A stretch of DNA of 64,000 nucleotides from Prorocentrum cordatum (lineage: Eukaryota; Sar; Dinophyceae; Prorocentrales; Prorocentraceae). The stretch lies in contig CAUYUJ010019348.1 in NCBI GenBank assembly GCA_963575745.1, positions 287,001 to 351,000 on the forward strand, given 5' to 3'. The translations under genes and the position numbers were made by a program. The notes under the pieces were generated by a model that was not told the origin of the DNA, searched no databases, and saw nothing but the letters and a program-made list of their open reading frames with translations. Below are positions 1 through 64,000 of this stretch, piece after piece (position 1 is the stretch's first letter; each line of letters opens with the position of its first letter).

Positions 1-1100
1 GCGCCAATCGCAAATTGCGAACGACCTCCTGAACGGCCAGACGGCCATCAACAAGACCTCGGTGAAAGGCAACATGGGTTGCAATACCACGCCTCCAACA
101 TCGCGGATACTACTGCATTAGCGAGCTCGGAGGGCCGGGGCCCGCGAGAATGCAGCCACGCCGGGGAAAGCGCATCTACAATTGTGTTCTGGGCCGCGCG
201 CCGCCGTCTGGTTCACGATCTGCTTGGCGACGGAGGCGCTGAAGTTAGAGAACTCGCTGAAGGATTTCGCTGTCAGACGGTGTTTAGGTATTGCGGTTAG
301 GGTGGATGGTGCAGTTGTTCACGGACATGCGCGTCTATGTGACAATTTGGGGGCACAGCGGAATGCCCGTCATTCTGCCATTTTTGCCGCATGGCGGCAA
401 GTGTTCATGGAAGCTCCAGACCCGAACGTGGAACGCATGCTCAGGACCAGCCACATCCCGACCGACGTCGACGACAACAGGAGGTTGGACATCATCGTCC
501 CAGGTCTGAGCGTAGCCCGAGGGCGACTACTCTTCTGCGACACGACTTCTGGGACGCCAATCTCGAGGACAGGCCAGCCCGGGACGAGTAATCGAGGTTG
601 CTGGCTTCTGGAAGAAGCCGAGCGCGGAAATAACAACACATTTCACGAAGTAGAATAGTCGTGCTTAGGCGCGTTGTCTAGCTTATGGGCAGAAGAGCAC
701 GGGCGGTGGAGCGCTCAATGCGTGGAACTCGTGCCAACGCTCGCAAGCGAACGAGCCCGGAGCTTACACCTTCGAATCCGCTGGGGCACAGCCCTCGGCC
801 TTCAGCGCCGTTCGTGGGGCTGCTTGGAATCGCCCTCCAGCGTAGTGTAGCGCACAGTGTTCGGAATGAGCGGGCCGACCTCCCGCGCGAAGTCCGCGAG
901 ACTGCGGTGTGTGTGGCCGAGTTGCTCGTGCCATATAGTGCATGTCATGATGCGCCCCCTTCCTACTCCTCTTCTTCTTCCTCCTCCTCCTCCTTTTCCT
1001 CCTCCTCCTCCTCCTCCTCCTCCTCCTCCTCCTCCTCCTCCTCCTCCTCCCATGTTTCACCACCGTCTGCTCGTCTGCTGCCGTTCGCGCCGGTGGGCAC
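1..1100 (+). mobile_element. LINE-H, 3' end of a degenerate dinoflagellate LINE
   Basis: This is the 3' part of a non-LTR retrotransposon. Frame fragments at 182-658 carry the family's C-terminal motifs (AWRQVFMEA, NVERML, PGTSNRG), which recur in LINE-E, LINE-F and LINE-C in this window. At 780-960 the last coding block (GLLGIALQRSVAHSV) is out of frame with what precedes it, so at least two frameshifts are present. A CCT tract and a 3' UTR resembling those of the other copies follow. The 5' part lies outside the window. It is a dead copy. Confidence 0.75.
962..1050 (+). repeat. CCT/TCC microsatellite in LINE-H 3' UTR
   Basis: A nearly pure CCT/TCC tract lies just after the LINE-H coding remnant. 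The same tract in the same place occurs in four other LINE copies here, so it belongs to the element. Long open frames through it encode only poly-Ser, poly-Pro, poly-Gly or poly-Arg and are not genes. Confidence 0.9.
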
Positions 1101-1344
1101 TTTGCTTTTGTACGACGCTGCGAGATCTAGAAAATATATCAAATGATACAAAGTTTGGAAATATGACGTGAATACGCAACCTACGGAGAAGCAGAACAGC
1201 AGCCGAAAATAGCAAACCAACGGCAATGAAGCACATCAAGGGAACAATCAAAAAAGGACAAACGCACAACAAACAAATACAAAAACGCGTCAGAAACTCA
1301 AAACCCGCACCGATTAGGGCGAGAGAAAAAACAAAGACGCGACA
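1100..1344. other. A-rich spacer, diverged copy of 4490-4610
   Basis: This A-rich stretch contains no supported gene. The segment around 1200-1265 resembles 4545-4610 (shared words such as GCAAACCAACGGC/GCAAACTAACAGC and GGAACAAT), so a small module is present twice. Confidence 0.4.
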
Positions 1345-1565
1345 TATTAACCGAACCGAAAATGAACCTGGCGAAGGACCCAACCATATGCAGTTGCGAA
1401 TGCCGCAGTTGCGAGTACGATCTGCGGTGGAACTCCCTATAGGGCAACGCCCGCATGCGGCCTGTGCCGGTGGAGCCCTCGGTGGAGCTCCTCGTGGAGC
1501 CACGAAACGTGTGGGGGGAGCGCGGAAACGGGAGTGTCGCCCATATGCGGGCTGCGCCATTGGGC
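1345..1565 (+). repeat. Satellite-family flank and partial units
   Basis: The segment 1345-1400 is an inverted copy of 6230-6285, sharing the word CATATGGTTGGGTCCTTCGC. It is followed at 1437-1565 by one to two degenerate units of the satellite found at 5290-6175, 6400-6625 and 10540-11480 (shared words GGTGGAGCTC, GCCACGAAACGTGTG, GCATGCGG-like). Confidence 0.6.
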
Positions 1566-1629
1566 GAGGCGAGGCGAAGCGAAGCGTGCGTGTCAGCCGC
1601 CCGGTGGCCAGCGGGGCCCAGGGGGTCAG

Positions 1630-3620
1630 CGCGGGCGGGCCAGGGCCCGTAGTAGTTCGACGTTGGAGCAAGCGGTGAAGTCGTTTTCCAGCGACTGCCA
1701 GAGTACAGTGTTCGTAGCAAGTTCCACCCAAGGTGTGTTGTTGTCCGCGGTTTTAGTAAAGTATAGGAACTGCGTGATGTCGGCGCTCCTGCGTTTTCGC
1801 TGACCACCATGTCTGCGGCGAGATTGACGCAGGTCGTGGGCGTCGCGGGGTTCCATGCTGCAGCGGGTCGGGCCCACCTTTGTCGGGATTGTGTTGCTAT
1901 GCTCCTGCCCATCGCCATTTCCGCTTGTGGTACAATATCGTCCAGTCCTCTACTTGAGAGCGCGTTGTCCGCCACGTAACTGCATAAGTCGCTCTGCGAA
2001 TAAATTCGCCCCAAAGTTCGAGGTCGGAGTCTTCGTCGGCTAAGTCGAAGTTGAGTTGCCGCCGGATGTCGTTGGAATTGTTTTGTGGTTCGTCGTCGCT
2101 CTGCTCTGGGTCGGATCTGGTCGTGTCGTCGGTTGGTGTAGTCTGGTTGTTGGCTCGTCGCCTGGGCGTGTTCACTGTGAGACGTCACATGCGCCGCTGG
2201 GTGCGTCCCACTACGAGGAGCATGTCGTTGGTGAGCGCCCACGATGTGCAGCCGTACATGACAGTTGGTATCACCGTACCGTTGAACAGTCTGAGCCTGC
2301 TATGAAGGGGATATCGGTTGTTTGTCAATTCGTCTCGGAGTTTGCTGAACGATTATGTTGGAAAGTCCGGCCCGGTGGTAGTCGTGGAGTGTCAGCTTCC
2401 GGCCCAAATACTTGGTTGGTGGTTTTTCGGTTTAGAGGATTGCGATCGCGTCGCCGTCGATGTCGGCGTGACTCGCTGTTTGTCCGCGTCTCCTTTTCAT
2501 GTATTGTGAGAATGTTGGTTCTGTCACGGTGCAGCTCAAGTCCGCATTTCGCGGCCGTGCGCTTGAGGTCACGTAGGATGCATTTGAGTTGTCGCAGAGT
2601 CGACTAGTAGAACATCCTCAGCAAATCGCAAATTCGTCAGAAGCGTAAGCTTTGTGTGCCCCAGCTATATGCCAAAACCTTTTCGTTCCCAAATTGGTTT
2701 GCGGTGGCAGAACACGTGCTCGAGCAGGGCATTGAAGAGGTAAGAGTTGAGTCGGTCGCTTTGTTTGACACCGCGTTCGGCACTGAAATTCCTGCTGCCG
2801 ACGTCTGTCTTCACCGTGGCCACCTGTCCAGTGTAGAACTGTAGAAGGATGATGTGCGGCGCCGGTACGCTTTGCCCCAGTAAAGCTTAGGCAGGCGTGG
2901 TCCACGCAGCCGAACGCCTTTTTGAAGTCGATTGCAGCCGCCCACAGATGTCATTGCCATTCGTAGAAGTTCTTGTGCAACATAGTCTTGGTGAAAAGGT
3001 GGTCTTCTGTGCAGAAACCCTTGCGTAAGCCAGCTTGGTCGGAAAATTGTTGCGAGTCGAAGAGCGTTCCGAGTTGGTTGTATAGTAGTCGAGACATCAG
3101 TTGATAGAGTAACAGTATGATAGGAATTGGTTTGCAACTGTTGGGTAGGCGCGGGTCGCCGGACTTGAGGATGACATTAACCGTGGTGCGCCTCCATTTT
3201 CCGGGCGGTGTCTGGTCAGGCGCGAGAATGTCGCTGAAGAGCTTGAGCAAGTGCTGCACGATCTTCTCCCCGATCGCTTTCAAAAGCTCTGCAGTGGTGA
3301 GGCCGGCCGTGTCTCTGCATCTGCCGTTTTTGATATGTTTCATTGTTTGTTGTAGTTCGTCTTACTGAGATGGCTTTTTGGGTGGTGTCGGTCGTCTGTC
3401 GGTCGTGGATATGTCGGTGTTTGTAGAGCGTCGGAATAACTCTTCGCAGAAGTCTGCAAACACTTCTGCAATCCCTTTCCGGTCTGTCTCGTCGTTGCCG
3501 TCCGCAGTCGTCATGGTTTGTATGAGGTCTTTGTTTGTATTGGATGTCATCCCAGATGTCTTGCTGAGGCCGCAGAATTCGATTATGATATCGTTGAGTG
3601 TCGTTTTCCTGTGAGCCTTC
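1630..3620 (-). pseudogene. LINE-I, degenerate reverse transcriptase
   Basis: This is a second non-LTR type on the minus strand. At 3550-3362 there is the acidic segment preceding the polymerase (ETDRKGIAEVFADF). At 3343-2951 the fingers/palm region is recognisable (GKWRRTTVNVILKSGDPRLP, then FSDQAGLRKGFCTEDHL). Around 2620-2580 the catalytic loop reads FAEDVLL instead of FADDVLL. The C-terminal block near 1975-1880 (TILYHKRKWRWAGA) precedes a TSNYYGPW end. The parts lie in several frames with stops between them, so the element is dead. Lineage within the LINEs is not resolved. It contains nothing of the YLDN/CCT-tailed family seen elsewhere. Confidence 0.7.
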
Positions 3621-3734
3621 TTGATGGCCCTGTGTTATCGTAGTATCTGTTCGTTGAGAAATGTTCAGGTGGTCGTGTCGGTGTGCGGTGTATTGCGAAG
3701 GCCTTACGGCCGGTACCGCCGACCCTGAGAACGA

Positions 3735-3985
3735 CGAAGATGAAAACGAGGGTGGGGCAGGGGCAGGAGGATGAGCGGGAGGTGGAGGAAGGGTGGAGGA
3801 GGTGGATGAGGGAGGAGGACGGGGGAGAAGGATGTGGAGGAGAAGCAAGAGGAGGAGAAGGAGGCAGAGGAGAGCAGGAGGAGGGGGAGCAGAGAGGGGG
3901 AGGGGGAGGAGGAGGAGGAGGACGAGGAGGAGGACAAGGAGGAGGAAAAGGAGGAGAAGTAGGAGGAAGAGGAGGAGGCCAGAGG
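3735..3985 (+). repeat. GGA/GAG purine microsatellite
   Basis: An imperfect GGA-rich tract. It mirrors the TCC-rich tract at 4980-5160 and forms the outer arm of an imperfect inverted structure. Confidence 0.85.
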
Positions 3986-4004
3986 CTTTCTTGGGACAGC
4001 CTGG

Positions 4005-4475
4005 GGCACTCTTGAGGCCGTCTTGGGCCGTCCAGGGCTCCTCTTGCGCCGTCTCGGGCCGCTCTTGGAGGCCTCCTGGGCAATTTGGAGCTCTCCTGGG
4101 CTGTCTTGGGGCAGTTTGGGGGCCCCTTGGGAGCCTCTTGGGAGCCTCTTGGGGCCTCTTGGGGCTTCTTCGGGGCCTCTTCGGAGCCTCTTGGGGCTGA
4201 GAGCTCGAAATGTCTGTTCGGGTCCCCGTCTGGGCACTCTCCTGGCGGCTTGGGCCGTCTTGGGGCCCTCTCCGGCCGTTTATGGACCCTCTTGGGGGCC
4301 TCTTGGGCCATATCGGAGCGATTTGGGGGGCCTCTTGGGCCGTCTTGGCGCGTCGGGAAGCGGAAGAGGCAAGAACGCCAAAATCTGTCAAGAGCGTATG
4401 GGGAATCAATGAATTTTGTTTCTTGGGGCTCTCGTGGGAAAGCTCCTGGAGGCCTCTTGGGGCGGCCCAAACTGT
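4005..4475 (+). repeat. CTTGGGGCCTC minisatellite
   Basis: A degenerate tandem array of 11-20 bp units around CTTGGGGCCTC/CTTGGGAGCCTC. The reverse-complement array (CCAAGAGGCCCC) appears at 4790-4978 and again at 34915-35170. Open frames through it are repeat artefacts. Confidence 0.85.
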
Positions 4476-4789
4476 GCATCCAAAAACATGAAAGCAAAAA
4501 CGCATTCACACAAATAATACGAAATCTCTGGAAACAAAAACCGAATAGCAACCGAGAGTGGCAAACTAACAGCATTGAACTATCCGGAACAATAAGAACA
4601 CGCAAGGGTCCGGGTCATAAATCACCAATTTAATCACAAACCGTGTGCGGGATCGCAGACACCGTCCGCTGAATCACCAGCGGATGCAGATCGCGCGCGA
4701 TCTCGGGCTTCCGACGACTTTCTGGCGCACCCAGCCTCGGGTGACGACAAAATCATGTTGGATCATTTACAAAGCGGGCGAGGATCGCC
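4476..4789. other. Spacer between inverted minisatellite arms
   Basis: Contains no supported gene. It is A-rich to about 4620 (diverged copy of the 1200-1265 module), then unique sequence. It forms the loop of the two-tier inverted structure 3735-5160. Confidence 0.4.
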
Positions 4790-5160
4790 CCAAGAGCGCC
4801 CCGAAGGCTCCTAAAATCGCCCTAAGAGCGCACCAAGAGGGCCCCAAAAGGCCCCGAGACGCGCCCAAGAGACCTCTAAGAGGCCCCCAAGACAACCCCC
4901 AAGAGGCCCCCCGAGATACGCAAGAGACCCCGGGACCGCCAAGAGGCCCCAAAGACGGCCCAAGAGGCCCCCAAGCTCGCCATTGTCCTCTTCCTCCTCT
5001 TTTTCTTCCTCCTCCCTCCTCCCCCTCCCTCTCCTCCTTCTCCTCCTCCTTTTCCTTCTCTTCTTTCTCGTCCTCCACGTCCTCGCCCTCCTCCATCCTC
5101 TCCTCATCATCTTCCTCCTCCTCCTGCTCTTCCTCCTACTCCGACGACGACGACGACTTC
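4790..5160 (+). repeat. CCAAGAGGCCCC minisatellite followed by TCC tract
   Basis: The array at 4790-4978 is the inverse of 4005-4475. A TCC-rich tract at 4980-5160 is the inverse of the GGA tract at 3735-3985. Confidence 0.85.
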
Positions 5161-5289
5161 TCCTACATCCTCGCGCCCCTCTTGTCGCATATGGCGGCTT
5201 ACCCCGCCTTTTTCCCAACCATCCTGTGGTGTTGGGTCCTCGTTTTGAAGAGACGGTCCCCGCGTTCCTCCTTGCTCCTCCTCCTCCTC

Positions 5290-6175
5290 AGCTCCACCGA
5301 AGGCCCCAGTGGCTGCGTTCGCATGCCTCCCCACCACCCATTTCGGCACACCCCTCACACGTTTCGTGGCCCCATAGGGAGCTCCACCGAAGGCCCCAGT
5401 GGCTGCGTTCGCATGCCTCCCCACCACCCATTTCGGCACACCCCTCACACGTTTCGTGGCCCCATAGGGAGCTCCACCGAAGGCCCCAGTGGCTGCGTTC
5501 GCATGCCTCCCCACCACCCATTTCGGCACACCCCTCACACGTTTCGTGGCCCCATAGGGAGCTCCACCGAAGGCCCCAGTGGCTGCGTTCGCATGCCTCC
5601 CCACCACCCATTTCGGCACACCCCTCACACGTTTCGTGGCCCCATAGGGAGCTCCACCGAAGGCCCCAGTGGCTGCGTTCGCATGCCTCCCCACCACCCA
5701 TTCGGCACACCCCTCACACGTTTCGTGGCCCCATAGGGAGCTCCACCGAAGGCCCCAGTGGCTGCGTTCGCATGCCTCCCCACCACCCATTTCGGCACAC
5801 CCCACACACGTTTCGTGGCCCCATAGGGAGCTCCACCGAAGGTCCCAGTGGCTGCGTTCGCATGCCTCCCCACCACCCATTCCGGCACACCCCTCATACG
5901 CTTCGTGGCCCCATAGGGAGCTCCACCGAAGGCCCCAGTGGCTCCCCACCACCCATTTCGGCACACCCCTCACACGTTTCGTGGCAGTGGCTGCGTTCGC
6001 ATGCCTCCCCACCACCCATTTCGGCACACTCCTCACATTTTTCGTGGCCCCATATGGAGCTCCACCGAAGGCCCCAGTGGCTGCGTTCGCATGCCTCCCC
6101 ACCACCCATTTCGGCACACCCCTCACACGTTTCGTGGCCCCATAGGGAGCTCCACCGAAGGCCCCAGTGGCGCGG
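5290..6175 (-). repeat. 90-bp tandem satellite, about ten units
   Basis: The first five units start at 5290, 5380, 5470, 5560 and 5650, an exact 90-bp period with almost no differences. Later units (from 5739) carry single-base deletions, substitutions and internal truncations near 5940-6000. The core contains GCCACGAAACGTGTGAGG and GGAGCTCCCTATGGGGCC on the minus strand. No ORF across it has features other than the repeat. Spacers of CRISPR type are absent. Confidence 0.95.
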
Positions 6176-6229
6176 TGCCTATGAGAAGAGGGGCCCAGTT
6201 TGCGTGCCCCCTCCTTCGTCTCATATCCG

Positions 6230-6285
6230 TGCGGTAACTGCAGCTGCATATGGTTGGGTCCTTCGCCAGGCTAATTTTCTTCTGC
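6230..6285. repeat. Inverted copy of 1345-1400
   Basis: This flank of the satellite array carries CATATGGTTGGGTCCTTCGC. An inverted copy lies at 1345-1400 beside a short satellite remnant, so flank and satellite travel together. Confidence 0.6.
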
Positions 6286-6399
6286 GTGCTCCCCCGTTTC
6301 CTTCATCACCTCCATTCCTCCATTCCCTCATCACCTCCGCTCCCCTCTCATCAGTTCCACTCCTCACTTGTGGACGGGCTGGCGGCGATACGCGAAGCG

Positions 6400-6625
6400 T
6401 TTAGAATTGAGTGGGTGAAACGCATGAAGAGAAGGCTGTGCTGAGTGGTGGTTGACGCATGCGGGCGGTCCCACAACGGCATTCGGTGGACTTCCTTGTG
6501 GGGCCCAAAAACGCTGTCGTGGGTGGGTGAAACGTAAGGAAAAAGGGCTGTGCTGGGTGGTGGTTGGCGCAAACGGGCTGGGACCTTCGGTTGAGCTCTC
6601 TATGGGGCCACGAAGCGTTATATAT
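6400..6625 (+). repeat. Two units of the 105-bp satellite variant
   Basis: Two units carry GGTGAAACGCA, GGCTGTGCTG, GACGCATGCGGGCGG and GGGGCCACGAAGCG-like words. The orientation is opposite to the adjacent 90-bp array. They are related to the array at 10540-11480. Confidence 0.8.
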
Positions 6626-6719
6626 AATAAAATATATAACCACCCACCATCGCACGCACAATAAGTGCCATCATGAAAACCATAATGGGGTGAGACATAG
6701 GCATACCGAAGCCACCAGA

Positions 6720-7119
6720 GGGCGGCTAAGCAGCAAAAAATAATGAGGAGGAGGAGGAATAGAAAGAGAAGGAGGAGGAGGAGGAAGAGGAGGAGGAAAA
6801 GGAGAAGCAGGAGGAGGAGGAGGAGGAGCAGGAAGAGGAAGAGGAAGTCACACGACCTCTAGGGCTGCCAGTGATGGTGCGGGCTCGAGCCGCAGTTTTG
6901 GCGAGTCCGCCGCGTCCCGCAAAACCGCCCGAGCTACGGCCGACTGCAGGCTGATCCGCAGAAGGCCCCACCACCGGTGTAAAAGACTGTAGGTCGTGCC
7001 TTGGCGGATTCTCTTATGCAAGCCCCGGGAGCGTTCACGAGCAAGTTGTGGTACAATTTGCATGCTTTGGGCCCCCCCATCGGCTAAAGACTTCCGAGCC
7101 CAAGCATAGTAATGATTCC
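6720..7119 (-). mobile_element. LINE-F, 3' segment (split by LINE-E)
   Basis: On the minus strand the reading (LGSEVF, then HRWWGLLRISLQSAVARAVL and SLAALEVV stop) is the C-terminus of the same LINE family as LINE-E and LINE-C. The tract 6847-6744 is its CCT microsatellite, followed by the family 3' UTR word GCTGCTTAGC. The sequence upstream continues at 9513-9985 once LINE-E and one copy of its 21-bp TSD are removed. The frame is not fully open. Confidence 0.8.
6744..6848 (-). repeat. CCT microsatellite in LINE-F 3' UTR
   Basis: An interrupted CCT tract (GGA on the plus strand) lies directly after the LINE-F stop. It occupies the same position as the tracts in LINE-H, -E, -G and -C. Confidence 0.85.
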
Positions 7120-7140
7120 AATCCATGGTAATCTTCGTTG
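7120..7140. other. Target-site duplication of LINE-E, left copy
   Basis: A 21-bp direct repeat identical to 9492-9512 (contains ATCCATGGTAATCTTCGTTG). Its length and position at the ends of a 5'-truncated LINE fit target-primed reverse transcription. Confidence 0.9.
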
Positions 7141-9491
7141 GACGTCCACCTCGTGCCACATCGACGTCAACCTTGGGAAACTGGCGATCTGGGGCCCTAC
7201 TCTTGCACCATGCCCAGCGGAACTTACTACCACCTCACCGGACGCATGGAAATGCGACAAACCCGACAACGAACGAGGCATCAAGATTCTTGGAACACCG
7301 TTTGGAACGGACAGTTTCGTGGAAGCATTTGGGGCACGATTGGCTTGTGAGAGGGAGAAGCTACTACACTATATCCCACAGCTCCCCTTCCTACAAGCAG
7401 CGTGGCGTATGCTTTACTTCTGCGCTGTACCCAGGGTAAACCACTTGCTCAGGACATTGCCGCCGCGCCATGCGCGAATAGCAACAGCATCGCATGACGA
7501 GAACATCTTAAATGTGTTTTGCAACCTATTCGGCATCGCGACTCCGGAGGCATGGAGCTTCGATCTGCATGGGGTTACGTACGACAGCGTGGTTGCTCAA
7601 GCGGCCCTCCCACTACGGCTCGGAGGACTAGGATTACGGGATTCGGCAAGGACTGCTCCAGCTGCTTTCTGGGCGAGCTGGGCGGACTCTCTCCCAGAAT
7701 TGTTACGGTGATACCCTTGGCTGGAGCAGAATATGGTTTTCCATCTCACGACAACCCAAACTACTCCTGCAGACGAGGTGCTCCGGGGGCCGGCGTGCCT
7801 CCTTCACGCGGAACGTGCCGGGCAAACGTGTGAAGAAGGGGGCTGGGCAGAACGACCTGCATGGCATGATATTGCAACCGGCCTCCGGTCTCCTGAGGCC
7901 CCTGACCCCATGGACGAACCCTTGACTCTAGGAGAATGGGCACATGGATGGCAATTCCATGCATCCAATGTTGTTTCTAAAGAAAACGGCGCAGGAACAA
8001 CTTCGACAAACACTACCCGCAGAACACTTCAGGGCGACTGCAAGATCGCGTGGAAAATCACGACTGCAATCGTGTATGGGTCCATGTGCTAGCGTATGGT
8101 TGACAATATGCCCTACACCCCCCGGTACGACGTGCAACAACGATACACTGAGATGTGCAGTGCGGCGACGACTGGGACGTGCAGTGACGTGCGACGGACC
8201 TGACCCGCATGGGTCTCTCGACTTGCCGACAACGACGGTGCCCGCCTCCACGTACGGCATACAAGAATGGTGTCGGCGTGGAGGCAAGTACTTACGGAGG
8301 CTGGGGGTAATATACAAAATCGTAATGTTGAGCGTCTCCTCCGAGGCACTCACATCCCCGTGCCGGCTGGGGACTTGCGAAGATTTTATCTTACTGTTCT
8401 AGGGGATGGGTTGCTCAAGGCGTGCCCCTGCAACGGCAAACCCCGACCAGGAACGAGCAACCAAGGAGGGCGCTTATTGACGAACGAAGAAAGTAACAAG
8501 AATGCCACGTACCAGGAGATTGTGACGACAAGGATGGGGAAATTATTATCATTGGGATCTGAAGTATATGGCAGATGGGGACGGCAATCCATTTGGTTAG
8601 CGCCTGCTCGAGCTCATACACACACGCGCGGTATGCACGCACGCGTCCGTAAAGGCGCCGCTTTAGGCCTCCTCCACCGATGGTGGGGGATGTTAGGCAT
8701 AGCCTTACAGTCCGCTGTCGCGCATGCTGTTTTGCACGACGAGGCCGACCTACAGGACACACCGCTGGAGGCGGCACCTGGGTTGGCCGACCTTGAGATC
8801 GTGTAATCCTCCTCCTCCTCCTCCTCCCTCCTCCTCATCCTCCTCCTCCTCCTCCCCCTCCTCCCCCTCCACCTCCTCCTCCTCCTCTTCCTCCCCCTCC
8901 CCTCCTCTTCTCCTCCTCCTCCTCCTCCTCCTCCTCCTCCTCCTCCTCCTCCTCCTCCTCCTCCTCCTCCCCCTCCTCCTCCTCCTCCTCCTCCTCCTCC
9001 TCCCCGCCTCCTCCTCCTCCTCCTCCTCCTCTCCTCCTCCTCCTCCTCCTCCTCCTCCTCCCCCTCCTCCTCCTCCTCCTCCTCCTCCTCCTCCTCCTCC
9101 TCCTCTCCTCCTCCTCCCCCTTTCCCCCTCCTCCTCCTCCTCCTCCTCCTCTCCTCCTCTCCTCCTCCTCCTCCTCCTCCTCCTTCTCCTCCTCCCTCCT
9201 CCTCTCCTCCTCCTCCTCCTCCTCCTCCTCCTCCTCCTCCTCCTCCTCCTCCTCCTCCTCCTCCTCCTCCTCCTCCTCCTCCTCCTCCTCCTCCTCCTCC
9301 TCCTCCTCCTCCTCCTCCTCCTCCTCCTCCTCCTCCTCCTCCTCCTCCTCCTCCTCCTCCTCCTCCTCCTCCTCCTTTGACGCTGCTTAGCGCGTTGCTG
9401 CGGCGTCGGCGTTACACCTCACTTGCCGTCGTTTGCGCCCGGTGTCATTGTCACTGTGTTCAGGTGGATGCGCGCGGGGAAAGGATAACAA
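7141..9491 (+). mobile_element. LINE-E, 5'-truncated LINE insertion
   Basis: The insertion begins inside the reverse transcriptase, downstream of the catalytic loop (SCHIDVNLGKLAIWG at 7150-7195). It continues through the thumb and C-terminal domain to a stop at 8804-8806. Fragments at 7112-7711, 7733-8092, 7944-8402 and 8267-8806 lie in different frames, so several indels have broken it. A 565-bp CCT tract and the family 3' UTR follow (TTTGACGCTGCTTAGCGCG at 9376 on). It ends at 9491, where the 21-bp TSD begins. 5' truncation is usual for LINEs. It landed in LINE-F in the opposite orientation. Confidence 0.9.
8807..9375 (+). repeat. Very long CCT microsatellite in LINE-E 3' UTR
   Basis: About 565 bp of CCT with scattered interruptions in the first half and a nearly pure second half. 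The gradient suggests ongoing expansion at the 3' side. The open frame through it (poly-Ser, poly-Pro, poly-Leu) is not a gene. Confidence 0.95.
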
Positions 9492-9512
9492 ATCCATGGT
9501 AATCTTCGTTGA
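9492..9512. other. Target-site duplication of LINE-E, right copy
   Basis: Identical to 7120-7140. Confidence 0.9.
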
Positions 9513-9985
9513 TTCTGCGCTCTACTCGCTCTAGTAATACTCCCCCGCGATTGCCCATCCCAGATCTGGGTTGCCCATTCCGTGAAATAGAGCTAACGAT
9601 CGTCACATCACCAAATAGCGGAAACCCTGGTGAATATTCAGCCTTATGTGGAATGACCAGATCAAGTCGCCGAAATGTATCCGGGAAGTATTAGGATGTT
9701 AGTGCGCACGAGTAGCCGTTCGACATTCCTATCTGGAACACCCCCTCCCGCTTCCTGGAAAATCTGTCGCCATGCCGCTATCATTTCTTTATGTAGTGAA
9801 AACGCGATTCCTTCCGTCGCATCTGCCAGCCGAGCATGCCCGTGCGGATGTGGCCCATCGATCACACATGCCACACCCAGCCGTCGTCGCACAGCGCATT
9901 GTAGCAGATCGTTTGCAGTAGTCAGCCCTTGTGTAGTTGGACATACAAGGAGCCAAATCAACGCAAACGCACCCGCATGAGTCTC
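9513..9985 (-). mobile_element. LINE-F, 5' segment of the split copy
   Basis: On the minus strand 9961-9662 reads CAVRRRLG, HPHGHARLA, AAWRQIFQEAG and NVERLL, the conserved C-terminal domain of the family. After a frame change near 9660 it continues as MGNRGGVLLE. The reading runs into the TSD and resumes at 7119 as SLLCLGSEVF, in the expected order for the family. Confidence 0.8.
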
Positions 9986-10327
9986 AACAAGCCTCCCGGT
10001 GATATAGCATTCCGCCGCGTTTCCGGAGGTGCCAAATCTCGCTGGCGGCGCAGACGCATGATACTGCCATCCGCGTCAGTGTTCTCCGAAGGACTTTTCG
10101 TTTTACGCCGCAGCAGCGCGCAAAGCGGCGCCAAAGGAGGAGGAGGGGGAGGAGGAGAAGGAGGAGGAGGAGGAGGAGGGGGGGGGCGCCTTCACAGTTG
10201 CCCCACCTCGAGTTCGGCGAAAGCGGGGACCGCCTCGAGCTGTGCAGTCGGCATGTCGCCCACTGGTCGTAACACAGCTTTTGCCACCGCAGCCTGCAAC
10301 CCGACACTCAAGATTCCCCACCGTTGA
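9986..10327 (-). mobile_element. LINE-G, 3' terminal fragment
   Basis: On the minus strand from 10327 the family C-terminus is readable (RWGILSVGLQAAVAKAVL, then FAELEVGQL stop). An impure CCT tract at 10195-10131 follows, then a 3' UTR close to that of LINE-E (CGCTGCTGCGGCGT). Only about 340 bp remain. It abuts LINE-F. Confidence 0.75.
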
Positions 10328-10539
10328 TGTTGGAACCCAAGGGCTTTGCCCCGCCTGACCCTGCGTGCGCCTTAGCAAGTTGTGGTACTAATTTGACACA
10401 CTGCCCACTCCACCGTCCGTATACCTCCGCTCCAAGACATTTGATTTCGGGCGGACGTGTTCCCGAAGCTAAAGCAGCCCACGCAGGGCAATCCTTCCAC
10501 CCCGAAGTTTAACTTAACCGGCCTCCGTGTTCAGCATGT

Positions 10540-11480
10540 CGTAGTTTCTGGATGGATGAAACGCAGGGAGCCAGGGCTGTGCTTGGCGGTGGCTGACGCA
10601 TGCGTGGGACCTTGGATAAACCTCCCTATAAGGCCACGAAGTTTTGTCATGGGTGGTTGAACCGCAAGGAGAAAGGGCTGTGCTGGTTGGTGGCTGACGC
10701 ATGCGGGCGGTGCATTGGAACTTTCGGTGGAGCCCCGTATGCGCCCACGAAGCGCTGCACTGTGTGCCGTAAACGAAGATTGTGCTTGGTAGTAGCTGAC
10801 GCATGCGGGCGGTGCCACTGTGACATTCGGTGGGGCAGACCTTCAGATACGGCCACGAAGCGCTCTACTGGGTAGGTGAAACGCAGGAGCAAGGGCTGTG
10901 ATGGATAGTGCCTGAAGCATGCAGGCGGCCCCACTGGGACCTTCCGTGAACAACCTCCTATGGGGCCGGGTGAACCGCAAAGCTGAGTTGGGCGGTAGCT
11001 GACGCACGCGGGCGGTGCCATTGGGACATTCGATGGAGCCCCATATGGGGCCACGAAGCGCTGTATTGGGTAGGTGCGCAAGGAATAAAAGCTGGTGGTT
11101 GACGCGCGCGGGCGGTGCCACTGGGATTTTCGGTGCTTGCTATGAGGCCACGACGCGCTGAATTGGGTGAATGAAACGCAGCGAACCAAGAATATGCTCG
11201 GTGGTAGCTGATGCATGCCGGCGGTGCCACTGGGATCCTCAATGGAATTCCTTCCGGGGCCACGAAGCGCTGCATTCGGTAGGTGAAACACAAGGAAAGG
11301 TTGTGCTGGATGGTGGCTGACGCATGCGGGCGGTGCTACTGGGACCTTCGGCGGGGTTTTCTATGGGACCACAAAGCCCTCTACTAGGTGAGCAAAACGC
11401 TGACGCATGTAGGCGATGCCACTGAGACCTTCGGTGGGAGCCCTTTATAGGGCCACGAAGCTGGGGCCACGAAGCGCTGC
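10540..11480 (+). repeat. 105-bp satellite array, about nine diverged units
   Basis: Units of roughly 95-110 bp share GTGAAACGCA, AGGGCTGTGCTG, TGGCTGACGCATGCGGGCGG, GGACCTTCGGTGGAG and GGGGCCACGAAGCGCTGCA-like words. They are far more diverged than the 90-bp array at 5290-6175, whose reverse complement shares half of the unit. No gene lies inside. Confidence 0.9.
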
Positions 11481-11600
11481 ACTCAGTGGAGGGAAGACGG
11501 GGAGGAGGGAAGAAGGGCTCAAGGGCCCCGCTCGAGTTCCGCCTCACCTACCTCTCCTTCTACACCCCACATCTTTTACACTACATCCCACCCCAACCAC

Positions 11601-12150
11601 ATATGGCATGGTTCGGGCAGGCGGCCGCCCAAGCGGTAGGGCATGCCATCGCCGCCATCGATGTGCCGTCTTGCTTGGCGTGGGCATATGGGGTGCTACA
11701 ACACGGGCGGGCTCCACTGCGAGACAACGGGCAAGGGCAGCATCAGGGAACAGTGTGACGCACCTGGCTTCCTTACCGAGGGAATGCCATTTGGCTTGGA
11801 TACATGCTGGGGCGGTATGCGGAGGCGACGAACCGCAGTACCATTCGATACAAGGGTTCGGACCGATTGCCTTAGCATACGGATGGTTGATTCTGGGCGT
11901 ATTGGTCGGGACAGCGTTAGCAGTCCTCATCGTACAATGCGGCGACAATTGTGGATGCGCGTGCCGCAGGAGAACAACCACAACCATGGACAAAAAGAAG
12001 GCCGATCTATTGCAGTACATCCGGGAGCACCGGCGACCTGGTTTGCAATTCATGGCGAATGCGGCCGGAATTTCCGAAACAGAACTCCTCTGCAAGATTA
12101 TGGATGTACCACTTCTTTTGAGGCCACCTCCAGGTCTGACCGACATGTGA
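11601..12150 (+). CDS. Unrecognised ORF with one membrane segment
   Basis: The frame 11416-12150 is open; an ATG at 11601-11603 lies in a different frame, so the start is not fixed. Near 11870-11930 it encodes a hydrophobic stretch of about 20 residues (LILGVLVGTALAVLIV) followed by CGDNCGCACRRR, a plausible transmembrane helix with a positive, Cys-rich cytoplasmic flank. A soluble tail with MDKKKADLLQYIREHRRPG follows and ends in RPPPGLTDM. I do not recognise the family. It lies between a satellite array and DIRS-A, so it may be a remnant of another transposon rather than a host gene. Adjacent frames are also open, which lowers confidence. Confidence 0.35.
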
Positions 12151-12604
12151 TTGGGAATGCACATTCGCGTACAAACATCAACCCGTTTGGTTGTACGTTA
12201 GACACGTTGACGATGTACGCCTGGAGATTTACACCAAATACAATGGGCATGACGAGATTTACTTCTATTTCTACTATGGCATTTACACGTGCGGTGCTGG
12301 CAACGGTTCGGGACGTAATTATTCATGAGTTTCTTAAATTGTCCCATCCTCCGTGGACTACTCGCTATTTGTATTTCCCGACTCGGCCCCCGACTCTATC
12401 GTCGTTCATCTTCCGACTCTTGCCCCCGACCCCGGCATCCATCCGAAAATTTACCTCGGACCGGTTCCAGCTGCCAACTTGTCTCTTAATCGTCGTCCGT
12501 CGTTTGCGGAACCCGGTTTTTCTTTCGGTTCCTCATTTTGCCGCGATTTCGGCTATCAGTTATCTCGTCTCGACTCCGACTGCCACGTCCTACACCAGCT
12601 CGAT
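12151..12604. other. Unassigned stretch upstream of DIRS-A repeat
   Basis: An open plus-strand frame continues from about 11643 to 12797 but shows no recognisable motif. I see no RNA gene or simple repeat here. Confidence 0.3.
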
Positions 12605-13004
12605 CCATACTTTGGACCTACAAAATGGGAAACGAACGTGCTCGACCCCATCCTCGCCACGGAAGTGCGGGACGGATGAACACCGGGCACTAAGTGCCCG
12701 AGCCGACGACCCACGAAATGGGACGCCGGTTAGGCCTGCGCCGACGACCCGCTACATGGGACGCCGGCCAGGTGACACTGGCAGCGCGGGGGCGTGACTC
12801 CCCGTGCCAGGCGGGCCACGGAAGTGCACCGCTTGCTGCAACTGCGCATGCTGTTCGGCCGTTGCCAAAGATACACCTGTATGTATATATTATATCGCAT
12901 ATGTGCAATATGAATCAACATACATCAACTCCTCCTTTCTCGAATCACGGCAGCTGCAGATCTTCGAATTACCGGAAGGCTACGCCCTCCTACAATTCGA
13001 GTCA
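12605..13004. repeat. DIRS-A terminal direct repeat, left copy
   Basis: About 400 bp, repeated in the same orientation at 20054-20480 with few differences and one insertion of about 27 bp in the right copy. It contains an internal duplication of GCCGACGACCC plus ATGGGACGCCGG. The two copies bracket the RT, Gag-like and recombinase ORFs. Confidence 0.85.
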
Positions 13005-13323
13005 ATCTACACTGCTGCGCGATGCTTTAACCCAGCATCGAGGGGGAAGGCTGCATCTCAGACCTCAAGGGAAGGGCGCACCAAAAAAAACACCCCATCG
13101 AGCTCCCCCTCGAAGCTGGTATTGTGTTCTTTCACACTCTGTCGCACCTCTCGTTCTCTCAAGCTCACGCTCTCTCTCACTCTCTCTCCCTCTCAGTCAT
13201 ACCCTGCCTCATAATCAGAAAAAACACGTCCGGAGTTGCGGGTCCCACTGGGTGTCGAAACGCAGGAGGGTTGATGCATTTTGCCCCCGCTGCCCAAGCG
13301 ACAGAAAGGACATGCGATACTTT
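13005..13323. other. 3' non-coding part of DIRS-A
   Basis: Between the recombinase stop and the left terminal repeat. It contains a CT-rich run at 13145-13200 and no supported gene. Confidence 0.4.
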
Positions 13324-15423
13324 TCATAACCATCCAGTTTCGCCCTCGTCGTCGCAGTCGTTGTCGCCCAGCTCGCCGCTGGCCTTAAGCCGAGCAAAGC
13401 GGGCAGCTGGAGCTGCTGATGTTGACCCAGGCTGCGCGGGAACGGCGTTTTTCGCTATTCCGCGGGCGCCTTCAGAGAAAGCGACCAGAAATTCGTTCTT
13501 CATCACACCAGCGCTCGTGCTGGCATACACGCTGCTCATCGTGTCCAACGATTTCCAACCTCCTTGGGCCTGGACTAAGCTCACTGGCAGCTTGGCAAAA
13601 TGCGTGGCCCATTCGGTGCCGCTGCGTCTGAAGGAATGAGTGCTTGTAGAAGCGTCCTTGAAATGTGAACGCACGACTTGGCGCCACAAGTCGGGCGACA
13701 CTGCTCTAGTCGTCGGGCCCGCTGTGCAGAAGAATGCATCGGTCTCCCTTTCCGTTGCCGTTTGTAGTTTGGACCAAGCAGAGACGACTTCTGCTGGATT
13801 GAGGCCATCCACATCTACAGCTGGTATCCAACACCATTGGCCACGCCCGAAAGGATCATTCTTCTGCTTTTGGATATAGCACGCGACGCAAACATCCTCA
13901 ATGTGGACGTCCTGCGTGCGAAGGGCGATGGCTTCTGAAATGCGCCTTATGCCGAAGAAGCAGAACACTCCCATTGCCGCGTCGCGCGTGCCAGCGGCTG
14001 TGTAGCTGTCTTGCCGGCTATGCACAAACATCTTCAATTCGGTCAGAGAAATTGCCGTTTTCTGATGGGATGTGTGGTCGGCTCGTTTTTTAAGGCCACG
14101 CCAGAATTGACGTGCTCTGTCGTCCCAAACCGAATCAAAAATACAGCTGACGCCATTGCAAGCGCGCCAGGCTTTGATGGCACTCTTATTCAATTGGATC
14201 GCGTGCCAACACATGCCGCCCATGGCCGCAAACGCTATCATGAGTTTGTCCGCGCTGTCAACCGGTAGTAATGAAGATTCAATTTCTGATTCTGTTCCGC
14301 GGACGTGGACGCGGAGAGACCTCGAATATGTCTGGCGAGTGGAGTCTTCCCAGCCTTGGTCGAGAATCTTCTGCGCCACCGTGGCGAGATGTTCTCGTTC
14401 CCCAACCGCTGTTGAGGACACGGCAGGTGCCGCGGGCCATTGACAAGCCACAGGCGCGAAGCTGAGATCGCCCTTGCGGTCGTGCGAGGCCGGGTTACGG
14501 GATCTAGTTGGAAAGGTCTGCAGTGGGGGCCCAGGGCCCCTGAGCACTGGTGGGCGGGCAGACGCCCGGCGCGCCTTAGGCGCAGGGCCCGTCTGAGCAG
14601 TGACCAGCCCGATGCCCCATGGCACTGGGCTTCCTTGTTGTAGCTGATTGGGCAGCGGTTGCGCGACCAGAATCACGCTTGACCAAAAGCAACGGAAGAG
14701 CAAGGGGGAGAGGAGAAAAGGGGAGGAGGAGGGGGAGAGGCAGGGCGAGGAAGCAGGGGGCGTAGATAAATTGATCTTCCGGCGTTGCCAGGGGTGGCAC
14801 CGCACCATCTTGCATTCAGGCAAGCGGATTACACATGCGGTATACAAGTGCACACGCGCCCGACGAAGTAGCGTGCGCCTGTGCACGCGCACACCACGAC
14901 AACCATGCATGACAATATGCTTGGCGCGCGCTCGAGGGAACAATGGGGGCCTGCAAGCTGTCGTTTGCGTGTGGAGGGTACATTGCAAGTTGCATGAGTA
15001 CGTACATGCGCGTGCCATGTACATGCAACTTTGGATGCATTGGAGCGTTCGGCTCGCACTGTCTGCACCGCCACGGGCACGCCCATTAGAGACACGATGT
15101 TTTCGAGGCCGCCGATGGCCATCCGCATGCGACCGATTTTTCAAGTCGAGTGGGTTTCGGCCTACTTGGTCGCACCCGCCCGCAGACGACCCACCCCTGA
15201 CCGTGTCAAGCAAGCTAAACTTGGAGGCACCCCCGATTGGCCGTGAGAGCAGGAACCGTAACTCTCGAGACAGATAAGCTTTCCGGCCGGCTCGGGCACG
15301 GAGGTGAGCCTGACCATATGGGATAAGATGAAGCAGTATTTTTTTCGACTCGGCTGAGCTCTGCCTCGTTTTCGGGTTCGTCGCTGTGCCAAATGCGGCA
15401 CCAGATGCACGGCTAACCTGCAC
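13324..15423 (-). CDS. DIRS-A tyrosine recombinase (YR)
   Basis: The frame encodes 699 residues without a stop. The recognisable enzyme starts near residue 325 (ATVAQKILDQGWEDSTRQTY), the core-binding domain. The catalytic domain shows the first Arg in FFGIRRISEAIALR (R493/494), a Lys-bearing turn (CYIQKQKNDP), the box-II HSFRRSG (H596, R599/600), GGWKS (W623 in the His/Trp position) and the nucleophile Tyr in SSVYAST (Y633). All key residues are therefore present. It would cut and join a circular DNA intermediate at the insertion site. The N-terminal 320 residues are low-complexity and may be upstream leader rather than protein. I cannot fix the start. The ORF is intact, which suggests a young copy. 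Confidence 0.8.
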   Translation of the reverse strand: MQVSRASGAAFGTATNPKTRQSSAESKKILLHLIPYGQAHLRARAGRKAYLSRELRFLLSRPIGGASKFSLLDTVRGGSSAGGCDQVGRNPLDLKNRSHADGHRRPRKHRVSNGRARGGADSASRTLQCIQSCMYMARACTYSCNLQCTLHTQTTACRPPLFPRARAKHIVMHGCRGVRVHRRTLLRRARVHLYTACVIRLPECKMVRCHPWQRRKINLSTPPASSPCLSPSSSPFLLSPLLFRCFWSSVILVAQPLPNQLQQGSPVPWGIGLVTAQTGPAPKARRASARPPVLRGPGPPLQTFPTRSRNPASHDRKGDLSFAPVACQWPAAPAVSSTAVGEREHLATVAQKILDQGWEDSTRQTYSRSLRVHVRGTESEIESSLLPVDSADKLMIAFAAMGGMCWHAIQLNKSAIKAWRACNGVSCIFDSVWDDRARQFWRGLKKRADHTSHQKTAISLTELKMFVHSRQDSYTAAGTRDAAMGVFCFFGIRRISEAIALRTQDVHIEDVCVACYIQKQKNDPFGRGQWCWIPAVDVDGLNPAEVVSAWSKLQTATERETDAFFCTAGPTTRAVSPDLWRQVVRSHFKDASTSTHSFRRSGTEWATHFAKLPVSLVQAQGGWKSLDTMSSVYASTSAGVMKNEFLVAFSEGARGIAKNAVPAQPGSTSAAPAARFARLKASGELGDNDCDDEGETGWL

Positions 15424-15875
15424 TTAACGCAGGGATTACCGTCGGGCAGCGTGGGGCGCCAAGGGAGAGGACAGACGAAATGCCGCAGCGCTGGGCGGCC
15501 GGAAGCTTTAAGTTGCGGTGGTTCGGGAGGGAGAGATAGAATGGGGGAAGGGGGGGGGGGCGGGGAGGTGACGGAGGGGGAGGGGGTCATAGTAGAGAGC
15601 TGCATGCCAGGACTCGCTCAAAACGAAGCCGGCCTGAGCGTCACGACATCGTCGGCTTATTTATTGCGGCCCAAAGCCCAGCGGAAGCGCTGCGGCGGAC
15701 TGGGCTTTCATATCGCAACTCAGCAGGCAGATTCGCGCGAGCCCTCGCGAGGCCACACGGAGGAACATGGGAAGGAGAAGACTTGAGATAGGGTTCCGAC
15801 GAGGAAGGGGGAAGCAGGGATGGGGCAGGTGGGAAGGGGGAAGGGGAGTGAAGCAAAGAATGCTGACATGCAACC
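15424..15875. other. Spacer between Gag-like ORF and YR in DIRS-A
   Basis: G-rich on the plus strand around 15520-15590 and 15790-15860. I see no gene. Confidence 0.4.
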
Positions 15876-17288
15876 TCAACTGTTGCACTTCTCGGGCCAG
15901 TGGTACTCTACCTTACCCACGCGCGCGCATTTCGAGCACGGCGCCGACGGGGGATCGCCCTCTGCGCGGCAAGTCGCATACGAGTGCTTGACGAGCGCGC
16001 GCGAATTTTTCAAACAATGCTTACAATATTGCCCCATAGTGGCGCCTATCGCTTTGCACTCGTCCTCAGTGCCGTTATACATCTTATCGATATATTTCTG
16101 CATTGCCGCGGGCTGCTGCCGGCCCATCATCTGCTGGAGCTCAGCCGTTATGTAAGCGATGGCTTGCTGCTTGCCCCAATTCTCTTGCTGCCCCTTACCA
16201 CCCCCCTTGCCCTTTGGGCGCGGGGCGACTGGCGCTGGGGGAGGTGGAGCGGCAGAGCACCCAGACTGTGCAGGGCCGGCCCCTGTACCGGGCTCCTCGG
16301 CACGGAGCTTCTGAAAGGGCGGGGCCCCTGGCGGAGCACCAGGCGCATAAATTACATTGGTGAGCGCGGGGCCGGACGGTGCGAGCATGAAAAGCGCGAC
16401 GGCTAAACGCGTCACTCCCAAGCTCCAGTCAATCAGAAAATCTGATTTTAAAATTGCCAGATCCAGCGGGGCGCGCGCGTTCGCCTTCTTGGCTTTGCGC
16501 TTGATTGCTATAATTATGGAATAGATCAACGGCATGATCTCCTCGCGCTGCGTCTGCATTTTTGTCGCAGACTGCGGCTTAGTCGTGGCAGGGTTCACGC
16601 ACTGGCCCTCCAACAATAAGAACAAGTGGAGGAATTTGCGGGCCAACGCTGCTACCGCGGCGTCGTCTTCGACAGCGGCTTTGTCCGAGATAAACGCTCG
16701 GAACCGGTCGGCTCCACCGCCAAAGCCAGCCAAGCACAAAGACTTCCATGAAGTCTTGGGCGCATTTTTTAGCATGAGGGCCCTCTGCAACCTTTTCGCT
16801 TCGGCACTGTTCGGGCTAGCCGCGACCACCGCCATGCAGTTAGCCACGGCGGGGTCTGACATGTTTTCGGCTGCGTTTGCCAGCCAATCCTTGTCGGTGT
16901 TAAGCCGCTTCCAACCCATGAGAATCTCGGCTGGATCACATTGGCGCAAGTAGACGCGCCACGGGAACTTCTTATCGAGCTCGTCTTCCATGTTGGTGAG
17001 GGTCGATACTTTGGTATCTAAGCTGCCCTGGCGCGCGGCTAGCCCAGACACTTTCTCACCCAAGCTCTTGATCGTGTCGTCTTGGGTGGATGTTTTGAAC
17101 TCCGCTGCATTGGAGGCGGCTCCGACAGCGACGCTCGGGGCGGGCCCCGGATCGCCCAAAAGCCTCTGGACGGTGTCTTGCACAGCTTTAGTAAAGGCTT
17201 CCGAGAGGGGGCCACCTGACTGGATCGCTGTCTTGAGCCACTCCTCGGCGGCAGCCTGGCCGAAGGTATCCAGAGAGATCGACGCCAT
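15876..17288 (-). CDS. DIRS-A Gag-like protein
   Basis: An uninterrupted 470-residue ORF beginning MASISLDTFG with an ATG. The N-terminal third is acidic and helical, with a likely coiled coil around residues 70-105 (KSLGEKVSGLAARQGSLDTK). The middle is alpha-rich (SWKSLCLAGFGGGADRFRAF). Then comes a Pro-rich linker (residues about 330-365) and a basic Gly/Lys run (RPKGKGGGKGQQ). The C-terminus holds a Cys/His cluster (YCKHCLKNSRALVKH, then CSKCARVGKVEYHWPEKC) that could bind zinc and nucleic acid. This architecture, helical body plus C-terminal zinc-binding tail, fits a retrotransposon Gag. No retroviral-type CCHC knuckle is seen. It lies between RT/RNase H and the recombinase. Confidence 0.65.
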   Translation of the reverse strand: MASISLDTFGQAAAEEWLKTAIQSGGPLSEAFTKAVQDTVQRLLGDPGPAPSVAVGAASNAAEFKTSTQDDTIKSLGEKVSGLAARQGSLDTKVSTLTNMEDELDKKFPWRVYLRQCDPAEILMGWKRLNTDKDWLANAAENMSDPAVANCMAVVAASPNSAEAKRLQRALMLKNAPKTSWKSLCLAGFGGGADRFRAFISDKAAVEDDAAVAALARKFLHLFLLLEGQCVNPATTKPQSATKMQTQREEIMPLIYSIIIAIKRKAKKANARAPLDLAILKSDFLIDWSLGVTRLAVALFMLAPSGPALTNVIYAPGAPPGAPPFQKLRAEEPGTGAGPAQSGCSAAPPPPAPVAPRPKGKGGGKGQQENWGKQQAIAYITAELQQMMGRQQPAAMQKYIDKMYNGTEDECKAIGATMGQYCKHCLKNSRALVKHSYATCRAEGDPPSAPCSKCARVGKVEYHWPEKCNS

Positions 17289-18096
17289 CGGTGGATGCGC
17301 GGGAGTTGGCGGCGGAAGCGCTGGCCGGAGGCCGACGGCACTTGACTGAACGGTTGGGCCGAAAGCTATGGACAGTTAGCTTTCTCCACAACGGAGCTGC
17401 AAATTGTCTGCTGTGGTCCGGTCCACTGGGTGACCATAAGTGGCATTTGCGCCATGGCTCTGCACGTAAAGGAGGGGAGGAAGGGACGGGAAGAGGGAGG
17501 AACAAAGGGGAGAAGCGAAGGTCGTAGCTCTAAACGGAGCAGCAGAAATAGAAATCCCCCGGAACGGGGTAGGAACTTCTCGGAGGCATGCTTACGTACT
17601 GCCTTCAGTGCGCGGCTGCATGGGAAGAGTCTTCGACGGCGCGTTGAGACGAGACGCCGGCGATGAACGAAACCGCCTATGGACATTGGACTTCGGGCGA
17701 TTGCCCGATGTTTTTTTCTATCAAGGCCGCGACAGCAGAATCATCGGCAAGTCACTCGGTGGGGCCCGGCGCCAGCACAAAGTGCCGCTAGCATTGGACC
17801 AAGGTCGAAAAATGTCCGAGCCGGCAGCCCACCGGCCACGCCGCTTCCATTGTTGGAGAGCGCGCGCGCGAAACCAAGGTGCCCTGGAGTCTTCCGGGAC
17901 AAGCAAAAAAAATTGCTGGCAGCATTTCTTTTCCACCAGGCCGGACAACCATGGGAGTGCACGAGCTATGAGGGCTCGGGGCGGGTGTGCCCAAGCCTTC
18001 TGTGCAACGATGTCTACTTCGAACACCGTCCGTTCCGGGAAGAACCATCGAGGGGCCTGCGCTGAGAAACCCTCGCGATCGGCAAATAAATCTACG
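17289..18096. other. Spacer between RT/RNase H and Gag-like ORF
   Basis: About 800 bp with no ORF that shows a motif. The open frames at 17366-17686 and 17608-18297 are of biased composition and overlap the ends of real genes. Confidence 0.4.
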
Positions 18097-19868
18097 TCAA
18101 AGGGTCCGAATGTCCGCCATCGTACTTTTCTTTACGACGGCGTCCAGGAAGGGATCTGCATTCCAGCGTTGTGCGAAGTTCGCATCTCGCGAACCCTCGT
18201 CGCTGATGATATGTTGTTTGCCAGCTATATGTTCAGCCATGCACCAACAACCTGCGCGCCTTTCGGCGCGCTCAAAACTTTCGGCCAAGTTCTCTAAGGA
18301 ACGGGCGTGGCCGAAACGAAATTTAATGCAATGTACTGCCGCCGAATTGTCGCGTCGAAAGACGACGCGCCACCCCCGCAGCCACGCTTCCTCTGACCGG
18401 GCGACTTCACGTGCCACCCACAGTTCTTTAAAATTTATGGCTTCTGCATTATCGGCTAAATTTGAAAAACCGTCCGGCCAAACGCCGGCCCGGACAACAC
18501 CTGAACCACAAAGGTGGTAAGACCACCCGTGCATTTTAGACGCGTCCGTTTCTACTGCACGAACACAGCCGGCAGCGGCTAGATCACGCCAATTTTCAAA
18601 ATCTACAGATTTCGGCCCCCAACGTGAAAGGGGCCCGGCTTCGGCGCGCAATGGCCGCGAAGGGACTATAGAAAGAGCGCGCACCCACCACTCCAAATGC
18701 GATTTGCATTGGGAAGACAAGCGCACGGGTGGGTCAGCAGACGGGTTACGCGCCCACGCAGCATATACATTAGCAGCGTTCAAGGTTGCCCATGCATGGT
18801 GCAACCGGCGGCGGCCTTGTAAAAAGACTTCGCTAATGCGGGATGCGAGGCCCGCAGCTGAAGCAAGCGCGCGTGCTCGAAGAGTACCCGCAGCGCTAGC
18901 TTGGAGCACTTCCTGAAATAAGCGGATACATTTCGCGCATTTTTCTGGCTCAACTGACAACTCGTTCCGAACTGTGTCAAATACCCATCCCACCCAACAT
19001 TGCTTCTGCGATGGAGGGCGGATTCCGTTGGATTTACAGCTGATGGGAACACCAATGCACAGAAAGAAACGGACAGCACCTGCAAGTTTATCTGAAGCTT
19101 CATCTTGGGTGGCCCCGCCGCCGAGCAGGTCGTCGACGAAATCTGCCAGGCACACTTGTTCGTGGAGTTGCAATAACCGGAGCAATTCTTCCAGGCTCTC
19201 GTCGTTGATCCCTGGCGCGGGCGCTAACCCCATTGGTAAGAAGAGGTACTCACCGTATTGTTGCCGGCGAGGTGAGAAGAAACCGAAGTTCTTTGCATCC
19301 CCAGGTTGGGCCCTCCAATTGTAGAAAGTATCAGCCAAATCCAATACAAACAGCCAGCCTCGTGGAAGAGTCCAGGACAGAGCAAGGTCCAAGGAGCCGT
19401 AGTTGACCGGGACCGGGGCGACTGCAGGATTGACGCCACTACGGGTGAAATCTACAATGAGGCGGGCTTTGAATTTCTCGAAAATGTTATCTGAAATTAC
19501 ACCTGGTTTTTCTTTCAAAACAAGCCCACATGGGTTGACAACCAAATTCGGGGGACGCTCACCACGAGGGAAAAAACGCATTTTCCAAAGACGTCCAACC
19601 TGTCCCACTCGTGCTCTGCGAACGTCACGTTGTCGAGTAAAGACTTGTAGTTCTGGAAACATTCGGGCCGAACTATCTTCGTGAATTCCAGGGGTCGGCC
19701 GTGTTCCCACCAATGTAAGAAGTTTGGATTCGCGCCTAAGTCGCGAAGAAGGTCGATATTCAGACGGAGACCTGCGATACCACGGAACCACATTGCCCGA
19801 GCATCTGCGCCCACAACTTCTGAACGCAACAAATCCACAATCGAAGACATGATTACGGATGGAAGCAC
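18097..19868 (-). pseudogene. DIRS-A reverse transcriptase / RNase H, one frameshift
   Basis: The start at 19868 (frame ending 19515) reads LHWWEHGRPLEF and NYKSLLDNVTFAEHEWDRL. The continuation PPNLVVNPCGLVLKEKPG lies in a second frame (19791-18097), so one indel near 19580 separates them. Palm motif A is FVLDLADTFYNW (D151 of the second frame). The catalytic loop is ADFVDDLL (D220, D221), an F-V-D-D variant of YxDD. The RNase H domain follows, with ETDASKMHGW and RRDNSAAVH carrying the acidic residues. The protein would copy element RNA into DNA. The single indel could be real decay or a sequencing error in this draft. Confidence 0.8.
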
Positions 19869-20053
19869 GTGCTAAGAACTACTTGAGCACGGGCAAACGG
19901 CTGTGGACATTTGTCAGGGTGCCAGTGCCGCACCGTGGCTAAGGCACGCAGTGACTTCACTGAAGAGCCACCCGCCCCAACCCAAAAAGTGGGATAGGGG
20001 CGTAACCCGCTAAGCGGGACAAAACAGCGACGCGAGGAAGGGCAGCCAAACAC

Positions 20054-20480
20054 CCATACTTTGGACCCACAAAATGGGAAACGAGCGTGCTCAACCCCAT
20101 CCTCGCCACGGCAGTGCGGGACGGATGAACACCGGGCACTAAGTGCCCGAGCCGACGACCCACGAAATGGGACGCCGGTTAGGCCTGCGCCGACGACCCG
20201 CTAAATGGGACGCCGGCCAGGTGACACTGGCAGCGCGGGGGCGTGACTCCCCGTGCCAGGCGGGCCACGGAAGTGCACCGCTTGGCTGCCTGCGCCGATG
20301 GAGGTCTCTTGCTGCAATTGCGTATGCTGTTCGGCCGTTGCCAAAGATACACATGTATGTATATATTATATCGCATATGTGCAATATGAATCAAAATACA
20401 TCAACCCCTCCTTTCTCGAATCACGGCAGCTGCAGATCTTCGAATTACCGAAAGGCTACGCCCTCGTACAATTCCAATCA
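20054..20480. repeat. DIRS-A terminal direct repeat, right copy
   Basis: Counterpart of 12605-13004, including the ATATATTATATCGCATATGTG stretch. It carries an extra 27 bp near 20284-20310. Confidence 0.85.
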
Positions 20481-20482
20481 TT

Positions 20483-20840
20483 CCCTAGGCAACCCACATC
20501 GATTTCCGACTCCGGCTTCGACTCCAGCTCTTACGGGCTCCCACGGCATACCCACCAGCAGGTCCCAAGAAGGCCCGACTCCAGTTTCGATGCCAGCTCC
20601 GACTCCAGCTCCGACTCCGGTTCCTAGGAGCCCCCACGGTACACCCACCAGCAGGCCCAATGAAGGTCGACGTTCCCAGGGCAACCCGCATCGATTTCCG
20701 ACTCCGGCTTCGACTCCGGCCCCCAGGGCCCCCACGGCATACCCGCGAGCAGGTGCCAAGAAGGCCCGACTCCGGTTTCGATGCTGGCTCCGACGGCATA
20801 CCCAGCAGCAACGCACATCTGCAATAACGGCACAAACATC
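20483..20840 (+). repeat. Tandem minisatellite of about 180 bp period
   Basis: Two main units begin GGCAACCCACATCGATTTCC (20500) and again near 20682, each built from shorter GACTCCGGCTTC and CACGGCATACCC repeats. The open frames through it are repeat artefacts. Confidence 0.7.
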
Positions 20841-21089
20841 CATGCGCGACATTTGTTTGGTTTGCTATGGCAGCACGGTATGGTGTGGGCGACATATATT
20901 CAATCGGCTACCGCATTTTACTCTATATTCTCTCCAAAATATGGGGCACGAATAGGCGAAGCATCCAACCCGGGACGGGTGCCGCGCGACCGTGCGATGT
21001 CGGCGTTACGATCCTTAGGGTTTTGCGCAGACCAACCGCGCAACGATTCGGGTGCTTTTGGAACCTCTATGCCGGTACCGGCCGCGATA
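20841..21089 (+). mobile_element. LINE-A, 5' segment (split by MULE-1)
   Basis: The frame ending at the MULE border reads ARIGEASNPG and RDRAMSALRSLGF. LINE-C has KALSALRELGI at the equivalent place (63800), and GEASNPG is a recurrent start motif in dinoflagellate LINE proteins as I know them. The frame continues exactly into 33805 when MULE-1 and one TSD copy are removed (PVPAA then LRSNTAIG). Confidence 0.75.
21080..21089. other. TSD of MULE-1, left copy
   Basis: GGCCGCGATA, matching GGCCGCACTA at 33804-33813 in 8 of 10 positions. A 10-bp TSD is in the MULE range of 8-11 bp. Confidence 0.8.
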
Positions 21090-21096
21090 TAGAGGG

Positions 21097-21700
21097 TGCC
21101 GGGTCAGAGACTCAACAACCGTTTCAGAGATTTTAACAACCGGGTCAGAGACTTGGCCAAGCCGTGTCAGAGACTGGGCCCAGCCGTGTCAGAGACTGGA
21201 ACAACCGGGTCAAAGACGTAGACGAGCCGTGTCAGAGACTTGGACGAGCCGTGTCAGAGACTTGGACGAGCCGTGTCAGAGACTTGGACGAGCCGTGTCC
21301 GAGACTTGGACAAGCCGTGCCAGAGACTTGGACGAACCGTGCCAGAGACTTGGACGAGTGTCAGAGACTTGGACGAGCCGTGTCCGAGACTTGGACGAGC
21401 CGCGTCCGAGACTTGGACGAGCCGTGTCCGAGACTTGGACGAGCCGTGTCCGAGACTTGGACGAGCCGCGTCCGAGACTTGGACGAGCCGCGCCAGAGAC
21501 TTGGACGAGCCGTGTCCGAGACTTCGACGAGCCGTATCCGAGTCTTGGACGAGCCGCGCCAGAGACTTGGACGAGCCGTGCCAGAGACTTGGACGAACCG
21601 CGCCAGAGATTTGGGCGAGCCGTGTCAGAGACTTGGACGAGCCGTGTCAGAGACTGCGTCCAGCTGTGTCAGAGAGTAACAACCGGGTCAAAGATTTGGA
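21097..21700 (+). repeat. MULE-1 left terminal 22-bp repeats
   Basis: About 27 units of GTGTCAGAGACTTGGACGAG type (period 22), with GGAACAACCGGGTCAGAGAC variants nearest the end. The inverse array lies at 33595-33797. Such subterminal arrays probably bind transposase in MULEs with long TIRs. Open frames here encode only SETWTSRVRDLDEP repeats. Confidence 0.95.
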
Positions 21701-21744
21701 GAGAGCGTGATCCACCGCCGCTTTTCTGTGGAAAATTGCCAACC

Positions 21745-22820
21745 TTTTCCTCCGGAACCCGGGGGTCCCCCTCCCCCCATCCCTCCGAAAATCCCCCCTG
21801 CCCCCGCCGGATCCCCCCCCCCTTCCCCCCTCCCTCCCGGCCAAACCCCCCCCCTCCCCTCCCCCTCGAAAACCGGGGGGGGTCACTACCGGTTCGAAAC
21901 CCCCCCCCTCCGGATCCGGAAAACCGAGAGGGGTCACTACCGGTTGGACCCCCCCCCCCCCTCGAAAACCGGAGGGGGATCACTACCGGTTCGACCCCCC
22001 CCCCCCACGCACCGCCAGCAAACGACTCCCGGTCCCTACCACCGCTCGCATCACATCCCCCACTGTTGTTCCCAGCACCACTGTCCTCACCACCACTGTC
22101 CCCGCTGGTTCCACCACCGTCCCTATTGTCCCCACCAATGCCCCCACCACTGTCGCACTGTCCCCACTGTTCCCACAACTGTTCCCGCCACGGTTCCACT
22201 CTCCCCACTGTCTCCACGGACCCAACCACTGCCTATCCCCATTGTCCCCACTGTCCCACTGACTCCTCCGCTGTCCCACTGAGCTGTCCCACTGTTTCCA
22301 CCGCTGTCCCCACTGCCCCCACCACTGCCCCCACTGTACCTCTGTCCCATGGTCCCACCGCCGTCCTCGCCACCGCCTTTACCAGTGTCTCCACCACCAT
22401 TGTACCCTCCACAGTCCCAGTGTTCCCACCTCATTCCCACTGTCCCCGCACCACTGTCCCCACCACCACCGTTCCCACCACTGACCACTGTCCCCCCTGT
22501 TCCCACCATTGTCCCCACCACTGTCCCCACCACTACCGTCCCCACCACTGCCCCACTGTCCCCCCACTGCCTCCACCACCGTCCTGCTGTCCCCTCACCA
22601 TTGTCCCCACCAACACCGTCCCCACCACTGTCCGCACCCCCACTCGGTTTTCGAGGGGGGAGGGGGGGGGTTCGAACCGGTAATGACACCACCCCTTTTC
22701 ATGATGAGCTGGGACGGGGGGAAGGGGTTCGAACCAGCAGTGACCCCACCTGGTTTTCCGGAGAGGCGGGGGGGGGGGAGGGGTTCGAACCGGTAGTGAC
22801 CCCCCCCGGTTTTCCGCCAG
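21745..22820 (+). repeat. MULE-1 subterminal C-rich hairpin arms and TGTCCCC minisatellite
   Basis: Blocks of C runs with GAAAACCGG and GGTCACTACCGGTTCGAA at 21860-22000 are repeated in inverse orientation at 22640-22820. The interval 22040-22640 is a 12-15 bp TGTCCCCACCACTG minisatellite. Together they could fold into a large hairpin. GGTTCGAACC inside resembles a polymerase III B box by chance or otherwise. Confidence 0.85.
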
Positions 22821-22849
22821 CAGCGGTAGAACACGCTCTTTCAAGACTT

Positions 22850-23400
22850 GGAGGAACCATGTCAAAGATTGGAACCACTAGTTGACTTTATTTGTTTTGT
22901 TGGGTTTGTTTCTTTACCAAAACCCCCGCCTAAGTTCTATTTGCATATATGTTCGCACGGCGGATTTGTCGGCTCCTTCCCCGTTTTCCCGCTCTCTTTT
23001 TGGCTAGTTTTTCTCCTGTTGTTTCGCCCTTTCCGTCTTCACTGTCCTGTCTTCCCTTTTCCTCCGCCAAAATCTTTGGCGCGGCGCGAGTCCTCGGTTC
23101 CCCGGCCCGCGGTGTTCACCGCGCCGCAGCTTCAGAGACAATTGTAAAACTCTTTTGAAAAGGACGACCACGACCGCGGCGACGGCCCCGGAGATTACGT
23201 GATCAAACGCGTCCATATGAAATCCGAATCGGCGCATCTAAATATAGTAACGCATGTAAAAATGCCGAAATGAAAACCCGAATCGGTGCATACAGTCACG
23301 CTATATTCGGTAATATATTTTCGCTTTCCGCATCGCACGTAACAATTCTTTATTTACCACAACATTCTATTACCACCTCGCCCGAACACATAAAAAAGAA
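22850..23400. promoter_or_regulatory. Candidate 5' module of gene A
   Basis: No ORF with motifs. The stretch 23080-23190 (GCGGTGTTCACCGCGCCGCAGCTTC, then AAAAGGACGACCACGACC) resembles 26325-26420 upstream of gene B (GCGGTTTTCGCCGCACCGC). A shared module before both genes may be a promoter or a duplicated segment. This is inference. Confidence 0.35.
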
Positions 23401-23514
23401 TGCAAATGTGCACGGCCGAAACACTCGGATACATAAGTAATGTGACTTTCGCCCTCCTCCTCGTTCTCCTCCTCCTTTCCTCCTCCCTTTCCTTCTCCTC
23501 CTGGCGACTGCCGC

Positions 23515-23680
23515 TTCAGACAAAGAACACAGCATTTTCAGAAAAAAATGCCGCTTCGCAAAACGCAACAACCGTTTCAAAAAAAAACGCTTGTCGTTTC
23601 AGAAAAAGCGGGGACCGCTTCAGAAAAAATGTTTTCCTTTCAGAAACAACGGCACCCGCTTCAGAAAAGGGCGTGCAATG
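23515..23680 (+). repeat. GTTTCAGAAAAA repeats, left of gene A
   Basis: About seven units of CGTTTCAGAAAAA with variable spacers of 20-25 bp. The inverse array stands at 25815-25985, so gene A is bracketed by inverted arrays. The same arrangement exists in MULE-2 (48095-48260 and 45895-46030). Confidence 0.85.
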
Positions 23681-23953
23681 TCCGGGGCAGTGCCATTCCT
23701 CATCAAATTCAAATTCATACGCCCCTTTGAGTACCCGGCGGACGCTCAACGGACACGCGACACGGCGATCGCACGAGGAGTGCGGTCGCGGACGGGTGCT
23801 CTACGCAGGGCTGCCGGAGGTCGCGTGCGCGGAGGCGGGGGGAGAGGTGGTCGCGGTGGAGGGCGCGACCATGCCGACGGAGGCAGGTGCCGGGGGAACA
23901 CTGGGCGAGGCCGCGGCCGTGGCCGGACAAACGCGACCCCGCCTCCAGCAGCA

Positions 23954-24643
23954 ATGGTGCCGATCGAGGACGCGGGGAATCAGAAGACCGTCCTCGTTGA
24001 AGTGGGGGTGCAAGAGATGCCGTCGGATCTTGGCCCCCCGTGGCCATTCTTGACAGCGCGCGTTCCGAGAGATTGCGCAACGGGCGTGATCTACGACGCA
24101 GTGGCGAAGCACCTAACGGCCGAGAGGGCGCTTGCCAAGTCGCGCGTCTCTCTATCGCGTCCGCGCGCGTTCGCGCGAACACGCGCGGGCGTGATGAGAA
24201 ATGCAAGCGCCTGCCCCCTCAGGGCACCTACGCGCTTCGAGCTGGCGTGCGTCGGCACCGGGGAAGTCGTGTACACGGGCGCCCCGCTCGACGCAGACTG
24301 CGAGCTGGAAGTGGTGATGTACGAAGACGTGGACTCACTCGACCTGGCGGGCGAGGGCGTTCCCAGCGACGACGAGGTCCCCATCGACGAGGACGACGAC
24401 GACATCGAGGTGGTCGTCCAGAGCGGGAAAGACGTGCTGACAGTGCTGCTCGTCCCTTGGGGCACCCCCGCACTTGCCATTTACCAAGAAGTGGCTCAAT
24501 TGCTGGACGTGCCCTTAATGCAGACCAGGACGCGATACACTTTCATCCTTGCCAACCTTGACAAAGGATTCTTCATGGCGCCCGATATGGAGGTGACGGA
24601 GCCGCTGCGGCTCGGGGTGCAGAAGGAGGTGGCCGGCGGTTGA
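23954..24643 (+). CDS. Gene A of MULE-1: tandem ubiquitin-like protein ending in Gly-Gly
   Basis: Two exons, 23954-24138 and 24223-24643, with a GT-AG intron of 84 bp. The intron is supported by MULE-2, where it is 98 bp (not a multiple of 3) while the exons keep identical lengths of 185 and 421 nt. The first Ubl-like domain spans FLTARVPRDCATGVIYDAV to TRFELACVGTGEVV and CELEVVMYED. An acidic linker (DEDDDDIE) follows. The second domain runs from VVVQSGKDVLTVLLVP through LLDVPLMQTRTRYTFIL to PLRLGVQKEVAGG, then stop. A terminal Gly-Gly is what conjugatable ubiquitin-like proteins need. An open, RG-rich frame continues upstream to an ATG at 23678, which MULE-2 lacks. The Ubl call is by eye only. 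Confidence 0.55.
   Translation: MVPIEDAGNQKTVLVEVGVQEMPSDLGPPWPFLTARVPRDCATGVIYDAVAKHLTAERALAKSRVSLSRPRAFARTRAGVMRNASACPLRAPTRFELACVGTGEVVYTGAPLDADCELEVVMYEDVDSLDLAGEGVPSDDEVPIDEDDDDIEVVVQSGKDVLTVLLVPWGTPALAIYQEVAQLLDVPLMQTRTRYTFILANLDKGFFMAPDMEVTEPLRLGVQKEVAGG
24139..24222 (+). other. Intron of gene A (MULE-1)
   Basis: Donor AA/GTCGCG, acceptor CCCCCTCAG/GGCACC. Splicing gives A-K-A-P-T-R-F, and MULE-2 gives A-K-V-P-T-R-F despite different intron lengths. Confidence 0.7.
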
Positions 24644-24739
24644 CGCGCGCTCTCATGCGGGCGCGCGCGCGCTACGGGAATTGGATAAAATGGGAAGGTT
24701 CGTCGAATGATGAGGAGGCTGGAATGATGGGAAGAATTG

Positions 24740-25495
24740 GGCCCAGGGTGGGAGAAATGCAGGAGTCGGAATCGGAATCGGAAGTGGAGGAAGATCGAAC
24801 GGGAATCGGAGTCGGGGCCGGACGAACATCCCGAGCCGGAGTCGGAGCCGGAGGAGGCCGGAACGGGAGTCGGAATCGGAGTCGGAAATGGAAGAAAACC
24901 GAACGGGAATCGGAATCGGAGCCGGACGAAAATCTGGAGCTGGAGCCGGAGTCAGAGCTAGAGGAGGCCGGAACGGGAGTCGGAATCGGAGTCGGAAGTG
25001 GAGGAAGATCGAACGGGAATCGGAGTCGGGGCCGGACGAACATCCGGAGCCGGAGTCGGAGCCGGAGGAGGCCGGAACGGGAGTCGGAATCGGAGTCGGA
25101 AGTGGAGGAAGACCGAACGGGAATCGGAGTCGGAGCCGGACGAAAATCTGGAGCTGGAGCCGGAGTCAGAGTTAGAGAGGCTGGAACGGGAGTCGGCATC
25201 GGAGTCGGAAGTGGAGGAAGGTCGAACGGGAATCGGAGTCGGGGCCGGACGAACATCGGGAGCCGGAGTCGGAGCCGGAGGAGGCCGGAACGGGAGTCGG
25301 AATCGGAGTCGGAAATGGAGGAAGACCGAACGGGAATCGGAGTCGGAGCCGGACGAAAATCTGGAGCCGGAGCCGGAGTCGGACCCAGAGGAGGCCGGAA
25401 CGGGAGTCGGAATCGGAGTCGGAAGCGGAGGAAGACCGAATCGGAATCGGAGCCGGACAAAAATCCAGAGCCGGAGTCGGAGCTGGAGGAGGCGA
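24740..25495 (+). repeat. GGAATCGGAGTCGGA minisatellite with higher-order period near 105 bp
   Basis: Repeats of GGAGTCGGAATCGG are combined with AACGGGAATCGG and CCGGACGAACATCC into units of about 105 bp. It follows the gene A stop and is shared with MULE-2 (46270-47010, with deletions). All six frames are open, so the long ORFs (SESESE, GVGAG or RSRSR repeats) are artefacts. Confidence 0.95.
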
Positions 25496-25634
25496 ACTCC
25501 TTCCGTGCCTCTCCCGAATCCAACCCTCCCAATCTCACTCGCGCCCGCTTCACTCCCCCGTCGCCCTCCTGCCTCCCCCAGCCTCCTCCGCGCTCCCCCC
25601 GAAGCCAAGCACGGCCATGCGGCAACGACCGTTT

Positions 25635-25635
<1 letters not shown>

Positions 25636-25725
<90 letters not shown>
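25636..25725 (+). repeat. A90 homopolymer
   Basis: Ninety consecutive A residues where MULE-2 has CCAGAAAAAACGGCGGG with six. The expansion is therefore specific to MULE-1 or an assembly artefact. Confidence 0.9.
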
Positions 25726-25726
<1 letters not shown>

Positions 25727-25814
25727 GGCGGGGGTCCGGGTGCAAAAGTTCAGGGCCACGCGGTCCAAGGTCGGGCTGAGGCCCAGGGGCCCGGGCAACA
25801 AATCGGGGGTGGGG

Positions 25815-26140
25815 CATTTTTCTGAACCGCGCGCACTTTTTCTGAAACCTCCCACGTTTTTTCTGAAACAGCGCGCCCTTTTTCTGAAACTGCTCAGCCT
25901 TTTTCTGAAACGGCACGCCCTTTTTTCTGAAACCGGCTTTTTTTTTCTGAAACTGTTGTGAACTTTTTCTGAAACGGTTGCCACCGCTTCTCCTCCTCCT
26001 TTCCTCCTCCTCTTTCTCTTCTCTTCCTCTTCCTCCTCCTCCTCCACTTCCTCCTCTTTCTCCTCGCTCCTCCTCCTCCTCTGCCCCCCCCCCCTTCCTT
26101 CTCCTCCTCCTCCTCCTCCCTCTTCCTCCTCTGACACCGA
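25815..26140 (-). repeat. Inverse TTTTTCTGAAAC array and CTCCTC tract
   Basis: About eight units of TTTTTCTGAAAC at 25815-25985, reverse complement of the array at 23515-23680. A CTC-rich tract follows at 25985-26140. Confidence 0.85.
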
Positions 26141-26149
26141 CACAAAGAA

Positions 26150-26644
26150 GAAACAAGAGCAGCCGATAACTCAACAAAAAACCTTTCTGCAAATATTTCC
26201 AACGGAAACCCGAAATTGCATGGCGACGCCGTGCCGACGATGACGAAATTCCTTCGGTGTCTTCAGCACCGCAACCCGCGCCTTTGGTCTCGACGGCCTC
26301 CTCAAGGAAGGCACATGAAGCCCAGGGCTCCCTGGCTCGCGGTTTTCGCCGCACCGCAACTTCGGGGGCCGTTTTAAAATGCCTTTAAGAACGACGACGG
26401 CCACGACGACGTCGACGACGACAACCACGGCGACGGCATTGGCGAGCACGGGAAGCAGGAGCAAAACGACGACAACGGCGACGACAACCATGATGACGTC
26501 GAAAACGACGGCGACGGAAGGAAGACGATATTGACGACGAGCAAAACAAACGACAAACGACGACATCCCGCAGCTATTTCGGCTTAGCTTTCCGTGCATT
26601 ATATAATGTACGTATTGTTGCATATCATCTTCTACATATTGGGC
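26150..26644. promoter_or_regulatory. Candidate 5' module of gene B
   Basis: No ORF with motifs. It contains GCGGTTTTCGCCGCACCGC and an ACGACGACGGCC stretch (26385-26520), resembling the module before gene A, and TTGCATATCATC shortly before the first ATG at 26645. The role is inferred from position only. Confidence 0.35.
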
Positions 26645-26882
26645 ATGGAACGTGGAACAATATACTGCCTCGGTGGGGGCGGCATGGCACGCCCCAACCA
26701 ACCGTGGGCATCATTCTCGGAAGAAAACATGCGCGGTTTCTTACGTTACCACCCGACGGTCACGCAGGAGGAATACAAGGCAGAATTCTCGAACCAAGTT
26801 TCTGTCTATCAGCGCGAAGGTCCGCGACGAGATGGCGGCACTGAAATTGATTCAGCACAGCGGTCACACGGAACGCTCTCTT

Positions 26883-26893
<11 letters not shown>

Positions 26894-26926
<33 letters not shown>

Positions 26927-26932
26927 TCTCTC

Positions 26933-26970
<38 letters not shown>

Positions 26971-27055
26971 AGCCTTCCAGTCTCTCAGTCTCTCAGTCTC
27001 TCAGTCTCTCAGTCTCTCTCTCTCTCTCTCTCTCTCTCGCTTTTTCTCTTTCCCT
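26894..27055 (+). repeat. CT dinucleotide tract near exon 1/2 of gene B
   Basis: A CT/CTTT run ends in TTTCCCTATCAG, a good 3' splice site. In MULE-2 it is 42 bp shorter. Because 42 is a multiple of three and the frame stays open, coding Ser-Leu repeats cannot be excluded. Confidence 0.8.
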
Positions 27056-27350
27056 ATCAGGTGGACGAACCGCGTTCTGGCGCAACGTCTTCGCCATGCT
27101 CAAGAGCCGGGGGGCGTTTTATTACAGCGTCTTCCGGCACCGGGCGCACCTAGCGTTGATGATGGGGTGGGCCCACCAACCAGAAAAAGGCGCAGTGGCG
27201 GAAGAGATTCCAATACTGCCGCCCCGGCCTCAGCCCCGGCTGGCGGGCAATCAGCCGCGAAAGGAGAGCGTCTAAGCGATGGCTTGGGGATGGAAGAAGA
27301 ACATTCGAAGCGCCGCGTCGTCAAGGAGAAAGAAGACTTTACCCCTCAAG

Positions 27351-27454
27351 GTAAGCCCACCCCGTGGTCCCAGTCTTTGACAGCACATTACAAAACATAT
27401 TTGATTGGCAAAGCGAAAAAAAAACGATTACAAAACGCCGCAGCCGGGACGCAG
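27351..27454 (+). other. Intron 2 of gene B (MULE-1)
   Basis: Donor CTCAAG/GTAAGC, acceptor GGGACGCAG/AAGGAC. The phase joins FTPQ to EGPFES, and MULE-2 conserves both sites. Confidence 0.65.
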
Positions 27455-29602
27455 AAGGACCTTTCGAATCTATGTATTTGGCTTGCAAAGAACATGAATA
27501 CGAGGACGGTTCAACGTGCAAGACCGTCTACAAGTACACATTGCGAGAAGGGCCCCTGCAATGTTCCAAGCGGGGTGCGTGCGGGAGTAAGAGATCGGCT
27601 GCCTACTCTGCCTTCTTGAAAGATCAAATTGCAGACGCTATGGCCGCCCATCCTCGGTCAGTTTCCACGCAGAGAAGGCGGCAAGTCGCCGCGGGAACGA
27701 CGCCCAAGGAAAACCCTACTGACTCGCAGGTTTACAAGAAAAGGTCAAGCCATCGCGCGGAGCAGCGAGATTTCGGCGGGTGTTCCCCGGATGATCTTTC
27801 GAGGGTCGCCCGAGAGTTTATGCCGAGGCCAAGCGATCCTATTTGGCGGCTTACCACCGATTGGGAAAAGTCAAAGCTAGACGACAAGATCTTCGTTTTT
27901 CGTTCTCGCATGTTGACCAACGCCGGCGTGGACCTTCTGAGACAACAAGGAGCCCGAATCCGATTGTGCTGCGATGCGACGCACGATTTGGGTTCACAAA
28001 AATTCAAGTTGCTTGCTTTGGGCGCGCTGGGCGTCCACTTCCGCAAAGGAGAATGGTGCAAAACTATTGTACTCTGGGTTTCGCGGCGCGTGAAAAAGAG
28101 AACAAGCCGGCAGTCAGCGCCATCTTCCATTCCGTGATCGAATACTTAAAGTCTACATACAATATCGATCTCCAAGCGGCCACCGGGTCTCTATATCTTG
28201 ATGGCGGAACAGCTTTGTTAGCTTCTGCCGAAGAGTTTCCCCCGAACTACGCGGTTGTCAGGTGCGTGCAACACGTGAAGAAAGATATTGCGGCCAATGG
28301 GAAATTGCGGGTGGGCCCCCGGAAGGTGAGGGCCATGCATATGCACGTGCATAGGTCAGCATATCTTCACCCCTACGCGTTTCATGTATTTTGGAAGAAA
28401 AAATTTCACGACCTTCGCCAGGATGGGCAACACCAGCTGGCCGATTACCTCCAAGGCAATCACTTCCAGAAGATCGATGGCATATGGACCGCGCCCTGGC
28501 AGTGCTCCGCTTCCCGTTTGGACGCGCCCTTCTCGTCTTATTCCAACGACGCAATCGAAACCTTGCGGTCAATCATCGACACCGCTACCGAGGATTTGGC
28601 GAAGAACATCGATATCCTAGTGGAGCTGCGGGAGCTCAACAATGTATTTGGGACCTGGTGCCTCGTCCACCTCCATGCTCCGTCCTCTGCCACCCCCCCG
28701 CCCCCCGCCCGTTGTCATTGCCATTCCGTCCTCCCCTCCACCCCCTGGCTCCTCCATCCTGTCTTTCGTCGTCGTCGCCGCAATCGCCCCTTTTCCTTCT
28801 CCCCCAATGCCCCCCCCCAGGTTCCATGGTAACAAGACTGCCGACATCAAGGCTGGAATCACGACCGGTCCGAATCCTTCTCAACCGGCGCCTTTTCCGG
28901 TGAAAGGCGAAGGCCAGCATTCCACAAGACACGAGGGCACCAAAAAACAACTGCGCCGTCTCACTGCTCGGAGTATACTCAATTTGGAAGAAACTACGAA
29001 GTTCGCCTTCTAAAGCGAATCAGGTGGAGAGAAGTACTGGGCGTGTCCGAAATACGACGGCAACGACTACAACGAGCAGGTGTTAGGACTGTTCACGACC
29101 GCTGTGGCCAACGCGACGTCCACTGCCCAACGGGCGATTGCATTGCGCACGCTGGGGATAACCGCTGGGGGCGGCGATGGCGACGTCGACGCGCAGAAGC
29201 TGATGCAAATAATGCGGCAGTATACTTTGGTTACGGTTACAGCCGACCAGAAACTCATCGAGAGCCACAAAGATTATTGCGAATATGGCCAGACGGAACA
29301 CATATTGTGGCGACAGCGCAAAGAGAACTGGGCACAACATGACCAACTGAGGGCGACGCCTAAAGCACGAGCTACTGGCAGGACGCCGGGACCTCCAAAG
29401 AAAGGAAGTCGTGGAGGAGGTAGGGGTCGTGGAGGAGGTCGCGGCGGTAGAGGTCGCGGAGGGCGCAACCCAACTCCTGCAGCACGAGCACCACCAGCAG
29501 CATCTGCAGACGCCGATGCGGACGCCCGCATGGAGTTGGAGCTCTTCGGTGGGAGGGCGATCGCCGCAACACGGAATGGCGGGGGGCGGGGGAAGCCAGG
29601 AG

Positions 29603-30026
29603 GTAAGAGGTACGAGGTGGTAGGAGGCAGGGCAAGAAGAAGCAGGAGGAGGTAAGGAGAGGCAGGAAGAGGTAGGAAGAGGTGCGAGAAGGCACGAGGA
29701 GGTAGGGGGAGGTAGGAAGAGGTAGGGGGGGGTAGGAGGCGGCAGGAAGGGGTAGGAGGACGTAGAAGAGGTAGGAGGAGGCAGGAAGAGGCAAGAGGTA
29801 AAGAGAGGCAGGAGGAGGTAGGAAGAGGTACAAGAAGGTACGAGGAGGTAGGAAGATGTAGGAGGCGGGTCGGATCTGAAATCCGAAGGGCTTGGCGGTG
29901 TCACGGAATACGCCCTCGCCATCTTTATTCCATGCCTGCCCCTTTCCTCCACCCCTCTCGCTCCCGCCGCTCCTCCCCCTCCTTTTCCTGCTCCTTCTCA
30001 TTGTCCTACTTGGTTTCGCTCCCCAG
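29603..30026 (+). other. Intron 4 of gene B with GAGGTAGGA minisatellite
   Basis: Donor CCAGGAG/GTAAGA, acceptor CTCCCCAG/GTGATG, both phase 1. Most of the intron is a GAGGTAGGAAGAGG-type array. In MULE-2 a 14-bp deletion removes the acceptor. Confidence 0.65.
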
Positions 30027-30377
30027 GTGATGACTACGGCGCTGCCCCCGCCGACGGCACAAGCCGATATTCCTTCGACTCGGACGAGGCTGCGGAATCA
30101 GCATTAGCACCGCTACCAATGACGAGGTGGAGCCGTTCTTTCGAATCTGGCGGTCAAATTGTTGATTTGGATCTTGCAGTTTGCGTTGCGGCATGTATGC
30201 CGGCATGGCAGGGCGACGCAGGACCGAGGAGGCCGCTTCTGAGCATGGACGTTCCTCAGGGCAGCCTCGCCAAGGCAATCTACAAGGCAGTGGCCAACCG
30301 TCTGTCGGACACCGGAGCTCGTGCCCGCGACGAGCAGCAGCCAGCCGCTCAACTTACCCTGGCAAGGACAATTTTCG

Positions 30378-31230
30378 GTCTGCGAAGTGGGAAAAGGTGG
30401 GAGGCGGTAGGAAGGGGTAGGAGGACGTAAAAGAGGTAGGAGGAGGCAGGAAGAGGCAGGAGGAGGTAAGGAGAGGCAGGAGGAGGTCGGAATAGGTGCG
30501 AGAATGTACGAGGAGGTAGGAGGAGGTAGGAAGAGGTAGGAGGAGGTAGGAAGAGGTAGGAAGGGTATGAGGACGTAGAAGAGGTAGGAGGAGGCAGGAG
30601 GAAACAAGATGAGGTAATGGGAGGCAGGATGAGGTAGGAAGAGGTGCGATAATGTAAGAAGGGGTAGGAGGAGGTAGGAAGAGGTAAGAGGAGAGATGAA
30701 GCGGTAGGAAGGGGTAGGAGGACGTAGAAGAGGTAGGAGGAGTGCGGAGACCAGCGCCTCGCCTGAGGCATGCTCACAGACTGCTCAGAAATCACAGGAC
30801 GTCACAATCCGAAACAAGCAAACCGCCTGATACATCCTCAACATCAGTCTGTGTGGGTGATTCGATGAGTGAGTCTGCGTGTGATGAGCGAGTGTGAGTG
30901 TGAGTGTGCCTCAATATGAGTGATGACTGAGTGCGAGTGCCATTCAGTCTAAGCGATGAGTGAGTCTGGGTCATGAGTGAGTCTGAGTCATGAGTGAGTC
31001 TGCGCGATGGGAAAGTCTGAGTGAGGCGGAAAAGGAGAGGGGTGAAGGTTCTCTCAGCACGGTCAAAATTATAACAAGAACCCATCTTAGGATATGGGGA
31101 ACACGCGGCCCCGCTCCCCTCTCATCCGTATTCTTCGTTGTCCGCGTATCCCCTCTCTGCCTGATTTCCCTTGTGCTCGTGGTATTATGTTTCCGTTCCG
31201 CCTGAAGGACATCTACCACGTTCAGCTTAG
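30378..31230 (+). other. Intron 5 of gene B with two minisatellites
   Basis: Donor ATTTTCG/GTCTGC, acceptor TTCAGCTTAG/TCAAAG. It contains a GAGGTAGGA array (30410-30750) and a TGAGTGAGTCTG array (30845-31020). The splice joins the two halves of the Ubl-like domain in frame. Confidence 0.55.
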
Positions 31231-32039
31231 TCAAAGAGGGCACTGCCGATGTCGTGTCGGAGCAGTCTGCCCTGTACCACTACTGCGCCCTCGAAGTTGT
31301 GATCATGGAGCTGGCCGGGGACAGCGCGGAGTGCGAGGGCGAGGGCAAGGCTGCGGCGCTCGAGATCCCCGACAGCGACGTGGAGATAGTCGACGCTGGC
31401 GGCGGGGTATCTTTCCCCGCGCCGCCGGACGGGCTTTGCCTCTATTCTGTCGCCATCGCCGCGCGGGACCCCGTGGCATGGATGCAAGCTAGAGACGACG
31501 AGGGCTGGATGCACGACCGCATCAGAGAGCGCGCGGAGCGGCTCGAGGCCAAGGCCATCTCGGAACGTCTCATCGCTTGCGTGGAGCGCCATGGCAAACA
31601 AGACGAAGCCGCTCGCTTGCGCCTCGCGGGCGCGGATGGGCATCCGGGGATGGGCGAGCTTCGGTATCTCGCAGAAGTGCTTGGGGGCCGTATATTGCTT
31701 AGCGGCGCCCACAATGCCGAGAACCCCGTCATCTCGTACGGGGATGATGGCGGCCCAATGCTCTTCCACGTCAAGTTCAGCCCGTGTATGGGCGCCGACG
31801 GCATCATGGCAGATCACTGGGTTCTCCTGGAAACGTACATGAGCAGAGGGCCCCTCATCGCGTACACTTCCGACGCAGCCCTCGGGCGCCGGGCGCCCGC
31901 GAGGACGCCCGGTGATTTCGCGGAGCCCGATGAATCCGGGGACGACCTCGAGCCTGAGGTCGAAGAATCCGAGGAGGCCGATTGCGAGGGCGGTGAGTCG
32001 GAGGAGGCCGAAGACGACTCGGAAAAGGACTACCTCTGA

Positions 32040-33300
32040 ATTTCTGACGCCACGGAATACTCCTTCTCTGTCCTGTGTCTTGTCGTTCGCTTTTTCCGCT
32101 CATCACCCGGGTTAGCTGCGCTGACCCCTTCCATATTTATTCCTGGCCGCGCTGCGAATTGCCCGCAGGCAGAAAAAAAAACACTGGAACGCTCTCGCGA
32201 TGAGAGGATCCGACGATGCACTTGCTACCGCTTCGCGGAATCAGGAGGACGTGGGAGGAGAAGGTAAGAGGTAGGAGGAGAAGGTATGATGGGGGAGGGG
32301 TGGGAGGAGGTAGGATGAGATACTCTATGTTATGGAAACAATTGGTTATCTAAGAATTGGCGTCGCCAACCCCCCGGCCAACCCTCTGAGTAACACAGTA
32401 ACGCAACGCCTGCTGGAAGCGAGCGGGCACGCTCGGACTGAACTTCCTGGCAACAACGATGGCAGCGCGATGACCATCGCGTGCGATCGGGCACGCATGG
32501 GATGAACTTCGCGGCAGAAGCGGCGGCCATGCGATGTGCATCATAAGCGAGCCGGCACACTCGAAAAGAGCTCCCCTCCGACATCGCCGGCAATGCGACG
32601 CGCGGTGCCCGCGAGCCAGCACGCTTGGAGTGCGCTTCTTGGCCTCGACGCTGGCAGCGTGATGATCATCAAGTGTCGCGCGAAATGGGCCTGCTGCTGC
32701 TCCTCCTCCTCCTCCTCCTTCTCCTCATTATCCTCCTCCTCCTCCTCCTCCTCCTCCTCCTCCTCCTCCTCCCTCTGCCACCCCCCCCTCACTGGATGCT
32801 CATCGACAGAGTTGCAAGGGTGTCCCAAGCGCAATGGGCCAGATAACTTGATGAGTGGCCAGAGCATCTCGGAGCCCAGTTCGGAGGATGTTTCGCGCAA
32901 AACGGGCCTGCTCATCCTCCTCGTCTTCCCCCCCCCCTCTCCATTGATGCTCTTCTGTGACGAGGTCCTGGGCCACCCAGGCCAGATAACCCGAAGTCCG
33001 GGCATCTCGGATGCCAAAATTCCGAAGCCAATTTCACGCGAAAACGGCCAGACTACTTCAATAACCTCATATTGAACCACGAGATGTGAGGACGTCCCGA
33101 GCGAAACCGGCCAGATCACCTCAAGCCAGGGCATCTCGGAGCCCAGAGGTCCGAGGATGTCTGATGCGCAATGCGCCGGATCACTTCGAGAGCCGCATCT
33201 TGGAACTGAATGTTCTGAGGATGTCCCAAGCCAGTCGGCCGAGTCATCCCAAGTCAGGGCATCTCGGAGCCCTGGGTTACGAGGATTTCTCACGCGACAC
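32040..33300 (+). repeat. MULE-1 right subterminal region with about 105-bp repeats
   Basis: After the gene B stop there is no further gene. GGGCATCTCGGAGCCC words recur near 32865, 32998, 33130 and 33260 with GAGGATGT and GCGCAA, showing diverged tandem units of about 105-130 bp. A TCC tract lies at 32697-32770. Confidence 0.7.
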
Positions 33301-33339
33301 GGGGCTCCACATCTCCTTCATTATCCTGCCAACGCTCCT

Positions 33340-33487
33340 CCTTCTCCTCCTCCTCGGCGGCGGCGGCAGCGGTGGCGGCGACGACGACGACGAAGACGAC
33401 GACGACGACGACGACGGACGACGACGGCGGCGACGTCGACGACGACGGGCTGGGCCGAGCCGGCGCGCGGGCCGGGCCGGCCGAGCT

Positions 33488-33518
<31 letters not shown>

Positions 33519-33590
33519 ACGACGCAGACGACGACGTCGACGACGACGGCGACGACGGCGACGACGACGACGGCGACAAAACAAAACAAA
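33340..33590 (+). repeat. GAC/GGC trinucleotide microsatellite
   Basis: GACGACGAC and GGCGGCGGC runs interrupted by GCCGGCGCGCGGGCCG. It is open in all frames (poly-Asp, poly-Arg, poly-Thr) and is not a gene. A mirror copy lies at 38285-38520. Confidence 0.9.
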
Positions 33591-33594
33591 TGAC

Positions 33595-33803
33595 TTGGTG
33601 GTTCCTCCAAGTCTCTGACCCGGTTGTTCCAGTCTCTGACGCAGCTGGGCCCAGTCTCTGACACGGCTCGGCCAAGTCTCTGACCCGGTTGTTCCAGTCT
33701 CTGACACGGCTGGGCCCAGTCTCTGACGCGGCTCGGCCCAGTCTCTGACCCGGTTGTTCCAGTCTCTGACGCGGTTGTTCAGTCTCTGACCCGGTTCCCA
33801 GCG
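33595..33803 (-). repeat. MULE-1 right terminal repeats
   Basis: Nine to ten units of CAGTCTCTGACCCGGTTGTTC type, inverse of the left array, ending CCGGTTCCCAGCG at the element border. Confidence 0.95.
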
Positions 33804-33813
33804 GGCCGCACTA
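33804..33813. other. TSD of MULE-1, right copy
   Basis: GGCCGCACTA, partner of 21080-21089 (8/10 identical). Confidence 0.8.
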
Positions 33814-36497
33814 CGATCAAATACTGCAATCGGCCCTCCAGCAATGCTTCGGATTCCCTCACCAACACTTGGTCATATAGTCGACCCATACCCTCATCCA
33901 ACGGCGCACCCTGGGCAGAGCATGGCCGCGAGCCGTGGAATACCACATCGTCTTCCAGCTCGGGTGGTATCTTCTCTTCAAGATTTATTCCAAGCGCCAG
34001 CTCCGGGGGGATATGGAGCCCAGGCGCCCGCGCCCCCATTCCCGCCCATACACCAACGGGCATCACAGGGCCCACAACTGAGCCCATGTCGCCTGGAAGG
34101 GCAGACTACGAGTTTTCGCCTCCGCCTGCAATGCCGCTTACGCCAGTACTGGGCCACCCGACTCCACCAGCCAGTCCACCGGCCCCACTCCAAGTTGACC
34201 CCGTTCCCCCGCTTCCGCGCCGCAATTTCATCCGGCATCCCACCGTCCCGACCTCGACGCATCCCGCTCAGGGACCTCGACGCATCCCGCTCAGGGCCCT
34301 CTGACACCCCCGCGACCCCCCGACGACCATCGCCCCGACCGCCATCCAACATTTGCGGTGGCCAGTGGCGCCGCCGGCCCAGAGATGGCCCAAGCGCCAG
34401 CCTCCTCGGATCAACCACAACAACTTGCATGCTAGCTATATGGGCAGCATGAGCGATCTGGACGAGGAGGAAAACATGAACGAAGGGTTCACTGTCGCAC
34501 GGGCCCGCCGCCCGGGGGACGCACCACCTCCAGCTGAACCCCCGGCTCCAGTTGAACAACAACATCCATTTACAGCGGCGGCCCGAATTGATTTTCTGAG
34601 CCGGGGCAAGAGCCCGTGGATTTCAGATTTCTCTTGCCGGTGCCCAACATACGAGTTGCAATCCCGCCAGCCCTTTGGGCGTGAGTGGGAGAGCCCGCTC
34701 TGTTCTCAACCCCCTTCTTCCCCCTCGGGGAGGGGGTTGCCCCTCCCCCTACGTACTCCCTCCCCCTGGGCCTGGAGAGGACGTCTCGCGGGTCGTTGGA
34801 AGGGTCTTTTTCGACTCCTGGGAGAGCTAAAATTCGACACCCCTCACGAGGATTCTGGCCCCGACGAAAGGGGGGAGAAAAGTGCCGGCCCCATCTGCGA
34901 TCGATCGCCCGATAGATGGCCCCAAGATTCCTCCCAGATCCCTTCCAAAGAGTCCCAAAAGGCCCCAAGAGGCCTCCAAGAGGCCCGAAGATGCCCCCAA
35001 GAGGCGCCCAAGAGGCCCCAAGAGGCTCCCCCGAGGCACCCAAGACGCAAACGGCCTCTAAGAGGCTCCCAAGAGGCCCGAAGAGGCTCCCCCAAGGCAC
35101 CCAAGACGCTCCTAGAAGCCCCATGGGGCCGCCAAGAAGCCCCGAAGACGCCCCAAAAGGCTTCCACGAGGCTCCCAAAACGATTCGCACCACGACGAGG
35201 GCCCCGAACGACTCACACCACGAGGAGCCCGAACGAGTCAGACCAGGAGGAGGGGCCCGAACGACTCACACGACGACGAGGGGCCCGAATAACTCACACC
35301 ACGAGAAGCCCGAACGACTCACACCAGGACGAAGAGCCCGAACGACTCTTATCACGAAGAGCCCAAACGATTCACACCAGGAAGAAGGGCCCGAACGACT
35401 CACACCAGGACAAGAAACCCCAGACGACTCAAACCACGAGGAGCGTTTTCTCTCCCTCCTCCTCCGCCTCGCCCTTCCCCCGCTCCCACCACAAGGAGGA
35501 TGTGCAAGGGGGCGGGAGGAAGGAGGAACAAGGGAGATATGCGGGGGCAGGCGGAAACACGCCTGAAAAACACGACTGTCGGCATGCTTCGCAAGAGTTG
35601 CTGTTTTGAGATGGGCTGGCGGGGACACGCGAAGCGTAAAGAATTGCGTTTGTGTTGGGGCTACTGGACAAGTGCCCTATCAAGGCAAACCGCGGTGACG
35701 TACAGAGGGTCTTCATGGGCCACAGGTGGTCGAATTTTATCGAACCGATGATCTGGGCAGCTGCAGCCCAAGAGGCCACCCATCCTCTTCTCGAGTGGAT
35801 TGCAACATTTCTCGACACGTTTGGAACGGCATACACGCTAGCGGACGAACGCGCATCGTCGGGTTTACTACGACAAGTTTATCACGATTTACGGTATGCG
35901 TCTACTTCGTGGGAAGCACGCTCGCAAAACGACGTTCTTTTTGCAATGGATTCAATCAGTCAACGCGCCAGTGGAGCATTACAACGTTGGCCATTATATG
36001 GGACGGACTGCCCAAAAATACGTTTTGCAACAAGCATCAAACGCATTTCCTCGTTCACTGATATTCGTGACCGCCTTCGTTGCAGTGGCCATGGGCTTGT
36101 AAGACAATCCCCCGATTCGCTACCACTTAGTCCACGAGCTCCACCAACGTATCAGCATGCGACCCGCAGGGCACCCAACCCCTCCACAACCACGAGCTGC
36201 AGAAGCCAATGGGAGGCAACCACGAGCACCTCCGGGACCGATGTGGGGTTCATACGGTGGACCAGTTGCACGACCCCGAACGGATGGGCGCATCTGGACG
36301 CCATTCAATGGTTACCAACCATCAAAGGGGTGCCGCACTGGGTGCGAAGTCATTTCGTCAGTTTTCTTACCCAGTGTTCGGCTACGGTGGAATCGACGCA
36401 TGCGGCATGGGACAGACAGGGGAAATAGGAAGCACCATGCATTCAGGCTTGGACATTGTTCTTACTCTTACCTCGCCTTCTCCTCCACCACACCTCG
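33814..36497 (+). mobile_element. LINE-A, continuation after MULE-1
   Basis: The Pro-rich N-terminal ORF continues from 33805 to about 34450. A second frame holds MSDLDEEENMNEGFTVARARR (34447 on). At 35700-35870 HRWSNFIEPMIWAAAAQ matches HRWSKLMLPLILAAAG of LINE-C, and 36240-36490 (PNGWAHLDAIQWL, then QAWTLFLLLPRLLLHHT) matches PDGWKHLRAIDMQQY and QAWKLFILLPRLLLHHT. The sequence then stops abruptly where DIRS-B begins. Frames are broken by indels and by a minisatellite block at 34680-35590. The RT domain itself is absent here. Confidence 0.75.
34680..35590 (+). repeat. Minisatellite block inside LINE-A
   Basis: CCCAAGAGGCCCC units at 34915-35170, as at 4790-4978, are followed by units of about 30 bp with GCCCGAACGACTCACACCA at 35185-35440 and a CTCC-rich end. 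The block separates LINE-A parts that are adjacent in LINE-C, so it is probably an insertion or local expansion. Confidence 0.75.
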
Positions 36498-36653
36498 CAC
36501 AGCGCTGCGGGCGCGGCGCTCTCCGGCGTCCGCCACGCGGTCGCAGCAACCGTCCTGCGATGGGTGCGGCGGCGCGTCGGGCGGCGCTGCCCCCGCCGAG
36601 CACAAGGCGGTGGCGGCGCGCGCCTCGACGGCGACGCCTGGCTGCTACAACCC
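36498..36653. repeat. DIRS-B terminal direct repeat, copy 1
   Basis: 156 bp beginning CACAGCGCTGCGGGCG and ending GCTGCTACAACCC, repeated at 36976-37131 with few differences. It marks the border where LINE-A is interrupted. Confidence 0.85.
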
Positions 36654-36975
36654 GGGCGGATGTGGGTGGGGCGAAACGCGCCCAGGCCAGAGATGGCGCC
36701 CCGCCTGCCGCGGTCAAATTATGATTTCACCTGTACGCGGCAAGGCTGGCAGGCACCGCGGTGAGAGCTCGCGTTCGCTCCCTCCGCGGCGGCCTAGCCG
36801 CGGCGCAGCCGACAAAGCCGCGGCTCCATCTTTCTCGCGTTTCGCGTGCTGTTCGCCTCGCGGCGACGCGCCCCTCGCAAGCTCATTCGCTCGCTGCGTG
36901 GCGCGCGGACGCACGCGCAGCGCAGCCTCGCTGCTGTGCCCGCGAACGACATTCGTGCCTCGGCTGTTCGCTCAC

Positions 36976-37131
36976 CACAGCGCTGCGGGCGCGGCGCTCT
37001 CCGGCGCCCGCCGCGCGGTCGCAGCGACCATCCTGCGATGGGTGCGGCGGCGCGTCGGGCGGCGCTGCCCCCGCCGAGCACAAGGCGGTGGCGGCGCGCG
37101 CCTCGACGTCGACGCCTGGCTGCTACAACCC
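36976..37131. repeat. DIRS-B terminal direct repeat, copy 2
   Basis: Partner of 36498-36653. Two copies 322 bp apart near one end recall the split repeats of DIRS-like elements. Confidence 0.85.
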
Positions 37132-37289
37132 AATGCAACAGCAGGCTGGCGTCAGCCGTCGTGCGCGCGCCCCCCACTGCCAATCGTCGCGGATTTCTTG
37201 CCGCGCGCGGTGCGAAAGGCGCGACGAAGCGCGCATTGCGGCTGAGAGGCAACGCTTGCGGGGGCTTGGCCCGCGGCCCCTGGGCCCCC

Positions 37290-38059
37290 GCTGGCGGAGA
37301 GGGCCATGCCCTCGCCCGTCGCAGCGCCCTCCAAGGCAGGCTGGTCTAGGTAGGCCTTGAAGGCGCCGAACCTTCAGTTACCGGCCCGCAAAATGGTTGC
37401 GAGGCCACCTTGTCCGAGGGTCTCCGCGTGGCCGCGCCGCAGGCACCTAGAGGTGATACGGGCGGCATTGGGGAGCCCCGCCGCGCGCGCCGACCTGCGC
37501 AGGTTGCGGGCAACCGCCGGCGCGGGGAGAACGCGCCCTGCCTTGGTCGGCTTCGCCAAGTGGGCGAAGGGGGAGGCACCCGGCGCTATATCGCCCAGCA
37601 GGGTGCGCGGGGCGTGCACCGGGCAGGTCGCGGTGCATATGCGACACCAGCACGAACGTCTGACAGCGCTCGGCCTAGGCATGTGCTTGCGCCTCGAAAG
37701 GTGGAGGACGACCGCTTCGCCCGTGGTGAAAAGCACGATGGTCGGCGCTGGGCGGTCAAGTTCCTCCTGCTTGAAACGGAAATTGGCCGCCATCGCGGGA
37801 TCGCCAATGCGGATAAGCAGCGCCTCCGAGGGCAGCCTTAGGGCTAGGGCAAAGGCGACCACGAACAGCGCTCGCACCCGAGGATCTGGCACGTGCGGCA
37901 GCATTGCGACTAGCGCCTTCCGCGTGACAGGAGGAGGTCGCGGGCCGGGCTGAGGCGCACGGTGCTTGATCGCGGTCTTCGCGCGCGCTACTGCTGGGCT
38001 GCGGAACGCCGAGCGATCGAGACCTAGAAGCACGCATGCCTTGTCGGCCTGAGCCTTAT
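37290..38059 (-). pseudogene. DIRS-B tyrosine recombinase, catalytic half
   Basis: On the minus strand it runs from KACVLLGLDRSAF through VVAFALALRLPSEALLIRIGD (first catalytic Arg) and LSRRKHMPRPSAVRR (Lys region) to ITSRCLRRGHAETL. The box-II His, usually TSHCLRRG, is Arg here. A TGA follows RAGN where relatives have Trp, then the frame continues RFGAFKAYLDQP, with the nucleophile Tyr at 37350-37352. So two inactivating changes are visible: His to Arg, and a nonsense codon 11 codons before the Tyr. The N-terminal half of the gene lies at 50700-51420. Confidence 0.75.
38050..38059. other. TSD of MULE-2, left copy
   Basis: TGAGCCTTAT, identical to 50690-50699. Confidence 0.95.
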
Positions 38060-38275
38060 CGCTGGGAACCGGGTCAGAAACTGAACAACCGTGTCAGAGA
38101 CTGGAACAACCGGGTCAGAGACTGGGCCGAGCCGTGTCAGAGACTGTGCCCAGCCGCGTCAGAGACTGGAACAACCGGGTCAGAGACTTGGCCGAGCCGC
38201 GTCAGAGACTGGGCCCAGCTGTGTCAGAGACTGGAACAACCGGGTCAGAGACTTGGAGGAACCACCAGGTCATTT
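38060..38275 (+). repeat. MULE-2 terminal repeats, short array
   Basis: Units of GGAACAACCGGGTCAGAGAC, beginning CGCTGGGAACCGGGTCAG at the border. It corresponds to 33595-33803 of MULE-1. Confidence 0.95.
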
Positions 38276-38279
38276 GTTT

Positions 38280-38344
38280 TGTTTTGTCGCCGTCGTCGTC
38301 GTCGCCGTCGTCGCCGTCGTCGTCGACGTCGTCGTCTGCGTCGT

Positions 38345-38378
<34 letters not shown>

Positions 38379-39060
38379 AGCTCGGCCGGCCCGGCCCGCG
38401 CGCCGGCTCGGCCCGGCCCGTCGTCGTCGACGTCGCCGCCGTCGTCGTCCGTCGTCGTCGTCGTCTTCGTCGTCGTCGTCGCCGCCACCGCTGCCGCCGC
38501 CGCCGAGGAGGAGGAGAAGGAGGAGCGTTGGCAGGATAATGAAGGAGATGTGGAGCCCCGTGTCGCGTGAGAAATCCTCGTAACCCAGGGCTCCGAGATG
38601 CCCTGACTTGGGATGACTCGGCCGACTGGCTTGGGACATCCTCAGAACACTCAGTTCCAAGATGCGGCTCTCGAAGTGATCCGGCGCATTGCGCGCCAGA
38701 CATCCTCGGACCTCTGGGCTCCGAGATGCCCTGGCTTGAGGTGATCTGGCCGGTTTCGCTCGGGGCGTCCTCACATCTCGTGGTTCAATATGAGGTTATT
38801 GAAGTAGTCTGGCCGTTTTCGCGTGAAATTGGCTTCGGAATTTTGGCATCCGAGATGCCCGGACTTCGGGTTATCTGGCCTGGGTGGCCCAGGACCTCGT
38901 CACAGAAGAGCATCCATGGAGAGGGGGAGGAAGACGAGGAGGATGAGCAGGCCCGTTTTGCGTGAAACATCTTCCGAACTGGGCTCCGAGATGCTCTGGC
39001 CACTCATCAGGTTATCTGGCCCATTGCGCTTGGGGCACCCTTGCAACTCTGTCGACGAGC
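38280..39060 (+). repeat. MULE-2 GTC/GCC microsatellite and 105-bp units
   Basis: The mirror of 33340-33590 (here 38285-38520) is followed by the diverged GGGCATCTCGGAGCCC-type units in inverse orientation (38575-39060), then a GGA tract at 39080-39150. No gene. Confidence 0.85.
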
Positions 39061-39868
39061 ACCCAGTGAGGGGGAGGTGGCAGAGGGAGGAGGAGGAGGA
39101 GGAGGAGGAGGAGGAGGAGGAGAATGAGGAGAAGGAGGAGGAGGAGCAGCAGCAGGCCCATTTCGCGCGACACTTGATGATCATCACACTGCCAGCGTTG
39201 AGGCCAAGAAGCGCACTCCAAGCGTGCTGGCTCGCGGGCACCACACGTCGCATTGCCGGCGATGTCGGAGGGGAGCTCTTTTCGAGCCTGCCGGCTCGCT
39301 TATGATGCACATCGCATGGCCACCATTTCTGCCGCGAAGTTCATCCCATGCGCGCCCGATCGCACGCGATGGTCATCACGCTGCCATCGTTGTTGCCAGG
39401 AAGTTCAGTCCGAGCGTGCCCGCTCGCTTCCAGCAGGCGTTGCGTTACTGTGTTACTCAGAAGGGTTGGCCGGGGGGTTGGCGACGCCAATTCTTAGATA
39501 ACCAATTGTTTCCATAACATAGAGTATCTCATCCTACCTCCTCCCACCCCTCCCCCATCATACCTTCTCCTCCTACCTCTTACCTTCTCCTCCCACGTCC
39601 TCCTGATTCCGCAAAGCGGTGGCAAGTGCATCGTCGGATCCTCTCATCGCAAGAGCGTTCTGCCGCAATGTTTTGTTTCTGCCTGCGGGCAATTCGCAGC
39701 GCGGCCAGGAATAAATATGGAAGGGGTCATTACAGCTGACCCCGGGCTGGCACGAACGAGAACGCGAGGGCGAGAGGAAAGTGCAGCAATGGAGGAGGGG
39801 GGTGATGAGCGGAAAAAGCGAACGACAAGGCACAAGACAGAGAAGGAGTATTCCGTGGCGTCAGAAAT

Positions 39869-42800
39869 TCAGAGGTAGTCCTTTTCCGAGTCGTCTTCGG
39901 CCTCCTCCGACTCACCGCCCTCGCAATCGGCCTCTTCGGATTCTTCGACCTCGGGCTCGAGGTCGTCCCCGGATTCATCGGGCCCCGCGAAATCACCAGG
40001 CGTCCTCGCGAGCGCCCGGCGCCCGAGGGCTGCATCGGAAGTGTACGCGATGAGGGACCCTCTGCTCATGTACGTTTCCAGGAGAACCAAGTGATCTGCC
40101 ATGATGTCGTCGGCGCCCATACACGGGCTGAATTTGACGTGGAAGAGCATTGGGCCGCCATCATCCCCGTGCGAGATGACGGGGTTCTCGGCATTGTGGG
40201 CGCCGCTAAGCAATATACGGCCCCCAAGCACTTCTGCGAGATACCGAAGCTCGCCCATCCCCGGATACCCATCCGCGCCCGCGAGGCGCAAGCGAGCGGC
40301 TTCGTCTTGTTTGCCATGGCGCTCCGTGCAAGCGATGAGACGTTCCGAGATGGCCTTGGCCTCGAGCCGCTCCGCGCGCTCTCTGATGCGGTCGTGCATC
40401 CAGCCCTCGTCGTCTCTAGCTTGCATCCATGCCACGGGGTCCCGCGCGGCGATGGCGACATAATAGAGGCAAAGCCCGTCCGGCGGCGCGGGGAAAGATA
40501 CCCCGCCGCCAGCGTCGACTATCTCCACGTCGCTGTCGGGGATCTCGAGCGCCGCAGCCTTGCCCTCGCCCTCGCACTCCGCGCTGTCCCCGGCCAGCTC
40601 CATGATCACAACTTCGAGGGCGCAGTCGTGGTACAGGGCAGACTGCCCCGACACGACATCGGCAGTGCCCTCTTTGACTAAGCTGAACGCGGTGGATGTC
40701 CTTCAGGCGGAACGGAAACATAATATCACGAGCACAAGGGAAATCAGGCAGAGAGGGGATACGCGGACAACGAAGAATACGGATGAGAGGGGAGCGGGGC
40801 CGCGTGTTCCCCATATCCTAAGATGGGTTCTTGTTATAATTTTGACCGTGCTGAGAGAACCTTCACCCCTCTCCTTTTCCGCCTCACTCAGACTTTCCCA
40901 TCGCACAGACTCACTCATGACTCAGACGCACTCATGACCCAGACTCACTCATCGCTTAGACTGAATGGCACTCGCACTCAGTCATCACTCATATTGAGGC
41001 ACACTCACACTCACACTCGCTCATCACACGCAGACTCACTCATCGAATCACCCACACAGACTGATGTTGAGGATGTATCAGGCGGTTTGCTTGTTTCGGA
41101 TTGTGACGTCCTGTGATTTCTGAGCAGTCTGTGAGCATGCCTCAGGCGAGGCGCTGGTCTCCGCACTCCTCCTACCTCTTCTACGTCCTCCTACCCCTTC
41201 CTACCGCTTCATCTCTCCTCTTACCTCTTCCTACCTCCTCCTACCCCTTCTTACATTATCGCACCTCTTCCTACCTCATCCTGCCTCCCATTACCTCATC
41301 TTGTTTCCTCCTGCCTCCTCCTACCTCTTCTACGTCCTCATACCCCTTCCTACCTCTTCCTACCTCCTCCTACCTCTTCCTACCTCCTCCTACCTCCTCG
41401 TACATTCTCGCACCTATTCCGACCTCCTCCTGCCTCTCCTTACCTCCTCCTGCCTCTTCCTGCCTCCTCCTACCTCTTTTACGTCCTCCTACCCCTTCCT
41501 ACCGCCTCCCACCTTTTCCCACTTCGCAGACCGAAAATTGTCCTTGCCAGGGTAAGTTGAGCGGCTGGCTGCTGATCGTCGTGGGCACGAGCTCCGGTGT
41601 CCGACAGGCGGTTGGCCACTGCCTTGTAGATTGCCTTGGCGAGGCTGCCCTGAGGAACGTCCATACTCAGAAGCGGCCCCCTCGGTCCTGCGTCGCCCTG
41701 CCGTGCCGGCATACATACCGCAACGCAAACTGCAAGATCCAAATCAACAATTTGACCGCCAGATTCGAAAGAACGGCTCCACCTCGTCATTGGTAGCGGT
41801 GCTAATGCTGATTCCGCAGCCTCGTCCGAGTCGAAGGAATATCGGCTTGTGCCGTCGGCGGGAGCAGCGCCGGGAGCGAAACCAAGTAGGACAATGAGAA
41901 GGAGCAGGAAAAGGAGGGGGAGGAGCGGCGGGAGCGAGAGGGGAGGAGGAAAGGGGCAGGCGTGGAATAAAGATGGCGAGGGCGTATTCCGTGACACCGC
42001 CAAGCCCTTCGGATTTCAGATCCGACCCGCCTCCTACATCTTCCTACCTCCTCGTACCTTCTTGTACCTCTTCCTACCTCCTCCTGCCTCTCTTTACCTC
42101 TTGCCTCTGCCTGCCTCCTCCTACCTCTTCTACGTCCTCCTACCCCTTCCTGCCGCCTCCTACCTCCTCCTACCTCTTCCTACCTCCCCCTACCTCCTCG
42201 TACCTTCTCGCACCTCTTCCTACCTCTTCCTGCCTCTCCTTACCTCCTCCTGCTTCTTCTTGCCCTACCTCCTACCACCTCGTACCTCTTACCTCCTGGC
42301 TTCCCCCACCCCCCGCCATTCCGTGTTACGGCGATCGCCCTCCCACCGAAGAGCTTCAACTCCATACGGGCGTCCGCATCGGCGTCTGCAGATGCTGCCG
42401 GTGGTGCCCGTGCTGCAGGAGTTGGGTTGCGCCCTCCGCGACCTCTACCGCCACGACCTCCTCCACGACCCCTACCTCCTCCACGACTTCCTTTCTTTGG
42501 AGGTCCCGGCGTCCTGCCAGTAGCTCGCGCTGTAGGCGTCACCCTCAGTTGGTCATGTTGTGCCCAGTTCTCTTTGTGCTGTCGCCACAATATGTGTTCC
42601 GTCTGGCCATATTCGCAATAATCTTCGTGGCTCTCGATGAGATTCTGGTCGGCTGTAACCGTGACCAAAGTATACTGCCGCATTATTTGCATCATCTTCT
42701 GCGCGTCGACGTCGCCATCACCGCCCCCAGTGGTTATCCTCAGCGTGCGCAATGCAATCGCCCGTTTGGCAGTGGACGTCGCGTTGGCCACAGCGGTCGT

Positions 42801-44850
42801 GAACAGTCCTAACACCTGCTCGTTGTAGTCGTTGCCGTCGTATTTCGGACACGCCCAGTACTTCTCTCCGCCTGATTCGCTGTAGAAGGCGAACTTCGTA
42901 GTTTCTTCCAAATTGAGTATACTCCGAGCAGTGAGACGGCGCAGTTGTTTTTTGGTGCCCTCGTGTCTTGTGGAATGCCGGCCTTCGCCTTTCACCAGGA
43001 AAGGCGCCGGTTGAGAAGGATTCGGACCGGTCGTGATTCCAGCCTTGATTTCGGCAGTCTTGTTACCATGGAACCTGGGGGGGGGCATTGGGGGAGAAGG
43101 AAAAGGGGCGATTGCGGCGACGACGACGAAAGACAGGATGGAGGAGCCGGGGGGTGGAGGGGAGGACGGAATGGCAATGACAACGGGCGGGGGGCGGGGG
43201 GGTGGCAGAGGACGGAGCATGGAGGTGGACGAGGCACCAGGTCCCAAATACATTGTTCAGCTCCCGCAGCTCCACTAGGATATCGACGTTCTTCGCCAAA
43301 TCCTCGGCAGCGGTGTCGATGATTGACCACGGGCTTTCGATTGCGTTGTTGGAATAAGACGAGAAGGGCGCGTCCAAACGGGAAGCGGAGCACTGCCAGG
43401 GCGCGGCCCATATGCCATCGATCTTCTGGAAGTGATTGCCTTGGAGGTAATCGGCCAGCTGGCGTTGCCCATCCTGACGAAGGTCGTGAAATTTTTTCTT
43501 CCAAAATACATGAAACACGTAGGGGTGAAGATATGCTGACCTATGCACGTGCATATGCATGGCCCTCACCTTCCGGGGGCCCACCCACAATTTCCCATTG
43601 GCCGCAATATCTTTCTTCACGCGTTGCACGCACCTGACAACCGCGTAGTTCGGGAGAAACTCTCCGGCAGAAGCTAACAGAGCTGTTCCGCCATCAAAAT
43701 ATAGAAACCCGGTGGCCGCTTGGAGATCGATATTGTATGTAGGCTTTAAGTCTTCGATCGCGGAATGGAAGATGGCGCTGACTGCCGGCTTGTTCTCTTT
43801 TTCACGCGCCGCGAAACCCAGAGGTACAATAGTTTTGCACCGTTCTCCTTTGCGGAAGTGGACGCCCAGCGTGCCCAAAGCAAGCAACTTGAATTTTTGT
43901 GAACCCAAATCGTGCGTCGCATCGCAGCACAATCGGATTCGGGCTCCTTGTCGTCTCAGAAGGTCCACGCCGGCGTTGGTCAACATACGAGAACGAAAAA
44001 CGAAGATCTTGTCGTCTAGCTTTGACTTCTCCCAATCGGTGGTAAGCCGCCAAATAGGATCGCTTGGCCTCGGCATAAACTCTCGGGCGAACCTCGAAAG
44101 ATCATCCGGGGAACGCCCGCCGAAATCTCGCTGCTCCGCGCGATGGCTTGACCTTTTCTTGTAAACCTGCGAGTCAGTAGGGTTTTCCTTGGGCGTCGTT
44201 CCCGCGGCGACTTGCCGCCTTCTCTGCGTGGAAACTGACCAAGGATGGGCGGCCATAGCGTCTGCAATTTGATCTTTCAAGAAGGCAGAGTAGGCAGCCG
44301 ATCTCTTACTCCCGCACGCACCCCGCTTGGAACACTGCAGGGACCCTTCTCGCAATGTGTACTTGTAGACGGTCTTGCACATTGAACCGTCCTCGTATTC
44401 ATGTTCTTTGCAAGCCAAATACATATATTCGAAAGGTCCTTCTGCGTCCCGGCTGCGGCGTTTTGTAGTCGTTTTTTTTTCGCTTTGCCAACCACATATG
44501 TTTTGTAATATGCCGTCAAAGACTGGGGCCACGGGGTGGGCTTACCTTGAGGGGTAAAGTCTTCTTTCTCCTTGACGACGCGGCGCTTCGAATGCTCTTC
44601 TTCGATCCCCAAGCCATCGCTTAGACGCTCTCCTTTCGCGGCTGATTGCCCGCCAGCCGGGGCTGGGGCCGGGGCGGCAGCATTGGAATCTCTTCCGCCA
44701 CTGCGCATTTTTTTGGTTGGTAGGCCCACCCCATCATCAACGCTAGGTGCGCCCGGCGCCGGAAGACGCTGTGATAAAACGCCCCCTGGCTCTTGAGCAT
44801 GGCGAAGACGTTGCGCCAGAACGTGGTTCGTCCACCTGATAGGGAAAGAG

Positions 44851-44904
<54 letters not shown>

Positions 44905-45209
44905 AGAGACTGAAAGGCTGAGAAAGAGAGAGAGAGAGAGAGAAAGGGAGAGAGAGGGAGAGAGAGGGAGGAAGAGAGCGTTCCGTGTGACCGCTGTGCT
45001 GAAACAATTTCATTGCCGCCATCTCGTCGCGGACCTTCGCGCTGATAGACAGAAACTTGGTTCGAGAATTCTGCCTTGTATTCCTCCTGCGTGACCGTCG
45101 GGTGGTAACGTAAGAAACCACGCATGTTTTCTTCCGAGAATGATGCCCACGGTTGGTTGGGGCGTGCCATGCCGCCTCCACCGAGGCAGTATATTGTTCC
45201 ACGTTCCAT
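39869..45209 (-). CDS. Gene B of MULE-2: transposase-Ubl-OTU fusion, acceptor deleted
   Basis: Predicted exons on the minus strand: 45209 to about 44984, 44835-44546, 44441-43238, 43074-42293, about 41871-41532 and 40677-39869. Exons 2, 4 and 6 have the same length as in MULE-1 (290, 782, 809 nt). Exon 3 is 1204 nt, restoring the frame lost in MULE-1. The DDE residues are D at 43921-43923, D at 43693-43695 and E at 43336-43338 (NNAIESPW). CVQR replaces CVQH. The SGGEKYWACPKYDG stretch, lost behind the stop in MULE-1, is open here. The RG-rich linker, Ubl halves and OTU protease (PPDGLCLY, DHLVLLE) are all present. The intron 4 acceptor lies in a 14-bp deletion, so the OTU part may not be joined to the transposase in this copy. 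Confidence 0.7.
44850..44975 (-). repeat. CT tract near exon 1/2 of gene B (MULE-2)
   Basis: Minus-strand CT/CTTT run corresponding to 26894-27055, 42 bp shorter. Confidence 0.8.
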
Positions 45210-46269
45210 GCCCAATATGTAGAAGATGATATGCAACAATACGTACATTATATAACGCACGGAAAACTAAGCCAAAATAGCTGCGGGATGTCGTCGTTTG
45301 TCGTTTGTTTTGCTCGTCGTCAATATCGTCTTCCTTCCGTCGCCGCCGTTTTCGACGTCATCATGGTTGTCGTCACCGTTGTCGTCGTTTTGCTCCTGCT
45401 TCCCGTGCTCGCCAATACCGTCGCCGCGGTTGTCGTCGTCGACGTCGTCGTGGCCGTCGTCGTTCTTAAAGGCATTTTAAAACGGTCCCCGAAGTTGCGG
45501 TGCGGCGAAAACCGCGAGCCAGGGAGCCCTGGGCTTCATGCGCCTTCCTTGAGGAGGCCGTCGAGACCAAAGGCGCGGGTTGCGGTGCTGAAGACAACGA
45601 AGGAATTTCGTCATCGTTGGCACGGCGTCGTCATGCAATTTCGGGTTTCCGTTGGAAATATTTGTAGAAAAGGTTTTTTTTGTTGAGTTATCCGCTGCTC
45701 TTGTTTCTTCTTTTTGTCGGTGTCAGAGGAGGAAGAGGGAGGGGGAGGAGAAGGAGGAGGGGGAGGCAGAGGAGAAGGAGGAGCGAGGAGAAAGAGGAGG
45801 AAGTGGAGGAGGAGGAGGAAAAGGAAGAGAAGAGAAAGAGGAGGAGGAAAGGAGGAGGAAAAGCGGTGGCAACCGTTTTTAGAAAAAGTTTACAGCAGTT
45901 TCAGAAAAAAGCCGGTTTCAGAAAAAGGGCGTGCCGTTTCAGAAAAAGGCTGAGCAGTTTCAGAAAAAGGGCGCGCTGTTTCAGAAAAAGCGTGGGGGGG
46001 TTCAGAAAAAGTGCGCGCGGTTTCAGAAAAATGCCCCACCCCCGATTTGTTGCCCGGGCCCCCGGGCCTCAGCCCGACCTTGGACCGCGTGGCCCTGGAC
46101 TTTTGCACCCGGACCCCCGCCGTTTTTTCTGGAACGGTCGTTGCCGCGTGGCCGTGCTTTGCTTCGGGAGGAGCGCGGAGGAGGCTGGGGGAGGCAGGAG
46201 GACGACGGGGGAGTGAAGCGGGCGCGAGTGAGATTGGGAGGGTTGGATTCGGGAGAGGCACGAAAGGAG

Positions 46270-47010
46270 TTCGCCTCCTCCGGCTCCGACTCCGGCTCTG
46301 GATTTTTGTCCGGCTCCGATTCCGATTCGGTCTTCCTCCGCTTCCGACTCCGATTCCGACTCCCGTTCCGGCCTCCTCTGGGTCCGACTCCAGCTCCGGC
46401 TCCAGATTTTCGTCCGGCTCCGACTCCGATTCCCGTTCGGTCTTCCTCCACTTCCGACTCCGATTCCGACTCCCGTTCCGGCCTCCTCCGGCTCCGACTC
46501 CGGCTCCCGATGTTCGTCCGGCCCCGACTCCGATTCCCGTTCGATCTTCCTCCATTTCCGACTCCGATCCGACTCCCGTTCCGGCCTCCTCCTGACTCCG
46601 GCTCCAGCTCCGATTTTCGTCCGGCTCCGACCCGATTCCGGTCTTCCTCCACTCCGACTCCGATTCCGACTCCCGTTCCGGCCTCTTCCGGCTCCGACTC
46701 CGGCTCCGGATGTTCGTCCGGCCCCGACTCCAATTTCCGTTCGATCTTCCTCCACTTCCGACTCCGATTCCGACTCCCGTTCCGGCCTCCTCTAGTTCTG
46801 ACTCCGGCTCCAGCTCCAGATTTTCGCCCGGCTCCGACTCCGATTCCCTTTCGGTTTTCTTCCGCTTCCGACTCCGATTCCGACTCCCGTTCCAGCCTCC
46901 TCCAGCTCCGACTCCGGCTCCGGATGTTCGTCGCGCCCCGACTCCGATTCCCGTTCGGTCCTCGTCCACTTCCGACTCCGATTCCGACTCCCGCATTTCT
47001 CCCACCTTGG
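46270..47010 (-). repeat. GGAATCGGAGTCGGA minisatellite (MULE-2)
   Basis: Mirror of 24740-25495 with several unit-internal deletions. Long Ser/Asp or Pro/Arg frames here are artefacts. Confidence 0.95.
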
Positions 47011-47115
47011 GCCCAATTCTTCCCATCATTCCAGCCTCCTCATCATTCAACGAGTTTTTCCATGTTTATCCCAACTCCCGTAGCGCGCGCGTGCGCGCCC
47101 GCATGAGAGCGCGCG

Positions 47116-47819
47116 TCAACCGCCGGTCACCTCCTTCTGCACCCCGAGCCGCAGCGGCTCCGTCACCTCCATATCGGGCGTCATGAAGAATCCTTTGTCA
47201 AGGTTGGCAAGGATGAAAGTGTATCGCGTCCTGGTCTGCATTAAGGGCACGTCCAGCAATTGAGCCACTTCTTGGTAAATGGCAAGTGCGGGGGTGCTCC
47301 AAGGGACGAGCAGCACTGTCAGCACGTCTTTCCCGCTCTGGACGACCACCTCGATGTCGTCGTCGTCCTCGTCGATGGGGACCTCGTCGTCGCTGGGGAC
47401 GCCCTCGCCCGCCAGGTCGAGTGAGTCCACGTCTTCGTACATCACCACTTCCAGCTCGCAGTCTGCGTCGAGCGGGGTGTCCGTGTACACGACTTCCCCG
47501 GTGCCGACGTACGCCAGCTCGAAGCGCGTAGGTACCCTGAAGGGGGCAGGCGCTTGCATTTTTCATCGCGCCCGCGCGTGTTCGCGCAAACGCGCGCGGA
47601 CGCGATGGAGAGACGCGCGACTCCCCTGCGCGACTTGGCAAGCGCCCTCTCGGCCGTTAGGTGCTCCGCCACTGCGTCGTAGATCACGCCTGCTGTGCAA
47701 TCTCTCGGAACGCGCGCTGTCAAGAATGGCCGCGGGGAGCCAAGATCCCACGGCATCTCTTGCTCCCCCACTTCAACGAGGACGGTCTTCTGATTCCCCG
47801 CGTCCTCGATCGGCACCAT
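47116..47819 (-). CDS. Gene A of MULE-2: tandem ubiquitin-like protein ending in Gly-Gly
   Basis: Exon 1 is 47819-47635 and exon 2 is 47536-47116, with a 98-bp intron (47634-47537). Unspliced, this copy is out of frame, so the intron is needed to join the two halves of the first Ubl-like domain (AGVIYDAVAEHL; TRFELAYVGTGEVVY). The second domain and the end PLRLGVQKEVTGG followed by a stop are conserved with MULE-1. Differences between the copies are mostly amino-acid changing, which fits neutral drift after insertion, but no stop or frameshift has arisen in the exons. The gene lies between inverted GTTTCAGAAAAA arrays. Confidence 0.55.
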
Positions 47820-48094
47820 TGTTGCTGGAGGCGGGGTCGCGTTTGTCCGGCCACGGCCGCGGCCACGCCCAGTGTTCCCCCGGCACCTGCCTCCGTCGGC
47901 ATGGTCGCGCCCTCCACCGCGACCACCTCTCCCCCCGACTCCGCGTACGCGACCTCGGGCAGCCCTGCGTGGAGCACCCGTCCGCGACCGCATTCCTCGT
48001 GTGATCGCCGTGTCGCGTGTCCGTTGAGCGTCCGCCGGGTATTGAAAGGGGCGTATGAATTTGAATTTGATGAGGAATGGCACTGTCCCGGAAA

Positions 48095-48260
48095 TTACAC
48101 GTCCTTTTCTGAAGCGGGTACCGTTGTTTCTGAAACGAAAACATTTTTTCTGAAACGGTTCCCGCTTTTTCTGAAACGACTAACGTTTTTTTTGAAACGG
48201 TTGGTGCGTTTTGTGAAACGGCATGTTTTCTGAAAGTGCTGTGTTTTTTTTTTTTCTGAA
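48095..48260 (-). repeat. GTTTCAGAAAAA array before gene A (MULE-2)
   Basis: Mirror of 23515-23680. The partner array in the opposite orientation is at 45895-46030. Confidence 0.85.
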
Positions 48261-48959
48261 GCGGCAATCGATTTGGAGGAGAAGGAAAGGGGGGGGACAA
48301 GGAGGAGGAGAACGAGGAGGAGAAGGAAGGTCACATTACTTATGTATCCGAGTGTTTCGGCCGTGCACATTTGCATTATTTGTTTATGTGTTCGGGCAAA
48401 GTGATAATATAATGTTGTGGTAAATCAAGGTTTTGTTACGTACGATACGGAAAGCGAAAGTATATTACCGAATATAGCGTGACTGCATGCACCGATTCGG
48501 GTTTTCATTTCGGCATTTTTACATGCGTTACTATCTTAGATGCGCCGATTCGGATTTCATATGGACGCGTTTGATCACGTAATCTCTGGGGCCGTCGCCG
48601 TGGTCGTGGTCGTCCTTTTCAAAAGCTTTTAACAATTGTCTCTGAAGATGCGGCGCGGTGAACACCGCGGGCCGGGGAACCGAGGACTCGCGCCGCGCCA
48701 AAGATTTCGGCGGAGGAAAAGGGAAGACAAGAAAGTGAAGACGGAAAGGGCGAAACAACAGGAAAAATACTAATCAAAAAGAGAGCGGGAAAACGGGGAA
48801 GGAGTCAACAAATCCGCCGTGCGAAAATATATGTAGTTAGAACTTAGGCGGGGGTTTTGTTAAAGAAACAACACCAACAAAACAAATCAAGTCAACTAAT
48901 GGTTCCAATATTTGACATGGTTCCTCCAAGTCTTGAAAGAGCGTGTTCTACCGCTGCTG

Positions 48960-50010
48960 GCGGAAAACCGGGCGGCCACTACCGGTTCGAACCCTTCCCC
49001 CCCCCCCGCCCCTGCGGAAAACCACCGGGGTCCGTCGAACACCGAATGGGGGTGCGGACAGTGGTGGGACGGGGTGGTGGGGACAGTGGCGAGGGGACAG
49101 CGGACAGTGGTGGGGACAGTGGGACAGTGGGGCAGTGGTGGGGACGGTAGTGGGGGACAGTGGTGGGGACAATGGTGGGAACAGGGGGGACAGTGGACAG
49201 TGGTGGGAACGGTGGTGGTGGGGACAGCGGTGCGGGGACAGTGGGAATGAGGTGGAAACGCTGGGACAGTGGAGGGTACAATGGTGGTGGAGACATTGGT
49301 AAAGGCGGTGGCGAGGACGGCGGTGGGACAATGGGACAGAGGTACAGTGGGGACAGTGGTGGGGACAGCGGGGACAGCGGTGGAAAGACAGCTCAGTGGG
49401 ACAGCGGAGGAGTCAGTGGGACAGTGGGGACAATGGGGATAGGCAGTGGTTGGGTCCGTGGAGACAGTGGGGAGAGTGGAACCGTGGTGGGAACAGTTGT
49501 GGGAACAGTGGGGACAGTGCGACAGTGGTGGGGGCATTGGTGGGGACAATAGGGACGGTGGTGGAACCAGTGGGGACAGTGGTGGTGAGGACAGTGGTGC
49601 TGGGAACAACAGTGGGGGATGTGATGCGAGCGGTGGTAGGGACCGGGAGTCGTTTGTTGCTGGGGGGGGCGGTGGGGGGGAGGGGGGGGGGTGGGGTCGG
49701 GGGGGGGGGGGGGGGGGGGGGGTTCGAACCGGTAGTGATTCCCCTCCTGTTTTCAAGGGGGGGGGGGGGGTTCCAACCGGTAGTGAACCCCCCCGGTTTT
49801 CCGGATCCGGAGGGGTGGGGGGGGGAGGGAGGGGTTCGAACCGCAGTGACCCCCCCCCCGGTTTTCGAGGGGGAGGGGGGGGGGGGGGGGAGGGGGTAGG
49901 GGGAGGGGGGGGGTGTTTGCGGGAGGGAGGGGGAGGGGGGGGGGGGTCCGGCAGGGGGAGGGGGGATTTTCGGAGAGGGGGGGAGACCCCCGGGTTCCGG
50001 AGGAAAAGGT
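48960..50010 (-). repeat. MULE-2 G-rich hairpin arms and GGGGACAGTGGT minisatellite
   Basis: GGTTCGAACCGGTAGTGA blocks with long G runs at 49690-50000, an inverse remnant at 48965-49030, and a TGGGGACAGTGG minisatellite at 49060-49640. It mirrors 21745-22820. Runs of more than 15 G may hold quadruplexes and are prone to sequencing error. Confidence 0.85.
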
Positions 50011-50044
50011 TGGCAATTTTCAACAATAAAGCGGCGGTGGATCA

Positions 50045-50689
50045 CGCTCTCTCCAAATCTTTGACCCGGTTGTTAGTCTCTGACACAGCTGGACGCAGTC
50101 TCTGACACGGCTCGTCCAAGTCTCGGACACGGCTCGCCCAAGTCTCTGGCACGGCTCGTCCAAGTCTCTGGCACGGCTCGTCCAAGTCTCTGGCACGGCT
50201 CGTCCAAGTCTCGCTCGTCCAGGTCTCGGAAGACTTTTACGGTTCGTCACGAAGTCTCGGACACGGCTCGTCCAAGTCTCTGGCGCGGCTCGTCCAAGTC
50301 TCAGACACGGCTCGTCCAAGTCTCGGACACGGCTCGTCCAAGTCTCGGACACGGCTCGTCCAAGTCTCGGACACGGTTCGTCCAAGTCTCGGACACGGCT
50401 CGTCCAAGTCTCTGACGCGGATCGTCCAAGTCTCTGGCGCGGCTCGTCCAAGTCTCTGGCACGGCTCGTCCAAGTCTCGGTCGCGGCTCGTCCAAGTCTC
50501 TGACACGGCTCGTCCAAGTCTCTGGCGCGGCTCGTCCAAGTCTCTGACACGGCTCGTCCAAGTCTTTGACCCGGTTGTTCCAGTCTCTGACACGGCTGGC
50601 CCCAGTCTCTGACACGGCTCGGCCAAGTCTCTGACCCGGTTGTTAAAGTCTCTGAAACGGTTGTTGAGTCTCTGACCCGGCACCCTCTA
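50045..50689 (-). repeat. MULE-2 terminal 22-bp repeats, long array
   Basis: About 28 units of GGCTCGTCCAAGTCTCTGAC type, ending GACCCGGCACCCTCTA at the border. Confidence 0.95.
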
Positions 50690-50699
50690 TGAGCCTTAT
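50690..50699. other. TSD of MULE-2, right copy
   Basis: TGAGCCTTAT, identical to 38050-38059. Confidence 0.95.
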
Positions 50700-51420
50700 A
50701 GTTGGCAAAGGTGCCTGGGTTCGAAAAACACAGGGCCCAGAGGCAGAGCTCGTCCGCAGTTGGCGGCAAAGGGCTGCCCCCTCGGCCAAGCTGCGATTTG
50801 GCGAAGCGAAACCAGCGCCTCAGGCCGGCCGTCCACGTTCCGAGGGAACGCGGGGCACTATTGAGGACGGCGGCGTACCGGGCCCCGAGCAAGGCACGCC
50901 CCCTGACGTCGGGGTCGCACGGTGCCACGGGCAAGCGACGAATTGCGGCGCGCGGGCCGCCCTTTCGTGAGCCCGGTGGCGACGCCTTCAATGCGGTTGT
51001 CGCTCGCGCCAGCTGCAGCCGCTGCGAGGGAACGTCCCGCTGATGTGGGCTCGCGAGTGCTGGCCCGGCTGAGCGCCTGTCGCCAGCCCGCGAGGGGGAC
51101 GAGGAGGACGACGACGAAGAGGAGGACAAGGACGAGGAGGAGCTGGCGGAGGAAGAGACACACAGCACGGCTCGCACGGGCGCCCCCTTGCGCCTCGCCA
51201 CTCGTTGCCGGCGCAGCGGGCGGCGGGCCCGGCGGCGGCCGCGCCCGCGCGAACAGTGCAATCGCGCGCTGCGCATCGGGTGAGAGCGCCCCGCGGCCAT
51301 TCCATGTCTCGGGGGCGCCTGCCGCCCGCGCGGAGGAAATTGCGAAGACATCGCAGGAAACCAGAAACCTGGCGATTTCGTCAACGACCGTGGGTGACGC
51401 CCACGGGGCCGCCGCGGCAA
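50700..51420 (-). pseudogene. DIRS-B tyrosine recombinase, N-terminal half
   Basis: After a Ser-rich stretch, SLGTWTAGLRRWFRFAK and TADELCLWALCFSNPGTFANYKA form the SAM-like core-binding domain of a DIRS/Crypton-type recombinase. The reading is cut by MULE-2 and resumes at 38049 with QADKACVLLGL in the same frame after one TSD copy is removed. Confidence 0.8.
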
Positions 51421-51682
51421 CCTGGTCGGCGAGCTTCATGCTGGCGCGCCGATGGGAGAGAGGAGAGAGAGGTCGCCTCGCGCCCAGCGCGCCTCTCTGG
51501 AGCCCCGAAGGAGGGAGAGGTCGCCTCGCGCCCTGCGCGCCTCTCGAGAGCCCCGACGCGGTGGGAGCGCGCCAGCCTGGCTTCTGACGCACTGTGCCAG
51601 GCGGCGTTCGCTCCCTTTTTGCGGAAGCGCGCCTTGCTCGGACCCGAGCGGGGGCGACCGGCGCTGGCCGGCGCGGGCGCGC

Positions 51683-52200
51683 CTAGGGAGACGTCGTTTC
51701 GATCGGGTCGTCATCGACGTACGCGCCCGGCGCGCCCATCGTCGTCGGGCGATAGTCGACAGTGTCGGAATCACTGGTGGAGCTGCTGGGCTCCGGTACG
51801 GGCGCCGTGCCGAAGGTGCACAGGGCTTCATCCAGGCGGCACTCGATGGCCAGCTGGATAGCCCGGAGGATCGTCGCGCGCGCGTTCGTTGACATTCCCA
51901 GGGGCGGCACCGAGTCCGCGGGAAGCTGCCCGAACTGATACCACGAGCGGACCCCGCGGCCCCGCAGCCACGAGGCCGCCGCGCCCGTGTCGCGCTGCCT
52001 CATCTCGCTCCTGAAAAGGGAATGTGCAGCGACCTGCGCGAGGTGACTCGCGGTGTGCGCTCGCTGAATCAGGCGAACGTAACAGCACCGCCGCGGGTTT
52101 GCGCGATCGCGCGGCATGGGTGCGTCGAGGATGCCCTCGGGGCGGGGGCAGACCTGCCGCATGGCGCTGCGCGAGTGCGGACGCAAGGGGTGGGTGGGTG
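51683..52200 (-). CDS. DIRS-B unassigned ORF between RNase H and recombinase
   Basis: The open frame 52531-51683 becomes protein-like from about 52100: RAHTASHLAQVAAHSLF, RSEMRQRDTGAAASWLRGRG and ARATILRAIQLAIECRLDEAL. It occupies the place of the Gag-like ORF in DIRS-A but is much shorter and shows no Cys/His cluster. I cannot name it. The upstream part of the frame is Pro/Arg-rich and probably not coding. Confidence 0.35.
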
Positions 52201-52399
52201 GGAGAGCGGGAGCGGGGAAAAGCGAGTGGCGCGCGAGCTCAAGCGGGGCAGGCCGCGAGCTGGCTTGGCAGCTGGAAATTCCAACACTCTGTCCGCAGCC
52301 ACGGGCGCCTCCAGGTAGCACCGATGTGGCACATGAGATCGTATTCCCCCCGGCTCGGCAGGTCGGAAATGTTATCGTCTGATGCGGCGCGCAGGGTAA

Positions 52400-53311
52400 A
52401 GGGGAAGGGCGCGACCGGCCGGGGCCCGAAGTGCGCGCTCGCTTGACGGGACGCGGTCGATCCGAAGGTCGATCCCGAGCTGCCCGATCACCGACCAAAA
52501 GTGGTGGACGATGGCCCCGTGATCGCTGCACTTCGCCGACTCCTTACGAAACGACCATTCAGCGACCGCGTTGTCGCTGAAGAGGCGAACCCTGCGGCCC
52601 CGAAGCTCGTCAGCCCAAGTGGAGATGGCCAGGGCTGAGGCGAGCATCTCCAGTCCTGCGATCTGGTTGTCGCTTCGATCCTGGAACTGCCTGCGCGCGG
52701 GCGAGACTGCGCCGGGCGGGCGCCGGCGCGCGACGGGGCCTCGCGAGCCAGGCCGGCGGCATCTGGCCCGTATATTCCCAACGCCCGTCGAACCAAATGA
52801 CGGCTGCCGCTCTTGGGGGTTCGCCCCGGGCATCAGCGAATACGAGGACCGGCGGACGGGTATCCGCCGGCGCCCATTCCCTCGTTTCGGTCACGCCTCG
52901 CTCCAGGACATCCAACCACCACGCCAAGCTCCGCAGTGCGGGGAGCGGCAGGGTCGGGCGCCCCCCATGGGCATGAGCGAACAGGGGCCGCAGCATGGCG
53001 CGGCCGAGCCTGCGGAATTGCCAGGATGCCGCCCAGGACAGAGCGCCCGCGAGTTTTGCGGCACATCCTGCGCAAGGCGTCGCCCCTGCCCGCGCGGCGC
53101 ACGGGGCGCGCGGGCCTGCTGTCATAGATCCGTCGTGCAGCGCCGCAGTAATGCGTTTCACCCATGTCTGGACCTTCTCGTCTGACGGGCAGGCCGTCAA
53201 ACCCGCGTTCGTTGCCTGACGCGCGCGCCGAACCGACCGCCCCCCTTCGCGAACAAAGCGCACGGGTCGCGGCGAACCGAGATCGACAATCCCAGAATCA
53301 CGAGCGGGCAT
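52400..53311 (-). pseudogene. DIRS-B RNase H domain, frameshifted
   Basis: Frame 53311-52610 has KLAGALSWAASWQFRRLGRA, PPVLVFADARGEPPRAAAV (first Asp of RNase H) and WFDGRWEYTG. The remainder continues in a second frame, 52700-52430: NQIAGLEMLASALAISTW, VRLFSDNAVAEW (Glu and Asp) and GIDLRIDRVPS. One indel near 52740 therefore separates them. It belongs to the RT above and degrades template RNA. Confidence 0.75.
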
Positions 53312-53381
53312 CCCGACTCAGTCTTCCGGTCAGCCACCGATGCCGAGCCCAATGTGCATCTGATCACCCGCGCTACGCATG

Positions 53382-54538
53382 TCAAGGCGTGGTGGGCCTG
53401 CGCGCGTGCGAGGGGAGGGGGCGGGCACAAGCGCGCAAGCAAGGGAGTCGAGGGAGAGAGCGGGCCTCCCCCCGGCGGTCGACGCTGAACAGGTCGTCGA
53501 CATATCTTAGGACTGGAATCCGAAGGAGCCGTCGGCAAATGGCCACGAGGGCCTCCCCGATTCTTTCCCAATTATGGACATTGCTGACTGCGCCGCAGTG
53601 CGCGGGGGAAGCGGCCAGGGGCCGGGTCGCGGGGCCGGGAGGAGCGCGCCTGCACCGAAGGGGAGGGCGACGTGCTGTGCACCCCAGACGATCCCGGAGA
53701 AGCAATAGATCACCCACGCGAGGCACCTGCGGTCCGGGCGCAGGGGGACCCTGCGGAACCCAGAGTCAATATCGGCCTTGAAGAACTCCAGAGGGCCCAG
53801 GCGTGCCTGAGGGGGAAGCCGCGGCGCGCGCATGCGGCGCAGGCGCCGTTGATCGCGCCGGGCCAGCTTCCGGGATGCGTCAGATAAAGCGTCGACTGTG
53901 TCGTGCTTCATGCGTTCCTGAGGCTGCGTCCCTCTGTTTAGATGGGCCTCGCTGCAATCGTCGACAGCACGCACCTCCCGCGCGGGCGACTCGCGGGCGA
54001 GGCTGGCCGGGCGCGGCGGCGCCTTCGCGGTTCCGTCGGGCCGAATCCCCTGCTCTACGCCAAAACGAGAGATAACCGCCGCGTCTGCGGGCACGTCTGC
54101 GGGGGACAGAGGACACGGCGGCGCCAGCCTCCCCTCTCTCGCGTCGGCGAGGGCGCACTCATGCAGCGCCGCGTCGCAGTCGTTCGGCCGCGTCCTTCTG
54201 AAAAGCTTTTCCCTGTCTCTGGTGTTGTCTGCGTCGCGGCGCCGCGAAAAGGGAGATGGAAGCCCGCCGCGGAGGCGACGCGCGCGCGCGGGGCCTCTGA
54301 GGATCTCTTCCAGCGGAATCATCGGCGGATGAACCGCTTCGACGCCCGTCCCTGATCGCTCGAGCTTCCCGATGAGGGGGGCACCCTGTGCGGGCCGCGC
54401 GGCGGCGCGTGCTCCCAGTCGGCGAGTTCGCATCGCGCTAGGCGCGCCTCGCGGAAAAAACTCGACGCACTGCGGGTCATGGAAGCCCGCGTCGGCGAGT
54501 AACCTCTCGAAGGGAGGGCCGTTGACGCCCCTTGCCAC
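53382..54538 (-). pseudogene. DIRS-B reverse transcriptase, frameshifted
   Basis: Frame 54538-53507 has REVRAVDDCSEAHLNRGT, EFFKADIDSGFRRVPLRP (motif A Asp) and GAQHVALPFGA. The catalytic loop YVDDLF lies in another frame at about 53504-53490. An indel near 53620 separates the two, so this copy is inactive as written. Confidence 0.8.
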
Positions 54539-55212
54539 CGTCTCGACCCCCGGATCCGCGTGACGATTCCAGAAGTTCGATCAAGCCAGCGCTTCGAAAC
54601 TGATGGCCCATGTTGAGGATTCTCTGCGCTGCTCTTTCTCTCTCCTGACGCACCTCGCGCGCGGGCGTGCCGCGCGATCGACCCGCGCGCGCGTGGCGAC
54701 ACCTCGTCGGGCGAGCGCGAGGCCATCCATTCGAGTGCCTCCACGGTGTCCGGCGAGAGTTTGCATTCCCGCGCGAGGCAAGCATCGCCTTCGTGGGCGG
54801 TTGCTGCGGCGCGCGACCGCGCCCCTGCGCGACGCTGGCATCGCCTTCGAGGGCGGCTGCTTCGGCAAACGACAACTTGCGAGCATCGGAAGCCGAGCGT
54901 CCATGCGCCGGCTCATCCCAGCGCTCGGGCTCACGTGGGCGCTTCATGGCGCGGGCGAGCTGCGAGCGGGCGCGTCAGAGGGGAAGGAGAGGGGGGGCGA
55001 GACCGAGGGCGCGCGGCGGGACGAGGGAGGAGGCGGGACCCGCGCAAACATGGTGCGCCATGGGTCCCTTGGGGCGAAAGCCGCGCCAATCGCGATGTTC
55101 TTGGATGACTCCGCGCGCCGTGCTGACGGCCGTGCCCGTCCGGCGCGCGCTTCCCCCACTCCGGTGGTTCAGCGGCGCTGCGTTTTTTTGTACATATATA
55201 TATGTTCTCTCT

Positions 55213-55273
55213 CCTTCTCCTTCTTCTTCTTCTTCTTCTTCTTCTTCTTCTTCTTCTTCTTCTTCTTCTTCTC
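55213..55273 (+). repeat. TTC microsatellite
   Basis: About twenty TTC units after CTCTCTCCTTC, at the DIRS-B/LINE-C boundary region. Confidence 0.95.
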
Positions 55274-55380
55274 TCTCGCGCACGAACGAACGCCGACGTG
55301 CAGCCGAGGTGAGACGCGGTGAAACAGCGCTCTGGCAGTCGTTTTGAACGACGCAGAACTCCAGGCTAAGTAGCGTCAAA

Positions 55381-55575
55381 GGAGGAGGAGGAGGAGGAGG
55401 AGGAGGAGGAGGAGGAGAGGAGAGGGGGGGGGGGGGAGGAGGAGGGGGGGGAGGAGGAGGAGGAGGGAGGAGGAGGAGAGGAGGAGGAAGGAGGAGGAGG
55501 GGAGGAGGAGGAGGAGGGGGGGAGGAGGGGAGGAGGAGGAGAGGAGGAGGAGGAGGAGGAGGAGGGGACGAGGAG
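55381..55575 (-). repeat. CCT microsatellite in LINE-C 3' UTR
   Basis: An interrupted CCT tract on the minus strand directly after the LINE-C stop, about 190 bp. Confidence 0.9.
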
Positions 55576-57507
55576 GGTTACACGACCTCGAGGTAGGCCA
55601 GACTCCAGCGGTGCCTGGTGTAGGTCGGCATGGTCATGTAAGACCGCGCGTGCCACAGCGGATTGCAAGGCAAGGCCGAGGAGCCCCCACCACCTGTGCA
55701 CTAAGCCTAACGCAGCCCCTTTCCGTGCGCGCGCGTGCAGCCCCCGCGCGTGCTCAGATGCCAAATTGGGAACAAACCAAATAGATTGTTTCCCCCATCT
55801 GCCGTGCACTTCCGATCCAAGTGACAATAGTTTCCCCAGTCCCGTCGTCGCAACCTCGCTGTAGGTCGCGTTGTTTTTATTTTGTTCACTGTCAAATAAA
55901 CGCCCATCTTGGTTGCTCGCCCCTGCCCGGGGGCAGCCGCTCCGAGATCGGGGAAAGGATGCATACATCGCAGAAGAGCGGTGCCCCGCGAGCAAGTGAC
56001 AAACCTGGGGCGATGAGGTCCAATCGTCGCAAGTCCCCAGCTGGTACTGGGACGTGGGTATCCCTTAGAAGACGTTCAACGTTACGGTCTGGTATTGCAC
56101 CGCCCGCTTCCATCAGCACTTGCCTCCGCGCTGTCACCATGGCGGTGCGCCGTGCGTTGAGGCGAGCCCCTCCGTTGTCGGCTAACCTGGAGAAGCCGTG
56201 CGGATCCGGCCCATCACAAACCACAGCCAGCCCCAAACGTCGGCGCACTGCACATCTGAAATACTCGTTGTTGCACGTTGTAGCTGGAGTTGTGGGGCGC
56301 ACCGTTTACCGCGCACTCGCGTACGGCCCCATGCACGATTGAAGCCGTGCTTTACCACGGGATGCTGCATTTGTCCTGTTGTGTTGTGCTGGGAAATCCC
56401 GCTGGAGCTGCGTCTGCGCAGCTGTTTCCAAACCGTTGGACGCGTGGAATTGCCAACCGTGGGACCATTCCCCTAAGGCTAGGGGGTTTTCGGCTTGACC
56501 TGGAGGCTCAGGAGGCCGGGCCCCGGCAGCAGCATCGTGCCATGTAGGTCGGTTACTCCACCCAGTAGTATCGCACGACCTCCCGGCTTGTTCCGCGTCC
56601 ACCAGGCACGCAGGACCACGTAGTGGTTGTCCCGCCGGCGTATCTTGAATAGCTGTAAGGTGGAAAAGCATGTTGCGACCTAGGCTTGGGAATCGCTGCA
56701 GTAAGTCAGGGAGCGAATCCGCCCAGCTCGCCCAGAATGCCGCAGGAGCAGTCCTCGTAGAGCCCCGCAGGCCCATGCCCCCAAGCCGCAACGGGAGCGA
56801 TGCTTGGGCAACCCAGTTGTCGCACGTGACGCCGCGCAGATCGTAGCACCAATCGTCGGGCGTAGGGATGCCAAATAGTAGTCGGAAGGTCTCTATAATT
56901 CTGTGGTCGTGGGACGCCGTAGCGATGCGTGCCAAATGCGGTGGCAACGTCCGGAGTAGGTGGTTGATTCTGGGCACGGCGCAAAAGTAGAGCATGAGCC
57001 ATGCTGCTTGTAAAGAGGGGAGCTTGGGAATACATTGCAACAACTTCTCCCTCTCACAAGCTAGTCGTGCCCCAAATGCTTCGACGTAAGCATCCGTTCC
57101 AAACGGTGTGCCGAGGATCTTAATGCCCCGTTCGTGTGTCTCTGCATCGCATTTCCATGCGTCGGGCGGGATGTCGGTCAAGTTATCTGGACGTTGTGAT
57201 ATAGTAGGCCCTCATATCGCAAGTTTGCCAACATTGACGTCGATGTGACAAGATGTAGATAATTCATTGCGCGCCGTGGCCAATACGTACGCAACTTCGC
57301 CAGGGTCGCATATGACGTAAATGTTGTCCAAATACGCAAGGACTTCTGCCCCCGGTGGCAATATCTCGTTGATTCGTCGCAGTGCTATGTTGATTGCCAG
57401 ACAAAATAAGGCAGGCATGAGTGCGCCACCCTGCCCCCCCCCCCATCGCCTTGGAAGATTGTGCGCGCCTTCCCACAAACATCAACCCACTTGAATTAAA
57501 ATGTGAT

Positions 57508-57517
57508 CCCGTGCCAG
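57508..57517. other. TSD of the 3.87-kb insertion, left copy
   Basis: CCCGTGCCAG, identical to 61391-61400. Confidence 0.85.
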
Positions 57518-58300
57518 ATGATGATGATGATGATGAAGCGCCTTGAAAGGTCGGTTCTCCCAAAACACAAACCTGAGAAGCCACCAATACGCCAAATGCG
57601 CACGGTAGAGAAAGAGGGAAACGGGAGGAGAGGCGGGAGAGGAAGGAAGCGGAGGAAAGGTGAAGCCCAGCCCAGGATTGAAACCCATGATACTGAAAGA
57701 AATCATGAATGACAGACTGTCCAATATCCCAAATGAATCCCACCACAAGGTCTCTCTTGCGTTGAATGAAGATGGGAAAAATGAGAAACGTAATGCAAGA
57801 TAATGAAGGATGCCCAAATTGATTAACAATATCTTGAGTAACTCTTGGAGCCAACCTTGAGGGCATATGGTCCCAAGGTCTAAAGTAAGTAAGAAGTGAA
57901 GAAAACTTCCATTGAGTCCCATGAAACCCATTGAACATAAGTATCAGCCAAGACGGATATATGTACTGAAAGAGAATCTGAAATATAAACTGAATGTCCC
58001 AAACACGCAATGAACCCAGAAGATACGGAGGCATACAAGATGAACTGTCAAAGCAGAGTGAGATCCCAACCTTGAGAACCCACACCAGGCATGTCAAGAA
58101 ATATGGGATATGGTTGAATTCAAACAGGTATGGAGAACGCAAGATGGCTGGGAATGTTTATAACCTTTTGTATTTGCCAACCAACAACGTTGAAGAACAT
58201 GCAAGAGAGATTGAGGGAGACTGAGAGTCCTCCAAAAGCCGCAGGCCCATGCACCGCAGACACCAGGAGATTCAGTCTGAAGGAGTCCCAGGAATGGCCT
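57518..58300 (-). other. 3' part of the 3.87-kb insertion with CAT tail
   Basis: The segment adjoining the TSD is ATGATGATGATGATGATGAA on the plus strand, a CAT-repeat 3' tail in the direction of the ORFs. The rest, up to the stop of the last recognisable frame, shows no supported gene and may be a 3' UTR. Confidence 0.5.
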
Positions 58301-59295
58301 TCACGGGTACTTCCAACGCCACTTTTCCACGAAGAAGTCTCCGTCCCACCAGTAGTCAGACAGGTACCATACAACTGGGTGAGGCCAGCCCGATTCGGGA
58401 TCGAACCACGTGTCAAAGTACTCCGTATACCAGACTTTGGTGTAGACTTTGTCCTCTTCACAGTAGTTCCACGTTCCTCCCGAGCCGTGTGTCCACTTGA
58501 GACGCTTCTTGGCGGCGAGCTTGACTGGAAGGCTGCGTTTAGCCATCCCCTGGAGTTGGATGTTTCCCAGCCGTCTCGGACAAGAGTTCCCGTCAGGATT
58601 TGAGGCGAAACGGCTACTGACCAGCAACCAGTTCTTTCCAAGGAACTCTCCGAACCCTTTCATCGGGACCCCGAACGTTGACATACAGTCCATTATAGCC
58701 GCTGTCCCGACAAGCTTTGAAAAGCGGGATTTTGCACCAGTCATATGTGAAATGAGGACCACCAAGGCCCGACGGTATAAGAAACCGAGCCGGTAACTTG
58801 ACCACCCTTTGGAATAGCAGCGTAGAGCAGTATGAGAGTGCCTCAAGATCTCGTTTAGACAGGAAGCAGACTTTGCGTTTAGACCTGCAAAGCTTTCCCT
58901 GAAAGATAACGTGAGGGTCCGAAGCCGTGGGATGTAGCATACCGAAAGCTTGAGCCCGAGACTGCAGGAGCCGACAGGAGGCAAGGGGAGGGAAGGGGCC
59001 CATCCCCCCAAACCCCAAGAGAGGAAAACAGACTCCGAGTCCCAAAACACAGAGGCATCCTGAGGAAGGAGGGATTGTTGCGAAGCCACGGTATCCCTAA
59101 GATCGCATGGATCAGGCGGGTCCCAGATAGAATCGCACAAGTGACATCTCCTGGTGTCAGCCAATCCACTAGGTGGTAGGCAAGGAGGAGAGAGGAGATC
59201 TCAAAGAGGTCTCGATTCAGACCCAAATGCAAATTCCGAGGGGCGTCAAATGCCCCAGCTCCATTAATATTGGAGCCTGTTCTCTGAGGCCGCAA
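58301..59295 (-). pseudogene. Unrecognised protein-like reading in three frames
   Basis: The reading continues from the ORF at 60217-59264. First frame, 59295 to about 59100: FDAPRNLHLGLNRDLFEISS. Second frame, about 58970-58614: DPHVIFQGKLCRSKRKVCFL, then FTYDWCKIPLFKACRDSGY. Third frame, about 58620-58301: GSGGTWNYCEEDKVYTKVWY, then WWDGDFFVEKWRWKYP and stop. Each piece looks like globular protein while the other frames do not, so at least two indels (or short introns) are present. I do not recognise the family. Confidence 0.45.
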
Positions 59296-60217
59296 TTAGG
59301 TAAGATACCCAGACCTCTGAAGATTCCGTAACATTAAATTTGTGCACTTGCATTCCGTGAAACATTGCCACGGCAAACTTTCGAGTGTGGGGTGCACATG
59401 GGCCGCGAAAAAGGCGACGGTCTTTCCCAGTCCTAGCAAAAGACCCATGTTGATCAGCAAACGTCAAAATAGACCGAATGGAGCAGATGATGGGAGAAAT
59501 CCCCTGAATTATGTTCCAGAACCGATCTGGGTCAACATACCCCGCTCCCAACCCAAGCTCCATCAAATCTCCAATAAGCTCTAGCCAACGAGAAGTGTCG
59601 GGTTCCCTGTTCCACCGCTCACGGACCATCCTCTGTACATCGGTGACGCGACCAGCGACTGAGCGAAGCTCCTCCATGGACTTGGACGAGGCCCTGGTAG
59701 GTTGACGTCTTTGAAGGTACCTGGCCATTTGACCCCAAATATTCCACCAGACTGTGTAAATGAAATTCCCAGGGTCTGACCAGCGATTGTCGTAGAACAC
59801 TGCGCCCTTGTATGACATTGTCTTGATCTGTACAAAAGACATAGAGCGCACTGCGGTTCCCACGATCCCAATAAGGTTCTTGCATGCCTCACTTGAGAAA
59901 AATTCCTCAAAGAGATTCCATAGCTGCCTGAGAGGTATCTCGAATTCGCGCCCTTTCTCATACATGTGGAGTGTGACGCATTTCCGTGGGTTGTAGGAAC
60001 CTGAATTTACAGGAACGATCTCGGAACTTTCGATTGCCAGTGCACGTGGGCAGGCGGATGCCCACGCCTCGAAGACACAACACTGGAGGGACTTTGAATT
60101 CCATGGCCTGACGACCCTCTGAGGGGCAAGCATGAGAGTGTGTTCCCAGATAATTTGAGAAGAGGTTGAAGCAGAACGAGCTAAGCGAATTGAGCCAAAA
60201 TGACTACAGAAAAGCAC
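59264..60217 (-). CDS. Unrecognised 317-residue ORF in the 3.87-kb insertion
   Basis: Open from an ATG at 60217. The first codons overlap the spliced-leader-like stretch (CSHFGSI), so the true start may be further in. The body has mixed, globular composition: CVTLHMYEKGREFEIPLRQL, then FVQIKTMSYKGAVFYDNRW, then WWNIWGQMARYLQRR, then SIRSILTFADQHGSFARTGK. No signal peptide, membrane helix or enzyme motif is apparent. It could be a captured host gene, an RNA-virus-derived gene or a transposon structural protein. I cannot choose between these. Confidence 0.45.
   Translation of the reverse strand: MLFCSHFGSIRLARSASTSSQIIWEHTLMLAPQRVVRPWNSKSLQCCVFEAWASACPRALAIESSEIVPVNSGSYNPRKCVTLHMYEKGREFEIPLRQLWNLFEEFFSSEACKNLIGIVGTAVRSMSFVQIKTMSYKGAVFYDNRWSDPGNFIYTVWWNIWGQMARYLQRRQPTRASSKSMEELRSVAGRVTDVQRMVRERWNREPDTSRWLELIGDLMELGLGAGYVDPDRFWNIIQGISPIICSIRSILTFADQHGSFARTGKDRRLFRGPCAPHTRKFAVAMFHGMQVHKFNVTESSEVWVSYLIAASENRLQY
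60189..60210 (-). other. Relict-like dinoflagellate spliced-leader sequence
   Basis: On the minus strand it reads TCTGTAGTCATTTTGGCTCA plus AT. Compared with the 22-nt dinoflagellate spliced leader known to me it differs at three positions: two C-to-T changes and the last base. Such relicts mark genes that passed through a trans-spliced mRNA and were re-integrated. My rough estimate of chance matches this good on both strands of 64 kb is below 0.001 under equal base use. Confidence 0.65.
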
Positions 60218-60892
60218 CAGGACATCTAGACAACCGAAAGATGTGGATCCATAAGATGGTGAGACAGAGATAAGAGATGCACTTTATCAGGGATCGGACG
60301 GCAGTCATCGTCCTGGCCAGCGAAGTGAGATTAACAATCCCAGGCCAAACCCATTTGTACTGAGGTGAAGAAGCAAACTAAGCACTAAACGACCCCGAGA
60401 AGAAACTTGCCACTTCGAAGCCTTGGGCAAAGATTGAGAAACAACCCCACATAGCCCCGTCAACCGAATTGAGAATAACCTGATGCAGTCCCAGCTCATG
60501 AGAAATGACCTGAAGACCTGATGCAATGAGACACTTGTAATCCCAAGCATTCCCAGATTGAACCGAAAGCCATCATCCTGGCAAAGTGATGAAATTAACA
60601 ATCCCATCCAAGCCCGTTTTGAACTGAAGTGAAGGACCAAACTATACGCGAAGCAATCCCAAGTTGAGAAAAGTCCCATCGAGGCTGTGGGCAAAGAGCA
60701 AGAATCGACCCCACTACTTTGGCCCTGACGGACGTGTTGGGGAGAGCAGAACTTAATCCCTGCCCCAGAGAAATGGCCTGGGGTCCCACTGAAAGCCCTT
60801 GTAATCCCAGATTGATCCAGGGTTGAACCAAAAGGAGAGCTGAGGGCCCGAAGGGAAGAAACACTTTAGCTGTATCTTCTGAACTGCCTCGA
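60218..60892. repeat. Non-coding stretch with a diverged tandem duplication
   Basis: The segments 60305-60410 and 60572-60680 share AAGTGA, TTAACAATCCCA, AAGCCCGTTTTGAACTGA/AACCCATTTGTACTGA and AACCAAACTA-like words at a spacing of about 265 bp. No gene is seen. It separates the two ORFs of the insertion and could be an intron or intergenic spacer. Confidence 0.5.
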
Positions 60893-61354
60893 TCACATCA
60901 GGAAACGAGGTTTGCAAAGCAGATGGCACCTTACATTGGCACCGTTATTCCCAGACTCCACGGTGATAAGATCTCCAACATCTTCAAACATATCCTTAAC
61001 GTAGAGGAGTGCCACAATGCAGCTGCCAGCAAAGATCTGTGATTTGTCGTGTAGCCTCTCCTTCTTAGGGCAGACCTCTGGGCCAATGAACGCCTCTTTG
61101 GTATAAAACCGCGCATTGAACAAATGAATGTCCTTGGAGCGAAACGTGTTGAGCCCAAAGTGCCAGAGAATCTTCGTGACGTCCCTGGTAGTGAGATAGC
61201 CGTGCTCTCCCAGAACTGGGATACTGTCTGAAACCAGTGGGCCTTGATTGTCAATGATAAAAGGCGTGAGCTCACGAACTGTGATGATTTGGAAGTGTTC
61301 CCCGACCTTGGCCTTGAAGGTGTTCAAACCTGTAAGCTGGGGAACGAAAGCCAT
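60893..61354 (-). CDS. Unrecognised 153-residue ORF in the 3.87-kb insertion
   Basis: Starts at ATG 61354 (MAFVPQLTGLNTFKAKVGEH), open to 60893. The composition is globular: ELTPFIIDNQGPLVSDSIPV, then GYLTTRDVTKILWHFGLNTF, then FAGSCIVALLYVKDMFEDVG. Near its end, AATGTAAGG could be a splice donor after GNNGAN, in which case the protein would continue elsewhere. It lies upstream of the spliced-leader-like site, so it may be a separate transcript unit. No family is recognised. Confidence 0.45.
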   Translation of the reverse strand: MAFVPQLTGLNTFKAKVGEHFQIITVRELTPFIIDNQGPLVSDSIPVLGEHGYLTTRDVTKILWHFGLNTFRSKDIHLFNARFYTKEAFIGPEVCPKKERLHDKSQIFAGSCIVALLYVKDMFEDVGDLITVESGNNGANVRCHLLCKPRFLM

Positions 61355-61390
61355 AATGTAACGCCTTGAGCTGGCGTGGTCTGCGCCGCC

Positions 61391-61400
61391 CCCGTGCCAG
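61391..61400. other. TSD of the 3.87-kb insertion, right copy
   Basis: CCCGTGCCAG, identical to 57508-57517. Confidence 0.85.
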
Positions 61401-61696
61401 AGCCGCACGAAGGGGATAAGACCATGCAGTTTCCAGTTACCAAGTAGAGCTTCGAATATGCGCGTTCTGCATGCGTGGTCAAATGCGCCCACCCCGTCGA
61501 TGCTGACAAGTACTTTGCGTGGGTTCGCGTCGACCAAGTACTGCAACATGTGCACTGCTGAATCCGTGCCGCTTCGATCGCTGAGGCCGAAGTTGCACGG
61601 CCGGACTACGTCTCGAAATTATTGTTGGCATTGCCGCGCCAAGCGTTTTGCGACGAGTCGGCGAAACGAATCCCCAGCCGCAATTCCACGTACCGT

Positions 61697-61952
61697 TCTT
61701 GATTTTTTTTTTTGTTTTCTTGTTGTGTTTTTTTTTTTGGTTCTTTTTTCTCTCTTTTTTTTTTTGTTTTGTTTTTTTCTTTTTGTTGTTTGTTTTTTTT
61801 GTTTTATTTTTTTTTTTTTTTTTTGTTTTTTTTTTTGTCTTTTTTTTTTTTTTTTTTTTCTTTGTTTTTTTTAGTGTTGTATTTTTTTTTTGTTTTTTTT
61901 TTTTTGTTTTTGTTTTTTTATTTTTTTTTTTTTTTTTTTTTTTTTTGTGTCT

Positions 61953-61983
<31 letters not shown>

Positions 61984-62010
61984 GTTTTTTTGCTGTTGTT
62001 GTTCGGCTTT
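61697..62010 (-). repeat. A-rich (AAAAAC-type) expansion inside LINE-C RT
   Basis: About 310 bp of A runs with scattered C and G on the minus strand, between ALKKP and the next RT block, where relatives have an adjacent Asn-Gly. It encodes KKTKKKKK repeats and looks like slippage from a short AAG/AAA run. Confidence 0.9.
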
Positions 62011-64000
62011 TTCAAAGCAGTAAGTGTCGATACATGTAATAGGTCGCGAATGTTTGGCGGGATGCGTGCTTCGGCCACGTCGCACAAGGCGTCGTATGCT
62101 GTAGTATCTTCCATGAAGATTTTGTAATACTCGCACCTTCCACCCCATAGCCCAGCGCTCTGACCCCGTCGGGATCGCCGAAGTACTTCAGCAAAGATCT
62201 GCCGATCCAATTGGATTTCCGATCTCGGCCGAAACGCCGCGAATCCTGGAGGGAAGGGCTCGGGGGGGGGCGGCGGGCGGCGGGCGGGGCCACGGAGTTC
62301 CTCGAGGGTCTCCTCGGTCCCTGGGGCCAGGCCCGGAGAGCTTAGGAGACGGGCTGCATGGCTCAATTCCCCCATTTGCACAAGCCCTAAGGCTTTGCCA
62401 ATCTGCGGGGCGGTGGATTCGCGTCATCGTACAAGTTTTTTCGGAGGCTGTTGAGCGGATTCGTACAGTTTGTCCCAGTCCCCGTTATCATACCAAGCCG
62501 CGCGTTGTTTGAGTTCGCGTTCCCCTGCAGCCCCACCGCGTGCCGTATGATGGAGGAGGAGACGCGGTAGTAATATGAACAACTTCCACGCTTGTTGACA
62601 TTTCTCCACGCGCTCATGGTTGATGTCCCATAGCACAGTAGAGATTTCAATTTCATGTAGGACTTGCGTCAGAATGCGCAGCCAAGGCCCCCTGATACAC
62701 TTCGGTATGTTTTTGCACGTGGGCACGTGCTGGTCCATATATTGTTGCATGTCGATTGCCCGTAAGTGTTTCCACCCATCCGGTACAGCGGCAATAGGAC
62801 CTCGAGCTCCAGGCCGCGCTTGGACGCCTGCCCCGGGAAGTTGCCCGCCAGATGGTTGTTCTGGTGGCTGGGGAGGTGGTGGATGCAAAGGCGGTGTTGA
62901 GGAGACATGTTGATGCAGAATGTGGGATAAGTAGTGCCGCACATGAGGTGTATCGTATAAACACACCGCGGCTGCCAAAATCCCCGCTTCAAGCAACATG
63001 ATATCGGCATTAACCATGCACCTTGGTTCATGAGGTAGTCCTGAGCCTCTTGATTGATATAATTGGGTTCGGAGCTGAACCCTTGCGCTTGCAACCGTTC
63101 AGCGAGTCCTGGCATATGCGCAATGCCAAATTGTCTGCAAACGTCCCGGAGGCTCTGAAAACCTCGACGCATAGAGTCAGCAGCAATCGTTTCACCGACT
63201 GCCTCGAAACACCCCCCATGCTGTTGAAGTAAACCGAGTGCCCATTGGAATAATGGCTCATCGTCTGTATCCCCTGCCGCGGCTAAAATCAATGGCAACA
63301 TCAATTTCGACCACCGGTGTTCTTTTATGCTTCGTAATGCCGCGTCCCTCGAAGCAGCGACGGGGATAGTGTCCAGCACAATCAGAATTGCATTCGCAGC
63401 CAATCTCGCACGACCAGTCGGCACAACCGCCCGAAGATCTCCTGGAATCCCATTCGTAAACCATCAATCTATCCCTTCCGTTGGTGGCAGCCGTGCTCCA
63501 GAGTCGGAGCCAACATGGATTGGAGGATTTGGGGGCGGCGGTGGTGGCGGCGGGAGTCGGGGGTCGGCACCGTCGTCGGGTCGGGGTAAATCGCCAGTGC
63601 CATCTTCGTCTTCGATATCGCTCATCGCGCCGATGTCGCATGCAAGCATACCAGTCGCTTGGCTCGTGGGCGGAAGAAGTAGCGCTGCCAGCTCCGGAGG
63701 GGGTGCCGGAGGACCACATGGATCGGGGACTGGCGTGGGAGGTCCTTCAGGGGTACTTGTGCCGGGCACGATGCCCAACTCACGAAGAGCAGATAGCGCT
63801 TTATCGCGCGATACTCTGGGGTGGTGGTGGTCCATGGGGTTCCGTTGGTGGGATCAGGAGCACCGCGGGCAGGCGCCACAGAAAAGGGAGGGAGTGATTC
63901 GCTCCGACGGGGCGGGCTGGAGGTCGGGGGAACGCGCGGGCAGCGAGGCGGACCAAACGTCGTAGGGGGGGGCGCGGGTGGTAAGAGAATTTCGGTGTGA

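Follow-up and report, generated by a model that had tools for sequence, protein, structure and literature searches.

A Mutator-like transposon family of Prorocentrum cordatum with Foldback-type ends and a conserved OTU-type protease domain

Introduction

Ginger1 transposases combine, in one protein, a DDE domain of the Gypsy-integrase type with a C-terminal OTU or Ulp1 protease, in elements of 2.6–7.1 kb with terminal inverted repeats (TIRs) of 44–270 bp (PMC2836005). Among Mutator-like elements (MULEs), the table entry for MuDR-6_HM of the cnidarian Hydra names an 'Ovarian Tumour Gene'; it lists no TIRs, indicates no target site duplication (TSD) and does not give the domain order (PMC6446971, Table 1, group 14). 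MULEs of the Kaonashi/KIU type, which are non-TIR elements, carry an Ulp1 domain in one of their three genes (PMC13317346; also named in PMC2836005). The Tm1 Mutator/Foldback family has composite TIRs made of tandem 13–15-bp repeats, unlike terminal motifs, a 9-bp TSD and, in some members, a putative transposase (PMC3169594). Helitrons, which are rolling-circle elements with RepHel and lack a classical transposase, may bear OTU and/or VTD deubiquitinases; Helitron VTDs have been shown to be active, and the activity of transposon OTUs had not yet been tested as of 2022 (PMC9741609).

The family described here was found in a 64,000-nucleotide stretch of a P. cordatum contig (hereafter the window). 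It shares with MuDR-6_HM the presence of an OTU in a MULE, with Ginger1 the pairing of a DDE transposase and a C-terminal OTU protease (here, too, probably in one protein), with Kaonashi/KIU a ubiquitin/SUMO-type cysteine protease in a MULE, with Tm1 composite tandem-repeat TIRs whose terminal motifs are unlike, and with Helitrons a deubiquitinase-type module in a mobile element. It differs from Tm1 in its 10-bp TSD and from Kaonashi/KIU in having an OTU rather than Ulp1. Its putatively ubiquitin-like (Ubl-like) module and composite ends have no mention for MuDR-6_HM in the portions of PMC6446971 drawn on here; the same holds for such a module in Ginger1 (PMC2836005, text consulted) and for a protease in Tm1 (corresponding portions of PMC3169594).

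A sequence-only reading of the locus had proposed a transposase fused to ubiquitin-like and OTU domains as a new architecture. This was overstated, because Ginger1 transposases have a C-terminal OTU and MuDR-6_HM is listed with an OTU gene; the pairing of transposase and OTU is already known in part, and this family is a variant on a known theme rather than something wholly new. Among the open-licence PMC papers listed by our searches, none described a transposase in which a ubiquitin-like domain and an OTU domain occur together.

Results

Two copies of one element lie in the window, defined by their inverted match to each other and by their termini: E1, of approximately 12.7 kb, at 21090–33803 on the plus strand, and E2 at 38060–50689 on the minus strand. 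Their main matching pieces are 87.6–96.5% identical, and both extend well beyond what corresponds to the stretch noted earlier (26645–32039). E1 is flanked, exactly at its boundaries, by GGCCGCGATA (21080–21089) and GGCCGCACTA (33804–33813), which match at 8 of 10 positions; at random fixed pairs, eight or more matches arose by chance in 0.11% of 20000 trials. The TSD of E2, TGAGCCTTAT (38050–38059 and 50690–50699), is identical on both sides (10/10). Since termini and a TSD are present separately for either arm, simple duplication of a single locus in inverted orientation was ruled out, and E1 and E2 represent two inverted, independent insertions.

A genome contig search identified at least four further close copies elsewhere in the same 4.13-Gb genome. 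Four of the five insertions with both ends examined have a 10-bp TSD (10/10, 10/10, 9/10 and 8/10 matches), and none was found at the fifth, on contig C16611; a further copy (C9245) falls outside this count, as its contig begins inside the left repeat. The length of the duplication lies within the 8–11 bp typical of the MULE superfamily. Helitrons are not known to leave a TSD.

Both ends of the element consist of arrays of approximately 22-bp units that are inverted relative to each other and form TIRs, a feature of the MULE superfamily. In E1 the left array (consensus AgCCGtGTCAGAGACTTGGaC) occupies 21090–21729 on the plus strand and the right array 33561–33803 on the minus strand, the inner limit of each being approximate. 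Composite TIRs formed from tandem repeats are a feature of Foldback/Tm1-type MULEs, by comparison with the family described in PMC3169594. Repeat units also occur internally: TTCAGAAA-type units, which are possible binding sites, are found five times (23529–23675, plus strand; spacing 61, 21, 20 and 21) directly upstream of a first gene, gene A, and eight TTTCAGAAAAA-type units, reversed and spaced by 20–22 bp (25817–25975, minus strand), lie upstream of the main gene, gene B. The family is a Mutator-like transposon with Foldback-type composite ends.

Gene B of E1 lies on the plus strand. The model for its exons 1 and 2 (26645–27354) is uncertain and was taken over from the sequence-only reading. 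Exon 3 (27355–28657, where 27355 is only the start of the open frame) encodes an N-terminal Cys-rich part and the DDE core; exon 4 (28821–29602) a conserved post-DDE region and an RG-rich tail; exon 5 (30027–30396) the initial half of the Ubl-like module; and exon 6 (31226–32039) the remaining half together with the OTU domain. All of the motifs originally quoted for this gene (CDATHDL, LDGGTALL, CVQH, DAIET, the RG-rich stretch, PPDGLCLY, GELRYLAEVLGG and DHWVLLE) are in the sequence. The second copy to which that reading referred is likewise present on the minus strand, as part of E2: a 492-aa open transposase frame comprising exon 3 and an intron read-through (43063–44541), an open exon 4 frame (42240–43256) and a 277-aa OTU frame with ADHL where E1 has ADHW (39869–40702).

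Neither window copy is intact. In E1, comparison with E2 shows that 1 bp has been deleted after 28071 in the transposase frame, which is also interrupted by a stop at 29011–29013; E2 lacks 14 nucleotides that include the exon 5 acceptor. Values of dN/dS between E1 and E2 in the proposed frames range from 0.48 to 1.63, on counts too small to be informative about coding. Among the further copies, C20270 has a spliced frame that is unbroken from exon 3 onward, with one non-GT donor. The DDE, the exon 4 region, the Ubl-like exon and the OTU follow one another in one order on one strand in 6/6 close copies, which, together with database relatives that keep the motifs, is more than chance would give. 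In C5380, too, a stretch homologous to exon 4 comes after the DDE.

The DDE core of the family matches MULE/IS256 profiles, and the assignment to MULE made in the sequence-only reading is supported by sequence comparison. The Pfam MULE profile (PF10551) was matched by four of the seven aligned members at E values up to 1 (best 3.7e-5), with no match to that profile for the window members or the C20270 member themselves. The residues D, D, CxxH and E occur in order (spacing 75 and 118 in E2), and both Asp residues are invariant across the seven aligned rows; CxxH is found in E1 and C20270, and CxxR in E2, where CVQH of E1 reads CVQR. An AlphaFold model of the DDE from three sequences was of low confidence (pLDDT 31) and was set aside, and a protein search with DDE residues 1–410 returned none at E ≤ 0.01 among 5584 candidates. 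The MULE/IS256 matches set the family apart from Ginger1, whose DDE is of the Gypsy-integrase type.

The OTU frame of E1 (31206–32039) encodes 277 residues, including Cys 78 and His 204, both of which are present in all six close copies; the frame is open in each of them. All 50 matches listed in each of two structure searches were OTU-type. Database relatives are 27–44% identical, plus one at 95%, and among the eight found at E ≤ 1, DGLC and the His are each kept in 7/7 that cover them. The position two residues after the His is Val in the window OTU, P0003 and P0004, and Asp in P0005–P0007, so that the window domain is without the usual third residue. That residue, normally D or N, is missing from some active OTUs and was not treated as defining. 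The Pfam OTU profile matched neither window frames nor relatives, and the best PDB row for profile A3 was an OTU at E 0.7. In sequence searches of the PDB, no match reached E ≤ 0.001 for the OTU, the DDE, P0001, either of the two modules or profile A5, and viral contigs scanned with the OTU and DDE contained no relative.

The modeled fold and the motifs together make a solid case, in agreement with the original proposal, that the C-terminal domain is an OTU-type cysteine protease, with predicted deubiquitinase activity. Compared with the 63%-identical copy C10924, its dN/dS is 0.44–0.49 over 204 codons (1.09 in 33 further codons); the frame is under constraint over longer times. The 95% relative (P0002, over 47% of the query) is an EukProt protein labelled Pyramimonas sp. 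EukProt sets are often transcriptomes, and this match hints at expression.

Gene A, the upstream second gene of both window copies, is a single 321-aa frame in E1 (23678–24643, plus strand) that contains an RG-rich stretch and two modules, A1 and A2, and ends in Val-Ala-Gly-Gly. In E2 it is split across two frames (47119–48179, minus strand) and ends in Val-Thr-Gly-Gly; none of the remaining four close copies has this segment. A C-terminal Gly-Gly occurs in 5 of 643 stop-to-stop window frames of at least 60 aa, gene A copies included. The Ubl-like module is common to genes A and B, and this much of the proposed ubiquitin-like domain is real; its ubiquitin-like identity is unproven. Shuffled A2 sequences scored as high in 19/1000 (SUMO1), 21/1000 (NEDD8) and 127/1000 (UB) trials, and those of A1 and the gene B module against the same three proteins in 274–586/1000. 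Alignment of the modules to ubiquitin-like proteins with hhalign was negative, and no ubiquitin-like family was among their Pfam or PDB rows.

Discussion

We consider the best explanation (probability roughly 0.62) to be a MULE family with Foldback-type ends whose main gene encodes, after the DDE transposase, an RG-rich linker and a small module, followed by an OTU protease at the C terminus. The ends and target duplications, the family to which the DDE belongs, the OTU fold with its catalytic Cys and His, the constraint on the OTU and the order kept in six copies were observed; from these we infer one spliced protein, its protease activity and its substrate. The transposase would bind the 22-bp repeat arrays at the element ends and would cut and paste with a stagger of 10 bp. 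Brought to the transposition complex in cis, the OTU domain would strip the transposase, or else local chromatin or repair proteins, of ubiquitin or a related tag, allowing the complex to persist or biasing repair toward the element.

A single fused protein, as first proposed, is likely because exon phases match, splice sites are kept in most copies and conservation is colinear in diverged copies. An unlikely arrangement is that of two genes with their own transcripts: one would encode a MULE transposase ending in its RG-rich tail, at the stop that follows RARRSRRR, and the other, further downstream, the Ubl-like module and the OTU. The exon 4 frame does meet a stop soon past the proposed donor, intron 4 has no open frame across it (4 of 6 copies read), C20270 is without a GT donor, an in-frame Met lies within exon 5, and C10924 carries exons 4–6 with no DDE found upstream. 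Yet the exon 4 of C10924 is colinear with exons 5–6, the GT donor is present in 5/6 copies with phase 1 matched, and in gene A a single frame unites this module with an RG-rich stretch.

The role of the OTU could also be other than to stabilize the transposase. By analogy with VANDAL anti-silencing genes, it might confer resistance to host silencing via chromatin ubiquitin, which we regard as doubtful: related elements become hypomethylated through the action of KIU genes, which are VANC genes carrying an Ulp1 domain (PMC13317346), and each of the two genes here has ~21-bp arrays upstream of it, but the arrays may equally be transposase sites. That the element merely captured the OTU as a gene fragment, a passenger of no use to it, appears very unlikely. 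Gene capture is frequent in MULEs (PMC13317346), and C16559, C13752, C11958 and C5380, the contigs that carry the best DDE relatives at ~40% identity, were not among the OTU matches listed, a list that gives a lower bound and was compared by eye; against this stand the low dN/dS over most codons, the frame open in every close copy, the motifs kept in distant relatives and the hint of expression from P0002. There is an equally slim chance that the element is a private tag-and-untag kit, in which gene A would supply a tandem ubiquitin-like protein attachable to targets by its Gly-Gly end and gene B a related module with an OTU remover. If so, the transposon would control its own complex by its own modifier.

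Ubiquitin/SUMO-pathway proteases recur in unrelated transposons (Ginger1, MULE and Helitron). The fused, OTU-bearing MULE that we favor belongs to a family that has several copies, conserves its OTU, includes a sibling whose frame is unbroken from exon 3 and shares a module between two genes, and the role of a deubiquitinase in a transposon is therefore testable by ordinary biochemistry. As a possible editor of ubiquitin marks, this mobile element can be put to experimental test.

Two insertions of one element

The window (bases 287001-351000 of contig C18499; genome searched, 4,128,499,153 bases in 21,875 contigs) carries the same MULE-type element twice, in mutually opposite orientation, as copy 1 at 21090-33803 (plus strand) and copy 2 at 38060-50689 (minus strand), whose main colinear pieces are 87.6, 89.4, 93.7, 96.5 and 95.7% identical. 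Both have inverted termini made up of 22-bp units in tandem, which read TAGAGGGTGCCGGGTCAGAG... at one end and CGCTGGGAACCGGGTCAG... at the other. The 10-bp target duplication of copy 2 (TGAGCCTTAT) matches at 10/10 positions and that of copy 1 (GGCCGCGATA/GGCCGCACTA) at 8/10, a level reached by 0.11% of random fixed site pairs (20000 trials). Because each copy has its own inverted termini and its own target duplication, we conclude that they are two separate insertions; a single inverted duplication of one locus is ruled out. The spacer between the elements carries a 156-nt direct repeat (36498-37131; 97%, 478 bp apart). Elsewhere, at 12605-20483, two-piece direct repeats (231 nt at 98%, 176 nt at 94%) lie ~7.45 kb apart. 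Between them, the minus strand weakly matches reverse transcriptase (RVT_1, E 0.0016) and also has a match to tyrosine recombinase (PF00589, E 3.3e-8); we take this to be perhaps a DIRS/Ngaro-like retroelement.

Structure and further copies of the main gene

The main gene (gene B) comprises a DDE core in exon 3 (ending at 28657), a post-DDE region and RG-rich tail in exon 4 (28821-29602), and exons 5 (30027-30396) and 6 (31226-32039), over which a putative Ubl-like module (module B) is split, with the OTU domain in exon 6. The phase-consistent exons proposed in the sequence-only reading hold for exons 3-6 under a GT-AG model in copy 1 (introns of 163, 424 and 829 nt). Copy 1, compared with copy 2, has lost 1 bp after 28071, and it contains a stop at 29011-29013; copy 2 lacks 14 nt that include the exon-5 acceptor. 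The copies differ by 154 substitutions across the 25720-32108 alignment. Both look unconstrained and broken, since dN/dS between them in the proposed frames, from few changes, is 1.06 and 1.63 for the DDE pieces, 0.48 for exon 4, 0.57 for exon 5 and 0.69 for exon 6.

Queries against the same genome returned at least 110 DDE matches and at least 54 OTU matches. At least six of the latter, both window copies included, are close (93-100% identity, with a 277-aa frame open in each); one in contig C10924 is 63% identical (two rows), and the remainder are 27-53% identical, many of them, among the matches listed, within open frames of more than 1000 aa. All four extra close copies (contigs C20270, C9245, C9191 and C16611) keep the order DDE, exon-4 region, exon 5 and OTU on one strand, and in each of them both splice sites of exon 5 (acceptor and donor) and the acceptor of exon 6 are retained; five of the six close copies have GT as their exon-4 donor. 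DDE and exon-4 matches are interrupted in C9191 and C16611, and the DDE is split in C9245. Target duplications match at 10/10 positions in C20270 and 9/10 in C9191; C16611 has none, and C9245, whose contig begins inside the left repeat, was left out. The sequence-only reading had looked to further copies with intact frames: spliced by the copy-1 model from its DDE match onward, C20270 runs unbroken for 1053 codons and a stop with its catalytic motifs kept, though its intron-4 donor is GA, which dinoflagellates accept. DDE-like matches also occur ~12 kb and ~50 kb downstream in C10924.

Frames from the window itself matched no Pfam MULE model. C20270 and copy 2 were aligned with five relatives, 34-39% identical and taken from the at least 110 matches: the first two aspartates are kept in 7/7 rows and an Asn-Asn-x-Ile-Glu motif in all four rows covering that site. 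Four of the seven members match PF10551 MULE (E up to 1; best 3.7e-5), four match NCBIfam IS256 (best 4.4e-4) and one matches Transposase_mut (E 0.1). The PF10551 matches and the Asp pair bear out the earlier assignment of a MULE DDE.

A predicted transposase-OTU fusion

From the sequence we predict, with a probability of about 0.7, that DDE and OTU belong to one fused product. That they are instead two products is less likely: exon phases match and splice sites are retained in most gene B copies, and contig C5380 has an exon-4-like stretch after its DDE (E 9e-11). The diverged copy in C10924 bears on both readings, keeping exons 4-5-6 in order at 41-67% identity but with no DDE match in the 9.7 kb upstream of its OTU. 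No open frame crosses intron 4 in the four copies read, as two products would have it; against this, the single frame of gene A, a second gene upstream (23678-24643), is matched by exons 5 and 6 once spliced, in an alignment that runs through the exon junction (two-sequence E 5e-10).

Gene A (RG-rich, with modules A1 and A2) and gene B have a module in common by sequence alignment: the real score was reached by 0/2000 shuffles for module B against A1, by 5/2000 for B against A2 and by 1255/2000 for A1 against A2. Searches of PDB and Pfam found no ubiquitin-like family for it, and hhalign against ubiquitin-like proteins was negative. By global alignment, A2 weakly resembles SUMO1 and NEDD8 (19/1000 and 21/1000 shuffles score as high); A2 against ubiquitin (127/1000) and modules A1 and B (274-586/1000) show no such signal. 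Gene A ends in Val-Ala-Gly-Gly in copy 1 and Val-Thr-Gly-Gly in copy 2 (47119-48179), an end resembling that of a mature ubiquitin-like modifier. The gene A segment is absent from the four extra close copies; therefore either it is dispensable in some copies or those four are deletion derivatives.

Relation to known elements

OTU or Ulp1 domains occur at the C-terminus of Ginger1 transposases (PMC2836005), an Ovarian Tumour gene is recorded for Hydra MuDR-6_HM (PMC6446971), MULEs with Ulp1 (PMC13317346) and Helitrons with OTU/VTD (PMC9741609) are known, and composite tandem-repeat ends are known in Tm1 (PMC3169594). The pairing of transposase and OTU is thus not wholly new, and the new architecture first supposed was an overstatement; searches of open-licence PMC literature did not turn up its combination with a second module common to two genes in a 12.7-kb MULE with composite ends.

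Related OTU domains lie near the N terminus of ~2000-aa open frames at L048 (C8824, 1-5556, minus strand) and L051 (C15145), and towards its end the part of C8824 that was read has an AAA_30/AAA_19-type helicase domain (PIF1 weakly matched); we take these for another kind of multi-domain element or gene that shares the OTU family. Open frames at L053 (C4565, 4263-8837) and L052 (C15184), 1525 and 1529 aa long, contain an OTU-like domain and, by eye, a superfamily-3-helicase-like P-loop region; they are possibly virus-like, and the C4565 frame has no Pfam match. Among database proteins, the 398-aa relative P0001 has a second Cys...Gly-His-Ala region upstream of its OTU that by eye looks like another cysteine protease domain, and the closest, P0002, is labelled Pyramimonas sp., although the 4.13-Gb genome of the window had been taken for that of a dinoflagellate, raising a question of host identity or contamination.

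Repeat arrays upstream of both genes

Arrays of TTTCAGAAAAA-type units with ~21-bp spacing lie at 23529-23675 and 25817-25975 in opposite orientation. The first of these arrays, upstream of gene A, has five TTCAGAAA-type units (spacing 61, 21, 20 and 21), and the second, upstream of gene B, has eight, reversed (spacing 20-22). Their consensus and the 22-bp terminal unit have CCG-TCAGA in common. The arrays hint at regulatory sites, and units spaced at two helical turns would let the transposase bind to them cooperatively.
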